DNA of 64,000 bases, from positions 124,001 to 188,000 of the forward strand of contig NNSG01000003.1 in NCBI GenBank assembly GCA_002256485.1, read 5' to 3'. This stretch comes from Fidelibacterota bacterium 408169. GTDB taxonomy: Bacteria; Fidelibacterota; Marinisomatia; Marinisomatales; TCS55. Both the position numbers and the translations under genes were made by a program. Below the pieces are notes generated by a model. That model ran no database searches. It was not told the DNA's origin and saw only the letters and a list, made by a program, of their open reading frames with translations. Shown piece by piece: positions 1-64,000 of the stretch. The first letter of the stretch is position 1. Each line of letters starts with the position of its first letter.

Positions 1-284
1 CTTATGAAATCTATGCAGAAGGGGATTTTTTTACTGCATTTTCAACTCAATTAAATCCCAATGAAAGGCCGGTAAATAGAATTCCCGGTCAATTGATTGT
101 CAATACTATCGGACCAGCACAAGTACACTATATTTCTCCCGGAGAAAATACAACAGATGTTCTGCAAGACTTACGATATGGAAAAGCACTGTGGCGGAAT
201 TTTTTGATTCTAGCTATTATTTTAATGTTATTGGAGTCGATAATTGGTCGTCCGAATACGCACGCTTTGAAATCAAAAGATTAA
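1..284 (+). CDS. C-terminal end of a membrane protein (5' truncated)
   Basis: A reading frame is open from base 3 to a TAA at 282-284, giving about 93 codons of a protein that begins outside the window. It ends with a hydrophobic segment (LWRNFLILAIILMLLESIIG) and a short basic tail. A single C-terminal membrane helix after a beta-rich stretch is the arrangement seen in BatA/von Willebrand-type membrane proteins, but only the tail is visible, so the family is a guess. The stop codon overlaps the hflX start by one base, so the two genes are probably co-transcribed and translationally coupled. Confidence 0.6.
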   Translation, partial: YEIYAEGDFFTAFSTQLNPNERPVNRIPGQLIVNTIGPAQVHYISPGENTTDVLQDLRYGKALWRNFLILAIILMLLESIIGRPNTHALKSKD

Positions 285-1546
285 TGCAAGATCTTGAGAT
301 AAAACTTGAAAAAGCACTATTGGTTGGAGTCATCCATGGAAGCGGGGATGAGGATACTACAATTGAACATTTAAACGAATTAAAATTATTGACTGAAACA
401 GCCGGGGCAGAGGTTGTTGGCCATATCACACAACGTCTGAAAAAATTAAATCCGCAGTTTTTGGTCGGGAAGGGTAAGGCTGATCAAATAGTAGGGCAAG
501 CAAAGGAACTTGATGCACAACTAATCATTTTTGATGATGATCTTTCTCCTGCTCAAGCAAAGAATTTTATGAATCTTTCCGATGATTTGAAGGTGATTGA
601 CCGTAGCGCTCTAATCTTGGATATATTTCGCCAGCATGCAAGATCACGAGAATCAAAGACCCAAGTCGAGCTGGCGCACTTGAGATATTTACTCCCTCGC
701 TTAACACGGCAATGGACACACTTAGAACGCCAAATAGGTGGTATCGGAACGCGCTCAGGTATGGGTGAAACTCAAATTGAAATCGATCGCCGTTTGATTC
801 GTACTCGCATATCTATATTGAAAAAGGAATTGGAAAAGATCGATCAAGAACGGACTGTCCAGAGTAAGGGTAGAAAGACATTTTTCCGCAGTGCTCTGGT
901 TGGGTATACGAATGCAGGAAAATCTACACTAATGAATGCTCTTTCCGGAGCAAATGTATTTGTGGAAGATCAATTGTTTGCTACACTGGATACAACCGTT
1001 CGTCAAGTTGAAGTGAGTGATTCTCAACAAATATTATTGAGCGATACTGTTGGATTTGTACGCAAGCTACCTCATGATTTAGTGGCAAGCTTTAGAAGTA
1101 CATTAAAAGAAGTGGTGGATGCAGATCTTTTATTGGTCGTTTTTGATGCTTCATCGCCATACGTTTTGGATCATTATAAAACGATCAATAACGTCCTTGA
1201 CGAAATAAATGCCGGGGATAAACGAAGCTTGATTGTTCTAAATAAAATCGATTTGGTCGAAGACATGAAAATATTGAATCAATTGAAACAGGAATTTCCT
1301 GAAGCCGTTATGATTTCAGCATTGGATAAACTGCGGTTGGATGAATTGCTTAAATCTATTGAATCCATCATGAATGAAGATTTTCAAACTGTAGATATAG
1401 ACATTCCATTTACGAATGGAAAAATAATTTCAGAAATTCAGGATGAAATGGATGTGCTTGATCGTGAATATTACGATGAAGGTGTGCGTATGACGATCAA
1501 AGGCTCCAGTAGCAAAATCCAACAGATTTTAAGTCAATTGGCATAA
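284..1546 (+). CDS. hflX: GTPase HflX
   Basis: This is a 420-residue ribosome-associated GTPase of the HflX family, which acts on stalled or stressed 50S/70S ribosomes. The N-terminal HflX domain (about 10-190) carries the family stretch GIGTRSGMGETQIEIDRR. The G domain follows, with G1 GYTNAGKST (207-215), G3 DTVG (254-257) and G4 NKID (320-323). The frame stays open upstream to a codon at 191, but the ATG at 284 is preferred: it overlaps the previous stop (taATG) and gives the usual N-terminus, whereas a start at 191 would run 93 bases inside the preceding coding region. The motifs leave little doubt about the family. Confidence 0.95.
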   Translation: MQDLEIKLEKALLVGVIHGSGDEDTTIEHLNELKLLTETAGAEVVGHITQRLKKLNPQFLVGKGKADQIVGQAKELDAQLIIFDDDLSPAQAKNFMNLSDDLKVIDRSALILDIFRQHARSRESKTQVELAHLRYLLPRLTRQWTHLERQIGGIGTRSGMGETQIEIDRRLIRTRISILKKELEKIDQERTVQSKGRKTFFRSALVGYTNAGKSTLMNALSGANVFVEDQLFATLDTTVRQVEVSDSQQILLSDTVGFVRKLPHDLVASFRSTLKEVVDADLLLVVFDASSPYVLDHYKTINNVLDEINAGDKRSLIVLNKIDLVEDMKILNQLKQEFPEAVMISALDKLRLDELLKSIESIMNEDFQTVDIDIPFTNGKIISEIQDEMDVLDREYYDEGVRMTIKGSSSKIQQILSQLA

Positions 1547-1574
1547 AAAAATCCCGACACTTTCGTGTCGGGAT
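1544..1574 (-). terminator. Rho-independent terminator on the minus strand
   Basis: A perfect 10-bp stem (atcccgacac / gtgtcgggat, 1551-1560 and 1565-1574) has a 4-base loop. On the minus strand it is followed by seven T residues (the A run at 1544-1550 on the plus strand). The T tract is only on the minus-strand side, so it terminates minus-strand transcription, most simply the structured RNA just upstream. The stem could also slow transcription leaving hflX. Confidence 0.8.
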
Positions 1575-1762
1575 TAAATCTTCCCGCATTGAGTGTTTTT
1601 CAGGATCATGTTTAACATGAGTGGTGACCTCCCACCAACAGCAAACTTCCTTTATCCGCCAGTTGGCGGAAAGGCCTGTTTTTTGCCGACAGAGTTAGCC
1701 TCCAAGGGTAATTATTGAAGATCCTGAATAACGTGTCTCAAGCGGGAATTGTTAAAAAGCTA
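1575..1762 (-). ncRNA. ssrS: Candidate structured RNA, 6S-like
   Basis: No coding frame of note lies here, but the two ends pair. TTCCCGC+TTGAG (1737-1748 read on minus) pairs with CTCAA+GCGGGAA (1581-1593) with one bulged base, and inside that TTCAGGATC (1720-1728) pairs perfectly with GATCCTGAA (1599-1607). A large open region follows. An apical stem is built from 1637-1641/1676-1680 and 1649-1660/1665-1674 with loop AACT, and a small hairpin (GTGG/CCAC) sits on one side of the open region. A closing stem, central bubble and apical stem, about 190 nt in all, is the architecture of 6S RNA, the sigma70-holoenzyme mimic. A promoter candidate and a terminator bracket it on the minus strand. The 6S identity is inference from shape; the structured minus-strand RNA is better supported. 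Confidence 0.55.
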
Positions 1763-1768
1763 CTCTAA

Positions 1769-1797
1769 ATTTATCCGATCTATGGGACCGGTAACAA
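1769..1797 (-). promoter_or_regulatory. Sigma70-type promoter candidate for the structured RNA
   Basis: On the minus strand, TTGTTA (1792-1797) and ATAAAT (1769-1774) are separated by exactly 17 bases. Transcription would begin near 1762, just before the pairing 5' arm of the structured RNA. Confidence 0.5.
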
Positions 1798-1831
1798 GGG
1801 TTAATCGAAATCTTTTTTGGGTGGGGATATT

Positions 1832-3067
1832 TTATTTATCTGGGTAAAGATTTGATTCGCCTTCACTTTTAGCAATAACTACAGCTCCAATGCTGTCACT
1901 GGTTACATTTACCATTGTTCGAAACATATCCAAAGGTCGATCTACCGCTAGCATGGTTCCAACAATAATACCCACTTCTGGATGATTAGCGAGTCCAACT
2001 GCATCTAACACAACAAAAATCATTACCAATCCTGCAGACGGAATAGCTGCAGCACCCACCGATGCTAAAAAGGCAGTCAAGACTATTACGAACTGCTGTA
2101 CAATATTTAAGTCAAAACCGATAGCTTGGGAAATGAATAAAACACCGGCACACTCGTATAATGCAGTTCCATCCATATTGATAGTTGCACCCAATGGTAT
2201 TACAAAACTAGTTGTTTTATTCGAAACACCCACTTCATTTTCGACACAATCCATTGTAACAGGTAGAGTCGCTCCGGACGAACTGGTAGAAAATGCAGTC
2301 ATAAAAGCCGGGGCCATGGCTTTAAAATGCTTGATTGGATTGATTCGCGTAAACAGAAAGAAAATAATTGGCAGGGTAATCATCCAATGAATCAGCAAAC
2401 CAGATACGATTGTAAACATATATAACCCGACTGCTTTAAATAAATCAAATCCAGTGGTTGCAACAGCTTTTGTTATCAAACCGAAAACGCCAATGGGTAA
2501 AAGTGCAATAATACCATGTGTGAGTTTCATCATTGCCTGAAAGCCATAATCAAAAAAATGAGTTAGCATTTCCTGCGGTCTTCCTGTTAATCTCGTAATG
2601 GCGAACCCAAAAACAATTGACCAAAAAATGACACCTAACATATCGCCATTAGCCATAGCTGCAATCGGATTCAGGGGAATCATACGAATGATGATTTCCC
2701 CTAAAGAAGACGGTTTTTGCAAAGAGCTTGCATCAAATGACTGAACGGATCCGGAAATTTCAACACCTATACCGGGTTGTATAATATTTGTTAATATCAA
2801 TCCTACCAAAATAGCAAAAATTGATGTTACAAAATAGTATGTAAATGTTTTAGCTCCCATTCGTCCCAACGTTTTACTGTCGCCTAAACTGGCGACACCT
2901 GAAGTAATGGAAAATAATATTAATGGAACAATAATCATTTTCAATAAGCGCATGAATATGGTTCCCAACGGAGCAACAAAGAGAGCATCCTCTTTAAAAA
3001 TCAGTGCAAAGATTGTACCCAAAGCCATGGCAATTAATACACGCCAATGGAGTTTCAGTTTTTTCAT
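1832..3067 (-). CDS. Dicarboxylate/amino acid:cation symporter (DAACS family)
   Basis: This 411-residue polytopic inner-membrane protein belongs to the GltP/GltT/DctA family, which couples uptake of glutamate, aspartate or C4-dicarboxylates to Na+ or H+. The family signatures are present in order: the serine-rich reentrant loop TAFSTSSSGATLPVT, the NMDGTALYE motif in TM7, the second hairpin loop (GAAAIPSAGLVMI), and the TM8 region DRPLDMFRTMVNVTSDS. Length and start (MKKLKLHWRVLIAM) are typical. It is transcribed away from the next gene upstream, with about 100 bases between them. The exact substrate cannot be read from the sequence. Confidence 0.93.
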   Translation of the reverse strand: MKKLKLHWRVLIAMALGTIFALIFKEDALFVAPLGTIFMRLLKMIIVPLILFSITSGVASLGDSKTLGRMGAKTFTYYFVTSIFAILVGLILTNIIQPGIGVEISGSVQSFDASSLQKPSSLGEIIIRMIPLNPIAAMANGDMLGVIFWSIVFGFAITRLTGRPQEMLTHFFDYGFQAMMKLTHGIIALLPIGVFGLITKAVATTGFDLFKAVGLYMFTIVSGLLIHWMITLPIIFFLFTRINPIKHFKAMAPAFMTAFSTSSSGATLPVTMDCVENEVGVSNKTTSFVIPLGATINMDGTALYECAGVLFISQAIGFDLNIVQQFVIVLTAFLASVGAAAIPSAGLVMIFVVLDAVGLANHPEVGIIVGTMLAVDRPLDMFRTMVNVTSDSIGAVVIAKSEGESNLYPDK

Positions 3068-3171
3068 ATTTTAATGATGATGTTAGTTAATATTGAAAAA
3101 CAAGTCAATTATTTTCAAATGCAGTTTCATAAGGCGGTGAATTTAATAGGAACTAGTCATATCACAAATGA

Positions 3172-3357
3172 TCAATCTTCAGTTTTGCGTTTTGCATCTT
3201 CATAGGATTTATAATAGGAATCACCCATTTCAGAAAAGAATCCCGTTCCGGGTTTTTCTTTTATTCTTTTGAAAAAAACTTTAGCGACTGTATCAAATAG
3301 ATCTTGAACATTCGCCAGGGCAGAACCCAATTGTTGTGATAATGATTTATTTTTCAA
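3172..3357 (-). CDS. Small hypothetical protein (61 aa)
   Basis: This short frame starts at a TTG (3355-3357) inside the last codons of the upstream YyaL-like gene and overlaps it by 11 bases, a spacing consistent with translational coupling. The product is soluble and strongly charged, with an amphipathic first half ([20 protein letters not shown]) and a K/R/E-rich second half. No domain was recognised. Support is only its position and the lack of a competing frame, so it may not be a real gene. Confidence 0.4.
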
Positions 3358-5485
3358 TCTGCTCTAATGCCAGTTTTAAATCATTTGTTGGAAGATTGCA
3401 GGCGAAGTTTTTGCAGACATAAGCTGTTGGTTTACCATCCAGCATTGTTTGCGAATCTGTCCAAGGAGCGATAGCAGATAAATTTCCCCCTTTTTTAAAA
3501 AGGACAACTCGATTCGGATTGTAGGATTGACTTATTGATTTTAAGAAAGATTTAGTTGCTTCAGTATCATCTCCAACCACCACAACTTCCTTTGCATCCA
3601 AACTGAACATAAATCCCGTAAGCATGTTCGTATGTCCTGTTGGCATACGTAACACATCCTGTTGAAATGTGCGGATTGTTTTCTCTGCTTTTTCCAGCCA
3701 GTCCATATTACTGGTAATACGGGCTAATCTATTTAATACTATGACAGCAACCGAATTACCGGATGGAATTGCGCCATCGTAAGCTGTGATAGCTCGAACG
3801 ATTAATTCTTCGGTATTATCACTACCCAAGTAAAAGCCACCGGCATCATCATTCCAGAAATCTTCCACCATTATGTTTGCCAGTTCTATAGCAGCAGATA
3901 AATTTGCAGGATTGAAATTGGCTTCATACAATTCCAACAAACCCCAGATCATAAACGCATAATCATCCAGATGGGCATCAATCGATGATTTTCCGTTGCG
4001 GTGATGTTTTAGCAGATGTCCATTTTTCGTTCTCAATTCGCGCAATACAAAATTTGCAGAATTTTGAGCGGTTTCTGCATAGGTTGGATCATCCAATGCA
4101 ATATTACCCCTGGCCATGGCTGCAATCATGAGCCCATTCCAGTCTGTGAGAATTTTGTCATCTTTTAATGGGTGAATACGTTTTTCACGGACGTCAAAAA
4201 GTTTTTGACGCCAGTGTTTAATTTTTTTATATAATTCGTCAGGAGAAATATCCATGGATTCAGCAGTATATTTAATTTGCTTTTCTAAATGCAGAATATT
4301 GTGTCCGGACTGCTGCCCGGATGCTTCATCATGATAATTTCCTCCGGAGTGGATATTGAAAATTGTATTGAATATAAAACCATCTTCTTTGCCAAGAACA
4401 TCAGTAATCTCCTTGTCTGTCCAAACGTAGAATTTCCCTTCCTCACCTTCACTATCCGCATCTTCAGCGGAATAGAATCCGCCCTCTGGGTTTGTCATAT
4501 CCCTCAATACATAGGTAAATATTTCTTTGGCTGTAGATGCATAAAATTCATTTTGAGTGATTTGGTACGTTTCCAAATAAGCCATTGCCAGCATGGCTTG
4601 ATCGTAAAGCATTTTTTCAAAATGGGGGACAAGCCATTTTTTATCCGTTGAATAACGATGAAAGCCAAAACCGATTTGATCATAGATCCCGCCTAATCGC
4701 ATATTTTTTAATGTTGTTTCCACCATAAGCAGTGCATTCTGATTTTTAGTGCGATGATAGTAACGGAGTAAATATATCAAATTATGGGGTGATGGAAATT
4801 TGGGTGCTTTACCAAAACCGCCCTTGTCTTGATCAAAGCGTTTTACAAAATCAACATAAGTAGTCTCCAGTATTTTGGGATTAAGTTCTTCACCTAATTT
4901 TCGTGTATTAGATCGTACAAGATAGGATTTCACCTGTTCAACTGATTTGTATATTTCAGCTCGTTTATTTGTCCATGCATCATTCAAAATGGGTAAAAGC
5001 TGAAGCATTCCCGTGCGTTGACCTCGGCCATCTTTTGGAAAGTAAGTTCCTGCAAAAAACGGTTCTTTTTCCGGTGTCATGACGATGGTTAAAGGCCATC
5101 CGCCCCGGCCGGTCATTGCTTGACAGACCGACATATAAACATGATCAATTTCCGGTAGTTCTTCTCGATCCACTTTAATACTTATAAACCAATCGTTCAG
5201 GAGTTTAGCCACGCTGTCATCTTCAAACGATTCATGTTCCATCACGTGGCACCAGTGGCAAGTGGAATAACCGATGGATAGGAAAATTGGTTTATTTTCT
5301 GCTTTCGCTTTGGTAAATGCTTCTTCACCCCAAGGGTACCAATTCACAGGATTATCGGCGTGTTGAAGAAGATAAGGGCTTTGTTCGTTTGCTAAACGAT
5401 TCAATTTATGTTCACTTCCTTTACCTGAACATGCTGAAATAAATAGCATGCAAAGGATGATATATATTGTCTTGACTTCATGCAT
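3347..5485 (-). CDS. YyaL/DUF255 family lipoprotein with thioredoxin-like N-terminus
   Basis: The protein is about 712 residues. The chosen ATG (5483-5485) gives a lipoprotein signal with lipobox ISAC (Cys19). The frame is open to 5542, but a start there would overlap the divergent gene and spoil the signal. After the signal comes the DUF255 thioredoxin-like domain with the family hallmark [13 protein letters not shown] and a CHWC pair (Cys76, Cys79). The long C-terminal part resembles an (alpha/alpha)6 glycoside-type barrel ([27 protein letters not shown]). The family (YyaL/SPATA20) has no settled reaction. Members are usually cytosolic, so the lipoprotein signal is notable. A divergent promoter region of about 48 bases lies upstream. 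Confidence 0.9.
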
Positions 5486-5533
5486 AGCACTGTTGGAATT
5501 TGCAGACGATAAAATTAATTTCACAACCAGAAG

Positions 5534-7285
5534 ATGAATCAAACGCCGATAAAATATGTTATTCTTTTCTCCGCCCTTGTGGCTCTAACCGTATATTTTA
5601 TAATGAAGAATGCACCTACATTTCAATTTCATTCCGTACGTGATGATTTTTTAGGCTGGCATTTTGCCAACAATCCCACCACCGCTACTTGGATAGGTAT
5701 ACACGATTACGATGGTGAATTGCCGGACATTAGTTCCAAAGGACGTGAAAAAGAACGAGATTATTTACTTGTAATCAAAGAAAAGCTTGAAGCAATCGAT
5801 GGTGGATCGCTAAATGATAATGACCGTATCGACCGCGAGATTTTATTGGATATGATTGAATCCAGCTTTTTTAATATGGATGAACTGCAGAGTTTTTCAT
5901 GGAATCCCCTGGAATATATGTGGGTATTGGGATATGCCTATGAAAGTTTGTTGGCCTATGATTTTGCACCAATAGAAGAACGGGCGGAAAATTTGTCCCG
6001 GCGGTTTTTAGCCACATCTGAATATTTAGCCCAAGCACAAGAAAATCTGGTTGAATTTCCCAATCCTCATTTGGTGACTGCCATAATGCAAGCCAAAGGC
6101 TTGGTGGGTATGTTTGATTCTACAATCCCAGAAATGGCAGAGCAACTAAAGGATGATTATCGAAAGAATTTTGAACACAATGCTGGATTGGCTAAACAAG
6201 CTCTAGAAGAATTTATTATATTTTTAGAAAGCCATGAGGATGATGATTCATTTCGGGATTTTAGAATTGGCCGTCAGCTTTATAATAAAAAATTATTTTT
6301 TGTTATAAAAGAGGGGATTACTGCTTCCGAAGTTATGGAACGAGCTGAACGTCATTTGCATGTCGTCCAGAATGAAATGTTTGAATTAGCAGAACCATTA
6401 TATACTGAATGGTTTGGAGAAACACCGTCTATAGATAGTCATGAAAATAAATTGAAAATGACTCGCAGAGTTTTGGATAAAATTGCTGAAGACCATGCTC
6501 CTCGTGATTTGGTTGTGGATGCAGCCCGTGAGACCATCGCAGAGCTAGAGCAATTCATTCGTGATAATGACATTTTAACATTAGACAATTCCAAGCCGTT
6601 GGAAATTCGTGAAACACCTGAATATCAAAGGGGTGTGAGCGGTGCTTCTTTGCAATCGCCGGGACCATTAGAAAGTAATTTACCTACATTTTATAATGTA
6701 TCTCCAATTCCCGTAGATTGGACAGATGAACAAGCCAATTCATTCCTGGAAGAATACAATACTATTTCCATGAAAATACTGTCCATCCACGAAGCGCTGC
6801 CTGGGCATTATGTACAACTCTATTACGCCAACCGCCACCCTTCGTTAGTGCGAGCATCATTTGGCAGTGGAGTCATGATTGAAGGCTGGGCTCATTATAC
6901 GGAAGATATGATGGTGAAGGCTGGGCTGGGCGGAGGCGATCCACGTTACAGTTTAGTGGAAAAGAAATGGAAGCTTCGGGGTATCGCCAATGCAATCATT
7001 GATCAAAAAATCCATGCAGAACGTATGACAGAACAGGAAGCGTTGGATTTGATGATTAATGAAACGTTTCAGGAAGAATCAGAAGCCAATGGAAAATGGC
7101 GACGAGCCCAATTAACATCTGGGCAACTTTCCACATATTTCACAGGATATATTCTCTTTTTAGAATTATTGGATGATTACAAAAAACAGGAGGGAGATGA
7201 TTTTGTTTTGAAGAAATTTCATGAGGAATTGCTTTCATTCGGATCAATTCCCATTCGCTATATACGCGAAATGATGATTCATTAA
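5534..7285 (+). CDS. DUF885 family zinc-metallopeptidase-like protein, membrane-anchored
   Basis: The product is 583 residues with an uncleaved-looking N-terminal helix ([16 protein letters not shown]) that would anchor it with the bulk outside the cytoplasm. The conserved DUF885 core [10 protein letters not shown] is at 419-428, giving His419, Glu420 and His425 as likely metal/catalytic residues, followed by the family stretch [13 protein letters not shown]885 proteins are related to carboxypeptidase-type zinc peptidases, but substrates are mostly unknown. The gene is transcribed divergently from the YyaL lipoprotein and may share its short control region. Confidence 0.87.
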
Positions 7286-7286
7286 T

Positions 7287-7339
7287 TATGTAAAACGTAA
7301 TTATTTAAAGAAAATACACTATGAATTACGTTTTACATA
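7287..7339. repeat. Perfect 16-bp inverted repeat between two plus-strand genes
   Basis: TATGTAAAACGTAATT (7287-7302) and its exact reverse complement (7324-7339) flank a 21-base AT-rich spacer. It has no T tract and only modest GC, so it is a poor terminator. It may be an operator pair, an mRNA stem between the DUF885 and symporter genes, or a remnant of a palindromic element. Confidence 0.7.
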
Positions 7340-7360
7340 TTTACGTTATATAATTAAAAA

Positions 7361-8788
7361 ATGACCTATTTGACTATCATCCTGCTCTATCTCTTCACGT
7401 TGATTGGTGTGGGGATTTACAAATCCAAAAAGATCAAAACTCACGCTGACTTTTCTGTGGCCGGGCGTAGCCTTTCTCCCTGGGTTTTGGTAGGAACCAT
7501 GTTGGCAACTTGGATCGGGACTGGTTCCATTTTAGGTAATGCTGGTAAAACCTATGAAACGGGAATGGCAGCATTGATTTTGCCTATTGGGGGTACATTG
7601 GGCATTATATTACTGACGAAAATTGCAGGAAAAGTCCGCAGCTTTGAAAAATTCACCGTACCGGAAATCATCGGCGACCGTTACGGTTCATCAGCACGAT
7701 TATTGAGCGTAATTGCATTGGTCATGGCTTACATGGTTATTGTAAGTTACCAGTACAACGCTGGTGGTGCTGTCATTTCTACCATCTTTACAGATGAGCG
7801 CGGCGTTTCCCTGATTTCCGTTGAAATGGCTACGGTTGTTGCTGCTGTATTTATTATTGCATATACAATGTTGGCGGGGTTGGTGAGCGTAGCGTACACT
7901 GATGTGGGAAATGGCATTATTATGACTATTTCACTGATGATTGCATTTCCCATTCTCTTGTTCAAAGCCGGAGGCTGGAGCGGGATGGAATTCGCTTTTG
8001 CAAATATGGGTAAGAATCAGCATATGCAGTTTTTCGGTGTTTATTCCGGAATGGACATTATTAACTTTTGTTTACCACCATTTTTGCTGGTATTGGGTGA
8101 TGCAAATATGTACCAACGATTTTTTGCCAGTAAAGATGTAAGAGGCGCCAAGTCCGCAACGAAAATACTTGTATTTGCAGTCGTAATTATCGAATTGCTC
8201 ATTATTGCTTCAGCTTGGGTGAGCTCCTCCATGATCCCTGATGCAGAAGTAGGTAAACATGTCCTGATCTTCGCAGCCCACCAATTGTTGCCACCATTTT
8301 TAGGTGCTATTATGATGACAACGATTGTTGGAATCATTATTTCAACAGCAGATTCATTTTTACTGGTTCCGGCTACCACACTTATGCGTGACATTTATTT
8401 GAATTATATTAACCCAAATGCATCGGAAAAGAAAATTGTTCTGTTGAGCCGGCTTTTGGTACTGGTACTGGGAATTGTTGCTTTTATTGTTTCAAAAGGA
8501 TTTGCGGAATCGGAAGGCTTTTTTGAACGGGCACTTTACGCTTATACGATTTACGGTGCGGCTATAACGCCTGCTTTAGTAGCGGCATTGTTTTGGAAGG
8601 AAGCCACAAAAGAAGGAGCAATTGCGTCTATTATTTCTGGAACAGCTATGACGCTGTTATGGAAAGAAGTTCCGGCCTTGTGGACGTGGCTACCTGCAGG
8701 AATTTATGGCTCAGTGGATGAGGTACTTCCGGCCATTTTCTGTTCTGTCATTGCTTTGGTGGGAGTGAGTTTGCTGACGAAAGATTAG
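7361..8788 (+). CDS. Sodium:solute symporter family protein
   Basis: This 475-residue polytopic membrane protein belongs to the SSS family (PutP/SGLT-like). The N-terminus has the typical first helix followed by the charged motif ADFSVAGRSLSPWVLVGTMLATWIGTGSILG, in which the unwound TM1 segment (TWIGTGS) contributes to substrate and sodium binding. Further family features are FLLVLGDANMYQRFFASKD in the middle and TTIVGIIISTADSFLLVPATTL, whose paired Ser/Thr resembles the Na2 site of TM8. The substrate (sugar, amino acid or similar) cannot be deduced. It ends directly against the convergent GNAT-like gene with no gap. Confidence 0.92.
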   Translation: MTYLTIILLYLFTLIGVGIYKSKKIKTHADFSVAGRSLSPWVLVGTMLATWIGTGSILGNAGKTYETGMAALILPIGGTLGIILLTKIAGKVRSFEKFTVPEIIGDRYGSSARLLSVIALVMAYMVIVSYQYNAGGAVISTIFTDERGVSLISVEMATVVAAVFIIAYTMLAGLVSVAYTDVGNGIIMTISLMIAFPILLFKAGGWSGMEFAFANMGKNQHMQFFGVYSGMDIINFCLPPFLLVLGDANMYQRFFASKDVRGAKSATKILVFAVVIIELLIIASAWVSSSMIPDAEVGKHVLIFAAHQLLPPFLGAIMMTTIVGIIISTADSFLLVPATTLMRDIYLNYINPNASEKKIVLLSRLLVLVLGIVAFIVSKGFAESEGFFERALYAYTIYGAAITPALVAALFWKEATKEGAIASIISGTAMTLLWKEVPALWTWLPAGIYGSVDEVLPAIFCSVIALVGVSLLTKD

Positions 8789-9406
8789 CTAAATCGTCTT
8801 CGCTAATGGCGGATTTTGTGTCTGGGTTAAATCCGGTTTGGGGCCCAGGTTGCGGCTGTAGTATTCAAAGGTCAATCCCGTCCCTTGCCAATTATCCACC
8901 CGGTTAATGATCTTTATATCACCTGTAAATTTAGAAGACTTACCCAGTTTTACATGTCCTGTGATAAAGCGAATGCCATCTCGCTTCTTGGCCCAACTTA
9001 AATAAACACGTTTCAAGATTTTAGCATAACCGTTACCTAAATACTTGTCCATGATAACAAATGCATAGGTATAGAGGGTGTTGCCTTCACCAAAATTTTC
9101 GTCCAATCGTGCCCAAGGTTCAGATGATAAATCTTCAATTGCTACGCCAATAATAAAACCGATGATCTCACCGCGGTATCGGGCAATGAATGGTAGCGAA
9201 GATGGTTTATTAAAATATTTATGGATAGTGGCCTTGGAAAGAACAGCTTTTTCACCGTATTCATCTGACAAATGTTCAGAAATACTAATAAGCTGTGGAT
9301 AGTCATCTTCGCCCACGTGCTGTAAAAGTTCGACTTGAAAAACACCGGATGAGGCGATGATTCGAGATTTAGAGTGGTGTTCAATTTCAAGTGTAAGCTG
9401 TTCCAT
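8789..9406 (-). CDS. GNAT-like N-acetyltransferase
   Basis: The protein is 205 residues. The middle shows the GNAT pattern: a central strand (LPFIARYRGEIIGFIIGVAIE), a second strand (YTYAFVIMDKYLGNGYAKILKRVYLSWAKK) whose GNGYAK is a degenerate acetyl-CoA loop (Q/RxxGxG/A), and a terminal aromatic segment (GLTFEYYSRNL). The N-terminal 35 residues precede the fold and may be an extension. Substrate unknown. It lies 6 bases downstream of the exported methyltransferase gene on the same strand, so the two are probably co-transcribed. Confidence 0.7.
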   Translation of the reverse strand: MEQLTLEIEHHSKSRIIASSGVFQVELLQHVGEDDYPQLISISEHLSDEYGEKAVLSKATIHKYFNKPSSLPFIARYRGEIIGFIIGVAIEDLSSEPWARLDENFGEGNTLYTYAFVIMDKYLGNGYAKILKRVYLSWAKKRDGIRFITGHVKLGKSSKFTGDIKIINRVDNWQGTGLTFEYYSRNLGPKPDLTQTQNPPLAKTI

Positions 9407-9412
9407 TATCGG

Positions 9413-10078
9413 TTAGGTACCTATAAGTAAAAATGTCAGCATATATTGGTAAGGCAGATCTTTTTGATGATCAGTCAATATAAAACCAGCCTTTCCAAGT
9501 TCCTCAATCACTTGTTTGGGTGATAATTTATGTTCATCAGGCGGACCCACGGGTAAATCACCTTTCCTGAAATCCACGATAACTAATTTACCGTCAGGTT
9601 TAATTTTCCTTTTTATATTTTTAAAGTAAACCACTCGATTTTCAATATGGTGGTAAGTATTGCAGATGAACACAATGTCAACTGGTAAGGGAATCTTTGG
9701 GTCATGAAATTCTCCTAAAATACTTTTGAGATTCTGTCTGCCTTCTTTTTTGGCGCGATGATTCAGGTAATCAACCATGTCTTTTTCAACGTCAACGCCA
9801 ATTACTTTTCCATTGGGAACATATTCTGCAAATCGCATAGGAAAATATCCAGTTGCTGAACCAATATCGACAATGATATCGTTCGGTTTGATTTCCATGG
9901 ATTGAATGACTAAATCCGGTTGCTGCCATTCATCTCTCTCGGGATTTTCAAATATCTTCGCCCATCGTTCAGCATTGTTAAAACTATGTTTATTGGATTG
10001 ATGTTTGTCATCATGTTCCTGAGCTGGGAGAAGTGTGGTAAACAAGAGAATTAAAAAGTATTTGATAATCTTTTTCAT
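9413..10078 (-). CDS. SAM-dependent methyltransferase-like protein with signal peptide
   Basis: The 221-residue protein begins with a clear Sec-type signal (MKKIIKYFLILLFTTLLPAQ). A class I methyltransferase fold follows: motif I VDIGSATGYF (70-79), the acidic end of strand 2 (VIGVDVEKDM), motif IV-like DIVFICNTYHHIEN, and GKLVIVDFRKGD. SAM is not normally available outside the cytoplasm, so either the signal is an anchor, the domain binds something else, or the export call is wrong. It resembles UbiE/MerR-associated type methyltransferases, but the substrate cannot be named. It is probably co-transcribed with the GNAT-like gene downstream. Confidence 0.8.
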   Translation of the reverse strand: MKKIIKYFLILLFTTLLPAQEHDDKHQSNKHSFNNAERWAKIFENPERDEWQQPDLVIQSMEIKPNDIIVDIGSATGYFPMRFAEYVPNGKVIGVDVEKDMVDYLNHRAKKEGRQNLKSILGEFHDPKIPLPVDIVFICNTYHHIENRVVYFKNIKRKIKPDGKLVIVDFRKGDLPVGPPDEHKLSPKQVIEELGKAGFILTDHQKDLPYQYMLTFLLIGT

Positions 10079-10311
10079 TGTTGGAATCCAATAATTATTT
10101 CACAAAAGGAGCTTTGCAATTTAACGATGAAAATAGGGTATAAATCTATATTTGAAGTGTGATAATTCAAAATTACTGGAGTAAAAATAATCTCAACTTG
10201 ACTAAATATAAAACATTTGAGTTTCTTCAATCATACTATTCCTTCAGTACAAAAGAAAAGTTGATGTTCGTACTTCGAAGTTTGGGTGTAGGATAGGTAA
10301 ATTCGCCGCCA
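10079..10311. other. Intergenic control region between divergent genes
   Basis: This is 233 bases of AT-rich DNA between the methyltransferase (minus) and pyrF (plus). TTGACT at 10198-10203 matches a -35 box, but no convincing -10 box lies 16-18 bases after it. No coding frame or repeat was seen. It must hold the promoter of the long plus-strand run that starts with pyrF. Confidence 0.4.
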
Positions 10312-11109
10312 ATGGAATCCTTCAATTCCCGACTTTCAAATCACATTACAGCAAAGCAGTCTTGGCTTTGCGTGGGGCTGGATATAAACCCGGAAAACCT
10401 AGCGTTTGAAAATCCATCATTAGATGATTTAAAAATGCATACAAAAAAGGTCATAGATGCCACCCGGGAATTCGCAGCTGCCTACAAACCGAATCTGGCT
10501 TTTTTTGAGCGCTGGGGAAGCGCCGGTTTTGTCTGGCTGGAAGACACAATGGAATATATTGGCAGCAAACATATTACAATCGGCGATGCAAAGCGTGGTG
10601 ACATCGGACATACGGCGACTCAATATGCTGAAAGTCTTTTTGATCATTTTGGGTTTAATGCTGTTACCCTGAACCCCTATATGGGACGGGATGCCATTGA
10701 CCCCTTTATCCAAAATTCTGAAAAGGGTGTTTTTATTTTATGTCGAACATCAAATAAATCCGGCGGTGATCTCCAAAATGTGGAAGGAAACGGCCAAAGA
10801 CTCTTTGAAACGGTCGCCGAATATTGTGCCGGTTTGAATGAACTTAACAATGTTGGTTTAGTTGTAGGTGCCACTATTCCTGAAGAAATTGATACAATTC
10901 GCAGTTATGCACCTGAATTACCTATGCTTATTCCGGGAATCGGAGCGCAAGGTGGGGATTTGGAAGTAAGTCTCACAGCTGGGAATACGAATGGTGCTGC
11001 ATTGATTAATGTATCCCGAGGAATTAGTTTTGCCGGAGATCAAAGCAGAGAAGCGATTCACAATAAAGCAAAATACTATGTTGAAAAAATGAGGGAAATC
11101 ATAAAATAA
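10312..11109 (+). CDS. pyrF: Orotidine 5'-phosphate decarboxylase (type 2)
   Basis: The enzyme has 265 residues and converts OMP to UMP, the last step of de novo pyrimidine synthesis, in the cytoplasm. The N-terminus (WLCVGLDINPENL) and the catalytic motif GDAKRGDIGHTA, with Asp92, Lys94 and Asp97, are diagnostic. The length and the FNAVTLNPYMGRDAIDPF stretch match the longer type 2 (PyrF/Mycobacterium-like) group rather than the 230-residue E. coli type. The next gene, pyrE, catalyses the preceding step, so the two form a pathway pair. Confidence 0.96.
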   Translation: MESFNSRLSNHITAKQSWLCVGLDINPENLAFENPSLDDLKMHTKKVIDATREFAAAYKPNLAFFERWGSAGFVWLEDTMEYIGSKHITIGDAKRGDIGHTATQYAESLFDHFGFNAVTLNPYMGRDAIDPFIQNSEKGVFILCRTSNKSGGDLQNVEGNGQRLFETVAEYCAGLNELNNVGLVVGATIPEEIDTIRSYAPELPMLIPGIGAQGGDLEVSLTAGNTNGAALINVSRGISFAGDQSREAIHNKAKYYVEKMREIIK

Positions 11110-11179
11110 TCATTGTTAAAAAAATCTTAAATCAAATATCAAAATTCAGAAATCAAACATCAGAAATCCATTTAAAATC

Positions 11180-11752
11180 ATGAATGACAAATATATAAAC
11201 ATTTTCAAAGAAACCGGCGCATTACTTGAAGGTCATTTTGTCCTGACATCCGGTCGCCATAGTGCCACATATTTTCAGTGCGCCAAAGTGCTTCAATATC
11301 CACAACATTTATCTCATTTTTCTGAATCAATTATTGATTTTTTTAAGGAAATTGAAATCGACGCTGTCATATCACCAGCTGTTGGCGGAATAGTTATCGG
11401 TACAGAAGTGGGACGACAGTTAGGAGTAAAAACCATTTTTGCTGAAAGACAGAATAGTATAATGACACTCCGCCGCGGATTCGAGATTAATGTTGGCGAA
11501 AAGATTTTAGTAGTGGAAGATGTCATCACTACCGGCGGTTCAGTGAAAGAAGTGATGGATTTGGTAGAAAAATGCGGTGGAGACGTAGTTGGAGTTGGAG
11601 TCGTTGTTGACCGCAGCGGAGGAAACGCAGCTTTACATGAAAATCAATTTGCTGTCACATCACAGACGGCTGTGAGTTATTCACCGGATGACGTGCCGGA
11701 AGAATTGGAACAAATACCAATAGAAAAACCAGGAAGCAGGAGTTTAAAGTGA
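11180..11752 (+). CDS. pyrE: Orotate phosphoribosyltransferase
   Basis: This 190-residue enzyme adds PRPP to orotate to make OMP, the substrate of PyrF. The PRPP-binding motif [12 protein letters not shown] (111-122) is intact, and the N-terminal region ([17 protein letters not shown]) is typical of OPRT. It ends with 4 bases overlapping the following cyclophilin gene (GTGA). A 70-base AT-rich gap separates it from pyrF with no terminator seen. Confidence 0.96.
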
Positions 11753-12348
11753 AACAATTAACGCTCGTATTAATAGGACTATTATTTATGAATGCATATA
11801 CAAAAGAAGAAAATGTAGCAGTAATATCAACTCGGTTTGGGGATATGGTATTAGAATTCTATCCGGATGTTGCACCAAAACACGTGGAAAGTTTCAAGAT
11901 CCATGCTCAAAATGGATATTTTGATGGAACCACATTTCACCGAATTATTCCTGGATTTGTTATTCAGGGCGGTGATCCCAATTCAAGAGATGAGGACAAA
12001 ATGAATGATGGTCAAGGCGGCCATGCTGCTAAATTTTATGGTTTTGGAGACGAAGCGATTGACTCCACATGGACCTTACCAGCAGAATTTAACGAGCTAC
12101 CTCACGTTACAGGCGCATTATCCATGGCTCGAACTCCGGATGAAAACAGCGCGGGGAGTCAATTTTTCATTTGCGCTGCTGCAGTACACCAACTTGATAA
12201 TCAATATACTGTATTTGGTCAGGTTATATCCGGGTTGGATGTGATACAACAGATCGTAAATACACCTCGCGATAATCGTGACAATCCTAAAGAAAAAGTA
12301 GCAATGAATGTATCCATTATGCCCAGGAGTAAAGCACTACAAGAATGA
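11749..12348 (+). CDS. Exported cyclophilin-type peptidyl-prolyl isomerase
   Basis: The product is 199 residues with a short signal ([18 protein letters not shown]) and then a full cyclophilin domain. Signature stretches are [19 protein letters not shown], which includes the catalytic Arg/Phe positions, and [20 protein letters not shown]. It probably helps proline isomerisation in periplasmic protein folding. The GTG start overlaps the pyrE stop, and its own stop overlaps the next ATG (ATGA), so three genes are translationally coupled. Confidence 0.93.
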
Positions 12349-13253
12349 GTTTATCGGTTGGATTAGCCTTGGGAGGTGGAGGCGCCAGAGGAGCTGCACA
12401 TATTGGAGTACTTCAAATCCTCCATGAAAATGGAATTCGATTTGACAGCATTGCAGGGACAAGTGCAGGATCCATTATCGGTGCCATGTATGCCAGTAAA
12501 CAGGACCCAAAGTGGATCGAACAGCGATTCCATGAATTCTTAAGTTCAGATGATTTTCAAGCCATGGGAACTCATCGTATTCAGGAAGATCATAACCCGG
12601 ATTCGGCCATGGGACAAATGGCTAAATATGTTCGAGACAGAATTGTACTCGTCATGTCTCAACAAAAATCGTTTATCATCAAACGAGAAAAACTTGAACG
12701 GGCTATCGATTTTTTAATCCCTTCAAAGCGCTTTGATGATTTAACCATTCCCCTATATGTAACAACGACGGATCTTCACAGTGGAGAGCAAGTATTATAC
12801 GATCATGGAAATCTGATTGATGCCGTTGTCCAAAGTTGTACAATTCCAGGCTATGTTCAACCTACAGAACGTGGAGAGCAAGTCCTTGTGGATGGTGCGG
12901 TAATCGATCCAGTTCCTGTTGAAGTAATGAAATCTCAAATGGATTATGTTCTGGCAATCAGTATTACTAAAAACAGTTTACCTGATATGAAGAAAAAAAA
13001 TATTTATGAAATTTTAACTCGAGCAGAACAGATTACATCCAGATTTCTGGCCAAGTCAAAAATGGAAAAAGCAGATTTTGTAATTCATCCAAGCGTTGGT
13101 GGTCTTCATTGGTCGCGTTTTGATGAATTTGACACCCTCCTGACAAATGGACGTGATGCGGCAATTGTATCTTTAAATGAGTTAAAAGTGGACTTGAAAC
13201 GTAAAAACAGTATATTTTATAACTTGAAACAAAAATTGGGGATAAAGAGTTAA
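12345..13253 (+). CDS. Patatin-like phospholipase (RssA/YchK type)
   Basis: This is a 302-residue patatin-fold serine hydrolase. The oxyanion motif GGGGARGAAHIG is at 10-21, the nucleophile elbow GTSAG has Ser40, and the catalytic Asp is Asp183 in VDGAVIDPVPV. There is no signal peptide, so it is cytoplasmic or peripheral on the inner membrane. The family hydrolyses acyl esters; the physiological substrate is unknown. It overlaps the cyclophilin gene by 4 bases. Confidence 0.92.
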   Translation: MSLSVGLALGGGGARGAAHIGVLQILHENGIRFDSIAGTSAGSIIGAMYASKQDPKWIEQRFHEFLSSDDFQAMGTHRIQEDHNPDSAMGQMAKYVRDRIVLVMSQQKSFIIKREKLERAIDFLIPSKRFDDLTIPLYVTTTDLHSGEQVLYDHGNLIDAVVQSCTIPGYVQPTERGEQVLVDGAVIDPVPVEVMKSQMDYVLAISITKNSLPDMKKKNIYEILTRAEQITSRFLAKSKMEKADFVIHPSVGGLHWSRFDEFDTLLTNGRDAAIVSLNELKVDLKRKNSIFYNLKQKLGIKS

Positions 13254-13276
13254 AAACACTATTTTCCCCGCCGAAT

Positions 13277-15136
13277 ATGAAACGAAATAAACACATTTTA
13301 ATCATTTTAGCCCTAACAACGGTCATTTGGGGACAAATGAATCCCGTGACTATATCGGCATCGGTCAGCGAAGCTGCCCGAGCCGGAGAAGTCGTCTATG
13401 TGGAAATGACCGCAAAGATGGAGCACGAATGGCATATTTATGCACTGCATGATGCAGGTGAAGGTCCCATTGCCACCGTTATTACCATAAACGGTGATTA
13501 TGTTTCCAGACAAGGTAAGATTGATGAACCGCAACCCATCGAAAAATATGACGAAGGGTTTGATACAATTACGCGCTACCATGAAGGCACGACGCGCTAT
13601 ACAATACCTGTTCAATTAGACGGCAATATCGATCCTGGTAATATTACTTTAACGGCCACCATTCTTTATCAGGTGTGTAATGCGTCATTATGTTATCCGC
13701 CAAAAGAAGTCACAGTGGAAGTTCCTGTAGTTATTGAGACGGGAGAGCCGAGAAAAGATCATATCCAATTTGTTGCAGCATCCATCACTGACGCAAGTGG
13801 GAATATTGATCTCGATGCTGCTATCAAACAGGGTTTTTGGCCTTTTGTTATTTTGGCTTTATCCATGGGATTTTTGGCACTTTTAACACCATGTGTATTT
13901 CCCATGATTCCCATCACAGTTTCTTATTTTACCCATCAGGGAGAACTTGAAAACCAGAATCCCGTCAAGCAAGCTTCTGTCTATGGAGTAGGTATTATAG
14001 GGACATTTACTATTTTAGGATTGTTATTAGCCATAACTCTTGGTGCATCCGGGGCAAATCAATTGGCAGCCAATCCGTGGATTAATTTATTCATTGGAGC
14101 ATTGTTTACATATTTTGCCTTATCGCTGTTTGGAATGTATGAAATCCAGCTCCCGTCCAGTTTACGCCAATTAGTTCAAAAGCAGGAAGGAAGAGGCGGT
14201 TATGTGGGCACATTGTTTATGGCCGTCACGTTTACATTAACATCATTCACGTGTACTGTGCAATTTGTAGGCCTGCTGTTGGTGGCCGCCAGCCAGGGAC
14301 AGTGGTTTTGGCCTGCATTGGGTATGATCATTTTCAGTGCTGCGTTTGCACTACCATTTTTCTTTTTAGCGCTTTTCCCTCAATATTTGGCGCGAATGCC
14401 AAAATCCGGCGGCTGGCTTAATTCGGTAAAAGTGGTCATGGGGTTTTTGGAATTAGCCGCTGCATTTAAATTTTTCAGTAATACAGACCTGGTTTGGAAT
14501 TGGCAGTTTTTTACGAATACTTCCGTTCTGGCTGTGTGGACCATTCTCATGTTTTTTACCGGTTTATATTTAATGGGTAAAATTCAACTTCCCCATGACA
14601 CAAAACTTGAAATATTAAGCGTACCGCGAATGTTGTTAAGCATTTTCTTTTTGACATTTTCACTCTATTTAAGTTCAGGGCTTTTTGGCCGGCCAATTCA
14701 TGGACTTATTTATTCATATCTTCCTCCGAAACTTTCTGAAGAAGTTGGTAAAATATCTGAAGTAAACGGTGGCGAAGAATTTCAATGGTATACTGAATTA
14801 GATGATGCGTTTGTAGAAGCGAATACAATTGGTAAAAATATCTTCTTGGATTTTACGGGTTATACCTGTACAAACTGTCGGTGGATGGAATCTAATATTT
14901 TTACAAAGGAAGAGGTAAAAGAACGGTTTCAAGATTTTGTACTGGTTCGATTGTATACGGATGGGGGAAATAATTACAGGGAAAAGCAGCAATACGAAAT
15001 TGATCGATTTGGTACAGCAGCATTGCCGTATTATGTCATTTTAAGTCCGGAAGATGATGTTTTAGGTAAATTCCCGGGTATGACACGAAATTTGGATGAA
15101 TTTTTAAAATTTTTGGATAAAGGAATAACTGGATAA
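13277..15136 (+). CDS. dsbD: Thiol:disulfide interchange protein DsbD
   Basis: The protein has 619 residues and three parts. After a signal peptide comes a periplasmic alpha domain with the cysteine pair YQVCNASLCYPP (Cys134, Cys139). Next is an eight-helix membrane core with Cys206 (TPCVFPMIPITVSYF) and Cys326 (LTSFTCTVQF). Last is a thioredoxin-like gamma domain with CTNC (Cys531, Cys534). It carries electrons from cytoplasmic thioredoxin to the periplasm, serving disulfide isomerases and cytochrome c maturation. It is followed after one base by a TlpA-like lipoprotein, a plausible electron acceptor, and the cluster encodes a c-type cytochrome downstream. Confidence 0.95.
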   Translation: MKRNKHILIILALTTVIWGQMNPVTISASVSEAARAGEVVYVEMTAKMEHEWHIYALHDAGEGPIATVITINGDYVSRQGKIDEPQPIEKYDEGFDTITRYHEGTTRYTIPVQLDGNIDPGNITLTATILYQVCNASLCYPPKEVTVEVPVVIETGEPRKDHIQFVAASITDASGNIDLDAAIKQGFWPFVILALSMGFLALLTPCVFPMIPITVSYFTHQGELENQNPVKQASVYGVGIIGTFTILGLLLAITLGASGANQLAANPWINLFIGALFTYFALSLFGMYEIQLPSSLRQLVQKQEGRGGYVGTLFMAVTFTLTSFTCTVQFVGLLLVAASQGQWFWPALGMIIFSAAFALPFFFLALFPQYLARMPKSGGWLNSVKVVMGFLELAAAFKFFSNTDLVWNWQFFTNTSVLAVWTILMFFTGLYLMGKIQLPHDTKLEILSVPRMLLSIFFLTFSLYLSSGLFGRPIHGLIYSYLPPKLSEEVGKISEVNGGEEFQWYTELDDAFVEANTIGKNIFLDFTGYTCTNCRWMESNIFTKEEVKERFQDFVLVRLYTDGGNNYREKQQYEIDRFGTAALPYYVILSPEDDVLGKFPGMTRNLDEFLKFLDKGITG

Positions 15137-15137
15137 A

Positions 15138-15710
15138 ATGAATAATAATTTTACATTTTTTATATTTATTAGCTTATTGACAGTAGGATGCGGATCAAGT
15201 GAAAGGCCAGCTGAAAAAAAGATTTCTACAGAATCACTAAACATTCATCAACCGCCTTTGCCGAAAAATGCAGTTAAAGTGCCCAATTTTACATTATCAA
15301 CAACTTCAGGTGAAATTGTGAAAATGGATGATCTTTTAGGTAAGGTTGTTTTAGTGAACTTCTGGGGAACATGGTGTGGTCCTTGCCGTGCGGAAATTCC
15401 GGATTTTGTTGAATTATATAATAAACATCATGATCAGGGGTTAGAAATTGTAGGTATTACACTCACATCCGGATCCCCTGAAAAGATTCAAGCTTTCGCC
15501 GATCAATGGAATATGAATTATACTGTATTAACTGATATACAAGGTAACGAGACTCAACAAGTAACAGCAGATTATGGAAGAGCAACCGGAGGCCCAATTG
15601 TGGGTATTCCCACAACATTTCTTGTAGACCGAAATGGCTATATCGTTAAGCGATACCTTGGCCCACGGTCTGAAAAGATCTTTTATAACGATATTAAACC
15701 CTACCTTTAA
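15138..15710 (+). CDS. TlpA-like thioredoxin-fold lipoprotein
   Basis: The product is 190 residues with lipobox TVGC (Cys18), then a thioredoxin/AhpC-TSA fold with WCGPC (Cys80, Cys83) and the cis-proline region GIPTTFLVDRNG. It is a TlpA/ResA-type thiol-disulfide reductase facing the periplasm, probably reduced by DsbD immediately upstream. Such proteins reduce apocytochrome c or other exported thiols; the five-heme cytochrome about 4 kb downstream is a possible client. Confidence 0.92.
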   Translation: MNNNFTFFIFISLLTVGCGSSERPAEKKISTESLNIHQPPLPKNAVKVPNFTLSTTSGEIVKMDDLLGKVVLVNFWGTWCGPCRAEIPDFVELYNKHHDQGLEIVGITLTSGSPEKIQAFADQWNMNYTVLTDIQGNETQQVTADYGRATGGPIVGIPTTFLVDRNGYIVKRYLGPRSEKIFYNDIKPYL

Positions 15711-15725
15711 ACTTTAACTTTCTGA

Positions 15726-18686
15726 ATGTTATTATTTAAACGATTTAGCTGGGCAGTTTTTCTGCTCATTTTCACTACTGTATCTTTTCCTGAAGAAGAT
15801 TATTTTCAGCAATTCGTCCATTATACCATGGATGTAAAACTGGATATTAATGAGCATACGGTTGGTGGCCGCACTATTATAAACTACACAAACAATTCAC
15901 CCGATGATTTGAACAATATGTATTTGCATCTATTGCCCAATGCGTTTCAGGAAGGATCAGTAAAACATAGAGAATATTTACAAAAGTTAGGTCGAATGGG
16001 TCGAGCAGCTAAATTTGTAAAGGGAACAGAAGAATATTATAGTAGAGTGGATGTTTCCAGGTTCAGAATTATGAAAAATGGAGAAACATTGTCAGACACT
16101 TTTCGTGTAGATGATACAATCCTTTCTGCTGATTTAACAAACTCGTTGCAACCGGGGGAATCGTTAACTATGGAATTTGATTGGGTCCATCTTGTAGGCG
16201 AACAAGTTGAAAGAGCGGGGCGTGTGGGTGATCAATATAATTTTGCTCAGTGGTATCCAAAAGTGGTTGTCTATGATGAAAATGGTTGGCATAATCTTCC
16301 GTTTCATGCAGAAGGTGAATTCTACGGAGAATTTGGAACGTTTGATGTAACCATGGATGTACCGGGGTGGTACATTGTTGGATCATCGGGAGTTCTAACA
16401 GAAGGTGATCCCGGTTGGTCTGAAGTGACAGTTGATACTTCTCAAGATTTCAACAAATGGTTAGAGGAATTCAAGGAAAATAAAGCTGAAATTGATTCCA
16501 CATCTCGTCGCATAGTTTCCTTTCATGCTGAACAGGTCCATGATTTTGCATGGATCACATCTCCAAATTTTCTTTATGAACATGGTTCATGGAATGGAAT
16601 TGATGTTCATGTTTTGTTTAATGAGAAAAATGGTAAAAAATGGACCAAAAAAGTAACGGCTCGTTCAGAAAGAGCATTGGAATGGCTAAGTACAAAATTT
16701 GGTATGTATCCCTATCCCCAAGTAACAACCACTGATCGATTAAAAGGCGGCGGAATGGAATATCCCATGCTTGTTATGAACGGCAGTGAAAGCGAAGGAT
16801 TGATTGTTCATGAAATCGGCCATATTTGGTTTTATGGCATTTTGGGGAATAATGAAGTAACAGAAGCATGGTTGGATGAGGGGTTTACCACTTTTCAAAC
16901 AGGGCAATATATGCTAAATCGTTACGGTTCCCAGGGCTTTGATTTGGAGGGTTCGAAACGATATAAATCCTTTGAGAAAAAGTATGGTAAATTCAATAAA
17001 ATGCTTGATAGTTATCAATGGTCCACAATACGTTTCCAAACAAGCGGTAAAGATGAGCCCATTAGCCGAAAATCCTATATGTTTAATAATGGTGGTTCCT
17101 ACCGATACAATGCATACACAAAACCATCATTGATGCTAAACGAACTGAAATATGTTTTAGGTGACTCTATTTTTTATCTCGGTACGCAGGAATATTTTAA
17201 ACGGTGGAATTTAAAGCATCCAAATGAAGAGCGGTTTGTTTCTGCGATGGAAGATATAAGCGGTGAAAAACTGGATTGGTTTTTCAATCCCTGGCTCCAT
17301 AATACTCGAATCTTGGACTACGGAATCAAAAAATGGAAGAAAAAAAGACAAGATGATGGAACGTGGCAAGTTGATGTGAAAATTGTAAAGATTGGTAACA
17401 GAGAAATGCCCCAATTGCTGGAAGTAACCATGGAAGACGGCAGTAAAGAACGCATTTGGTGGAAAAATTTTCAATGGCGGAAAGAAGATACGTTTACGTT
17501 TAATGTAAAACAGAAACCTAAATCAATCGTGTTAGATCCTGATGTTCAAACATTGGATATTGATCGGCGGAATAACTTCAGCGGACGTATGGCAAAATCA
17601 ATTCAATTCAATTGGATTGATACCAATTATAATCCCCGCAACAGCTATTACATTCGATGGATTCCAACGATAATATATCATAAACTGGATGGTTATTCAC
17701 CTGGTATCAGCCTTAATAAAAAATATGGATATTGGGAAAACTTAAACTTGAAAATCAACTATGCACTTGAATCACAAAATGTGTATTGGTCCTATATTGG
17801 CAATCGAAAACCTGTGCATAGTTTTAGGGGATTTTCAAGATCGGTTCATGCCTATAATTTAGGTGGAGTTAGCGGTTATGGCGTTGAAATCAAAAATCAT
17901 TTAAACGAAGCATTTGCTGATTTTTTGACTAATTACACATCTGTTGGTCTTTATGTCACGAATGCTAAAGATACTTCATTAACTAATTTATACGATCCCG
18001 GTCAAGTAGCCGTTATATACGGTAAATACAGTTTTTCCGTAAAAAACATAGTTGATGTTAATATGGACATTGCCACGACTCCCGGTTCTGTTTCCCACTG
18101 GTCCTTCACACGATTTAATACCACGATCGCATTTGATTTCAGTAAGAAAAATTATGGTATTCGTAATCGATCCATCTTGGGCCATATTATCAGTGAATCT
18201 GGTGTTCCAGCCCAGGAACGTTATACAATCGAAGGCGCCGGTTCTGGTGATTTATATGCTAAACCATTTTTGCAGGATGAATCATCATTTTACGGCAATA
18301 CTGATTTGAGAAATCATTATCATTTGCCCGGAGATGCTAATTTGCGAGGCTATTATGGAGAGGGATTAACTGGTTCAGAATCCGTGATTGCGAATTCATT
18401 TGAAATTTTTTATAAACCATCCTTTAAATTATTGGATATTGAATTAGCAGCGTTTATTGATGACGGTTGGGTCTGGGGAAGTAAATATATTCAAGGAGAC
18501 GGTGGATTTAATGGTGATTATTTAATTGATGCCGGTCTGGGATTACGTTTAAATAAATCCATTTTAGGAAAAGATTTTTACCTACGATTAGATGCTCCAT
18601 TCTTTATTAAAAATGTTCATGACAAAGATGGCGGTTACGGAATAGATTTTGACAAATGGTTATTTAGTTTTTCAAAAGGAATATAG
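15726..18686 (+). CDS. M1 family metallopeptidase fused to an Omp85-like beta-barrel
   Basis: The product is 986 residues. A signal peptide (about 1-22) precedes an aminopeptidase N-type region: the exopeptidase motif is GGGMEYP (341-347) and the zinc site is HEIGH (362-366) with Glu385 in WLDEGF, exactly 18 residues on. After about residue 620 the peptidase ends and a beta-rich segment begins, with alternating aromatic/polar strands. It has LRGY (873-876), a FIDDGWVWG strand, and GLGLRLN...YLRLDAPFF near the C-terminus, the pattern of the Omp85/D15 surface-antigen barrel. The protein would thus be an outer-membrane barrel carrying a peptidase. The barrel call rests on motifs and strand pattern, not on a structure. 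Confidence 0.85.
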   Translation: MLLFKRFSWAVFLLIFTTVSFPEEDYFQQFVHYTMDVKLDINEHTVGGRTIINYTNNSPDDLNNMYLHLLPNAFQEGSVKHREYLQKLGRMGRAAKFVKGTEEYYSRVDVSRFRIMKNGETLSDTFRVDDTILSADLTNSLQPGESLTMEFDWVHLVGEQVERAGRVGDQYNFAQWYPKVVVYDENGWHNLPFHAEGEFYGEFGTFDVTMDVPGWYIVGSSGVLTEGDPGWSEVTVDTSQDFNKWLEEFKENKAEIDSTSRRIVSFHAEQVHDFAWITSPNFLYEHGSWNGIDVHVLFNEKNGKKWTKKVTARSERALEWLSTKFGMYPYPQVTTTDRLKGGGMEYPMLVMNGSESEGLIVHEIGHIWFYGILGNNEVTEAWLDEGFTTFQTGQYMLNRYGSQGFDLEGSKRYKSFEKKYGKFNKMLDSYQWSTIRFQTSGKDEPISRKSYMFNNGGSYRYNAYTKPSLMLNELKYVLGDSIFYLGTQEYFKRWNLKHPNEERFVSAMEDISGEKLDWFFNPWLHNTRILDYGIKKWKKKRQDDGTWQVDVKIVKIGNREMPQLLEVTMEDGSKERIWWKNFQWRKEDTFTFNVKQKPKSIVLDPDVQTLDIDRRNNFSGRMAKSIQFNWIDTNYNPRNSYYIRWIPTIIYHKLDGYSPGISLNKKYGYWENLNLKINYALESQNVYWSYIGNRKPVHSFRGFSRSVHAYNLGGVSGYGVEIKNHLNEAFADFLTNYTSVGLYVTNAKDTSLTNLYDPGQVAVIYGKYSFSVKNIVDVNMDIATTPGSVSHWSFTRFNTTIAFDFSKKNYGIRNRSILGHIISESGVPAQERYTIEGAGSGDLYAKPFLQDESSFYGNTDLRNHYHLPGDANLRGYYGEGLTGSESVIANSFEIFYKPSFKLLDIELAAFIDDGWVWGSKYIQGDGGFNGDYLIDAGLGLRLNKSILGKDFYLRLDAPFFIKNVHDKDGGYGIDFDKWLFSFSKGI

Positions 18687-18738
18687 TTTCAGCCACAAAG
18701 GCCCAAAGTTTTAACAGAAAACTAAATTCAATTCCATT

Positions 18739-19821
18739 TTGAATATTAAACGCAATCGAAAGCATATGTATTACATCCTAGGCTTGATGATGCTTATGGG
18801 TTGTGATGATCGTATACCCCAAGAAGTTCAAAAAGCATACATCACCCTCCAAGGACAGGACAGAATTGCAGTAGTGGATATTAATGGGGGAGACATCATG
18901 CATTATGTAGATGTAGATTTCACCAACACCGGCGATATGCCACACTATATTGTCATAGATGAAACCCATAATTATTGGTATTGCACACTTATTGCCAATG
19001 GCACTATTTTGAAATTTGATTTAAAAACGGATGAATTAGTGGATTCAGTTTTTGTTGGAAATATGCCGGCATTAATGGAATTGGATGAGCAAAGGGAATA
19101 TTTATATGTTTCCCGATTCATGCCCATGATGGGAATGAGTACATCTTCACAACTTGTTCACAAAATCGATGCACAAAATATGACAATCGTTGGGACGGTA
19201 AATGTCGGTGCTGATTCTCCTCATGGCATTGCCTTAAGTTCAGATGGAAGTACACTTTGGGTAGCAAGTAATCAAGCGTCACATTTTTTCAAAATTGAAA
19301 CAAACAGGTTTGGTGAAGAAAATTACCAACCAGATAATTTCCGTATAGGATCAGATGTCCCATCATCCTATGAAATTAATGATGGATTTTACAATGCCCT
19401 GGAACTCGAATTAAGCCATGATAATACAAAACTTTTTATCAGCTGTTCCAATTCTAATGAGATTAGGGTTTTTGATACTTCTACAGGAGATAGTTTGGAT
19501 TCATTTTCTGTTGGAATGATGCCTTGGCATTTTCAGCTATCTAAAGATGATTCGCAATTATTTGTTGCAAATCGAATGGGAAATAGTATTTCTATTATAA
19601 ATATACTTACTGAAGACATTTCTAATCTTGATGATTTTTCAATGGATATGATGCATGGCTGTGCTTTGTCAGGAAATGATGATATATTGGTTGTAACTTC
19701 TTCCGGTAGCGGAAATGCTTATGTTTATGATACTAAAAAAGAAACGTTATTATACACAATTAAACTTGGAATTGACAGCACAACGGATCCATTGCCAACG
19801 GGTGCAGCAGTCGTTCAATAG
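18739..19821 (+). CDS. YVTN-type beta-propeller lipoprotein
   Basis: The product is about 360 residues. The TTG start gives a basic n-region and the lipobox MLMGC; an ATG at 18766 is an alternative that still keeps the lipobox. The mature part repeats a propeller blade pattern (KAYITLQGQDRIAVVDINGG, PHGIALSSDGSTLWVASNQ, WHFQLSKDDSQLFVANRMGN), typical of YVTN/NHL surface beta-propellers. It is Met-rich (MPMMGMS, SMDMMHG), which can indicate copper contact but proves nothing. It overlaps the next gene's preferred start, forming a unit with the multiheme cytochrome. Confidence 0.82.
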   Translation: MNIKRNRKHMYYILGLMMLMGCDDRIPQEVQKAYITLQGQDRIAVVDINGGDIMHYVDVDFTNTGDMPHYIVIDETHNYWYCTLIANGTILKFDLKTDELVDSVFVGNMPALMELDEQREYLYVSRFMPMMGMSTSSQLVHKIDAQNMTIVGTVNVGADSPHGIALSSDGSTLWVASNQASHFFKIETNRFGEENYQPDNFRIGSDVPSSYEINDGFYNALELELSHDNTKLFISCSNSNEIRVFDTSTGDSLDSFSVGMMPWHFQLSKDDSQLFVANRMGNSISIINILTEDISNLDDFSMDMMHGCALSGNDDILVVTSSGSGNAYVYDTKKETLLYTIKLGIDSTTDPLPTGAAVVQ

Positions 19822-21202
19822 ACTGTGTTTTCCTGTTCTATTATTCTTTTTTATCATTTCCTGTAATGATTTAGGCAAAGAGTCGCCTCTTCCGGTACGC
19901 CCGTACCAAACCACATTCAAAGTAGAAGATTTCAGCTCTGCTAATGAATGCCGAGACTGCCATCCTAACTATTACGAAGAATGGTCTGCTTCAATGCATG
20001 CTTATTCTGTGACAGATCCGGTTTGGTTTAAACTCCAGCAGAGTGAACAGGAAACTCATGAGGCAAAGGGAGTCATTCTGGGCGATTTTTGCATTCAATG
20101 CCATAGTCCTATTGCTGCATTGACAAATGCTATAACGGATCATAAAAATTTAACACCTGAAGTCATAAGTACTTTACCTCCTCAAATTCAGGAAGGTGTT
20201 ACTTGTGATGTGTGTCATTCGACAACTCATTTACCTGAATCCACGGATATTCAGACTGCCGAACAAAATTTTGAAACAGCAGATTTTAAATTATACTTGG
20301 ATGGAACACGATATAGTATCATTGATGATCCACAAGATAATTCATTTCATAAATCCGAATTCCATGAAGGATATGATCAATCTGATTTTTGTCGCAACTG
20401 CCATAATCTAACGGTGAATGGAATGGATGCGGAAGTTACAAATTTTGAATGGGAAGGGACTTCGTTCGAAGCAATGGGATCGGAATGTCAAACGTGTCAT
20501 ATGCCAACTTACGAAGGGTATGCTGCAGAAGGTGGACCATTACGAGAGAATTTACACCGCCATTATTTTCCGGGTGTAGGGACATCAATTGTTGCAGGAT
20601 CTGAAAATAATGGGTTACTTTCGGCTATAACAGAAATTTTGGATGGTTCAGCGGAAGTGAATTTTTTTGAACCAATTGCTGATACAGTTTTATCAAATGA
20701 ATCTCTTAAAATTAAAATTATCGTTAGCAACAATGCGGGACATCATTTTCCATCTGGAGTAACATTTACCCGGCAGCTCTGGTTGGAGGTTAATGTTAGT
20801 ATTGATGGCGACACCATTTTTCAATCAGGACATTTGAATGAAAACGGTGATATATATGATTTTTACACTGATCCAGACAGAATAGTGGATCCCCAGCTAA
20901 ATGTTTTTAATACCGTTTTGTATGATGCCCAAGGCGATTCAGGGATTATGAATGTGAGTGTAGAAGATATGGTTTGGATGAATGATTATACTCTACCGGT
21001 AAGCGGCTCCAGAACGGTTAATTACATTATTGATTTACCCACGGTTCCTCCGGAAGGCGGATCATCATTGGATATTTCTGCGCGCCTTCGTTTTCGTTCA
21101 TTCCCGCCTTTTTTGCTGCGACATATAAATCTAAACGAAGAAGTTGATCGGTTACTCATTTGGGATATTGATCAAATTTCCACTTCCGTAGTTTTTCAAT
21201 GA
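19802..21202 (+). CDS. Five-heme c-type cytochrome lipoprotein (cytochrome c554-like)
   Basis: The product is about 466 residues with five CxxCH heme-binding motifs: CRDCH (50-54), CIQCH, CDVCH, CRNCH and CQTCH. The first is followed by HPNYYEEWSASMHAYS, a layout like the cytochrome c554 family. The GTG at 19802 is preferred because it gives a clean lipoprotein signal ending ISC (Cys21). The frame is open from 19715, but an earlier start would put a non-signal sequence in front. The gene starts 20 bases inside the previous gene. The C-terminal third is a beta-rich domain without heme motifs. Its redox partner is unknown. Confidence 0.88.
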   Translation: MQQSFNRLCFPVLLFFFIISCNDLGKESPLPVRPYQTTFKVEDFSSANECRDCHPNYYEEWSASMHAYSVTDPVWFKLQQSEQETHEAKGVILGDFCIQCHSPIAALTNAITDHKNLTPEVISTLPPQIQEGVTCDVCHSTTHLPESTDIQTAEQNFETADFKLYLDGTRYSIIDDPQDNSFHKSEFHEGYDQSDFCRNCHNLTVNGMDAEVTNFEWEGTSFEAMGSECQTCHMPTYEGYAAEGGPLRENLHRHYFPGVGTSIVAGSENNGLLSAITEILDGSAEVNFFEPIADTVLSNESLKIKIIVSNNAGHHFPSGVTFTRQLWLEVNVSIDGDTIFQSGHLNENGDIYDFYTDPDRIVDPQLNVFNTVLYDAQGDSGIMNVSVEDMVWMNDYTLPVSGSRTVNYIIDLPTVPPEGGSSLDISARLRFRSFPPFLLRHINLNEEVDRLLIWDIDQISTSVVFQ

Positions 21203-23265
21203 AAAAGATAGCAATATTAATTATAATCCTTAATATTATTTTTCCTCAAGGTTATGTTCGTGATGTTAGCCCTTTTACAGTTAATGTTGATGGAATAGAG
21301 GTTCAGCAACCCTTCTCAGGCGGGCTGAATCAGCCCGATCCCCGTTTTATTGATTGGAATGAAGACGGCACTCTTGATTGTTTTGTTAATGATCGGGACG
21401 GTTATTTGCAGTATTGGGAAGGATTGCCAGCAGTCGTACCTGATTCAGGTATAATGATTCCACAATTTGAATTAATCACAAAATCATTTCAAAATATAAA
21501 TGTAGGTACCTGGTATGCTTTTCATGATTTTGATATCGATGGTGACATGGATCTTTTAACACACAGTGTTAATACAGATAATGTAAGTTATTGGTCCAAT
21601 GAGAATGGAGAGTTTGGTTTGGTTTCAAACGAATTGCTGGATATAAATAATGAACCGGTCTACGGGGGACAAATTGTTATTCCTGCACTTGCTGATATTG
21701 ATGAAGATGGCAATATGGATTATTTCATTGGCGATATTTCTGGCCGATTAGCATATTATAAAGGCCATGGTTTGTCAGAAGGTTTACCCCAATTTGAATT
21801 AATCACAAGTTCATTTGAAGATATTCAGATTGTATGGACACCAGACCGCCACGGAGCGAATGCAATAGAATTCTTTGATTTAGACAATGACAACGATCTG
21901 GATTTGATATGGGGTGATTTTTATCAACCGGGTTTATTTTACTTAGAAAATTATGGTACGTCTACAAATCCTGATTTTGAAGAATCATTAAAGGTGACTG
22001 ATTTTCCTCAAGGAACAGATTTTGAATCTACGGGTCATAATATTGCCCGAGTTGCTGATTTTGATAATGATGGTGATGGCGATTTGGTAGTAGGTGTCTT
22101 ATCCGGAGCATATGGAACAGAATATTTGGATAACCTTTATTATTTCCAGAATAATGGTTCTCCGGAAAATTGGAATTATGAAATGATTACATCACGACTA
22201 ATGCCGGGATTGGATTTTATTTCCGGAAGCAAACCTGCTGTTTCAAGTATTTGTAATTGGGGTATTTTGAGAATTTGGATTGGGAACGATTTCAATCCAG
22301 AAAACACTGCTTGGTCAGGAGGATTATATTCACTTGATGCAGATTATAACTCAGAAGATTATTTAAATTTAAATTTTGAATCCGTATTCCAAATTGGATC
22401 AAATTTATCTCCAAGTATAATGAATGATCCGATTTCATCAAATAATTTTCCCACGAACAAGAATTTATTTATAGGTGAATTCAATGGTACAATTTTTAAG
22501 GCTGATGAACAAATAGATTTATCTGATAATTGTAATATTATTGAATCAGGACCGAATTTTTTAAATATTGATTTAAGCGGTCGGGCCACACCGACCTTTG
22601 GTGATATTGACCAAGATGGAGATAAAGACTTGGCAGTGGGAGATAAGGATGGCGTCATACATATTTACTGGAACCAGGGCAACGCTGATTCAGCTGTGTT
22701 TGATTCAATATCGTACTTGAATATTGATATTGGCGATAATGCATCACCGTGCGTTTTAGAGAACGGACAAATTATTGCAGGAAATGAAGAAGGTGAATTG
22801 TATGAGATCACGTATTATGACAGCGGAGAATTAGTTGCCGAATTAAGAACGGATATACCTTACATTGGTCGCAATTTGGCTCCTGCTGCATTATATAAAG
22901 AGGGTCAAAGTGAACCGGATTTGATCTTCGGTACTCAAGCAGGCGGACTTCAGTATCTTCGTTACGATTCAACTGCTGTTGGAATTGAGGATGAATTTTT
23001 ACCTACATCATTCACTGTGAGTCAACCATATCCCAATCCATTTAATAATCAATTTTCATTTATGATAGCTCTTGAGAAACGTCACAAGGTAGACATTCAG
23101 CTAATAGATATAATCGGACGTAATGTACAAAACATTTTCAATGGCGAATTATCTATAGGTAAACGGAATTTTAGAATAAAAACTGAATTACCAACAGGGA
23201 TTTATTTCCTCAAAATTCATACAAATGAACGATTACTTATTCAAAAAATATTATTACTAAAATAA
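21199..23265 (+). CDS. FG-GAP/VCBS repeat protein with T9SS C-terminal sorting domain
   Basis: The product is 688 residues with a signal peptide and a series of calcium-binding-type FG-GAP loops (DWNEDGTLDCF, DFDIDGDMDLL, DIDEDGNMDYF, DLDNDNDLDLI, DFDNDGDGDLV, DIDQDGDKDLA) that should build a beta-propeller. The last about 80 residues are a Por-type sorting domain (VSQPYPNPFNNQ through LLIQKILLLK), so it should cross the outer membrane by type IX secretion and be attached to or released from the surface. It overlaps the cytochrome gene by 4 bases. Confidence 0.9.
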   Translation: MKKIAILIIILNIIFPQGYVRDVSPFTVNVDGIEVQQPFSGGLNQPDPRFIDWNEDGTLDCFVNDRDGYLQYWEGLPAVVPDSGIMIPQFELITKSFQNINVGTWYAFHDFDIDGDMDLLTHSVNTDNVSYWSNENGEFGLVSNELLDINNEPVYGGQIVIPALADIDEDGNMDYFIGDISGRLAYYKGHGLSEGLPQFELITSSFEDIQIVWTPDRHGANAIEFFDLDNDNDLDLIWGDFYQPGLFYLENYGTSTNPDFEESLKVTDFPQGTDFESTGHNIARVADFDNDGDGDLVVGVLSGAYGTEYLDNLYYFQNNGSPENWNYEMITSRLMPGLDFISGSKPAVSSICNWGILRIWIGNDFNPENTAWSGGLYSLDADYNSEDYLNLNFESVFQIGSNLSPSIMNDPISSNNFPTNKNLFIGEFNGTIFKADEQIDLSDNCNIIESGPNFLNIDLSGRATPTFGDIDQDGDKDLAVGDKDGVIHIYWNQGNADSAVFDSISYLNIDIGDNASPCVLENGQIIAGNEEGELYEITYYDSGELVAELRTDIPYIGRNLAPAALYKEGQSEPDLIFGTQAGGLQYLRYDSTAVGIEDEFLPTSFTVSQPYPNPFNNQFSFMIALEKRHKVDIQLIDIIGRNVQNIFNGELSIGKRNFRIKTELPTGIYFLKIHTNERLLIQKILLLK

Positions 23266-23266
23266 T

Positions 23267-23289
23267 ATGTGCCCCTGCTCACATTTTTC
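23267..23289 (+). terminator. Weak stem-loop terminator candidate
   Basis: A 5-bp stem (atgtg / cacat, 23267-23271 and 23280-23284) directly follows the stop codon and is followed by a run of T. The stem is short, so this is a weak call, but it sits where the ten-gene plus-strand run would end. Confidence 0.35.
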
Positions 23290-23305
23290 AGTCATAAAAG
23301 TTTTA

Positions 23306-23324
23306 TGAATTGAATATCAATTCA
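23306..23324. promoter_or_regulatory. Palindrome upstream of a large T9SS gene
   Basis: TGAATTGA-ATA-TCAATTCA is a perfect 8-bp palindrome with a 3-base centre, about 85 bases before the ATG at 23409. It could be a regulator-binding site. No matching regulator gene is in the window. Confidence 0.35.
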
Positions 23325-23396
23325 CTTTGAGTAAATTCGTGGGTATTTTCGTTTCCAATATAATGGCATTAAATCACCATTTATTATTCACCTAAT

Positions 23397-23403
23397 GAGG
23401 AGG
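23397..23403 (+). promoter_or_regulatory. Strong ribosome binding site
   Basis: GAGGAGG lies 5 bases before the ATG at 23409. It is among the strongest Shine-Dalgarno matches in the window and fixes the start of the 1488-residue gene. Confidence 0.75.
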
Positions 23404-23408
23404 CATGC

Positions 23409-26400
23409 ATGTCATTCGCTAAAAGATTGAGACGCATCACAGCAATAATTTTTGTACTTTCTATTGTGACGGCACAAAGTCGCGATGAAGTCGTAGAATT
23501 AACACACCCCGTAACAGGATCAATGATTGACACAAATTTTGTTGATGTTGAAATAGCAGTCGCTGATTTTTTTACAATCGGTTCTCCAGGTTGTCTGGAT
23601 TGCGATGGTTATATCCAAATTACTATGGATGGCACAGAAGCTGGCCAATTTACTTCAGATGCTGCTGTAACTGTCACGGGCCTTTCTGAAGGTACGCATT
23701 TTATTGAGGTAGAAGCTCTGGATCCCTCCGGAACCAGCTTTTCTCCCGCCGTTTATGATTCAGCAACCTTTACAGTGGATATGGTTTCTATTCCTAATAT
23801 TTGTCCACCACGCAATTTGTCCGTTGTAGCTGGTGATGCACGCAATTTTCTAGATTGGACAGGTCCAATTGCTATGTCAAATTTGAATCCTTTTCCATCT
23901 GCACCTCAATCTGTGGATTACCACACAGGCAGCACGGACGGTTCCTCACTAATTCAAAATAGTTTAATGATGGCGCACGGAGGTGGTGCAGATAAAGAAG
24001 CGGGCTGGGCAATTTTTGATTTGGGTGGAATGAACCCAAGTATTCAGGTGGATTCTATTATTTTCAATTATTATGTAAATACGACAAACTACCCTTGGTG
24101 GAGTGCAACTGCAGTAGATCTAGATCCATTATCAGCCACAGCTTCGGACTTGCATACTGAAATATTGGCAGGTTCAGATGCCGGGACTGCTTATCTATAT
24201 CGTAATGAACCTTCAACTCATGCACCTGGATGGTATTCATATGCACTGACAAATGGTGCTAATGATGATCTGGAAGATGATATTCCACAGGGATATTTTG
24301 TTATTGGTGTAATGGATCGAGATGGATCAACAACATATTTTTTAGACATTGATGGTTGGAATGAAGCCAATCCACCCAGCTTGGATATTCACTGGAGCGC
24401 TCCCGGTGGAAGACTGGGTGTTTATCATGCACCGTCTATAGCTGACGTTCCTTACAGCGATAAAGAAATCATGGACTATAAAAATGCTGTTAGTTTGGGA
24501 TTGACTCCTCCAATTAATTTAACTGACATTAGTTCATTTGAGATGGAAAGTATTCCAAACCTAACACCGAGAGATGTTATCGATGGCTGCGGTGATTTTC
24601 AAAACTATTCTGTGTATACATCAGATGGCACAGAGGTTGCTACGACGGATACAAATTACTATATACATGAGAACCTTTCTAATGGATCTGAATATTGTTA
24701 TTATATCGTAGTTAATTACAGTGAAGGTGCTTCATCTGCTACTGCAACTGTATGTAGTACTCCTGAAACATTTATTCCCGGAGCGATAACAAACCTGAAT
24801 GCAGTTGGGCTGGATGAAGAGATTGCCTTAACATGGACGGATCCGTCTATACCGCAATATGATTTCTATGATAATTTTAACAGCGGCATTTCTCCCACTT
24901 GGACAGTAACAGATAATAATGGATCTGGTATTACATGGGTATCAGGAGAAGATGGTCCCGGTAGCTATAGTTTGAATGAATTTGACGGTCTTTTTGCTAT
25001 CGTAACATCTTATACAAATACATTTCCTAATACGGATCTTATTTCGTCTAGTATAGATTTAAGTGGTTTTTCCTCCGCAATGCTTTATTATACGTATAGT
25101 TACCAAGATTTTGCCGGTAATCCAACAGATAGCGGATCGGTATATATCTCCGGTGACGGCGGATCAACATGGACGTTAATGAATACGTATACAGTGGATA
25201 CACCTCCTGACTTTAATGATGTATTGACCGATTCAGTTTCGTTGAATAGTGTTGTGGGTAATTCTGATGTTAAATTAAAATTTCATTATGAAGTTGAAAC
25301 GGGTGAATCATGGTTTTTTGCTATTGATGATATTATTGTTATTGGTACGGATACATCCGGTTCTCGTGATATGACCGGATCAACAATTGAAACTTATGAT
25401 GAATATATTCCTGGGATTTCATCAAGTATGGAATTTTCAATTAATATTCTGTCACCGGATTTTGCATATAGTGACTCACTTTCTATAACCTTTCCCACAG
25501 GCGTAACTATTTTGGACGCGGGCCCGAGTGTATTAGGATTTGGTTCAGAACCCTATGGCCCGGAACCATATAATGGGATTGATGGACAAACAATTTCTTG
25601 GGGAACAAATGCCAATGATGGTGCGGGTGGAATATTCGGTACACTCACTGTTTGGGCTTCTTTAGCATTCGATAATTCATTATCCGGACCATTGACTGTG
25701 GACTTTCATGTATCGGATGATTGGTATAATTCACCTGTGGACATAGATGGTAGTTTTACTATTGATGAGCGTATCCTGGTTGATGGAGACTTGCTCGGAT
25801 ATAATGTTTATATCGATGGTAGTTCAACTCCTCATAATTCATCAATGATTGGGGAAAACTATTATTTAGCTGACGGATTAACTAACGGACAATCTTATAC
25901 AGTAGGTGTTACAGCTGTTTATTATCCCAATTATGAGAGTGATACAGTGAGTGTAACCGCCACCCCGACGTGGTTATATGGAGATGTGACCGGAACTATA
26001 ACTGATCCGAATGGAACGCCTTTGGACAGTGCAATTGTATCAACAGGAGATTTTTCAGATACAACGGGTAGTGACGGGACTTATTTTCTGGGAGGTCTTG
26101 ATCCCGGTGTTCACACACTAAAAGCATCTCGAGCCGGATTTGATTGGGTAGAAGCAGATGTAACCATTATAGCCCAAGATGCTGCAGTCACAGCTGATAT
26201 TGTATTAATTCCATCCTTGATGGTATCAAACGGACTAGAAGCAACAGCAGGGGATGAGACAATCCATTTAACCTGGAATAAACCAGGTTCGGTAACCGAT
26301 GTTGATTTAACAGGAGAGTGGACTTTGTTTTATGACTGGGGATGTTCAGGCTCTCCCGGTAGTGTTCCTGTGGAATTCACAGAAGATGGGGGATTATTGG

Positions 26401-27875
26401 TTTATGGAGACTTATTAGGTGGATGGGTCGCAGAGAATAATACAATTGATTTAAGTGAAGGCGATGGATGTGCAGCGGCTACATTTGAGTATAATGCCTA
26501 TTTTTATTTTGATTATTATACAACAGTATATTACATGTATGTAGAGGAGGACGTGTTTACGGGAATGATCACCTCCGGTTACGGTGGACATGACGGAGAT
26601 AATTCCGGAATCAGGTTAACTGCATCTATGCGTGAAACAGATGCATTGGATCAAAGGTCAATTTCCGATATACTGGATGTTATCATAGGCGCAGAAAATA
26701 TTGCTGTTAATTCTGATGAAGCCAGAATACTTAAGACGATTTTTAATAATGATTTAAGCAGCGCGTCAACGGTCCAAGCCCGATCAAGAGAAGATAGTTT
26801 AATAGGATACAATGTTTATCAAGTGTTAAGCACGGATGATACATTAGTTGTAACAACAACCAGTGGAGATGATACAACCGCTACAATAACAGTTCCGGCA
26901 AATTATGTGGAATATTGTTATTATGTAAAGGCTCGCTGGAATACGGATAATTATGGTGTATTAGAATCAAAGCAGTCGAATGTAGCTTGCGCAGTTCCAT
27001 TCAGATCAGGTGATATAGATTTCAATGATGCAGTGGATGTGTCTGATTTGTTGTCTGTTGTCGATTATGTATTAGAAGTTGCAATTCCAACAGAAGATCA
27101 ATTTCGCGGTGCAGATGTAAATTTGGATGCGGCTATTACCATCAATGATGTTGTATTGATTGTGGATCTTATTTATGGAACAAATGCCCGCACAATCGCT
27201 TCGACAGACTTACCTGTTTTGGTGGATCTGTTAAGTGCCGATCAGCAGTTGCTGGTTAATTTGGATTATGAAGGTTTAACCAGAGGACTCCAGTTTACAC
27301 TGTCAGCAGACGCATCCCTGGAATTTGGATCACCTCTGCTGTCGGTGAGTGATGCCGGAACCATGGTTGCATCAAATCGAGCAGAAGATGGAACAGTCAC
27401 CGTTGTAGTGGTCAATACGTCAGGGGGAACAGTAGAACGAGCTGACGATGTATTGGTACGTATTCCTTATACATTTACGGGAGACCGCAAGGATAAGACA
27501 GTGGTTGAATTAAAAGATCTTAAGGCAGCGGGAATGGCTGGAGAATCACTACCGGTAACGATACGTGAGAAGCGAATTGACATAAGTGTTGTTCCATCAG
27601 TATTTGCTTTACACCAGAACTATCCGAATCCCTTTAACCCGGTAACGGAAATACAATTTGATGTACCGTTGGAAAGTAAGGTAAAGCTGACGATTTATAA
27701 TATAATGGGTCAGGAAGTCAGGACTTTAAGCAACAGTACATTGGAAGCGGGTTTTCACAGTGTACGGTGGGATGGAACAAATGGTTTGGGAGAGCAGGTA
27801 AGTACAGGATTGTATTTCTACCGTTTGTCATCCCCGGTATTTACATCCACCAAAAAAATGATAATGATGAAATAA
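23409..27875 (+). CDS. Large multidomain T9SS protein with dockerin- and cohesin-like segments
   Basis: The product is 1488 residues. In order it has a signal peptide (RITAIIFVLSIVTAQS), an Ig-like stretch, an FnIII-like PRNLSVVAGDARNFLDW, a choice-of-anchor/MAM-like beta-sandwich (DNFNSGISPTWTV), a carboxypeptidase-regulatory-like domain (GDVTGTITDPNGTPLDSA, about 855-936), and further FnIII-like linkers. Then comes a dockerin-like pair of calcium loops (DIDFNDAVDVSDLLSVVDYV, DVNLDAAITINDVVLIVDLI, about 1199-1260) and a beta-sandwich resembling cohesin (about 1268-1395). The end is a T9SS sorting domain (NYPNPFNPVTEI through MIMMK). No catalytic domain was recognised, so a scaffold or adhesive surface role is likely. 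Confidence 0.85.
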   Translation: MSFAKRLRRITAIIFVLSIVTAQSRDEVVELTHPVTGSMIDTNFVDVEIAVADFFTIGSPGCLDCDGYIQITMDGTEAGQFTSDAAVTVTGLSEGTHFIEVEALDPSGTSFSPAVYDSATFTVDMVSIPNICPPRNLSVVAGDARNFLDWTGPIAMSNLNPFPSAPQSVDYHTGSTDGSSLIQNSLMMAHGGGADKEAGWAIFDLGGMNPSIQVDSIIFNYYVNTTNYPWWSATAVDLDPLSATASDLHTEILAGSDAGTAYLYRNEPSTHAPGWYSYALTNGANDDLEDDIPQGYFVIGVMDRDGSTTYFLDIDGWNEANPPSLDIHWSAPGGRLGVYHAPSIADVPYSDKEIMDYKNAVSLGLTPPINLTDISSFEMESIPNLTPRDVIDGCGDFQNYSVYTSDGTEVATTDTNYYIHENLSNGSEYCYYIVVNYSEGASSATATVCSTPETFIPGAITNLNAVGLDEEIALTWTDPSIPQYDFYDNFNSGISPTWTVTDNNGSGITWVSGEDGPGSYSLNEFDGLFAIVTSYTNTFPNTDLISSSIDLSGFSSAMLYYTYSYQDFAGNPTDSGSVYISGDGGSTWTLMNTYTVDTPPDFNDVLTDSVSLNSVVGNSDVKLKFHYEVETGESWFFAIDDIIVIGTDTSGSRDMTGSTIETYDEYIPGISSSMEFSINILSPDFAYSDSLSITFPTGVTILDAGPSVLGFGSEPYGPEPYNGIDGQTISWGTNANDGAGGIFGTLTVWASLAFDNSLSGPLTVDFHVSDDWYNSPVDIDGSFTIDERILVDGDLLGYNVYIDGSSTPHNSSMIGENYYLADGLTNGQSYTVGVTAVYYPNYESDTVSVTATPTWLYGDVTGTITDPNGTPLDSAIVSTGDFSDTTGSDGTYFLGGLDPGVHTLKASRAGFDWVEADVTIIAQDAAVTADIVLIPSLMVSNGLEATAGDETIHLTWNKPGSVTDVDLTGEWTLFYDWGCSGSPGSVPVEFTEDGGLLVYGDLLGGWVAENNTIDLSEGDGCAAATFEYNAYFYFDYYTTVYYMYVEEDVFTGMITSGYGGHDGDNSGIRLTASMRETDALDQRSISDILDVIIGAENIAVNSDEARILKTIFNNDLSSASTVQARSREDSLIGYNVYQVLSTDDTLVVTTTSGDDTTATITVPANYVEYCYYVKARWNTDNYGVLESKQSNVACAVPFRSGDIDFNDAVDVSDLLSVVDYVLEVAIPTEDQFRGADVNLDAAITINDVVLIVDLIYGTNARTIASTDLPVLVDLLSADQQLLVNLDYEGLTRGLQFTLSADASLEFGSPLLSVSDAGTMVASNRAEDGTVTVVVVNTSGGTVERADDVLVRIPYTFTGDRKDKTVVELKDLKAAGMAGESLPVTIREKRIDISVVPSVFALHQNYPNPFNPVTEIQFDVPLESKVKLTIYNIMGQEVRTLSNSTLEAGFHSVRWDGTNGLGEQVSTGLYFYRLSSPVFTSTKKMIMMK

Positions 27876-27927
27876 TTCTTATTTAAAATTGTTTTGATCA
27901 TTTCAAAGCAATTTAGTATTATTATTA

Positions 27928-27959
27928 AACGGTCTCGATTTTATTCGAGGCCGTTTTTT
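27928..27959 (+). terminator. Rho-independent terminator
   Basis: An 11-bp stem (aacggtctcga / tcgaggccgtt, one G-T pair; 27928-27938 and 27945-27955) has a 6-base loop and is followed by TTTTT. It closes the transcript of the 1488-residue protein. Confidence 0.88.
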
Positions 27960-28032
27960 GTTTGGAACCAATGTGTAAATTCCGCATAGAATTTGAACAA
28001 AAGAACTCAATCATAAAACAGGAGCATTCATC

Positions 28033-29415
28033 TTGAAACGATATTTAATAATCTTCACAATAATACTGTCTAGCAGTTGGGCACAAAATTCCATCGCCAG
28101 CCAGTTTAGCAATACATTTGCTGATGTGGCTGAAAAAGTCAATCCATCGGTTGTAACCATCCTGGCGAAAAAAGAAATAAAAAGAAATTCTTATCATCGA
28201 AATAATCCATTTAATGACTTGTTTCCCCAAGATAATTTTAATCAAAATTTTCAAGCACGCGCTTTAGGCTCCGGCGTCATCGTAGATATCGATAATGGTT
28301 ATGTATTAACCAATAACCATGTAGTTGAAAACATGGATGAAATAACCGTGAAGCTCATTGATAAGCGTGAATTTGAAGCGGAAGTTGTGGGGACAGACCC
28401 CAAGTCGGATTTGGCTATTATCCGGATTGAAGCATTTGATCTCATTGCTGTTGATTTAGGTGATTCTGATAAACTGCGCGTGGGTGAATGGGTATTGGCC
28501 ATTGGCAGCCCCTTTACAGAAAATTTAAGTCATACTGTCACCGCCGGAATTGTAAGTGCTTTGGGGCGCAGTAATATCATTTCCGGGGACAATTATGAAG
28601 ATTTTATCCAGACAGATTCCGCCATTAATCCCGGAAACAGCGGTGGTGCATTGGTGAATTTGGACGGAGCATTAATTGGTATAAATACGGCAATAGCCAC
28701 CGGGGGATTCGAACGCTCCAATCGTGGTGTAGGTTTTGCGATCCCTGTGAATATGGTCCGGAAGGTCATGGATGACCTCATTAACGAAGGACGTGTAATA
28801 CGAGCCTGGCTGGGAGTATATATCCAGGATTTGGATGATGCCACTGCGAGGGCCATGGGTTTGGATACCAGGGATGGGGCATTAATTGGTGATGTAGTCA
28901 ATAACAGTCCTGCGGAAAAAAGCGGAATTGAGATTGGGGACATCATAACAACATTTGATGGTAAAAATATTAGTAGTTCTGCAAATTTAAAAAATATTGT
29001 ATCCAGCTCAAAACCGGATAAGCGCTACACCGTGGAGTTGCTTAGGGCCGGGAAAAAGAAAAAATATTTTATAACATTGGAGGAACTACCGGAAAATCCA
29101 CGCACTTTGGCCAGGGTAGAATCAGAAGTTGAAAGTGAATTAGGCTTTCAAGTGGAAGATGTAACAGTCCAGTTATTACGGGAATATGAAATCAGTGAAG
29201 ATGTAGAGGGTGTTGTTGTAACTCATATTGATAGAAGAAGTGAAGCATTTTCAGCTGGCTTGCGTCCGGGAGATGTTATTACCCGAGTGGGCCGACAAAA
29301 TGTAGTTTCAATTAAGGATTTTTATAAACTGATCGATTCAGAAACCCGGGGAAATACTGTCCTGTTTTTGGTGAAGCGAAAAGATATATCCCGGTTTTTA
29401 ACGCTGGAGATGTAA
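28033..29415 (+). CDS. degP: DegP/DegQ-like periplasmic serine protease
   Basis: The product is 460 residues of the HtrA family: a signal peptide, an S1C protease domain with His96 (TNNHV), Asp126 (SDLAII) and Ser203 (GNSGG), then two PDZ domains (about 255-345 and 370-455). It degrades or refolds damaged envelope proteins. The start is TTG at 28033, preceded by AGGAG at a good distance. It is the last ordinary gene before the REP-rich region. Confidence 0.93.
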   Translation: MKRYLIIFTIILSSSWAQNSIASQFSNTFADVAEKVNPSVVTILAKKEIKRNSYHRNNPFNDLFPQDNFNQNFQARALGSGVIVDIDNGYVLTNNHVVENMDEITVKLIDKREFEAEVVGTDPKSDLAIIRIEAFDLIAVDLGDSDKLRVGEWVLAIGSPFTENLSHTVTAGIVSALGRSNIISGDNYEDFIQTDSAINPGNSGGALVNLDGALIGINTAIATGGFERSNRGVGFAIPVNMVRKVMDDLINEGRVIRAWLGVYIQDLDDATARAMGLDTRDGALIGDVVNNSPAEKSGIEIGDIITTFDGKNISSSANLKNIVSSSKPDKRYTVELLRAGKKKKYFITLEELPENPRTLARVESEVESELGFQVEDVTVQLLREYEISEDVEGVVVTHIDRRSEAFSAGLRPGDVITRVGRQNVVSIKDFYKLIDSETRGNTVLFLVKRKDISRFLTLEM

Positions 29416-29463
29416 AATACTTTAACCTATAAAGAATACCTCCACAACCTTCCAAAGATTTTT

Positions 29464-29528
29464 CCACCAAAAAACAGGCGGGCAGGCAACCCACCAACCT
29501 TTCAAAGGTTTCAAACCTTTGAAAGGTT
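29464..29528. repeat. REP-like palindromic element (copy A)
   Basis: The core is a perfect inverted repeat of two 16-base arms (AACCTTTCAAAGGTTT and its reverse complement) around a single C, at 29496-29528. Each arm is itself a near-palindrome. It is preceded by a short segment (29464-29495) containing the hairpin-like AAAAAACAGGCGGGCAGG that is also present before copy C. The 33-base core is identical at 31724-31756 and 49102-49134. Confidence 0.85.
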
Positions 29529-29738
29529 ATTGGATTGCTATGAAAAGTCAAAAAGTTATATATCCATAAAACTTATTTTATATATTGTAATCATTATTAA
29601 TTCTATATAAAATCCCTTAATACCATAAAGTACTTGTTATGTGGATACAGGATTTAACACGAACTATTATGGATAAGTTAGTATTAATAAAAAAATTAAT
29701 TATATCACCGTCGGTTGTTGACGGTTGAAGGGATGCCT
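29529..29738. promoter_or_regulatory. AT-rich leader of the CsgG-like gene
   Basis: This is 210 very AT-rich bases between the REP element and the CsgG-like gene, with no coding frame. A small hairpin (ACCGTC 29707-29712 / GACGGT 29720-29725) lies just before the Shine-Dalgarno-like GAAGGG (29728-29733) and could influence translation. No clear promoter boxes were found. Confidence 0.35.
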
Positions 29739-30866
29739 ATGCATTTTGTGATTCGAATTTTTATTTTAATATGCTTTATTATGCCACATCTTTTTGGGCA
29801 ATTCACCACCTTATCTGGCACTGGTAAACCAACTGTAGCTATCCTTGATTTTGAAGGGCGAGGTGTCAGTGTTCAAGAAGTCCAGACCCTTTCCGAGCGC
29901 ATGCGTACCGAAATCGGCAATACCAATGCCGTACGCCTCATCGAACGTAAAGCAGTGGATAAGATTATGCAGGAGCAAGGGTTTCAGCAATCGGGCTGTA
30001 CATCGGATGAATGTGCGTCTGAAGTAGGTGCTTTACTCGGTGTTCAGTATATGATCAGCGGCGCAATTGGTTTGATGGGCAGTACATATACCATCGATGC
30101 CAAAATGTTTTCAGTGGAAACAGGAGAAACCATCCAGACTAAAAGCATTTCCCACGAAGGTGATATTTCAGGTTTATTGCTTGAAATGGAAATAATGGCC
30201 TGGGAAATCGTGGGACTGGAAGTCCCCGGGAGACTTCGTCTAAAACGTGGAGGTGAATCGGATAAGCAAACGGTGGCTGTATTGGATTTTGAAGGTCGAG
30301 GCATTTCCGTTATGGAAGCACAAACGCTTACAGACCGCTTTAATACTGCCATGGCAGGGACAAAAAAAGTGATTATGGTGGAGCGCGGGACTATGATGGA
30401 TGTATTGGACGAACAGGGATTTGAATCTGACGGATGTACATCGGATGAATGTGCCGCTGAAGTGGGTGCCATGCTGGGCGTGCAATTCATGATCAGTGGC
30501 GCCATTGGAAAACTAGGGGACACGTATACTATAGATGTAAAGATGTTTTCTGTTTCTACTGGTGCGGCAGAGAATATGCAGAATATTACGTATCAGGGTA
30601 AAGTGGATGGGCTCATTGTAGAAATTGAAACATTGGCTTGGACGATTCTTGGATTGGAACCACCCAAAGAATTAGAGAAAAAGCGTCGGCAATTTGCCGG
30701 GGGTACGTTTGCTGCGGAAGAAAAGAGCGGAAGCAACTGGTTGTTGTGGACAGCATTGGGATTAGCCGCGGCTGGCGGTGGAGCCTATGTACTTTTGGGG
30801 TCGACTGCAGCAGTAGCGGATGTCCCGGAAGTCGGCAATCCACCTGATTTCCCAACGGTGCCGTGA
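29739..30866 (+). CDS. Tandemly duplicated CsgG/LpoB-like exported protein
   Basis: The product is about 375 residues. The ATG at 29739 is preferred because GAAGGG lies at a proper distance; ATG 29733 and TTG 29715 also exist. A signal peptide (FVIRIFILICFIMPHLFG) is followed by two copies of one domain: PTVAILDFEGRG...CTSDECASEVGALLGVQYMISGAIG and TVAVLDFEGRG...CTSDECAAEVGAMLGVQFMISGAIG. A C-terminal glycine-rich hydrophobic segment (LLWTALGLAAAGGGAYVLLG) follows. The fold is that of CsgG/FlgO/LpoB-type envelope proteins, but a secretion pore function is not shown. Duplication within one chain is unusual. Confidence 0.8.
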   Translation: MHFVIRIFILICFIMPHLFGQFTTLSGTGKPTVAILDFEGRGVSVQEVQTLSERMRTEIGNTNAVRLIERKAVDKIMQEQGFQQSGCTSDECASEVGALLGVQYMISGAIGLMGSTYTIDAKMFSVETGETIQTKSISHEGDISGLLLEMEIMAWEIVGLEVPGRLRLKRGGESDKQTVAVLDFEGRGISVMEAQTLTDRFNTAMAGTKKVIMVERGTMMDVLDEQGFESDGCTSDECAAEVGAMLGVQFMISGAIGKLGDTYTIDVKMFSVSTGAAENMQNITYQGKVDGLIVEIETLAWTILGLEPPKELEKKRRQFAGGTFAAEEKSGSNWLLWTALGLAAAGGGAYVLLGSTAAVADVPEVGNPPDFPTVP

Positions 30867-30882
30867 TGAGGATTTCCCAACT

Positions 30883-30917
30883 AACCTTTCAAAGACTTTT
30901 TTGTTCTTTGAAAGGTT
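30883..30917. repeat. REP-like palindrome, long-loop variant (copy B1)
   Basis: AACCTTTCAAAG (30883-30894) pairs with CTTTGAAAGGTT (30906-30917) across an 11-base T-rich loop. It lies 16 bases after the CsgG-like gene and may also act as a transcription terminator. Confidence 0.75.
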
Positions 30918-30943
30918 CATTACTGGAATTAATACCCGCATCT

Positions 30944-31017
30944 TTTCAAAGGTTTTACTTAAACCTTGCGAAGGTTCTAAACCTTCGAAAGGTTAGAATC
31001 CAAACCTTTGAAAGGTC
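30944..31017. repeat. Degenerate REP-like cluster (copy B2)
   Basis: Several diverged half-units follow one another: TTCAAAGGTTT (30944-30954), an imperfect palindrome at 30961-30994 (AAACCTTGCGAAGGTT and AAACCTTCGAAAGGTT arms), and AAACCTTTGAAAGGT (31002-31016). They sit directly upstream of the RAYT gene. Confidence 0.75.
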
Positions 31018-31060
31018 TATCAGGGAAAACCATTGAAATGTTATTGATGATCGTATAATT

Positions 31061-31615
31061 ATGAAAGGAAACTATTACCACATTTACAATCGCGGGATTG
31101 ATAATCGGCCAATCTTCTTTAATGATGATAATTATCATTATTTTATTCGGCTGATGAAAGAAAACCATAAGAGATACAATATTTCGATTCTTGTTTATTG
31201 CTTGATTCCCAATCATTTTCACATACTTGTGCAGCAAAAATCTGAAATAGACGTTTCTCGTTTTGTTCAATCATTGAATAATGCCTTTGTTCAGGGTATA
31301 AATAAACAATTGAAAAGAAAAGGGACGTTGTACGAGGGAAGGACTCAGACAAAATTAATCCAGGATGAAGATTATTTAATGCATGTATGCCGCTATATTC
31401 ATTTGAATCCCATCAAACATAATTTAGTGAAAAATATTTCAGACTGGGAATTTTCAAATTTTCAGACGTGCATCAATGGTGAAAATGATGAATTAACGGA
31501 AATGAATTTTATTGTGGAATTATTCGGCTCCAGAGACAGCTACAAGGAGTTTGTAGAGGATTATATCCCGATAATGGAGGAAAAGAGTACAATGAAGGAG
31601 TATGTTTTAGAATGA
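31061..31615 (+). mobile_element. rayT: REP-associated tyrosine transposase (RAYT, Y1_Tnp/IS200-like)
   Basis: The gene codes for a 184-residue HUH single-strand nuclease of the Y1 transposase family. The HUH motif is NHFHILV (His52, His54), and the likely nucleophile is Tyr112 in CRYIHLNPIKHNLV. The N-terminus YYHIYNRGIDNRPIF is characteristic of RAYTs. These enzymes cut and join REP palindromes. REP-like copies lie just upstream (30883-31017) and just downstream (31635-31820), as expected for a RAYT locus. The TGA stop overlaps the ATG of the giant gene (ATGA). The frame is intact, so it may be active. Confidence 0.88.
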
Positions 31616-34600
31616 AAAATTTTTTTAATAGCGCAACCTTTCTAACCTATCAAAGGTTCCAAACCAGCATCCAACCTTTCAAAGGTTTCCCGCCAAAAAA
31701 CAGGCGGGCAGGCAACCCAACCCAACCTTTCAAAGGTTTCAAACCTTTGAAAGGTTTTTGGAGAAGGGAAACCTTTGAGAGGTTCAAGGGTAGTGCAAGT
31801 TTCAAACCTTCGCAGGGTTGGATTATAAGGTTTGTTTTTATCTTACTGACCCAAGTGGCCTTTTCCCAAACCACCTACGTCCCCGATGATAACTTTGAGC
31901 AAGCCCTCATTGACCTGGGTTACGACGACACCCTGGATGATTATGTGCTAACAGCAAACATCTCTGGTGTTACCAACCTGGATGTCAACAATAAAGAAAT
32001 CAGTTACCTGACGGGGATTGAAGATTTTACAGCCTTAACTCAGCTACACTGCCATTCTAATCAACTAACCACTCTAGATATCAGCGCTAATACCGCCTTG
32101 ACCTACTTGCGCTGTGAAAATAATCAATTAACCAGTCTGGATGTGAGCAGTAATACCGCCTTAACCAACCTTGGGTGCCATTCTAACCAATTGACCAGCC
32201 TGGATGTGAGCAGTAATACCGCCTTAACCAGCCTTGGGTGCCATTCTAACCAATTGACCAGCCTGGATGTGAGCGCCAATACTGCCTTAACCCAACTGGA
32301 ATGCTATGATAATTCATTGACCAATCTGGATGTAAGCAACAATACAGCTCTAACCTACCTAAACATAGGTGATAATCCTTTGGGCAGCCTGGATGTAAGC
32401 GGCAATACCGCCTTAACAATTTTGCAATGCTATAATAATCAATTAACCAGCTTGGATGTAAGCAACAATACAGCTCTAACCTACCTAGAAGCCCAGAATA
32501 ATTCATTAACCAGCCTGGATGTGAGTGCTAATACAGCCTTGACCTACCTGAACTGCAATAGTAATTCATTGACCAGTCTGGATGTAAGCAGCAATACGGC
32601 TTTAACCCAACTGAACTGCAATCATAATCAATTAACCAGCTTGGATATGAGTGCTAATACAGCTTTAAACATGCTGAATTGTCTAAGGAATGAATTAACC
32701 AGTCTAAATGTGAGTGCTAATACAACATTAACCAGTTTGGATTGTGAACAGAATCAATTGACAAGCTTGGATGTGAGTTCAAATATAGCCTTAACCTACT
32801 TGGAATGTGGAGCTAATCAATTGACCAGCCTGGATGTGAGCAACAACACTGTTTTACCTAAACTGTTTTGCTATGAAAATCAACTAACCAGCCTGGACGT
32901 GAGCAACAATACAGCATTAGAAGAGTTGTATGTAAACAATAATCAATTAACCAGCCTGGATGTGAGTGCTAACACCGCCCTGACCAATTTGGACTGCTAT
33001 GATAATCAATTAACCAGCCTGGATGTGAGTAGTAATACGTCTTTGTTCAACTTGCAATGCGGAGAGAATCAATTGACCAGCCTAGATTTGAGTAGCAATA
33101 CAGCTTTAGGCGGTCTGACTTGCGGTAGTAATCAATTAACCAGCCTGGATGTGAGCAGCAATACAGCCTTAACCCACTTGGAATGCCAATATAATCAAAT
33201 AACTGCTCTGGATGTGAGTAACAATACAGGATTGAACATTTTGAAATGTCAAACTAATCAATTAACCAGCCTGGATGTGAGCAGTAATACAGCCTTAACC
33301 CAATTGCACTGTAGTAGTAATCAATTAACTTATTTGAATATGAAAAATGGACTTACAGATCAACTGTCGTCTTTTTCCGCACAAAACAATTCTCTTACTT
33401 GTATTGAAACCTTGGATCCCGTTTATGCCACCGCGAACTGGACCTACGCCAATGAGAATATCGATGCAGGTGTAACCTTTGACGTCATCTGCGGGGCGGA
33501 AGCACGCACCCATTGGTATGTTGCAACCACCGGTTCGGATAATTCCGGCAGCGGCACCCTGGCGAGCCCCCTGGCCAATATCCAGACTGCCATTAATGCT
33601 ACCACCGATGGGGATACAGTTTCTGTTGCAGCTGGCACCTATGTAGAGAACATCAACTTCAACGGCAAGAATATTGCTGTCATTGGGGCGGATTCCTCCA
33701 ATACCATTATTGATGGGGATAGTAGCGGAACAGTAGTTGTGTTTAGTGGAACAGAAACCTCAACAGCTCTACTTAAGAATTTTAAAATTCAAAATGGTTA
33801 TGATGATTCAAACGATGGCGTAGGCGGCATTTACTGTGCGGATGGCGCGAATCCAACTTTAGAAAATCTGATCGTTTCAGATAATATAGATGACTTTGGT
33901 GGTAATGGAGCAGGAGGTATTTCTGTTGCTCCAGGCACTGGAGACACATTAAGAATCATGGGATCCGTTATAAGAAATAATAGTGGAATTTGGGGTGGTG
34001 GCGGATTACTTATTCAAGGAGATCAAACTGGAGTAACATTATTGACAAATGTATATATTGAGAATAATACATCTAATTCTGGTGGCGGGATAATGATCGA
34101 TGGTGGGGTTGCGATTCTTGATTCTGTTACAATAATGAATAATACAGCTGGTTCGGGGAATATTACAGGGAATATAGGCGGCGGCGGCATTGATATTTCT
34201 AATGCCACATTATATTTGTTAAATAGTACTATAAATAATAATTCGTCCGGGTCTGATGATTATGGCGGCATCAATGGAGGCGGTATTGGTGCTTATAATT
34301 CCACATTGACTATTGAAAACACAACTCTGACCGGTAATACTGCTACCGGAAGCGGCGGCGGTATTTATTCTGAAAATTCATCATTTACATTGGATAGTGT
34401 CACCGTTTCAAATAATACAGCCCAAGTAGATGGTGGGGGTATATGTGCCATTAATGTAAACCTGGTAATGAAATCAATTGACGTTATAAATAATTCTTGT
34501 GTTGGAAATGGTGGCGGCATGTACTATAAAGGATTTACTGAAAAAACAATAATTTCATCCTCTAATTTTCTTAGTAATCACAGCACAGGTAATTCTGGTG

Positions 34601-37600
34601 GAATCCATATGCACCAGGCATATGGAGGTTCTGATGTAATATACCTAAATACATTAATTGCAAACAACACGAGCGGTGGTGTCGGAGGTTTCGGCGGCTA
34701 TGACAGTTGGCCATCTTTTTACAATGTTACGATTGCAAATAACCATGGTTCAGTATCAGGAGGCTTAGATCTAAACAACGGATCAAGGACAAAATTAACC
34801 AATGTTATTGTACATGATAATTCTCCCTATAATATCAGAGTATCCACTGATAGCAACTACAGGGATTCGTTAATTGTTAATTATTCAAATATTAGTGGCG
34901 GTGTAGATGGAATAAACATTGCAATAAGTCCAGTCGAAATAATTTGGGGCACCGGCAATATCGATTCCGACCCTCTTTTTGCGGACACATCGAATGGAGA
35001 CTATACCCTGCTAGCTAGCTCACCAGCAATTAATGCTGGTAGTCCTAACGCTTTCTATAATGATGGTGATGGTACCCGCAACGATATGGGTTACACCGGC
35101 GGGAATGGGATTGTATTAAGCACTACGGAATTTGAATTTGGCTATGTTGCGGTGAATGACAGCAGAAGTAAAACACTTACCATTACCAACACAAAAGATT
35201 CCGATATTTCTGTTTCCGGCGCATCCTTTGACGATGCCCAGTTCAGCGCCAGTACATCATTTCCAGTGACCGTTGTCGCCTATTCAACAGCAGATATCAC
35301 TCTTACCTTTACGCCCTCTGCCACTGGTGCCCACGCCGGTACACTACAGCTTTCGTCTGATAATATTCCCGGGGATGCTACCTATGGCGAATTCGCCCTT
35401 TCCGGAAACGCTTTTGACTTAAGCGACGGTGTGGTGGAGGTTCCTGGAGAGGTGCCCACCATCCAGGAAGCGATTGATGCGGCTAGTAATGGGGATACTG
35501 TTTTAGTAAGTGCTGGGACGTACTACGAAAATATTGAAATCAATGGCAAGTATATTGCTTTAATAGGTGCAGATAGTGCCACCACCATTCTTGATGGCGA
35601 TAGCACTAGTGGGGTTTTGAGCTTGGGTTACGATAATGGCGGCGTATCCTTAATTAAAAGGTTTACGATTCAAAATGGGAATCGCAGTCCTGGTGGAGGT
35701 ATAGTAATCAATCACAGCAATGCTGTGTTGGATGAATTACTTATTCAAAACAATGAGTCTACAAATAATGGCGGGGCCATCATTGCCTGGGACTGGGATG
35801 GATCCCTAACCAATTCTATCGTCCAGAACAATTATAGTGGAAATGAAGGCGCTTTGAATATAAGTAGTGGATCAGACCTTTCCATCTCTAACGTAGAAAT
35901 AAGTGACAATACTGCACAACAATCTGGCGGCGGTATGTTTATAGATAATGAATCGTCTGTTACCATGGACAATGTTGGATTTTGGTATAACACTTCTTCA
36001 AGTGGAGATGGAGGAGCTTTTCAATCGGAAGGTAAACTATTTGCAAGGAACTGTGAATTTGCCGGCAACACTGCAGGTTCGGGAGGTGCTGGAAAATTGT
36101 CGTATAGTACTAATCCGGAATCGATGTTTGTTAATTGTCAGTTTAGGTCAAACACTGCAGAGTCGGCAGGTGGTGCTGTTTGGTGTATGAATACAAACAC
36201 ATTGTTTTTTGCTTGTCGATTTTTATTTAATAGCGCTGGAAGCACAGGCGGTGCAATTGCGGTTACCAATGGCCAAACTCCAAATATCATCAATACCACC
36301 ATTGCCGGCAACACAGCTAGTATAGATGGCGGAGGTTTATACTATAATATTCAATCTACTTCTGTAGCAAAAATTGAAAATTCCATTATCTGGGGAAATT
36401 CGCCTGATATGATCTCTTTTGAAGATAACCCCGGAACTTATAATGAAAGTTATGTCTCAATTCATTATTCGGATATTCAAAACGGTCTGGCTGGAATAAC
36501 AAATCGTGAAGACCATTTCCTGACCTGGGGAACAGGTAATATATCTGAAGACCCGCTTTTTCCAAGCGGATGGGAAACCAATGGCAATGTGAGTATTGAA
36601 GCGGGGTCGGGGTCACCAGCGATTGATGCCGGTAATCCCAATGCTTTCTATAATGAGGGGGGTGGTACTCGAAATGACATGGGTGCCAATGGGGGTAACG
36701 AAATTTATATCAGTTCCGAAGATGTTGATTTTGGAAACGTTGCGACTACAGGTACATGTTGCACACGAAGATATATTTATAACCTTAACCCTAGCGACCT
36801 GGAGCTGACTTCATACTCTTCATCAGATGGAATTTTTTATGTCGCCAATAATCAGGAAATTCCAATCGATATAAAGCAATTTGAAAAGTTTGGTCCTAAT
36901 TTTGGTTTGCATAGTTTATCTGCTGGCGAATACACTGGGGAAATTCAAATAAACTTTGCCAATGAAAGTCAGAATAATGGAACATTTTATGCAACTGCTA
37001 TGGCCTATGACATCCCTGCCGGCGACATTCACGTCCCCGCCGATGCACCTACTATTCAGGTGGCTATAGATATTGCGCAGAGCGGAAAAACGATTGTGGT
37101 GGCACCGGGAGAGTATTTTGAGAATATTATAGCAAAAAGTGATATATCCCTTACATCATCTGGAGGGCCCTTACAGACTATTATTAATGGAAATAATGAG
37201 GGAGTTGTTATAGAGGGGCATAATGACATAGCTTACAATTTTACATTAGATGGTTTCACAATTACAGGTGGAAATGGCGCATACTATGAGCATGGGGCAT
37301 CCGCTATGTATTTAGAAGCTGGCAGTACACTGAGAAACCTCATTATTACTGGAAATACTGGATGGGGAAATGTCAGCCAGTTCCATCCTAGAGGCACACT
37401 CATTGAGAATGTTGCTATTTTTGACAATGTAAATTCTGGAACCTTAAACTCTAATGCAGCAGTTTACATTCATGGAGACGGTAATGATGGCGAATATTGT
37501 GTTATAAAAAACGTAACGATTGCGGGCAATGAAGGTATGTTCGGCATTTTTTATGGTGGTCAAGATAATACACATGATTTAGTCATTTATAATTCTGTTA

Positions 37601-40600
37601 TATGGGGCAACAACGATTATGAAATTGTTTACGGTGGTGGTTTTTCAATTCCAGATTATGGAATACACGTAGAATATTCACTGATTGAAGGCGGTGAAAG
37701 CGCGATAGAGTACGAGCCTAATACAAATAACGGATGGGTAGCAAGCTCTAATGTACAAGTTTATTGGTCTTCAACTGACATCACATCCTACCCCTATTTC
37801 AACGACCCCGATAACGGCGACTACAGCCTGTCTTCCTATTCCCCTATGATTGGCGCCGGCGCCAGTTCTTATTCTATTGACGGCGTCACCTACGAAGCAC
37901 CGGATACAGACATCCTGGGCAATGCCAGACCCAACCCCGCCGGCACCAATCCCGATATTGGCGCCTACGAAAGCAGCGAAAGTGCAGCGGACTATAACCC
38001 CCACAAGTATGTTGCCACCACGGGCAGCAATAGCAATTCCGGAGTAATTACAGATCCATTCTTAACCATACAATACGCCATTGACCAGGCCCAGGATGAT
38101 GATATTATTCATGTGGCTGCGGGGACTTACGTAGAAAATATTAACTACAATGGAAAGAATATTTCTGTGATTGGTGAAGACCGGGAAACGACGATTATTG
38201 ATGGGAATCAGAACGGGAGTGTGGTTTTATTTCACGGCCAAGAAGATAGTACTGCTTTAGTAAAAGGTTTTACAATTCAAAATGGTTCAGGTTATTACAG
38301 TAATTCAGATGCGCAAGGTGGCGGTATACATATTCAAAGTTCAAACCCAACATTAGATGATTTAATAATTTCGAATAATATATTAGATGCAAACACAGGT
38401 TCTCCAAATGGTGGTGGAATTATGGCATATAGTTCAGACGGTCTATCAATTAAAAATACGATTATAAGGGACAACATTTCCTGGAATTCAGGCGGTGGAA
38501 TAAATATTCATAATTCAACTGCCGATCTTGAAAACGTATCCATCATTAATAATCAAACGGATAATCAGGGTGGTGGAATTTATTCCTATGGTTCATACTT
38601 GAATCTCACCAATGTATTGATAGCAGATAATTATTTGCGGAATGATGGGTCTGGATCTGCAATTTATAGTTGGAATGATGGTGATGCGTCTGCTGGATCT
38701 CTTACTATAATCAATTGTACGGTTGTGAATAATACTGGGGGTTCGGATGAAATATTGACAAATCTAAACCCTGCACCCATTATTTATAATTCGATTATTT
38801 TTGGTTCACTGGGTTGGGGTGCTGAATATGAGCTGTATTATAGCTACTGCGAGCAATGTGACAACCTTATTAATTATACGAATAATCCTGGCAACATAGA
38901 TACCTATCCCGCATTCGCTGACACCGCCAACGGCGACTACCATTTATCTGATCTTTCTCCCGCCATCAGCGCCGGGACAGATACAATTACCATTGCCGGT
39001 GTTTTGTATAGCGCTCCCACTACAGATTTAGACGGCAACCCCCGGCCCAATCCGGCAGGCACGTCCCCGGACATGGGCGCTTACGAAAGTGATAAGGGGG
39101 TAGACCCCAACTACGCCGGCCCGGTGTGGTACGTGGACGGCCCGGCAGGAGTGCCTTACGGCAATGGCGGCCCCGGGGCGCCTTTCACCACTATCCAGGC
39201 GGGGATTGATGCCTCCAGCAGCGGAGATACAGTTTCTGTAAAAGCCGGCACTTATGTAGAAAATATTAACTTCAATGGCAAGAATATTGCTGTGCTTGGT
39301 GAAGACCGGGAGACGACTATCATTGATGGGAATCAGGCTGGTAGCGTGGTTACAATTGAATCGGTGGCCACCGCGAGCCTTGAGAACCTAACGATGCAGA
39401 ATGGCACTGGTACGGATATGATAAACAATGGCGAAATGTGGGGTGGCGGAATTTTTATTAAATCATCTGGCGTTGCAATTACCAACTGCGTAATTAAAGA
39501 TAATACTGCTATTTCTGGTGGTGCAGGTATATATACTGACTATTCTTCAACGCTCCTAATGGATGGCTGTGTAGTAAAATCAAATGGTATTATAACTCAA
39601 GGTTCTGGTGCCGGGATAAATACACACAGTTCTACAGTAACTATAAGAAACACTCTTGTTGCAGATAATCAGGCAGTCCAAGGTGGTGGTGTATATTTTT
39701 GGACCAGCACACCTACACTTGATAAGGTGACTATTATTAATAACAGTGCCAGTGATGTTGGCGCTGGTGTCTTTTGTGTTTATGATTCAGATCCAGTTAT
39801 AACAAATTCCATTATTCGAAATAATAACGGCCCACACCCAATATACCTTGCTGCGGGTGACAATAATGATATTAGTATTGGATACAGTGATATTTCTTAT
39901 GGTATAGATAGTATCACAGTAATTGGCAGCTCAACAGTTACAGATCTTGGTGGAAACATTGATGTAGATCCCATGTTTGTGGATACCGCCAGCGGCGATT
40001 ACCATTTGCTGGCTACTTCACAGCTAATCAACGCCGGTCACCCGGATTCAACAGACAGCGATGGCACGGTTGCCGATATTAGCGCTTATCCTTATTTAAA
40101 CAGCTACAGTGGTCCCACCTGGTATATTACTGAGGGCGGAAACGATACCACCGCCACCGGTGCCAGCGACGATCCCTTCCGATCTATTCAGGCCGGGATT
40201 AATTTTTCATCAGACGCTGACAGTGTGACTGTTGCGGCGGGGACTTACGTAGAGAATATCAATTTCCGGGGCCGGAATATTAAGGTGGTAGGTGCAGATC
40301 GAGAAACGACGATTATTGATGGGAATCAGAATGGTCCAGCTGTTAAGTTTAAAAATCAAGAAACTTATTCATCTTTTCTTTCCGGCTTCACCATACAAAA
40401 TGGTAACGCTTACGAATTAGCCTCAAGTGGTAGCTCGGAATATGGTGGGGGTGGAATTTATTGTGATGGTGGATCATCTCCCATCTTAAGTAATCTCACA
40501 TTAAAGAATAATAATGCATCTGGTGAGGGGGCTGCTCTTTATTGTCACTCAGGAAGTAGTCCCAAAATAAATGACATAGTTATAACAGAAAATGCTCAGA

Positions 40601-43600
40601 ATAATAATATTTCTGCTATCTCTTTCAAAGCCGGGTCCAACCCAAAAATATCTGGCTCACTTATATTTGGAAATTACGGTGGAATAAACGCCTCTGGTAC
40701 ATCGAGACCGGAGATTACTTCGAGTAATATTATTGATAATATAACTGAGGGTAATTTAAGCCTAAGTATTGATACAGAATCGGGAAGCGCCTTAGTAATT
40801 ACTAATTCTATCATTCAAATTAATGGATCAATAATTGGAGAAGACAGTATTGACGTAAGCTACTCAATGACAAATGATTCATTGTTGTTCTCACTTACAA
40901 CATTTTACACTGACCCAATGTTTGTAGACACCGCAAATGGCAATTACCACCTGCTGGCTTCTTCCCAGCTGATCAACGCCGGCCACCCGGATTCCACAGA
41001 CAGTGATGGTACTGTTGCTGACATTGGCGCCTATCCTTATCTCACAGATAATACGGAACCTGTGTGGTACATAAATACAACAGGGAATGATACAACAGGA
41101 ACTGGTACTTCTGTTAATCCTTTCGCTTCCATCCAGGCCGGGATCAATTTCTCATCGGATACTGACAGCGTTACCGTGGCCGCGGGCACTTATGTGGAGA
41201 ATATCAACTTCCGGGGCCGGAACATTAAGGTAGTAGGGGCAGACCGGGAGACGACGATTATTGATGGGAGTCAGGATACAACATTTAATCATGGAACAGG
41301 TGTAGTTTGGTTTGATTCCCAAGAACCTGTTACAACACTGCTTAAGAATTTTACAATTCAGAACGGTACCAGTGAAACTGGCGGCGGTATCAGAATTTTT
41401 GTTGCATCCCCTACATTTGAGAACCTCATTGTAAGAAACAACTTAGCTGGGGCTGGCGGAGGCGTTTATATCCAGACTGGTAACCCTGTGTTTAATAATG
41501 TCCACTTCATTTCAAATGATGCCAGCGTAAGTTACAGTAGAGGTGGATCAGTAATGATAACAGGTGGGTCATCGCCAGTATTTTTTAGATGTTCTTTTGT
41601 CAATAATAGTAGTGGTAATGGCGGCGCTGTATTTATAGATGAATCAACACCGGACTTTGTAAATACTACCTTTCATGAGAATAGCCCTAATAATATGGTA
41701 CTTAATACCGGTTCGATGGATGCCGGGCATGCGATAGTGGATATTTCGAACTCAGTATTTGTTAGTAATAGCGCTGAGCACATTATATTTTTGGATACCA
41801 GTGCACCAGTGAATCAAATAAATATTGAATACTCAAGCATTCAAGGCGGCCAGGATAGCATTATCACCAACGATAATGGGACCGTCACCTGGGGTGATGG
41901 CAATATTGATGTAGATCCCATGTTTGTGGATACCGCCAACAGCAACTACCACCTGCTGGCTTCTTCCCAGCTCATCAACGGCGGCCACCCGGATTCCACC
42001 GACAGCGACGGCAGCAGGGCAGACATTGGCGCTTATCCTTATTTAAACAGCTACAGTGGTCCCACCTGGTACATTACTGAGGGCGGAAACGATACTACTG
42101 CCACCGGATCCAGCGATGATCCTTTTCGATCTATCCAGGCCGGGATCAATTTTTCCAGTGATGCTGACAGCGTCACCGTTGCGGCAGGAACGTATGTGGA
42201 AAATATCAACTTCCGAGGCCGGAACATAAAGGTAGTGGGTGAAGACCGGGAGACGACGATCATTGATGGGAACCAGAATGGGAGTGTGGTTACATTTGAG
42301 AATGGGGAAGATTTTACTGCGGTGTTGAGTGGTTTTACGATCACAAATGGTAGAGCTCAGGGGAGTTATCCATATGATCAAGGTGGAGGTATTTTTTGTA
42401 TGGGAAGCGACCCCGTACTCACAGATCTTATAATAAGCAATAATTCAGCATTATTAGGCGCTGGAATTGCATGTGAGAATTCATCAACACCCACAATAAA
42501 TAATACAGAAATAATTAGCAATACTATTATTGGTGAACAAGACGGCGGTGGCGGACTTTTTCTGCATGGCTCATCCTCCCCCATAATTGAATATGTTTTT
42601 ATTAGTAATAATTTTGGTGGAAACAATGGTGGCGGGTTGGTTGCAAAAGCTGGGAGCAACCCCATTCTAAAGCACGTAACTATTGTTGGAAACTCTGCTA
42701 CTAATGCGGGTGGTGGGATTGCTTGTTATACAAATTCGAACCCGATATTGTCTAATGTAACCATTGTTGGAAACACAGCCGAAAGCAGCTCTGGTGGTAT
42801 ATCTATTGGTGATAACAGTGCGCCCGTATTGACGAATACGGTGCTTTGGAATAATTTTCCGCGGGAAATCAGTTTTTATCCAGACGACGATCCCAGCTCA
42901 ATTGAAATAAATTATTGCGATGTACAAGGCGGCCAGGATAGCATTATCACCAACGATAATGGGACCGTCACCTGGGGTGATGGCAGCATCGATGTGGATC
43001 CCATGTTTGTGGATACCGCCAATGGCGATTATAGTTTAACAGCCGACTCCCGTTGCATTGACGCCGGCCACCCCGATTCTACAGATGCGGATGGCACTAT
43101 TTCCGATATGGGCGCCTATTATTACGACCAGGCCGGTCAGCCGGTACGGGTCAGTAACCTTATTACCACTCCTTCAGCGGACAATGTTTCAGTTAAATGG
43201 AATGCAAACAGCGCTGCCGCATCCTACAATATTTACAGATCCATTGATGGGAGTGCTGATTTTTATTCCTTAAGTCCATACACTACAGAATCAGACACAT
43301 CGTACGTGGATGAGACCGCAGCAGACAATACGACCTACCATTACCGTGTGTCTGCCGTAGACAGCGAAAGCGATGAAGGGATCCTGGCTTATTCAGAACA
43401 CGGACGTACCGGCCCCGATAGCACAGCGCTCTATATGCCGGATGTGTACCTGAGCCGTACCACACCGCCGGACCTGGACGCGGGGACAAACTTTACCCTG
43501 GAAGGGTTTTTCCGCTTCCTGGAGACGCCAGTGGAAGAAAGGAAGTTTATTTTCCTGGGCTGGGAAGTCTCTGTTGCCACGTTCCCTGATGAAGCAGGTA

Positions 43601-46600
43601 CTCTATTGCGCCTTATCCACAATGAAAGCTCCTATGACGGGATTGTTATTGGCGATACTTCCTGGCACCACCTGGCCCTGGCTACAGACGGCAGCACAAC
43701 TACACTATGGGTGGACGGCTATGCTGCGGCCCAGAGCACAGCTGGTTTCAATGTAAATGGCGGCTGGTTGCAGCTGGGCAACCCTGGTGCATCAGCGCAA
43801 ACCATTGAGATGGACGAGGTCCGGCTTTCTAATGTGACCCGCTACAGCGCCGGGTTTATTCCTGTGGCGATAACAAATGATGAAAATACTTTGGGCTATT
43901 GGCGCTTTAACGAAGGTTCTCTTGATGCGGATTTTCCAACTGTGTACGATCTTTCCGGTAACGGATTGCACCTGGAGCTTGATGGGGCCGGCCAGGCAGC
44001 ATGGAACCCGGATGCGCCTGTAAGGACCGATACAGAAAATGCAATTGCCATAAACGAAATTATGCAGAATCCTTCTGCCGTCAGTGATCCCCTGGGCGAG
44101 TGGGTTGAAATACAAAACCGCTGGTTTACGCCCGTCCATTTAAAAGATTTTATTTTGGCTGATGACGGCACCGATAACCACACCATTATAACCGACGTTG
44201 CTATACAGTCTGACGGTTTTGGTGTTTTCGGTCTCAATGCCGATACATCCACCAATGGCGGGGTAGACGTGGATTATGAATTATCCGGGTTTTCCTTGGG
44301 AAACAGCACCGATGAAGTGGTTTTGAAATTACCAGACGGCACCGAACTCGACCGTGTGAATTATGATAACGGCGTTACCTTTCCCGATCCGTCCGGCGCA
44401 TCCATGGAACTCATTGCGCCCCATTATAATAATGCAGTCGGCACTAACTGGACCGCTGCTACCGGTTTGTATGGCGATGGCGATCTCGGTTCTCCCGGCC
44501 GCCGTAACGATGCTTTTTCCGGTCAAATCGTTATGTCTGATTCCACCTTTAATTTCGGAGGTATTGTCTCCGGTGAGGATGTGAGCGATACATTGATCAT
44601 TTCCAATATGGGTGTTCGCCGTCTCATGATAGACTCCATTACCGTTTCCCTCCCGGAATATTCATTAACACCTGCAACTGCCGTATTGGAGATCGGCGAT
44701 TCGATAGAAATCCTTATTGCTTATGCCCCCAACGCAGCGGGAGTATATAATGATCATGTGCGCATTTATAGCGATGATCCCGTGAACTCCTTGGTGACAA
44801 TTCCCCTTTACGGCGTCGGCATCAGCGATGTACCGGATATTATTGTAATGACAGCCGATGATGACAGCTTGTCTGCTTATGGATTTCCCTATACTCGCAT
44901 CGGCTCTCCCCGGACATTCACTTTTGATGTTATCAATATTGGCGCCGAAGACTTGGAAATTGATGAAATTGTTATTTCAGGCGATGACAACGCTTTCAGT
45001 GTGGACGTAAGTTCCCTGAACCTGGAACTCTACGACACCACCGCTGTTACAGTCACATTTGATCCGCCCACCAACGGCACCTACAACGCCACTCTGTCCC
45101 TTACCAGCAACGATCCCGATGAGGCGTTATACACTATTGCGTTTGATGGTGTTGCATCACAATACATCATTTTTTACGTCCCCGACGAAATTGCCACGAT
45201 TCAGGCTGCTCTTGATTCCGCCCTGGCGGGCGATACAATCCATGTTTCGTCTGGCACATATGGAGAAAATTTAACGTTACCCTCCAACGATTTGGTCCTC
45301 CGGGGTGCCGGAGCTGATTCCACATTTCTCACCGGTGGTGATTCATCCCTTGTTCTTACGGTCGACGGCGGTCAAAGTAATTCCACGATTATTTCTGATT
45401 TAACCATCCAAAACGGCAGCGGAACAAATGGCGGAGGAATGCTTATTGATAACGGTTCAAGCCCCCAACTGAAGAATATCCTTTTTTATGATAACAGTGC
45501 CGCTCATGGAGCCGCTCTGTATATAGATGGATTCTCTGGCCCGAACCTGGATCATGTAACATTTGTTATCAATTCTGCCAGTGTGGACGGTGCCGGTGTC
45601 AGTGTTGCCGGTGGTTCGACTGTTTCCATTTCAAATAGTATTTTCTGGGCCAATACCGGTTCGGCAATAGAAGTTCTCTCTGGAAGTGAAACGACTACAT
45701 ATTCCATCGTGGAAGGCGGCAATGGCGGTACAGGGAACCTCGATCAGAATCCACTATTTGCAGCCCCTGCATCTGCCGACTTTCATTTACAATGGGGTTC
45801 TCCGGCTATTGATAGCGGCGATCCTGTTTCAGATTCTGATCCCGATGGTACCAATACGGATATGGGTGTTTATTACTACGATCAGTCTTACCAGCCGCCG
45901 AATGCACCGACAGGATTGGCATTTACTCCGGCTGCAGCAGATGTCACACTCCAATGGACAGCCAACCCGGAAGTGGACCTAACCGGTTACATTATTTACA
46001 AAGGTCTTTCCACCGATCAATTGGATTCTCTGAATGTGGTTTCTGCCCCAAACAATACCTATTCCGATTTGAATATTGATCCGGCTGCTGTTTCTTATTA
46101 TCAGATTGCCGCTGTAGATACATCTCAATTATTGAGTGAACGATCAGATATTCTTACCGTATCTTATCCTCTCATTGCTACAAATGAATCACAGATCAAT
46201 TTTGGCAGTATATTATTTGGAACACAGGGTGTGCAAATTATGTCTGTCCAAAATATGGGTTCCATGGATCTCACCATCGACAGTATTTATGTGGAAGATC
46301 AAGATCATTTTATTGTGAGTGTTGGCGGGCGGGTTTTGTTACCCTCGTCCGGTACTCATATAAAAGATATTCGTACTCTTTCATTATCAGCACCAGAAAA
46401 TTCCGGGCGAAGCCAAGACAACAATTCACCAAATTTGGATAATAGTATTAAAGGAAATGACGATATAAAACGTGCAAATCTTGAGGAGTTTAGTATCCTT
46501 CCCGGTGACAGCCTGGAAATAACAGTTTCTTTCTCAAGCCCGGATACAGGTTCGTATACTACAAACCTCTTTGTTTCCAGCGATGATCCAGTTGGTAATA

Positions 46601-49068
46601 ATTTACTTTCCGTTGAGCTGGATGCTCGATCAGTATCTCCGGAAATTTCCCTGACCAAAACCATGTCTGTTGTGACGTTTAAAGGAAATGATATTCCCTT
46701 CAATATTGCCATTAATAATCCGGGTGGTTGGCCATTGGATTATGATGTGGAAGTAGACGCGGACTGGTTTGGTTTTCAGTGGATGGATGTCAATCAACCA
46801 TCAGGTCAGGTGCCCGGTTTTACCACCGACGACTTGGAGATTAATGTAGCCAATACGTCCAACATTGACCCGGGAGCCTTGCAGGGATTTGTTTATTTCA
46901 ACACCAATACCGGTGGTGATCCAACAATAATCGACCGCACCGATACCATTAGTGTATATATGAACTTGTTGGCGGACGGATCCCAAATAACGGAAGGCAG
47001 CGCCACCATACCATCCGGAAATGCATCGCCCATTGATGTAACAGATGATCAATCGCAGCCTATCGGTCTTGTCCTTGATTTTCTCAATTCCCAGGGTGGT
47101 ACTGTAAGTGTCACCCGTATCGATGCCCATCCGCCTTCTGATGACACAACACCCTACACAGATCCATCGAGTACCATAACCGATCCCATATTTGCCCGGA
47201 AATATTTTGAAATATCAGATGATTTTTCTGCATCATTCACTGTGGATGTTGCTTTTGATTACAAAATTATTCCCGGAATATTGGATCCCACCAAACTGCG
47301 TCTGGCCAAACGCGTGCTGAATGCTGGTGTAGGCGAAACTTGGAATATTATTTCATCCTCCCAAATGAATATTGATGAAACAAATGGATATGTAATTGCA
47401 TCCAATCAAACATCCTTCAGTCAATGGGCGATGCTCTCCAACGTGGGAGAAAATACATTTATCGACGTCCAGGCGCCGGTGGTTTCGGCCACAACTGTTA
47501 CACCCACATCACCAAGTATTCTAGGTGATATTACTGTTGCAGCGCTCATTAATGATGAAACCGGCGTTGATAGTGCCAGTTTATATTTCCAAATGGGTGG
47601 AGCTTCAAATTATACTGACGTATTGATGACCGATGATGGCAGTGGCAGTTTTTCTGCAGTCATCCCCGGAGCGAATTCCACCATAAATGGGTTATCTTAT
47701 TATGTGAACGCCAAGGATGTGTTTGGCTATTCAGGCACAAGTGATACCGGTTCTATCGCTATACGCTTTCCCGATGGCGCCCTCACATCTTCCATGTCCG
47801 GCAGTGCATATCAAAATGGAATTCCCAGAGATAAATGGCGCCTCGTATCTACACCGGCGCAATTTGATGATGCAGTAATCACAACTGTTACAGGATTACC
47901 CGCCCCCACACCCACAACGTGGAATATATTTTCATATAATGGATCAAACTGGGTCGATGCTGCATCAATGGACCTTGGTTCAGGATATTGGATCTACCAA
48001 ATGGTAAATGAGATACAGATATTTCCCGGTAATTCTGGTGTATCATCAGATCTAACCGGATATACCATGACACTCCAACCCGGTTGGAATGTGATTGGTT
48101 CGCCTTATACTTTTCCGATTAATATTGCATTGAATCAAAGCACATTTTATGGTCCCATTACCTATGCAATTGCCGGTGAATCCTGGACAGCTGTGGAAAC
48201 AGAATTAGCACCTTGGAATGGATATGCTGTCTATAACCGAACTGCGGATGATCAGATTATCCTATTAGATCCTTTATCAGATTCAGGATTGATAAACGCG
48301 CGGATGGAAGTGGAATATGATTGGTCAGTACAATTAGTTGTTTCATCCGGTATTTACAGTGATAGGATCAACCACTTTGGTAATATCGTTGGAGCGGATC
48401 ACGGTTTGGATATCTATGACAATCCGGAAATACGTTCACCTGGAGATTATATTAGTCTTTCCTTTAATATAGAGGACCAGCCCCAAACACGCTTTACAAC
48501 TGATTACCGCAAATCTGATGATGAAAATGTTCAGGTTTGGGATATTGAAATCGAAAGTAAAGGTCTTTCCCATAATGCAGTATTAGAATGGGTCATTGAA
48601 CGTGAAATTGAAGATCAGAAAATAGTTCAGTTGGTTGATCTCCAATCCAAGACCGTTATTGATATAGCTCAATTAAGCATTTTAGAGTTGGGTAAATTAA
48701 ATAAACATTATACCCGTAAGTTAAAAGCGGTAGCGGGCTATCCGGATGATGTAAATGAAAAAGTAAGTGAAATACTTGCATCCATCCCGGATGCATTTTC
48801 ACTTCAGCCCAATTATCCAAATCCATTTAATCCGGTAACGAATATCCGTTTTGGTCTTCCCGAACCACGAAACATTCGCTTAACGGTGGTGAATATTCTT
48901 GGTCAGGAAGTCCTAGAATTATCTAAGGGCTGGCAAGACTTGGGATTTCACACAGTTCAATGGAATGGTCTTAATCAATATGGAAAAAATGTGTCTGCCG
49001 GCATGTATTTTGCAGTATTAACGGATGGGAAGTCTCTTCGAGTTCAGAAAATGTTACTCCTCAAATAA
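31612..49068 (+). CDS. Giant T9SS surface protein: LRR array, nine beta-helix modules, Hydin-like, LamG and lamin-tail domains
   Basis: An open frame of 5818 codons, 27% of the window. Residues 1-68 are largely REP DNA read as protein. A hydrophobic signal (IIRFVFILLTQVAFSQ, 71-86) follows. Next come a Bacteroidetes-style LRR domain (about 87-600), then beta-helix modules at residues 634, 1272, 1804, 2131, 2505, 2836, 3151, 3485 and 4521, several opening with WY(V/I) and carrying AGTYVENINF. FnIII, LamG-like (about 3940-4090) and lamin-tail (about 4140-4290) segments are interleaved with at least four Hydin/choice-of-anchor D repeats. The end is a T9SS sorting domain (NYPNPFNPVTNI to MLLLK). 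The first ATG overlaps the RAYT stop; the only later in-frame start before the signal is a TTG at 31747. Likely a very long surface adhesin. Confidence 0.87.
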   Translation: MKNFFNSATFLTYQRFQTSIQPFKGFPPKNRRAGNPTQPFKGFKPLKGFWRRETFERFKGSASFKPSQGWIIRFVFILLTQVAFSQTTYVPDDNFEQALIDLGYDDTLDDYVLTANISGVTNLDVNNKEISYLTGIEDFTALTQLHCHSNQLTTLDISANTALTYLRCENNQLTSLDVSSNTALTNLGCHSNQLTSLDVSSNTALTSLGCHSNQLTSLDVSANTALTQLECYDNSLTNLDVSNNTALTYLNIGDNPLGSLDVSGNTALTILQCYNNQLTSLDVSNNTALTYLEAQNNSLTSLDVSANTALTYLNCNSNSLTSLDVSSNTALTQLNCNHNQLTSLDMSANTALNMLNCLRNELTSLNVSANTTLTSLDCEQNQLTSLDVSSNIALTYLECGANQLTSLDVSNNTVLPKLFCYENQLTSLDVSNNTALEELYVNNNQLTSLDVSANTALTNLDCYDNQLTSLDVSSNTSLFNLQCGENQLTSLDLSSNTALGGLTCGSNQLTSLDVSSNTALTHLECQYNQITALDVSNNTGLNILKCQTNQLTSLDVSSNTALTQLHCSSNQLTYLNMKNGLTDQLSSFSAQNNSLTCIETLDPVYATANWTYANENIDAGVTFDVICGAEARTHWYVATTGSDNSGSGTLASPLANIQTAINATTDGDTVSVAAGTYVENINFNGKNIAVIGADSSNTIIDGDSSGTVVVFSGTETSTALLKNFKIQNGYDDSNDGVGGIYCADGANPTLENLIVSDNIDDFGGNGAGGISVAPGTGDTLRIMGSVIRNNSGIWGGGGLLIQGDQTGVTLLTNVYIENNTSNSGGGIMIDGGVAILDSVTIMNNTAGSGNITGNIGGGGIDISNATLYLLNSTINNNSSGSDDYGGINGGGIGAYNSTLTIENTTLTGNTATGSGGGIYSENSSFTLDSVTVSNNTAQVDGGGICAINVNLVMKSIDVINNSCVGNGGGMYYKGFTEKTIISSSNFLSNHSTGNSGGIHMHQAYGGSDVIYLNTLIANNTSGGVGGFGGYDSWPSFYNVTIANNHGSVSGGLDLNNGSRTKLTNVIVHDNSPYNIRVSTDSNYRDSLIVNYSNISGGVDGINIAISPVEIIWGTGNIDSDPLFADTSNGDYTLLASSPAINAGSPNAFYNDGDGTRNDMGYTGGNGIVLSTTEFEFGYVAVNDSRSKTLTITNTKDSDISVSGASFDDAQFSASTSFPVTVVAYSTADITLTFTPSATGAHAGTLQLSSDNIPGDATYGEFALSGNAFDLSDGVVEVPGEVPTIQEAIDAASNGDTVLVSAGTYYENIEINGKYIALIGADSATTILDGDSTSGVLSLGYDNGGVSLIKRFTIQNGNRSPGGGIVINHSNAVLDELLIQNNESTNNGGAIIAWDWDGSLTNSIVQNNYSGNEGALNISSGSDLSISNVEISDNTAQQSGGGMFIDNESSVTMDNVGFWYNTSSSGDGGAFQSEGKLFARNCEFAGNTAGSGGAGKLSYSTNPESMFVNCQFRSNTAESAGGAVWCMNTNTLFFACRFLFNSAGSTGGAIAVTNGQTPNIINTTIAGNTASIDGGGLYYNIQSTSVAKIENSIIWGNSPDMISFEDNPGTYNESYVSIHYSDIQNGLAGITNREDHFLTWGTGNISEDPLFPSGWETNGNVSIEAGSGSPAIDAGNPNAFYNEGGGTRNDMGANGGNEIYISSEDVDFGNVATTGTCCTRRYIYNLNPSDLELTSYSSSDGIFYVANNQEIPIDIKQFEKFGPNFGLHSLSAGEYTGEIQINFANESQNNGTFYATAMAYDIPAGDIHVPADAPTIQVAIDIAQSGKTIVVAPGEYFENIIAKSDISLTSSGGPLQTIINGNNEGVVIEGHNDIAYNFTLDGFTITGGNGAYYEHGASAMYLEAGSTLRNLIITGNTGWGNVSQFHPRGTLIENVAIFDNVNSGTLNSNAAVYIHGDGNDGEYCVIKNVTIAGNEGMFGIFYGGQDNTHDLVIYNSVIWGNNDYEIVYGGGFSIPDYGIHVEYSLIEGGESAIEYEPNTNNGWVASSNVQVYWSSTDITSYPYFNDPDNGDYSLSSYSPMIGAGASSYSIDGVTYEAPDTDILGNARPNPAGTNPDIGAYESSESAADYNPHKYVATTGSNSNSGVITDPFLTIQYAIDQAQDDDIIHVAAGTYVENINYNGKNISVIGEDRETTIIDGNQNGSVVLFHGQEDSTALVKGFTIQNGSGYYSNSDAQGGGIHIQSSNPTLDDLIISNNILDANTGSPNGGGIMAYSSDGLSIKNTIIRDNISWNSGGGINIHNSTADLENVSIINNQTDNQGGGIYSYGSYLNLTNVLIADNYLRNDGSGSAIYSWNDGDASAGSLTIINCTVVNNTGGSDEILTNLNPAPIIYNSIIFGSLGWGAEYELYYSYCEQCDNLINYTNNPGNIDTYPAFADTANGDYHLSDLSPAISAGTDTITIAGVLYSAPTTDLDGNPRPNPAGTSPDMGAYESDKGVDPNYAGPVWYVDGPAGVPYGNGGPGAPFTTIQAGIDASSSGDTVSVKAGTYVENINFNGKNIAVLGEDRETTIIDGNQAGSVVTIESVATASLENLTMQNGTGTDMINNGEMWGGGIFIKSSGVAITNCVIKDNTAISGGAGIYTDYSSTLLMDGCVVKSNGIITQGSGAGINTHSSTVTIRNTLVADNQAVQGGGVYFWTSTPTLDKVTIINNSASDVGAGVFCVYDSDPVITNSIIRNNNGPHPIYLAAGDNNDISIGYSDISYGIDSITVIGSSTVTDLGGNIDVDPMFVDTASGDYHLLATSQLINAGHPDSTDSDGTVADISAYPYLNSYSGPTWYITEGGNDTTATGASDDPFRSIQAGINFSSDADSVTVAAGTYVENINFRGRNIKVVGADRETTIIDGNQNGPAVKFKNQETYSSFLSGFTIQNGNAYELASSGSSEYGGGGIYCDGGSSPILSNLTLKNNNASGEGAALYCHSGSSPKINDIVITENAQNNNISAISFKAGSNPKISGSLIFGNYGGINASGTSRPEITSSNIIDNITEGNLSLSIDTESGSALVITNSIIQINGSIIGEDSIDVSYSMTNDSLLFSLTTFYTDPMFVDTANGNYHLLASSQLINAGHPDSTDSDGTVADIGAYPYLTDNTEPVWYINTTGNDTTGTGTSVNPFASIQAGINFSSDTDSVTVAAGTYVENINFRGRNIKVVGADRETTIIDGSQDTTFNHGTGVVWFDSQEPVTTLLKNFTIQNGTSETGGGIRIFVASPTFENLIVRNNLAGAGGGVYIQTGNPVFNNVHFISNDASVSYSRGGSVMITGGSSPVFFRCSFVNNSSGNGGAVFIDESTPDFVNTTFHENSPNNMVLNTGSMDAGHAIVDISNSVFVSNSAEHIIFLDTSAPVNQINIEYSSIQGGQDSIITNDNGTVTWGDGNIDVDPMFVDTANSNYHLLASSQLINGGHPDSTDSDGSRADIGAYPYLNSYSGPTWYITEGGNDTTATGSSDDPFRSIQAGINFSSDADSVTVAAGTYVENINFRGRNIKVVGEDRETTIIDGNQNGSVVTFENGEDFTAVLSGFTITNGRAQGSYPYDQGGGIFCMGSDPVLTDLIISNNSALLGAGIACENSSTPTINNTEIISNTIIGEQDGGGGLFLHGSSSPIIEYVFISNNFGGNNGGGLVAKAGSNPILKHVTIVGNSATNAGGGIACYTNSNPILSNVTIVGNTAESSSGGISIGDNSAPVLTNTVLWNNFPREISFYPDDDPSSIEINYCDVQGGQDSIITNDNGTVTWGDGSIDVDPMFVDTANGDYSLTADSRCIDAGHPDSTDADGTISDMGAYYYDQAGQPVRVSNLITTPSADNVSVKWNANSAAASYNIYRSIDGSADFYSLSPYTTESDTSYVDETAADNTTYHYRVSAVDSESDEGILAYSEHGRTGPDSTALYMPDVYLSRTTPPDLDAGTNFTLEGFFRFLETPVEERKFIFLGWEVSVATFPDEAGTLLRLIHNESSYDGIVIGDTSWHHLALATDGSTTTLWVDGYAAAQSTAGFNVNGGWLQLGNPGASAQTIEMDEVRLSNVTRYSAGFIPVAITNDENTLGYWRFNEGSLDADFPTVYDLSGNGLHLELDGAGQAAWNPDAPVRTDTENAIAINEIMQNPSAVSDPLGEWVEIQNRWFTPVHLKDFILADDGTDNHTIITDVAIQSDGFGVFGLNADTSTNGGVDVDYELSGFSLGNSTDEVVLKLPDGTELDRVNYDNGVTFPDPSGASMELIAPHYNNAVGTNWTAATGLYGDGDLGSPGRRNDAFSGQIVMSDSTFNFGGIVSGEDVSDTLIISNMGVRRLMIDSITVSLPEYSLTPATAVLEIGDSIEILIAYAPNAAGVYNDHVRIYSDDPVNSLVTIPLYGVGISDVPDIIVMTADDDSLSAYGFPYTRIGSPRTFTFDVINIGAEDLEIDEIVISGDDNAFSVDVSSLNLELYDTTAVTVTFDPPTNGTYNATLSLTSNDPDEALYTIAFDGVASQYIIFYVPDEIATIQAALDSALAGDTIHVSSGTYGENLTLPSNDLVLRGAGADSTFLTGGDSSLVLTVDGGQSNSTIISDLTIQNGSGTNGGGMLIDNGSSPQLKNILFYDNSAAHGAALYIDGFSGPNLDHVTFVINSASVDGAGVSVAGGSTVSISNSIFWANTGSAIEVLSGSETTTYSIVEGGNGGTGNLDQNPLFAAPASADFHLQWGSPAIDSGDPVSDSDPDGTNTDMGVYYYDQSYQPPNAPTGLAFTPAAADVTLQWTANPEVDLTGYIIYKGLSTDQLDSLNVVSAPNNTYSDLNIDPAAVSYYQIAAVDTSQLLSERSDILTVSYPLIATNESQINFGSILFGTQGVQIMSVQNMGSMDLTIDSIYVEDQDHFIVSVGGRVLLPSSGTHIKDIRTLSLSAPENSGRSQDNNSPNLDNSIKGNDDIKRANLEEFSILPGDSLEITVSFSSPDTGSYTTNLFVSSDDPVGNNLLSVELDARSVSPEISLTKTMSVVTFKGNDIPFNIAINNPGGWPLDYDVEVDADWFGFQWMDVNQPSGQVPGFTTDDLEINVANTSNIDPGALQGFVYFNTNTGGDPTIIDRTDTISVYMNLLADGSQITEGSATIPSGNASPIDVTDDQSQPIGLVLDFLNSQGGTVSVTRIDAHPPSDDTTPYTDPSSTITDPIFARKYFEISDDFSASFTVDVAFDYKIIPGILDPTKLRLAKRVLNAGVGETWNIISSSQMNIDETNGYVIASNQTSFSQWAMLSNVGENTFIDVQAPVVSATTVTPTSPSILGDITVAALINDETGVDSASLYFQMGGASNYTDVLMTDDGSGSFSAVIPGANSTINGLSYYVNAKDVFGYSGTSDTGSIAIRFPDGALTSSMSGSAYQNGIPRDKWRLVSTPAQFDDAVITTVTGLPAPTPTTWNIFSYNGSNWVDAASMDLGSGYWIYQMVNEIQIFPGNSGVSSDLTGYTMTLQPGWNVIGSPYTFPINIALNQSTFYGPITYAIAGESWTAVETELAPWNGYAVYNRTADDQIILLDPLSDSGLINARMEVEYDWSVQLVVSSGIYSDRINHFGNIVGADHGLDIYDNPEIRSPGDYISLSFNIEDQPQTRFTTDYRKSDDENVQVWDIEIESKGLSHNAVLEWVIEREIEDQKIVQLVDLQSKTVIDIAQLSILELGKLNKHYTRKLKAVAGYPDDVNEKVSEILASIPDAFSLQPNYPNPFNPVTNIRFGLPEPRNIRLTVVNILGQEVLELSKGWQDLGFHTVQWNGLNQYGKNVSAGMYFAVLTDGKSLRVQKMLLLK
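31635..31820. repeat. REP-like cluster inside the 5' end of the giant gene (copy C)
   Basis: At least five units lie within 190 bases: 31635-31658 (AACCTTTC...AAAGGTT variant), 31672-31687, the perfect core at 31724-31756 identical to copies A and D, 31770-31785, and a diverged unit at 31804-31819. The GGCGGGCAGGCAACCCA segment before the core matches copy A. All of it lies within the open frame and would be translated as repeated PFKGF/PLKGF peptides. Confidence 0.85.
32065..33324 (+). repeat. Leucine-rich repeat array: twenty 63-bp units
   Basis: Twenty consecutive units of exactly 21 codons (LTSLDVSSNTALTYLxCxxNQ consensus) run without any insertion or deletion; 20 x 63 = 1260 bases fits the start and end precisely. 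Neighbouring units differ at a few variable residues and at synonymous sites, so the array is old enough to have diverged but has kept its period. Confidence 0.93.
41842..41902 (+). repeat. 61-bp exact direct repeat (first copy)
   Basis: This segment is identical to 42925-42985. It encodes the QGGQDSIITNDNGTVTWGDG closing segment of beta-helix modules 7 and 8. Perfect identity here, against silent divergence elsewhere between modules, suggests recent gene conversion or unequal crossing-over. Confidence 0.85.
42925..42985 (+). repeat. 61-bp exact direct repeat (second copy)
   Basis: Partner of the copy at 41842-41902. The two are 1083 bases apart, one module length and a multiple of three, so recombination between them would remove or add one module in frame. 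Confidence 0.85.
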
Positions 49069-49069
49069 T

Positions 49070-49161
49070 CTTTCAAAGGTTTTGAACCCTTCCAAACCAA
49101 TAACCTTTCAAAGGTTTCAAACCTTTGAAAGGTTGGTTGGGTTCAAAACCTTTGAAAGGTT
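49070..49161. repeat. REP-like cluster after the giant gene (copy D)
   Basis: A half unit (TTTCAAAGGTTTTGAA, 49071-49086), the perfect 33-base core (49102-49134, same as copies A and C) and a further AAAACCTTTGAAAGGTT (49145-49161) lie directly after the giant gene's stop and before ileS. A T-rich run follows at 49170-49177, so the last unit may also terminate transcription. Confidence 0.85.
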
Positions 49162-49241
49162 AATACGGGTTTTTTTCTTTTCTCCTTCTTTGTTTCCATC
49201 TGATTAAAACATTAATTTCCCGCCCTCTAAATAGAGTCATC

Positions 49242-52200
49242 ATGATTAAAAAAGTAAATCCTAAAATTGATTTCGTAAAACTCGAGCATGAAATTCTTGA
49301 GTTCTGGGAAAAGAACGACATTTTCAAAAAACGTGTTGCGGCTAATAAAGGAAAACCCAAATGGTCCTTTATTGATGGTCCTATAACGGCGAATAATCCC
49401 ATGGGTGTCCATCATGCCTGGGGTAGAACACTGAAGGATATCTATAATCGATATAAAGCCATGACGGGACACGAACTCCGCTACCAAAATGGATTTGACT
49501 GCCAAGGATTATGGGTGGAAGTGGAGGTGGAAAAAGAACTGGGCTTCAAGTCCAAGAGGGATGTGGAAGAACACGGAATTGAAAAATTTGTTAACCTCTG
49601 CAAAGAACGTGTTCGCAAGTATTCCTCGGTTCAAACTGAACAATCCAAACGCTTGGGTATGTGGATGGATTGGGATAATTCTTATTTTACCATGTCCGAT
49701 GAAAATAATTATACCATTTGGGCATTTTTAAAGAAGCTGTTTAATGAAGGGAAAATTTTTCGCGGATCTGATTCAGTTCCATGGAGTGGCAGATCGGGAA
49801 CGTCCTATTCACAAATGGAAATTGTAGAAGGTAGGAAACTTGTAGCGCATAAATCCGTATTTGTCCGTTATCCATTAAAAGATAGAAAAAATGAACACCT
49901 CTTGGTCTGGACAACCACTCCCTGGACGCTTTCGTCAAATGTATCTGCTGCTGTAAATGGTAATCTTGATTATGTAAAACTGCAAGCTGCGGATGGATTC
50001 ATTTATTATTTTGCCAAGGAGAACCTGGAATTTCAGCGATTAGAAAAACAATTCAATGAAAAGAAGCAGTGGATTGATGGCATCCCCAAATTGAAAACAA
50101 TTTCTCAAATTTTCAAAGAGCATGGTGGATATGAAATTCTTGGTTCTGTTAAAGGAAGCGAAATGGTGGGTTGGAAATATGAAGGTCCCTACGATGAACT
50201 GCCGGCCCAGCAAGAACCGGGAGGATATCCCTTTATTGATGATGATTTAAAAGCAAAAAATGCTAATGCTGTCAACCAGCATTCTGTCATTGATCCGGGG
50301 AAAGACAATATCGGTAATGATATTGTTGTGGCAGGGGAAGGAACCGGTATCGTCCATATGGCTCCCGGCTGTGGAGACATCGATCATAAAATTGGGAAAA
50401 AATTGGGATTGGTAAACTTGGCACCTCTGGACGATGAATCCAAATTCATCGATAAGTATGGCTGGCTTGAAGGAAAAACAGCTACAGATCCGGAAACGAC
50501 AGTAGCCATTATTGCTGATCTTAAAGAGCGTGGATTTCTATTACATGTGGAAGATTATCCACACGTTTATCCCCATTGCTGGCGATCGGGCGATGAACTT
50601 GTGTTCCGTTTGGTGGAAGAATGGTACATCAATATGGATTGGCGGAATAAGATCAAAAAGATTGTGGATGAAATCGAATGGATCCCGGAATGGGGACAGG
50701 ATCGTGAACACGAATGGCTGGATAATATGGGCGATTGGATGATTTCCAAAAAACGTTTCTGGGGTTTGGCGTTACCTATTTGGACATTTGATGATGATTC
50801 ATTTTATGTTGTAGGATCGAAAGAAGAATTGAAAGAATTAGCCGTTGAGGGATGGGACGAATTTGAAGGAAATTCACCCCATCGGCCCTGGATTGACAAG
50901 GTGAAGATTAAACATCCGGAAAGCGGTTTGATCGGCCAGAGAATTGTAGATGTGGGTAATCCCTGGCTCGATGCAGGGATTGTACCATTTTCAACTATGG
51001 GTTATACCACGGATAAGGACTATTGGAAAGAATGGTTCCCTGGAGATTTTGTAACCGAATGCTTTCCTGGTCAATTTAGGAATTGGTTTTATTCACTACT
51101 GGCTATGTCAGCAGAATTAGAGGAAACTGCACCCTTTAAGACTCTACTCGGACATGGATTGGTCAAAGACGAAACAGGCCGGGATATGCATAAGTCCTGG
51201 GGCAACGCTATCTGGTTTAATGATGCTGCAGAAAAGATGGGCGTTGACGTCATGCGCTGGATGTATGCCACGCAAAATATTGAACACAATTTATTATTTG
51301 GTTATGGCCACGCTGACGAAGTGAGAAAAAAGCTCATTCAGCTTTGGAATTCCTATTCTTTCTATGCCACCTATGCGTCGGTGGATGGTTTTTCCCCGAA
51401 AGGCAGGGAATTAAATGACAATGATTTAACTATCCTGGATAAGTGGATACTGTCCAAAATGCATTCGTTAATTAAAGAAGCAACCGATCATTATGATGTA
51501 TTTCGGGTGGATAAATTCATGCGGTCATTCGAGCGATTTTTAGATGACTTGTCAAATTGGTATATTCGCCGTAATCGTCGCCGCTTCTGGAAAGCAGAAG
51601 ATGATTCGGATAAACTGACTGCCTACCAAACGTTGTATGAAGTTCTTTTCACTACTATACGCTTGCTTGCACCTTGCTTACCTTTTGTGTCTGAAGAGAT
51701 TTACCAAAACCTGGTGCGCAGTTCCATTGGCGATGTTCCGGAAAGTATCCATTTATGCGATTTTCCTGTTGCAGATGATACGTGTATAGATGAATCGCTC
51801 ATGAATCAGGTTGACGCCTTGCGCAAAGTAGTTGAGCAGAGCCGTTCCGCTCGTAATAAAGCAAACTTGAAAATCCGTCAACCTTTATCAAAACTTTGTT
51901 TTGTTGTGGAAAATGATGATGTTGCATCGTTTATTGAAGCTAACAGCAAAGTCATTTTGGATGAATTGAACGTAAAGGGTATGGAGCGTGTAACGAATAT
52001 TTCAAAACTCATCCAATATGAAGTAAAACCAAATCTTCCATTTTTGGGTGAACATTATGGCAAGCAGATGCAAGAAATACGAGCTGCCATTGCTGCAATG
52101 GATGTTGATAGTATTATTCAAACATTAAATAGCGGTAGTGGTGTAAAACTTGAACTGACAGAAGAAAGTATCGAATTAAATAAAGATGCTTTTTTGATAA

Positions 52201-52556
52201 ATACGAAATCTGCTGAAGGTTTCACGTCAGAAAAGGATGGGGGGATCACAGTTGGATTAACAACTGAATTGACAGAAGAACTGCTTCGAGAGGGCATGGT
52301 CAGGGATCTAATTCGCCACGTGCAAATTATGCGAAAAAATGCTAATTTCGCTGTTGAAGATCGCATCATAGTTAATGGGTTGATTGATGGTCCTTTAGGA
52401 GATGCGCTTGAAGATTTTAAAGAATTCTTTTGTAATGAAACGTTGACAATTAAATTGACAGGTAAAACGAATGAAGGTGAATATGAATCAACATTTGAAA
52501 TTCAAGATCAATCGTTAACATTAAGCATAGAACGAACACATACTAGGAAAGGATAA
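49242..52556 (+). CDS. ileS: Isoleucyl-tRNA synthetase, IleRS2-like, with altered HIGH motif
   Basis: The product is 1104 residues, a class I synthetase that charges tRNA-Ile and edits valine. The place of the HIGH signature holds GVHH (55-58) in ITANNPMGVHHAWGRTLKD, and the KMSKS loop reads DMHKSWGN (648-655). The rest is normal: catalytic domain halves split by an editing domain, WxxSKxRFWG (MISKKRFWGLALPIW), an anticodon-binding domain (SNWYIRRNRRRFW) and a long C-terminal extension of the type 2 (eukaryote-like) group. It heads a cluster with dksA-like, lspA, rluD and xer genes. No second ileS is visible in this window, so it may be the housekeeping enzyme. Confidence 0.93.
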   Translation: MIKKVNPKIDFVKLEHEILEFWEKNDIFKKRVAANKGKPKWSFIDGPITANNPMGVHHAWGRTLKDIYNRYKAMTGHELRYQNGFDCQGLWVEVEVEKELGFKSKRDVEEHGIEKFVNLCKERVRKYSSVQTEQSKRLGMWMDWDNSYFTMSDENNYTIWAFLKKLFNEGKIFRGSDSVPWSGRSGTSYSQMEIVEGRKLVAHKSVFVRYPLKDRKNEHLLVWTTTPWTLSSNVSAAVNGNLDYVKLQAADGFIYYFAKENLEFQRLEKQFNEKKQWIDGIPKLKTISQIFKEHGGYEILGSVKGSEMVGWKYEGPYDELPAQQEPGGYPFIDDDLKAKNANAVNQHSVIDPGKDNIGNDIVVAGEGTGIVHMAPGCGDIDHKIGKKLGLVNLAPLDDESKFIDKYGWLEGKTATDPETTVAIIADLKERGFLLHVEDYPHVYPHCWRSGDELVFRLVEEWYINMDWRNKIKKIVDEIEWIPEWGQDREHEWLDNMGDWMISKKRFWGLALPIWTFDDDSFYVVGSKEELKELAVEGWDEFEGNSPHRPWIDKVKIKHPESGLIGQRIVDVGNPWLDAGIVPFSTMGYTTDKDYWKEWFPGDFVTECFPGQFRNWFYSLLAMSAELEETAPFKTLLGHGLVKDETGRDMHKSWGNAIWFNDAAEKMGVDVMRWMYATQNIEHNLLFGYGHADEVRKKLIQLWNSYSFYATYASVDGFSPKGRELNDNDLTILDKWILSKMHSLIKEATDHYDVFRVDKFMRSFERFLDDLSNWYIRRNRRRFWKAEDDSDKLTAYQTLYEVLFTTIRLLAPCLPFVSEEIYQNLVRSSIGDVPESIHLCDFPVADDTCIDESLMNQVDALRKVVEQSRSARNKANLKIRQPLSKLCFVVENDDVASFIEANSKVILDELNVKGMERVTNISKLIQYEVKPNLPFLGEHYGKQMQEIRAAIAAMDVDSIIQTLNSGSGVKLELTEESIELNKDAFLINTKSAEGFTSEKDGGITVGLTTELTEELLREGMVRDLIRHVQIMRKNANFAVEDRIIVNGLIDGPLGDALEDFKEFFCNETLTIKLTGKTNEGEYESTFEIQDQSLTLSIERTHTRKG

Positions 52557-52559
52557 ATT

Positions 52560-52952
52560 GTGGCTAAAAAATATTCAAAAGCTAAATTAAAAAAATTTCG
52601 AAAAACTATTCTTGCAAAAATGGATGAAGTTTCTCACGATATGGAAGATATTAAACACGACATTATGGATAAAGGAAATCCCAAAGCGGGTCTTTCCCAG
52701 GATTCTGTTTATAGCGTCCACATGGCCGATGCCGGCTCCGATTCTTTTGAGCAAGAAAAGAACTTCATGTTCATGAGCCGGGAAAGTGATTATTATAAAA
52801 ATCTTTCTCTTGCATTAGAACGCATAGACAATGAAGAGTTTGGTGTATGCAATATTTGTGGGGGGCTCATTGTAGAAGAACGAATGATGGAAGTACCCAA
52901 TGCAACCAAATGTGTTGAATGCAAAACAAAGGATAAACTGAACTTAAAATGA
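52560..52952 (+). CDS. TraR/DksA family zinc-finger protein
   Basis: The product is 130 residues: a coiled-coil N-terminal half (MAKKYSKAKLKKFRKTILAK...) and a C-terminal four-cysteine zinc finger with Cys97, Cys100, Cys118 and Cys121 (CNIC...CVEC). Family members bind the secondary channel of RNA polymerase and affect transcription with ppGpp. The start is GTG at 52560, 3 bases after the ileS stop; its stop overlaps the lspA start (ATGA). The coiled-coil tip lacks a clear DxxDxA motif, so an exact DksA role is uncertain. Confidence 0.88.
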   Translation: MAKKYSKAKLKKFRKTILAKMDEVSHDMEDIKHDIMDKGNPKAGLSQDSVYSVHMADAGSDSFEQEKNFMFMSRESDYYKNLSLALERIDNEEFGVCNICGGLIVEERMMEVPNATKCVECKTKDKLNLK

Positions 52953-53422
52953 GAATTTTGCTGGTGAGCGCCGTGGTTGTGGTTATAGACCAGATCACGA
53001 AAGCGCTTACACGCACTCACCTTGATTTGTACGATTCTGTACCGGTCATTACGAACTTTTTCCACCTGACGTATGTTACAAATGACGGTATGGCATTTGG
53101 CATAAATTTCCCGGGAGGAATATATGTTTTTTCAGTCATTTCGATTATTTTGACAGCTATAATATTCGTTTATCTTTGGAAAGAACAGTATAGTCATTTT
53201 CTCATGCGATTATCCTTGGCACTTATATTAGCAGGTGCAATTGGTAATTTGATTGACCGTATTCTTTTTGGTAAAGTGGTTGATTTTTTTGATTTTATGA
53301 TTGGTAACTACCATTGGTATATTTTTAATGTAGCTGATTCATCTGTCACAATCGGTATGGCTGTTTTCTTATATTTTTCTTTTTTTGTTCAACCAAAACT
53401 ACAGATAGAAACCACTTCTTGA
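52949..53422 (+). CDS. lspA: Lipoprotein signal peptidase (signal peptidase II)
   Basis: The product is 157 residues with four membrane helices. It cleaves prolipoproteins before the lipid-modified Cys. Catalytic aspartates are Asp112 (KVVDFFDF) and Asp130 (FNVADS); other signatures are VIDQITKAL, TNDGMAFGI and AIGNLIDRI. Many putative lipoproteins in this window would be its substrates. It is coupled on both sides by short overlaps. Confidence 0.96.
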   Translation: MRILLVSAVVVVIDQITKALTRTHLDLYDSVPVITNFFHLTYVTNDGMAFGINFPGGIYVFSVISIILTAIIFVYLWKEQYSHFLMRLSLALILAGAIGNLIDRILFGKVVDFFDFMIGNYHWYIFNVADSSVTIGMAVFLYFSFFVQPKLQIETTS

Positions 53423-54387
53423 TTACGAATAATCGCGTGATTACAGGTGATGAAAATATGCGCCTGGATCACTATTTAGTTGAACAATTGCCTGATGTTT
53501 CACGTACACATATACAGAAGATGATTAAACAGGAAAACATAACAGTCAATGGAAAATTGGAAAAAGCGAATTATAGACTCCAAGTGGGGGACTTAGTCAT
53601 TGCAAAACCATTGGAAATAGAACCTGAAATTGATTCAATTATACCTGAAGATATTTCCCTAAATATCCTATTTGAAGATGAAGATATTATTATCATTAAT
53701 AAACAAGCTGGTGTAGTTGTCCATCCCGGCAAGGGTAATTATACCGGAACACTCGTTCATGGATTAAAACATCATTGTAAAAAACTATCGACACTGAATG
53801 ATGTTTTGCGTCCCGGAATTGTCCATCGCCTCGACCAAGAAACGTCCGGTGTTATGGTTGTGGCAAAGACGAATAATGCCCATAGCAATATTGCTGCACA
53901 ATTCCAGGATAGAACGGTTGAAAAGACATACATTGGGATTTCTTGGGGAAGATGGATAGATAAAGAAGGCTGTATAGATGTTTCACTTAAACGTAATCGA
54001 AAAAATCCAACGACTTTCTGTGTCGATGAATCCGGGCGTAATGCTGTTACACATTTTAAAGTACTCCAAGAATTTCGGTATATGAGCGTTGTAGAGTTTT
54101 ATCCAAAGACAGGCCGCACTCATCAAATTCGTATCCATGCGATGCATATGAATCACCCCATAGTACATGATGAGAAATACAACGGTGGTGTCAATCGAAC
54201 CAAAGGGTTTTTACCGGAGGTTCAACGTGATATTAAATTATTAGTGAAGAAATTGGGCCGTCATGCTCTCCATGCTAAACAGTTATCTTTTAATCATCCT
54301 GTGTCGGGTGAAAGAGTTAATTTTACTGCAGAATTGCCACAAGATATGCAGACTATGATAGATCATATGCAAACCCATTATGGCTGA
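53419..54387 (+). CDS. rluD: RluD-like 23S rRNA pseudouridine synthase
   Basis: The product is 322 residues with an N-terminal S4 RNA-binding domain (MRLDHYLVEQLPDVSRTHIQ) and the RsuA/RluA catalytic domain, whose HRLDQETSG motif contains the catalytic Asp139. The start is a TTG overlapping the lspA stop; an ATG at 53458 is a good alternative because the S4 domain begins there. Family members modify 23S rRNA or tRNA uridines; the exact site is inferred only from family resemblance. Confidence 0.92.
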   Translation: MITNNRVITGDENMRLDHYLVEQLPDVSRTHIQKMIKQENITVNGKLEKANYRLQVGDLVIAKPLEIEPEIDSIIPEDISLNILFEDEDIIIINKQAGVVVHPGKGNYTGTLVHGLKHHCKKLSTLNDVLRPGIVHRLDQETSGVMVVAKTNNAHSNIAAQFQDRTVEKTYIGISWGRWIDKEGCIDVSLKRNRKNPTTFCVDESGRNAVTHFKVLQEFRYMSVVEFYPKTGRTHQIRIHAMHMNHPIVHDEKYNGGVNRTKGFLPEVQRDIKLLVKKLGRHALHAKQLSFNHPVSGERVNFTAELPQDMQTMIDHMQTHYG

Positions 54388-55288
54388 TTTAAATAAGCAT
54401 ATTACCGATTTCATTGAATTCATAAAGCAGGAAAAAGGGTTTTCTATCCATACCATAAAATCCTATTCTAATGATTTAAACCGTTTTGATCTATTTATGA
54501 AATCGTATACAAACAATCCTAAATGGACAGTCGACAAAATTGATCGTCAAACGATTCGTCATTTTTTGGGTAAAGAATATGAAGATGGTTTTAGCAGTAG
54601 AACGGTAGCCCGAAGACTGGCCTCTATCAAGTCCTTTTGTAAATATATTCACACAAATGGTGTTATAAAAACAAACCCTTCTACAAATGTCAAAACACCC
54701 AAAACACCCAAAACACTTCCAGTATATATTAGAGAAAAATCCATTGAAGACTTGATGAATAGTCCGAAAGCAGATACACTGATTGGCATTCGTGATCGGG
54801 CACTTTTGGAATTGTTTTATAGTACCGGAATGCGTTTAAGTGAATTAGTTAATTTAAATTTGGGTGATTTTAATAGTGATCAGCAATGTGTTCGGGTTTT
54901 TGGAAAAGGACAGAAAGAGAGATTGATTCCTTATGGTAATCGTGCCAAAATTTCTATTGATAATTATATGGTAAAAAGAGGTATAAGTATTAAAACGGGT
55001 GACATCAAAGAACCATGTTTTATAAATTCAAAAGGTATGAGGATTTCAACAAGAACGGTCCAACGGCGTGTGAGTATGTATTTACAGCAAATTGCGGATG
55101 GATCGTCTTTGGGTCCCCATACTCTTCGCCATACGTTTGCTACCCATATGCTTGAACGCGGTGCGGATATCAGGGCATTGAAGGATTTGCTGGGCCATAG
55201 CAGTCTTTCATCGACACAAGTGTATACACACATTCAACCTGAAAAAATGAAAGAAATTTATAAACTGGCTCATCCTCACGGTGAATAA
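54380..55288 (+). CDS. xerD: Tyrosine recombinase XerC/XerD
   Basis: The product is 302 residues, an N-terminal SAM-like core-binding domain and a catalytic domain with the full active-site set: Arg152, Lys176, His247, Arg250, His273 and Tyr282. Spacing follows E. coli XerD closely, so it is likely a chromosome-dimer-resolution recombinase and not a phage integrase. It overlaps rluD by 8 bases. XerC versus XerD cannot be separated here. Confidence 0.92.
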
Positions 55289-55299
55289 CAGGAGCTATC

Positions 55300-56919
55300 A
55301 TGACTACCACAAGCAAAAAATTAGGATTGGATAAAATTGGTTTAACGGATGTGGACAGGATAATTAGAGATCTTCCTGTCGAAAGCTTGATTGAAGACAT
55401 TCTTTTACATAAAGAAGGTAAAATGGGAATGAATGGTGCAATCATGGTTGACACAGGGCGGTATACCGGGCGATCTCCAAAAGATAAATATTTTGTAGAT
55501 GAAGATTCATCGAATAAAAATCTTTGGTGGGGACCGGTGAATGTCAAATTGGACGAATCTATTTTTGATGAATTGTATGAACAGGTTGTGAATTATTACA
55601 ACCACGCTGATGACTCCAATACCTATATTTTTGATGGTTTTGCCGGTGCAGATCCAAAATACAGATTGAATGTAAGAATGATTGCCAAAAAAGCTTGGCA
55701 AGTTCATTTTGCACATAACATGTTTATTCGTCCTGAAAAAGGTGATTTAGATGAATTTGAACCTGACTTTACGATTATTAATGCATCTGATGTGTATAAC
55801 CAGAAGTTTGAAGAACATGGAATGAATTCAAAAACATTTATCATTTTTCACATGGCCAAACGTATCGCAATTATTGGCGGAACAGAATATGGCGGCGAAA
55901 TGAAAAAAGGTATTTTTTCTGTCTTGAATTACATACTTCCCTTAAAAGGTGTATTAGCCATGCATTGCTCGGCAAATGTGGATAAAAATGGTGAAAATCC
56001 TGCAATCTTTTTCGGGCTTTCCGGTACAGGTAAAACCACATTAAGCACAGATCCTGAAAGGCCATTAATCGGAGACGACGAACACGGCTGGTCTGATGAC
56101 GGTATTTTTAATTTTGAGGGTGGTTGCTATGCAAAAGTCATCGATTTAAATCCCAAACATGAACCGGATATTTACAATGCAATTCGCCATGGAGCATTAC
56201 TGGAAAATGTTGTCTATGATGAACGTACCAGGATCATTGATTTCAGTGATGGATCGAAAACAGAAAACACACGTGTTTCATATCCGTTGAACTATATTGA
56301 CAATTCTGTATTTGGCCAGGGCAAACCTGCCATGTCTGGGCATCCAAATAAAATCATTTTTCTCACCTGTGATGCTTATGGTATTCTACCCCCGGTTTCA
56401 AAATTATCTCCTGAACAGGCCATGTATCATTTTATTAGTGGATACACTGCAAAGGTTGCTGGAACAGAACGGGGAATCACAGAGCCTGTCGCCACATTTT
56501 CACCTTGTTTTGGCGGACCCTTTTTAACCCTGCATCCATTGAAATATGCTGAATTACTACGCGAGAAAATGAATAAATACAATGTACCATGCTATCTGGT
56601 AAATACAGGTTGGGTTGGAGCAAATGCCAGTTCAGGTGCTAAACGGATCAGTCTGCCCATAACTAGACAAATTATACACAAAGTACTTGATGGTAATATT
56701 GAATCAGCAGAGTGTGTACAAGATCATTATTTTGGTGTTCAGATTCCAATACATTTGGAAAATATTGGTGACGAAATTCTTTTACCTACGAATGCCTGGA
56801 AAAATGTGGATGAATACCACAAAACAGCTAAAAAATTAGTAGAAAAATTTCAGAAAAACTTTAAACAATATAATATTGATGATCCTGCTGTTCATGCAGC
56901 AGGTCCTGTCATTAATTAA
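55300..56919 (+). CDS. pckA: Phosphoenolpyruvate carboxykinase (ATP)
   Basis: The product is 539 residues. It interconverts oxaloacetate and phosphoenolpyruvate with ATP, for gluconeogenesis or, in reverse, CO2 fixation. The P-loop [15 protein letters not shown] and the metal-binding [22 protein letters not shown] are intact, as is the N-terminal [16 protein letters not shown] substrate loop. ATG at 55300 follows a CAGGAG box. Confidence 0.97.
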
Positions 56920-56949
56920 ACGAAGGTTATGCAGAGCCTTCAAAACCTT

Positions 56950-56956
56950 AAGGAGG
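56950..56956 (+). promoter_or_regulatory. Strong ribosome binding site that fixes the hpf start
   Basis: AAGGAGG is 6 bases before the ATG at 56963. The frame is open further upstream into pckA, but only this start has such a site. Confidence 0.8.
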
Positions 56957-56962
56957 AAATTC

Positions 56963-57250
56963 ATGCTCATTGAATTCACAGCTCGACATTTTCACGCTCC
57001 CGATACTTTACGAGAATATGCAGAACAGGAAGTACAACGGGTTCACAAAATATTTGATCGCATTACACGGTGTCAAATTATTTTACTTCATGAAAATAAC
57101 ATGTACACTACGGAAATTAATCTATTTATGCCATCACGACATTTGAATATAAAAGAAACAACAGATAATGCAACCAAATCAATAGACAGAGCTGTTGATA
57201 AAATGATAATTCGGGTAAAAAAGATAAAGAAAAAGATGTTTGCCCATTAA
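56963..57250 (+). CDS. hpf: Ribosome hibernation promoting factor (short HPF/RaiA family)
   Basis: The product is 95 residues with the HPF/YfiA fold pattern: FTARHFHAPDTLREYAEQEVQ, a second strand pair (RCQIILLHENNMYTTEINLFM), and a basic C-terminal helix (VKKIKKKMFAH). It binds the decoding centre of resting ribosomes. The length corresponds to the short form that supports 100S dimers only together with a partner. It lies 43 bases after pckA. Confidence 0.88.
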   Translation: MLIEFTARHFHAPDTLREYAEQEVQRVHKIFDRITRCQIILLHENNMYTTEINLFMPSRHLNIKETTDNATKSIDRAVDKMIIRVKKIKKKMFAH

Positions 57251-57265
57251 TTCATTTTTCAAGGA

Positions 57266-57294
57266 TTGTGGCTTTTTTATTATCTTATTATTAA
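57266..57294 (+). promoter_or_regulatory. Promoter candidate for metK-ahcY
   Basis: TTGTGG (57266-57271) and TATTAA (57289-57294) are 17 bases apart. The predicted leader would be about 66 bases. It contains a small imperfect hairpin (ctcaaga/tcttggag) but no recognised riboswitch. Confidence 0.4.
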
Positions 57295-57366
57295 CTCAAG
57301 ACTCTTGGAGTGCGTTGGGGAAGAAAGGTAGATTTTTGCCCTAATAACAGGAATAATAATACTATT

Positions 57367-58548
57367 ATGAACCATTATTTATTTACATCCGAATCTGTGA
57401 CTGAAGGACATCCGGATAAGGTCTGCGATGCCATTTCTGATTCAATTTTAGATAATTTACTTACACAAGATCCCAATTCAAGGGTTGCCTGTGAAACACT
57501 GGCTACAACCGGATTAGTGGTTGTTTCAGGAGAAGTGACAACGAATGGCTTTGTTGAAGTAGAGTATGTCGTTAAGGAAACCTTGGCCGAAATCGGTTAC
57601 AATAATGAAGCCTATGGTATGGATGATGAACAAGTCAAAGTTATCTCCAGTTTAGATGCCCAAAGTCCGGAAATTTCTCAAGGCGTTGATGAAGGATCAG
57701 GTTTGCATGATGAACAAGGCGCAGGAGACCAGGGACTGATGTTTGGTTTTGCTTGCAATGAAACACCTGAATTAATGCCCTTACCCATCCATCTTGCTCA
57801 CAGACTAACAGAGCGACTGGCGAAATTGCGTAAAGATGGAACAATGCCTTGGATTCGTCCTGATGGCAAATCACAGGTAACTGTGGAATATAATAGTTCC
57901 GGACCTGTTAAAGTGAGCAAGTCAGTTATTGCTACACAGCACGATGATATGCTTGATGAAAAAGGTTCAAAAGAGAAAGAGCATAACTTTGTAGAAACTG
58001 AAGTGGTCGATCAGATTATTAAACCAGTATTGGATGAATATGGTATTGCCTATGATAATTCATTTATTGTGAATGGAACAGGGCGCTTTGTTTACGGCGG
58101 TCCAGCCGCTGACACTGGTTTAACCGGCCGTAAAATTATTGTCGATACCTATGGAGGATACGCTCCCCATGGCGGCGGTGCTTTTTCTGGTAAAGATCCA
58201 TCTAAAGTAGATCGATCTGCAGCATATATGGCTCGATACATTGCCAAAAATATTGTTGCAGCAGAATTAGCGGAAAAATGTGAAATTCAGTTTTCATATA
58301 GTATAGGTGTGGCTGAACCAACTTCGTTTTATGTAAAAACATTTGGCACTGGAAAACTGGATGATACAGAGCTGACCAATGCGGCCAGAGAATTATTTCC
58401 TTTAAAACCAGCCGGTATTATTAGACACCTTGATCTGAAAAAACCACGTTATCTTGCAACTGCAGCTTATGGCCACTTCGGACGTGAAGATGATTTGTTT
58501 ACATGGGAAAAAACGGATATGATTAATGAACTACATAACATTATTTAA
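57367..58548 (+). CDS. metK: S-adenosylmethionine synthetase
   Basis: The product is 393 residues. It makes SAM from methionine and ATP. Signatures include [20 protein letters not shown], the [12 protein letters not shown] motif and [19 protein letters not shown]. The ATG at 57367 is chosen because the protein then begins [15 protein letters not shown], the normal N-terminus; an upstream in-frame ATG at 57310 adds an unlikely tail. It is followed after 12 bases by ahcY, so SAM synthesis and SAH removal are made together. Confidence 0.97.
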
Positions 58549-58560
58549 TTTGGAGTAAAT

Positions 58561-59991
58561 GTGAGTAACACTATTTTTGAAAATTTACCGTATAAAGTTG
58601 CTGATATTGAATTAGCCGAATCTGGTAGGAAAGCTATTTCTATTTCAGAAAAAGAAATGCCCGGATTAATGACTGCGAAAGAAAAATATGGTTTAGAAAA
58701 ACCGTTGGCAGGATTAAAGTTGACCGGTTCCCTCCATATGACAATCGAAACAGCTATTTTGATTAAAACATTAAGAGAACTGGGTGCAGATATTCGTTGG
58801 GCATCGTGCAATATTTTTTCTACTCAAGACCACGCTGCTGCAGCCATTGCAGATAGCGGTATTCCCGTTTTTGCTTGGAAAGGTGAATCGTTGGAAGAAT
58901 ACTGGTGGTGTACTATGCAAGCATTAACATTTCCTGATGGAAGTGGACCTGATCTAATTGTAGACGATGGAGGTGATGCTACACTTCTTATTCATAAAGG
59001 ATTTCAACTTGAAAATATTTTATCAGAAACAGGTGAAATTCCTGAAATCAAAACAACCATTGAAGAAGAAATTGTCATCGAAAAATTATTAAGGGATGTA
59101 TTGGAAAAAGATAATCAGCATTGGCATAAAATATCGAAAAACATCATTGGTGTTTCAGAGGAAACAACCACAGGTGTACATCGCTTGGAACAAATGGCAA
59201 AAGACGGAACACTTTTGTTTCCTGCCTATAACGTGAATGATTCTGTAACAAAATCCAAATTTGATAATATTTATGGATGCCGAGAATCATTGGCTGACGG
59301 CATCAAACGAGCCACAGATGTTATGATTGCCGGTAAAGTAGTCATTGTGTGTGGATATGGAGATGTAGGAAAAGGGTGCGCTCAATCCATGAAAGGTTTT
59401 GGAGCTCGTGTAATTGTTTCTGAAATCGATCCAATTTGCGCCTTACAAGCTGCCATGGAAGGATATGAAGTCAAAACTATGGAGCAAGCCTTACCAGAAG
59501 GAGATATTTATGTGACTGCAACCGGTAATAAGGATATCATCACATTCGACCACATGAAAGAAATGAAGGATCAGTCCATTATTTGTAACATAGGTCATTT
59601 TGATAATGAAATCCAGATGGACAGGTTAAATAACGATTCTTCAACTATAAGAGAAAATATTAAACCACAGGTGGACAAATATACCTTTGAAGATGGTCAT
59701 CAGATTTTTATTTTAGCTGAAGGACGATTGGTGAATTTAGGATGTGCTACCGGACATCCAAGTTTTGTTATGTCCAATTCATTTACAAATCAAGTATTAG
59801 CACAAATGGCATTGGCTGAAGAAAAACCTGAAGTCGGTGTATATGTTCTTCCAAAGATTTTAGATGAAGAAGTGGCACGGTTGCATTTAGATAAACTGGG
59901 AGTAACATTAACTAAACTGTCAGATGATCAGGCTAACTATATTGGAGTAAGTAAAAATGGTCCTTACAAGAAAGATGGATATCGTTATTAA
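58561..59991 (+). CDS. ahcY: Adenosylhomocysteinase
   Basis: The product is 476 residues. It splits S-adenosylhomocysteine into adenosine and homocysteine using bound NAD. The substrate domain has [15 protein letters not shown] and [14 protein letters not shown], the Rossmann loop is GYGDVGKG, and the C-terminal tail ends KKDGYRY as in the family. The start is GTG with TTTGGAG in front. The linked metK makes this an activated-methyl-cycle operon. Confidence 0.97.
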
Positions 59992-60014
59992 TCCTTTTTC
60001 ATCATTTTTTGTTC

Positions 60015-60047
60015 AAAAAATCCACATTAAAAGATGTGGATTTTTTT
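60015..60047 (+). terminator. Rho-independent terminator after ahcY
   Basis: aaaaaatccacat (60015-60027) pairs with atgtggatttttt (60034-60046) around a short loop, and the T tract is part of the stem. The A-rich left arm would allow it to work in both directions. Confidence 0.85.
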
Positions 60048-60088
60048 ATAGTAAGAATGCTCAAAATGAATGAATTTCCCATTCCCAT

Positions 60089-63034
60089 ATGAAGAGCGTT
60101 AACAATCCGAGGTCGACGATTTTCCGTCTAAAGAGATTTATCTCTATTTTGGCGATAGGGATGTGTTTAATGTATATGGGTGCCTGCGATTTTCAAAATC
60201 CATCAGATTTTGAGACTCCCACATGGTTTATTGATTTGAAAATCCCTCTCGTCCAGGAAAAGTATACACTGGATGGGATTGTAGATAATAAACAAATATT
60301 TTCCACAGATGATTCACTGGGAATGCAGTTGATATTTGAAGATACACTTCCTAAAACATCCATTGATGCGTCCTATTTGGAAGTGGAAGTGGGAGCAGAA
60401 ATTGAATATGAAGGAACTCCTCAAAATTCACCCAGTCTTACAGTTGTTGTAGATACAACAATTGATGTGACTATTCCATTTACTCCTGGTTTATTGACGG
60501 ATATAAATGGCATTCCTTTTACAATCCCTCCAACTGGTGATCAACAAATAATTGCTTCAACTTGGAACGATATTGTGGCGGCATTTGATACAACATTTCC
60601 TACAGTAGAGATTCCATTACCTTCGATTGATGAAAGTGAATTACCTGAATTTATTACAGAAGTCTCTGGTGTAATGATCCAGGCAGACGGTAGCAGTGAC
60701 AGCAGTTATTTCTTCTCATCCATTACAAATGATGGCATGTTAACAGATATCACTAATGCACGATTTTCAATGTTTACGGGTTCCAGCATTTCGCCTGATA
60801 CATTAGCGGACCATGAACAAAGTACAGTGGTAAAAGATGAAACATTTTTACGTTCAACATTAATAGGTGATCAACAGATTAAAGATGCTATCAGAATACT
60901 ATTTGATTTTGATGTGGCTTCTCATCCAAATAATACAGATACCTTAACGGTCTTTGATGGAGATTCTGTTCAGGTAAAATTTTCAATTCGTATCCGCATT
61001 GCTGGTGTAGATGAAGCAGTCGTGGAAATTGCGGAATATGATATGCCCACTGAACTTCCGCCAGTTACATTTCCATCTACTGTGGAGATTTATTCAGGTA
61101 TCTTCAAAACTGGGACAGCGTTTGGTATTAATGAAATTGCTATTTCTAATCTGAAGAGTACCTATCCATTTTATATGGACTTCATCATGAATTTCAGGAA
61201 TTTTCTACCCCCGTCCGGAAATACAGATTCTGTAAAAGTAGATACTGCTTTGTACAAGGATTATTCTACATACAGTAAGACGTTTCCAATCGATGGGTAT
61301 ACATTTTCAAATCCTGCAGGAGCGGACAGCGCATTATCGGAATTGGTTATTGATCTAACAGCCCGATTAAGAGCACAAACTGCATTTATACCACTTGATG
61401 GTTCAGAATTAGGGAATATGACAATTAATGTGGAGGTTCAAGAACTTCATTTCGAATCGTTGGAAGCCAATATTATTGAATCCTTTCCGCCATCTACTCA
61501 AAATATTGCCGGTATGCCTTCGGGATTTTCCGGTATGGCATTTACTGCTGTGTCCTTTGAATTTGATATGATTAACTCCATAGACCTTCCAGTTCAGTTG
61601 GATGTGGATATGATTGGTTATAATACTATGGGAGATTCATCCATAGTGGAAGTCCGAGCGACGATTGCCAAACCCAGTGATTATGGATCGGACAGCACTC
61701 GTACTATAATCCGTATGAGTAAAATTGGTACAACGGTTTTGAGTTATGCCACCACGGATGCAGCAACATGGTCAGACAGCATTACGACCCCTCCTTCAGA
61801 AGGCACATCTACAATCGTTGATTTACTTTCGTTCAATCCGGCAATAATGATCATCCGTTCTGTCGCTCGGATTGATGGCCGAGGAACCATTGTCGGCGGA
61901 GCGACGATTGGTGGACAATATCGTATGGTGGCTCCCTTCGAAGTTAGGATGGATCCAATGACATTTATTTCTGTCACGGAAACGCCGATTGAGGAAATGG
62001 CTCATGATGTTCGTAACAGGATAAGATCTTCATTATCCTATGCCGAATTAACCTCTACAGTCATTAATAGTATCCCGGTTGGCGGTGAAATTTCAATCTT
62101 ACTATCCAATAAAAAATTATTTCCACTGGATTTAACTCAAGAAATGTTGAGTATTTTTAGAGACAGTTTAGCAATCCAGGAGCCTGGTTGGAGCTCAACG
62201 GATAGTTTATATTATATGAATACATGTACAAGTCTGAATCCTGATTCATCAGCAGAAGACTTATATATTTTTTCAGTTATGAATGATTTCAGCAATTGTG
62301 TGGATGGCGTAGTGTACTTGGTTAAATACAATCCCATGGGAAAAGATACTGTAATTTCATACGTAGACACTCTCTTGAAAGTGATTCTACCCGAACCGAC
62401 TGGATTTTATAGCGACACATCCACGATTGGCCATCCCGGTCAGGTATCGGCTCCAGGTGTCACTTCTTATTCAAGCGTTATTGATACCAATCGCTTATTT
62501 TTATTAACAGATTATGGTGAACATTATACTGCTCCAAGATTTCATTTGAATGGTACGAATGGTGAATCCGTTTACCTGACTTCAAAGGATTATATTGATA
62601 TTAGTACATTTTTAATCTTTCGTTTGATAAGTACAGGTATGATGAATGCAGCTCCCGATGAAATTGTGATACTTTATCCTAACGGTGGGGAATCACTTAC
62701 ATTAGGAGAGGAATACACTATAAAGTGGAAAACATATGGATCTGTATCTTCGGTTGATTTAGCCTATGCAGCAGGTAGTAATCCTGCGGAAGATGATTGG
62801 AATGATATTACTAGTGGAGAAGTCAATGTTGATTCATTAACATGGTCGCCGGTATCAATTTCGGACAGTATTCGTATTCGTGTTCGTGATCCGGATTCAT
62901 TCGATGAAAAAGCTGGTAAATATATAACAGAAGATATCAGCGGCTGGTATTTTTCAGTTTCAGGTGGCATGAATTCAAAAATTACAAGTTTAAGCACGGG
63001 AGATGATTTGAACGGTAAGGGATTTAACAAATGA
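60089..63034 (+). CDS. Large hypothetical lipoprotein with C-terminal Ig-like domain
   Basis: The product is 981 residues with a lipoprotein signal (lipobox MGAC, Cys33). The body is a long beta-rich chain with few recognisable motifs; it includes repeated Asp/Ser/Thr-rich stretches and no catalytic signature. The end (about 860-960) has VILYPNGGESLTLGEEYTIKW, the pattern of Ig-like domains found in secreted FCB proteins. It overlaps the next gene by 4 bases (ATGA), and that gene codes for an outer-membrane barrel, so the two may form an outer-membrane pair. Confidence 0.75.
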   Translation: MKSVNNPRSTIFRLKRFISILAIGMCLMYMGACDFQNPSDFETPTWFIDLKIPLVQEKYTLDGIVDNKQIFSTDDSLGMQLIFEDTLPKTSIDASYLEVEVGAEIEYEGTPQNSPSLTVVVDTTIDVTIPFTPGLLTDINGIPFTIPPTGDQQIIASTWNDIVAAFDTTFPTVEIPLPSIDESELPEFITEVSGVMIQADGSSDSSYFFSSITNDGMLTDITNARFSMFTGSSISPDTLADHEQSTVVKDETFLRSTLIGDQQIKDAIRILFDFDVASHPNNTDTLTVFDGDSVQVKFSIRIRIAGVDEAVVEIAEYDMPTELPPVTFPSTVEIYSGIFKTGTAFGINEIAISNLKSTYPFYMDFIMNFRNFLPPSGNTDSVKVDTALYKDYSTYSKTFPIDGYTFSNPAGADSALSELVIDLTARLRAQTAFIPLDGSELGNMTINVEVQELHFESLEANIIESFPPSTQNIAGMPSGFSGMAFTAVSFEFDMINSIDLPVQLDVDMIGYNTMGDSSIVEVRATIAKPSDYGSDSTRTIIRMSKIGTTVLSYATTDAATWSDSITTPPSEGTSTIVDLLSFNPAIMIIRSVARIDGRGTIVGGATIGGQYRMVAPFEVRMDPMTFISVTETPIEEMAHDVRNRIRSSLSYAELTSTVINSIPVGGEISILLSNKKLFPLDLTQEMLSIFRDSLAIQEPGWSSTDSLYYMNTCTSLNPDSSAEDLYIFSVMNDFSNCVDGVVYLVKYNPMGKDTVISYVDTLLKVILPEPTGFYSDTSTIGHPGQVSAPGVTSYSSVIDTNRLFLLTDYGEHYTAPRFHLNGTNGESVYLTSKDYIDISTFLIFRLISTGMMNAAPDEIVILYPNGGESLTLGEEYTIKWKTYGSVSSVDLAYAAGSNPAEDDWNDITSGEVNVDSLTWSPVSISDSIRIRVRDPDSFDEKAGKYITEDISGWYFSVSGGMNSKITSLSTGDDLNGKGFNK

Positions 63035-64000
63035 TCTTCCGCCGTATAATTATTATCTTATTTCTTATGTTGGGATTTGCTTTTAGTCAGTCTAAACGGG
63101 ATGCCCGTTCTATAGCCATGGCCGGAGCATATTCAACCATCGCTGATGGAATTTTTGCTGTGGGTTACAATCCAGCTATGCTTGCTTATCAACAGGATAA
63201 ACCGTTTATGTTGCAGCTATTCGGATTGGATTTCGGTATTGTAGGAAACTGGCTTTCTCTTTCTAATTTGAATGCAATCAGTGGAGATACATTGTATTCT
63301 AAAGGAGAAAAACCAGGCAACCTTAACTTTGATAATAAAACAGCACTGCTCCAAGAATTAGAAGAAGGGGGTGGGATGAATTATTTTCAGGACCTTCATT
63401 TACCCATGCCTGTAATGAATTTTTCATCAGGAAATATGGCACTTACAACCAATACGTTGGTTTTACAGAATTATCGTTTTCCTTATGGTTTATTGCAATT
63501 GGTTCTGGATGGAAATGCAGATAACCCGGACATAGATATGACCATGCACTACGAAGTAATGGGTGTGACTGAATATGGTTTTACCTTTGCAATACCATTT
63601 GAACAACTTTCCGTTGGTTTCACATTTAAATACCTCCAGGGACTGTTTTATTTTGGAATTGATCCTGACTCTAGTTCAGCCAATTTAGTCACAACGGATA
63701 ATGCCCTTTATGGACAAGGAGTATATTATTTTCGTCAGGGGATTGGTGGGTCAGGAATTGGAGTAGACATTGGATTAGTATCCAAAAATATAAATGGTTG
63801 GCGTTTTGGGTTTTCCATTATCAATGCTCTAGGTTCCATAACTTGGAATAAGGAAAACTTGACCAAAGATATTTTAGATGGTGCTGACAATATTTATGGA
63901 AATAACGATGACCTTTTTCATTTTACTTGGGGAGGTCAGATACTAAACGACAGTATGGCTGTCCGCTATGTTTATACAATTGATTCTGTAAATGCGAATA
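63031..64000 (+). CDS. Outer-membrane beta-barrel protein, PorV/FadL-like (3' truncated)
   Basis: The frame is open from the ATG at 63031 to the window edge, about 323 codons. A signal peptide (RRIIIILFLMLGFAFS) is followed by SKRDARSIAMAGAYSTIADGIFAVGYNPAML, the conserved N-terminus of FadL/PorV/DUF5723 barrels, and then alternating aromatic beta strands. PorV-type proteins shuttle T9SS cargo, but this one could equally be a general barrel. The C-terminus is not visible. Confidence 0.75.
   Translation, partial: MIFRRIIIILFLMLGFAFSQSKRDARSIAMAGAYSTIADGIFAVGYNPAMLAYQQDKPFMLQLFGLDFGIVGNWLSLSNLNAISGDTLYSKGEKPGNLNFDNKTALLQELEEGGGMNYFQDLHLPMPVMNFSSGNMALTTNTLVLQNYRFPYGLLQLVLDGNADNPDIDMTMHYEVMGVTEYGFTFAIPFEQLSVGFTFKYLQGLFYFGIDPDSSSANLVTTDNALYGQGVYYFRQGIGGSGIGVDIGLVSKNINGWRFGFSIINALGSITWNKENLTKDILDGADNIYGNNDDLFHFTWGGQILNDSMAVRYVYTIDSVNAN

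Follow-up and report, generated by a model that had tools for sequence, protein, structure and literature searches.

An M1 metallopeptidase and a predicted Omp85-type barrel joined in a single protein of Neomarinimicrobiota

The ORF at 15726–18686 (+ strand) of the window, by which we mean the whole 64,000-nucleotide stretch of DNA that was analysed, raises the question of whether a metallopeptidase and an outer membrane barrel are indeed encoded as one polypeptide, and if they are, on which side of the membrane the enzyme should be located and what the barrel would do for it. The source genome, from a marine member of the Neomarinimicrobiota, has a size of 2.47 Mb. The ORF listing and the translation give a single uninterrupted frame of 986 amino acids, in which a signal peptide is followed by an M1 metallopeptidase, by M1 domain III and by a C-terminal barrel (Table 1), and the fusion of peptidase and barrel in one chain, claimed in a preliminary description of the locus, is confirmed. 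The sole Pfam match of the whole 986-residue protein is Peptidase_M1 (6.5e-15). The signal peptide region has no lipobox cysteine in its sequence and residues 2–18 are modelled as a helix by AlphaFold; the extent given in the table is approximate, as it was read from the sequence and from this helix. The full-length AlphaFold model is of moderate quality (pLDDT 72, pTM 0.57) and does not fix the placement of the peptidase relative to the barrel.

Table 1. Features of the fusion gene and of the genes upstream, in window coordinates.
Feature	Coordinates	Strand	Evidence
pyrE, secreted cyclophilin PPIase and stand-alone patatin	11180..13253	+	ORFs overlapping or near-abutting, gene order
DsbD homolog, conserved upstream neighbour	13277..15136	+	Pfam, synteny
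TlpA-like lipoprotein thioredoxin, 15 bases before the fusion gene	15138..15710	+	Pfam, synteny; lipoprotein status from sequence only
Putative Sec signal peptide, residues 1-22 approx.	15726..15791	+	Sequence: KR, then hydrophobic stretch
M1 N-terminal beta domain and thermolysin-like catalytic domain, residues 25-530	15798..17315	+	Pfam, Foldseek
Exopeptidase motif GGGMEY, residues 341-346	16746..16763	+	Sequence, ortholog alignment
Zinc-binding motif HEIGH, residues 362-366	16809..16823	+	Sequence, ortholog alignment
Glu385, third zinc ligand	16878..16880	+	Ortholog alignment
YTKP with Tyr464, probable catalytic Tyr of M1 aminopeptidases	17115..17126	+	Ortholog alignment, analogy
M1 domain III beta sandwich, residues 532-603, and conserved tail DxDxRNN, residues 611-617	17319..17576	+	AlphaFold, conservation
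Predicted 16-stranded Omp85-type barrel, residues 641-982	17646..18671	+	AlphaFold, PDB fold matches, conservation, Pfam in orthologs
Long conserved loop 6, residues 824-885, with GDANLRGY; LRGY at 873-876	18195..18380	+	Model, conservation
Strand-13 motif FIDDG, residues 910-914	18453..18467	+	Ortholog alignment
C-terminal closing strand LFSFSKGI, residues 979-986	18660..18683	+	Sequence, barrel model

The peptidase part has the HExxH-18-E zinc site that the preliminary description had pointed out, and its residues H362, E363, H366 and E385 are each found in all 54 orthologs compared. The exopeptidase motif, noted in the same description, is equally well kept, with G342, G343, M344 and E345 invariant in the 54 orthologs and a Tyr at position 346 where the usual M1 residue is Asn. 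Y464, also identical in 54 of 54, is assigned by analogy and is presumably the catalytic Tyr of M1 aminopeptidases. A Foldseek search with the full model gave M1 aminopeptidases as all 50 PDB matches listed. The catalytic residues are intact and nothing in the sequence suggests an inactive enzyme, and we infer that the M1 part has aminopeptidase activity. Domain III is built from six strands and has no helices according to the AlphaFold secondary structure.

The junction between the two parts lies behind domain III. In stand-alone three-domain M1 enzymes such as Riemerella WP_004920554 and Xanthomonas WP_043095740, which are homologous to the query over residues ~22–617, the chain stops 5–6 residues after the conserved NN pair 616–617, whereas the fused proteins continue for ~360 residues beyond it into the barrel. 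The fusion is therefore best read, from these alignments, as a barrel appended to a three-domain M1 enzyme. The idea that the barrel has taken the place of a helical domain IV is unsupported, since the stand-alone relatives of other phyla also stop after domain III. In the AlphaFold model the junction is predicted to have no POTRA domain, because domain III is without helices and the segment 532–625 is all-beta with no beta-alpha-alpha-beta-beta unit. POTRA is common in Omp85 proteins but does not occur in all of them; classes without it, including one called ‘noNterm’, have been published before (PMC4104836).

Both the full-length model and a model of the barrel only show 16 strands over residues 641–982, and the latter, which was built with 42 orthologs, has a pLDDT of 89.7 and a pTM of 0.84. 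When it was compared with the PDB all 50 matches listed were BamA or TamA, with modest TM-scores near 0.5 and 11–14% identity, indicating that the kinship to these proteins is distant. Strands 11 and 12 are linked by a 62-residue stretch that holds the LRGY motif, named in the preliminary description together with an Omp85-like barrel, and FIDDG is located in strand 13; these are the sites of the Omp85 signature motifs. Arg874 is present in 54 of 54 orthologs, position 875 is Gly in 41 and Ala in 13, and an aromatic residue (Y, F or W) is found at 876 in 53 of 54; in strand 13 Phe910 is kept in 54, Asp912 in 53 and Gly914 in 48 of the 54. The conservation of R874, F910 and D912 spans orthologs that are only 16–18% identical to the window protein in the C-terminal part, and it far exceeds chance. 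The C-terminal part of the window protein has no Pfam match of its own, and the match to Omp85 at sequence level comes from the orthologs, where the barrel of L033 is above the gathering score of Pfam Omp85 (PF01103, 6.5e-8) and 4 of 42 barrels match PF01103 at E<=1. With hhalign the barrel profile matches the TamA-like barrels of the same genomes (probability 88, E 2.8e-6) but the BamA barrels of these genomes are not recognised (probability 0.3), indicating that the barrel is either closer to TamA-like proteins or just divergent; no match was obtained to TonB-receptor barrels (probability 0.4) or to M1 (probability 0.2), and no meaningful match when the profile was compared with PDB sequences. 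Strand alternation is stronger than in shuffled sequences, yet the same test does not separate the barrel from the M1 strands. By model and by sequence, the barrel can thus be assigned to the Omp85 superfamily.

The genes upstream are tightly packed. The run pyrE, cyclophilin, patatin, DsbD, TlpA and fusion gene shows overlaps or gaps of at most 23 bases in the window, which suggests that it is transcribed as one unit; the PPIase and the patatin were named by Pfam and pyrE from its sequence. The order pyrE-PPIase-patatin is kept in L035, L036, L037 and L038. A cluster with DsbD and TlpA had been described for this stretch, and it is found again upstream of nearly all orthologs: of 33 distinct loci (38 listed minus L035–L039, which appear to be repeats of genomes in the list as judged by their equal identity to the query), 31 have a TlpA-like gene directly adjoining and 30 have a DsbD homolog. 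Among the loci missing DsbD, one has too little flanking sequence. The link is genetic only. There is no cysteine in the fusion protein, and 0–5 are found in its orthologs, so a direct thiol or redox action of DsbD or TlpA on the fusion protein is ruled out, and the linkage more likely reflects a common function in the cell envelope. The apparent operon partners include three envelope proteins, namely the cyclophilin, DsbD and TlpA. The stand-alone patatin-like gene (12345–13253), is located three genes upstream of the fusion gene; Omp85 fusions of the PlpD type have patatin as their enzyme.

As to which side of the membrane carries the enzyme, both termini of Omp85 proteins are periplasmic. 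In the barrel model the odd-to-even connections are predicted to be the longer ones (3, 6, 3, 11, 9, 62, 9 and 16 residues, against 3, 8, 7, 3, 2, 7 and 2 for the even-to-odd ones), which would place the N-terminal side of the barrel, and hence the peptidase, in the periplasm, although the contrast between the two sides is small when loop 6 is left out. In PlpD, the best-studied enzyme-Omp85 fusion, the enzyme has been shown to be retained in the periplasm (PMC11116518). By model and by analogy we infer that the peptidase is on the periplasmic side, with a barrel acting as an anchor rather than as a translocase. The protein would be exported by Sec, as expected from its signal peptide, and its last ~345 residues would insert into the outer membrane as the predicted 16-strand Omp85-type barrel, with the conserved loop 6 folded inward, like in other Omp85 proteins. 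The zinc peptidase would then be suspended from strand 1 into the periplasm, where other Omp85 proteins have their POTRA domains, and might remove N-terminal residues from peptides that cross the outer membrane or that stem from periplasmic protein turnover, the barrel being mostly an anchor or scaffold. We consider it reasonably probable that the fusion is such an outer-membrane-anchored M1 metallo-aminopeptidase trimming peptides at the periplasmic face.

Other readings of the same protein differ in the side of the membrane or in the use that is made of the barrel. If the location on the outer membrane proposed in the preliminary description was meant as surface exposure, the barrel would have to transport the M1 domain that precedes it in the chain through the membrane, to let the enzyme digest peptides outside. 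Surface enzymes would fit the lifestyle suggested by the type IX-type sorting domains at the C-terminus of other proteins of the same genomes, and PlpD was initially interpreted likewise, as type Vd autotransport (PMC4104836), but an M1 unit of ~600 residues must here traverse a 16-strand barrel, and the periplasmic termini of Omp85 proteins, the loop pattern and the finding for PlpD (PMC11116518) all argue for the inner side, so that display is unlikely. The pore-like character ascribed to the barrel is likewise unsupported. A barrel working as a gated pore, with peptides passing straight on to the peptidase, would agree with enzyme and barrel sharing one chain, 1:1, but the conserved loop 6 of 62 residues likely fills the lumen and Omp85 barrels make poor pores in their resting state, which makes such a coupling very improbable. 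That the protein is a soluble M1 peptidase with a merely extended beta domain is hardly credible: the missing Pfam match of the C-terminal part is in its favour, but domain III is a complete module separate from and ahead of the barrel, the barrel model is confident with BamA or TamA as every PDB match listed, and orthologs have an Omp85 Pfam match. Neither outcome that the preliminary description had named as a refutation came about, as a barrel is predicted and the M1 beta domain is a module of its own.

The barrel may instead have retained an insertase or translocase activity of Omp85 proteins, the peptidase clearing failed or processed substrates. The loop-6 Arg and the FxDxG of strand 13, both tied to function in working Omp85 proteins, are retained, and the cyclophilin, DsbD and TlpA would be suitable neighbours. 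M1 enzymes are, however, exopeptidases acting on short peptides and not proteases of misfolded proteins, no POTRA is predicted, and BamA and TamA-like proteins are present in the same genomes. Quality control was suggested by Heinz and Lithgow for a different N-terminal fusion class (PMC4104836), but for the present protein a role in assembly appears quite improbable. A wider proposal, in which M1 replaces POTRA in a phylum-wide class of Omp85 proteins and acts jointly with the barrel in peptide uptake or in assembly and trimming, seems doubtful beside the anchored aminopeptidase that we favour.

A search for the fusion in other genomes, proposed in the preliminary description, gave near-full-length orthologs in a single frame; of the 101 related genomes, about 55 have one. 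Members with 42–44% identity are found in a different family within the class of the source genome, and members with 35–43% in other parts of the phylum. A second clade of M1-barrel fusions, ~30% identical, is found across the phylum and its barrels are homologous to the window barrel (hhalign probability 99.3, E 2.4e-20). In the M1 tree each of the two fused clades is strongly supported, and unfused M1 proteins of other phyla are placed between them, but weakly supported and on long branches. The tree is therefore compatible with one fusion origin or with two. Judged from these sequences, the M1-Omp85 fusion is old and widespread within the phylum and the second clade is an old paralog. In a family with reduced genomes (f15) the M1 proteins have about 740–920 residues, and its member L109 lacks the barrel. 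A scan of contigs from close-relative genomes gave fusion loci solely in Neomarinimicrobiota, the matches inspected in plasmid records were unfused M1 proteins, and no fusion was found in viral contigs.

The second M1-barrel gene of the source genome (L115:833-3827, contig C1) is split into two overlapping frames of 272 and 732 codons, whereas in its relatives a single frame spans about 1000; a frameshift, a pseudogene or an assembly error could each account for this. L103, L106 and L108 are further M1 proteins with HExxH but without GGMEYP (1031 and 1059 residues in total, L108 being incomplete). Their C-terminal parts are comparable in length, and they possibly constitute a third fused group.

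Several known types of proteins are built along similar lines. The PlpD or patatin-like Omp85 proteins (formerly type Vd), which are homodimers, also combine an N-terminal hydrolase with a 16-strand Omp85 barrel in the same chain, but there with patatin and POTRA, in place of an M1 metallopeptidase with no predicted POTRA. TamA and BamA share the barrel fold, the R-G-aromatic motif of loop 6 and FxDxG in strand 13, but at ~11–14% identity, and they carry POTRA where the window protein has its peptidase. PF00149 is the calcineurin-like phosphoesterase family and not an M1 peptidase family. Its domain, termed metalloprotease by Heinz and Lithgow, defines the ‘Metallo’ Omp85 subfamily, in which, as in the fusion, an Omp85 barrel is preceded by a metal-dependent domain other than POTRA (PMC4104836). 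L111 and L114 encode WD40-Omp85 proteins that have a gluzincin-type HExxH domain at the N-terminus and an Omp85 barrel at the C-terminus; they differ in the WD40-like propeller in between and in the peptidase family, which is MA_2 and not M1. In L111, from the related genome G040, Pfam recognises Peptidase_MA_2, WD40-like repeats and Omp85, and L114:2673-5624, on contig C12 of the source genome, combines a HELQH motif and WD40-like repeats with a weak match to Omp85. A second peptidase-like/Omp85 architecture is thus present in these genomes.

A survey from 2014 lists ten Omp85/TpsB subfamilies, including patatin, WD40, PF00149 and forms with no N-terminus, and no word starting with ‘peptidase’ occurs in its main text (PMC4104836). 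The 2024 paper on PlpD names metalloprotease, WD40-like and patatin-like classes with reference to this survey (PMC11116518). The M1-Omp85 fusion is absent from both accounts of Omp85 classes and was not found in the literature searched, and such an architecture may already be recorded in domain databases; the enzyme-Omp85 fusion as such is already known from PlpD. To our knowledge nearly all Omp85 proteins that have been studied assemble or move proteins. As PlpD has demonstrated, an enzyme can be held by this scaffold too. If enzymes of another, unrelated class take the same place in proteins that are conserved and duplicated across an uncultured phylum, the enzyme-Omp85 fusion would be a recurring design, and there would be a testable idea of peptide processing at the outer membrane of these bacteria.

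Two more long ORFs are present in the window. One of 981 codons (60089–63034) has no Pfam match at 1e-4. The other, located at 31612–49068, is a single ORF of 5818 codons with leucine-rich repeats, beta-helix, HYDIN/ASPM-type Ig and lamin-tail domains, and it ends in a weak type IX sorting tail.
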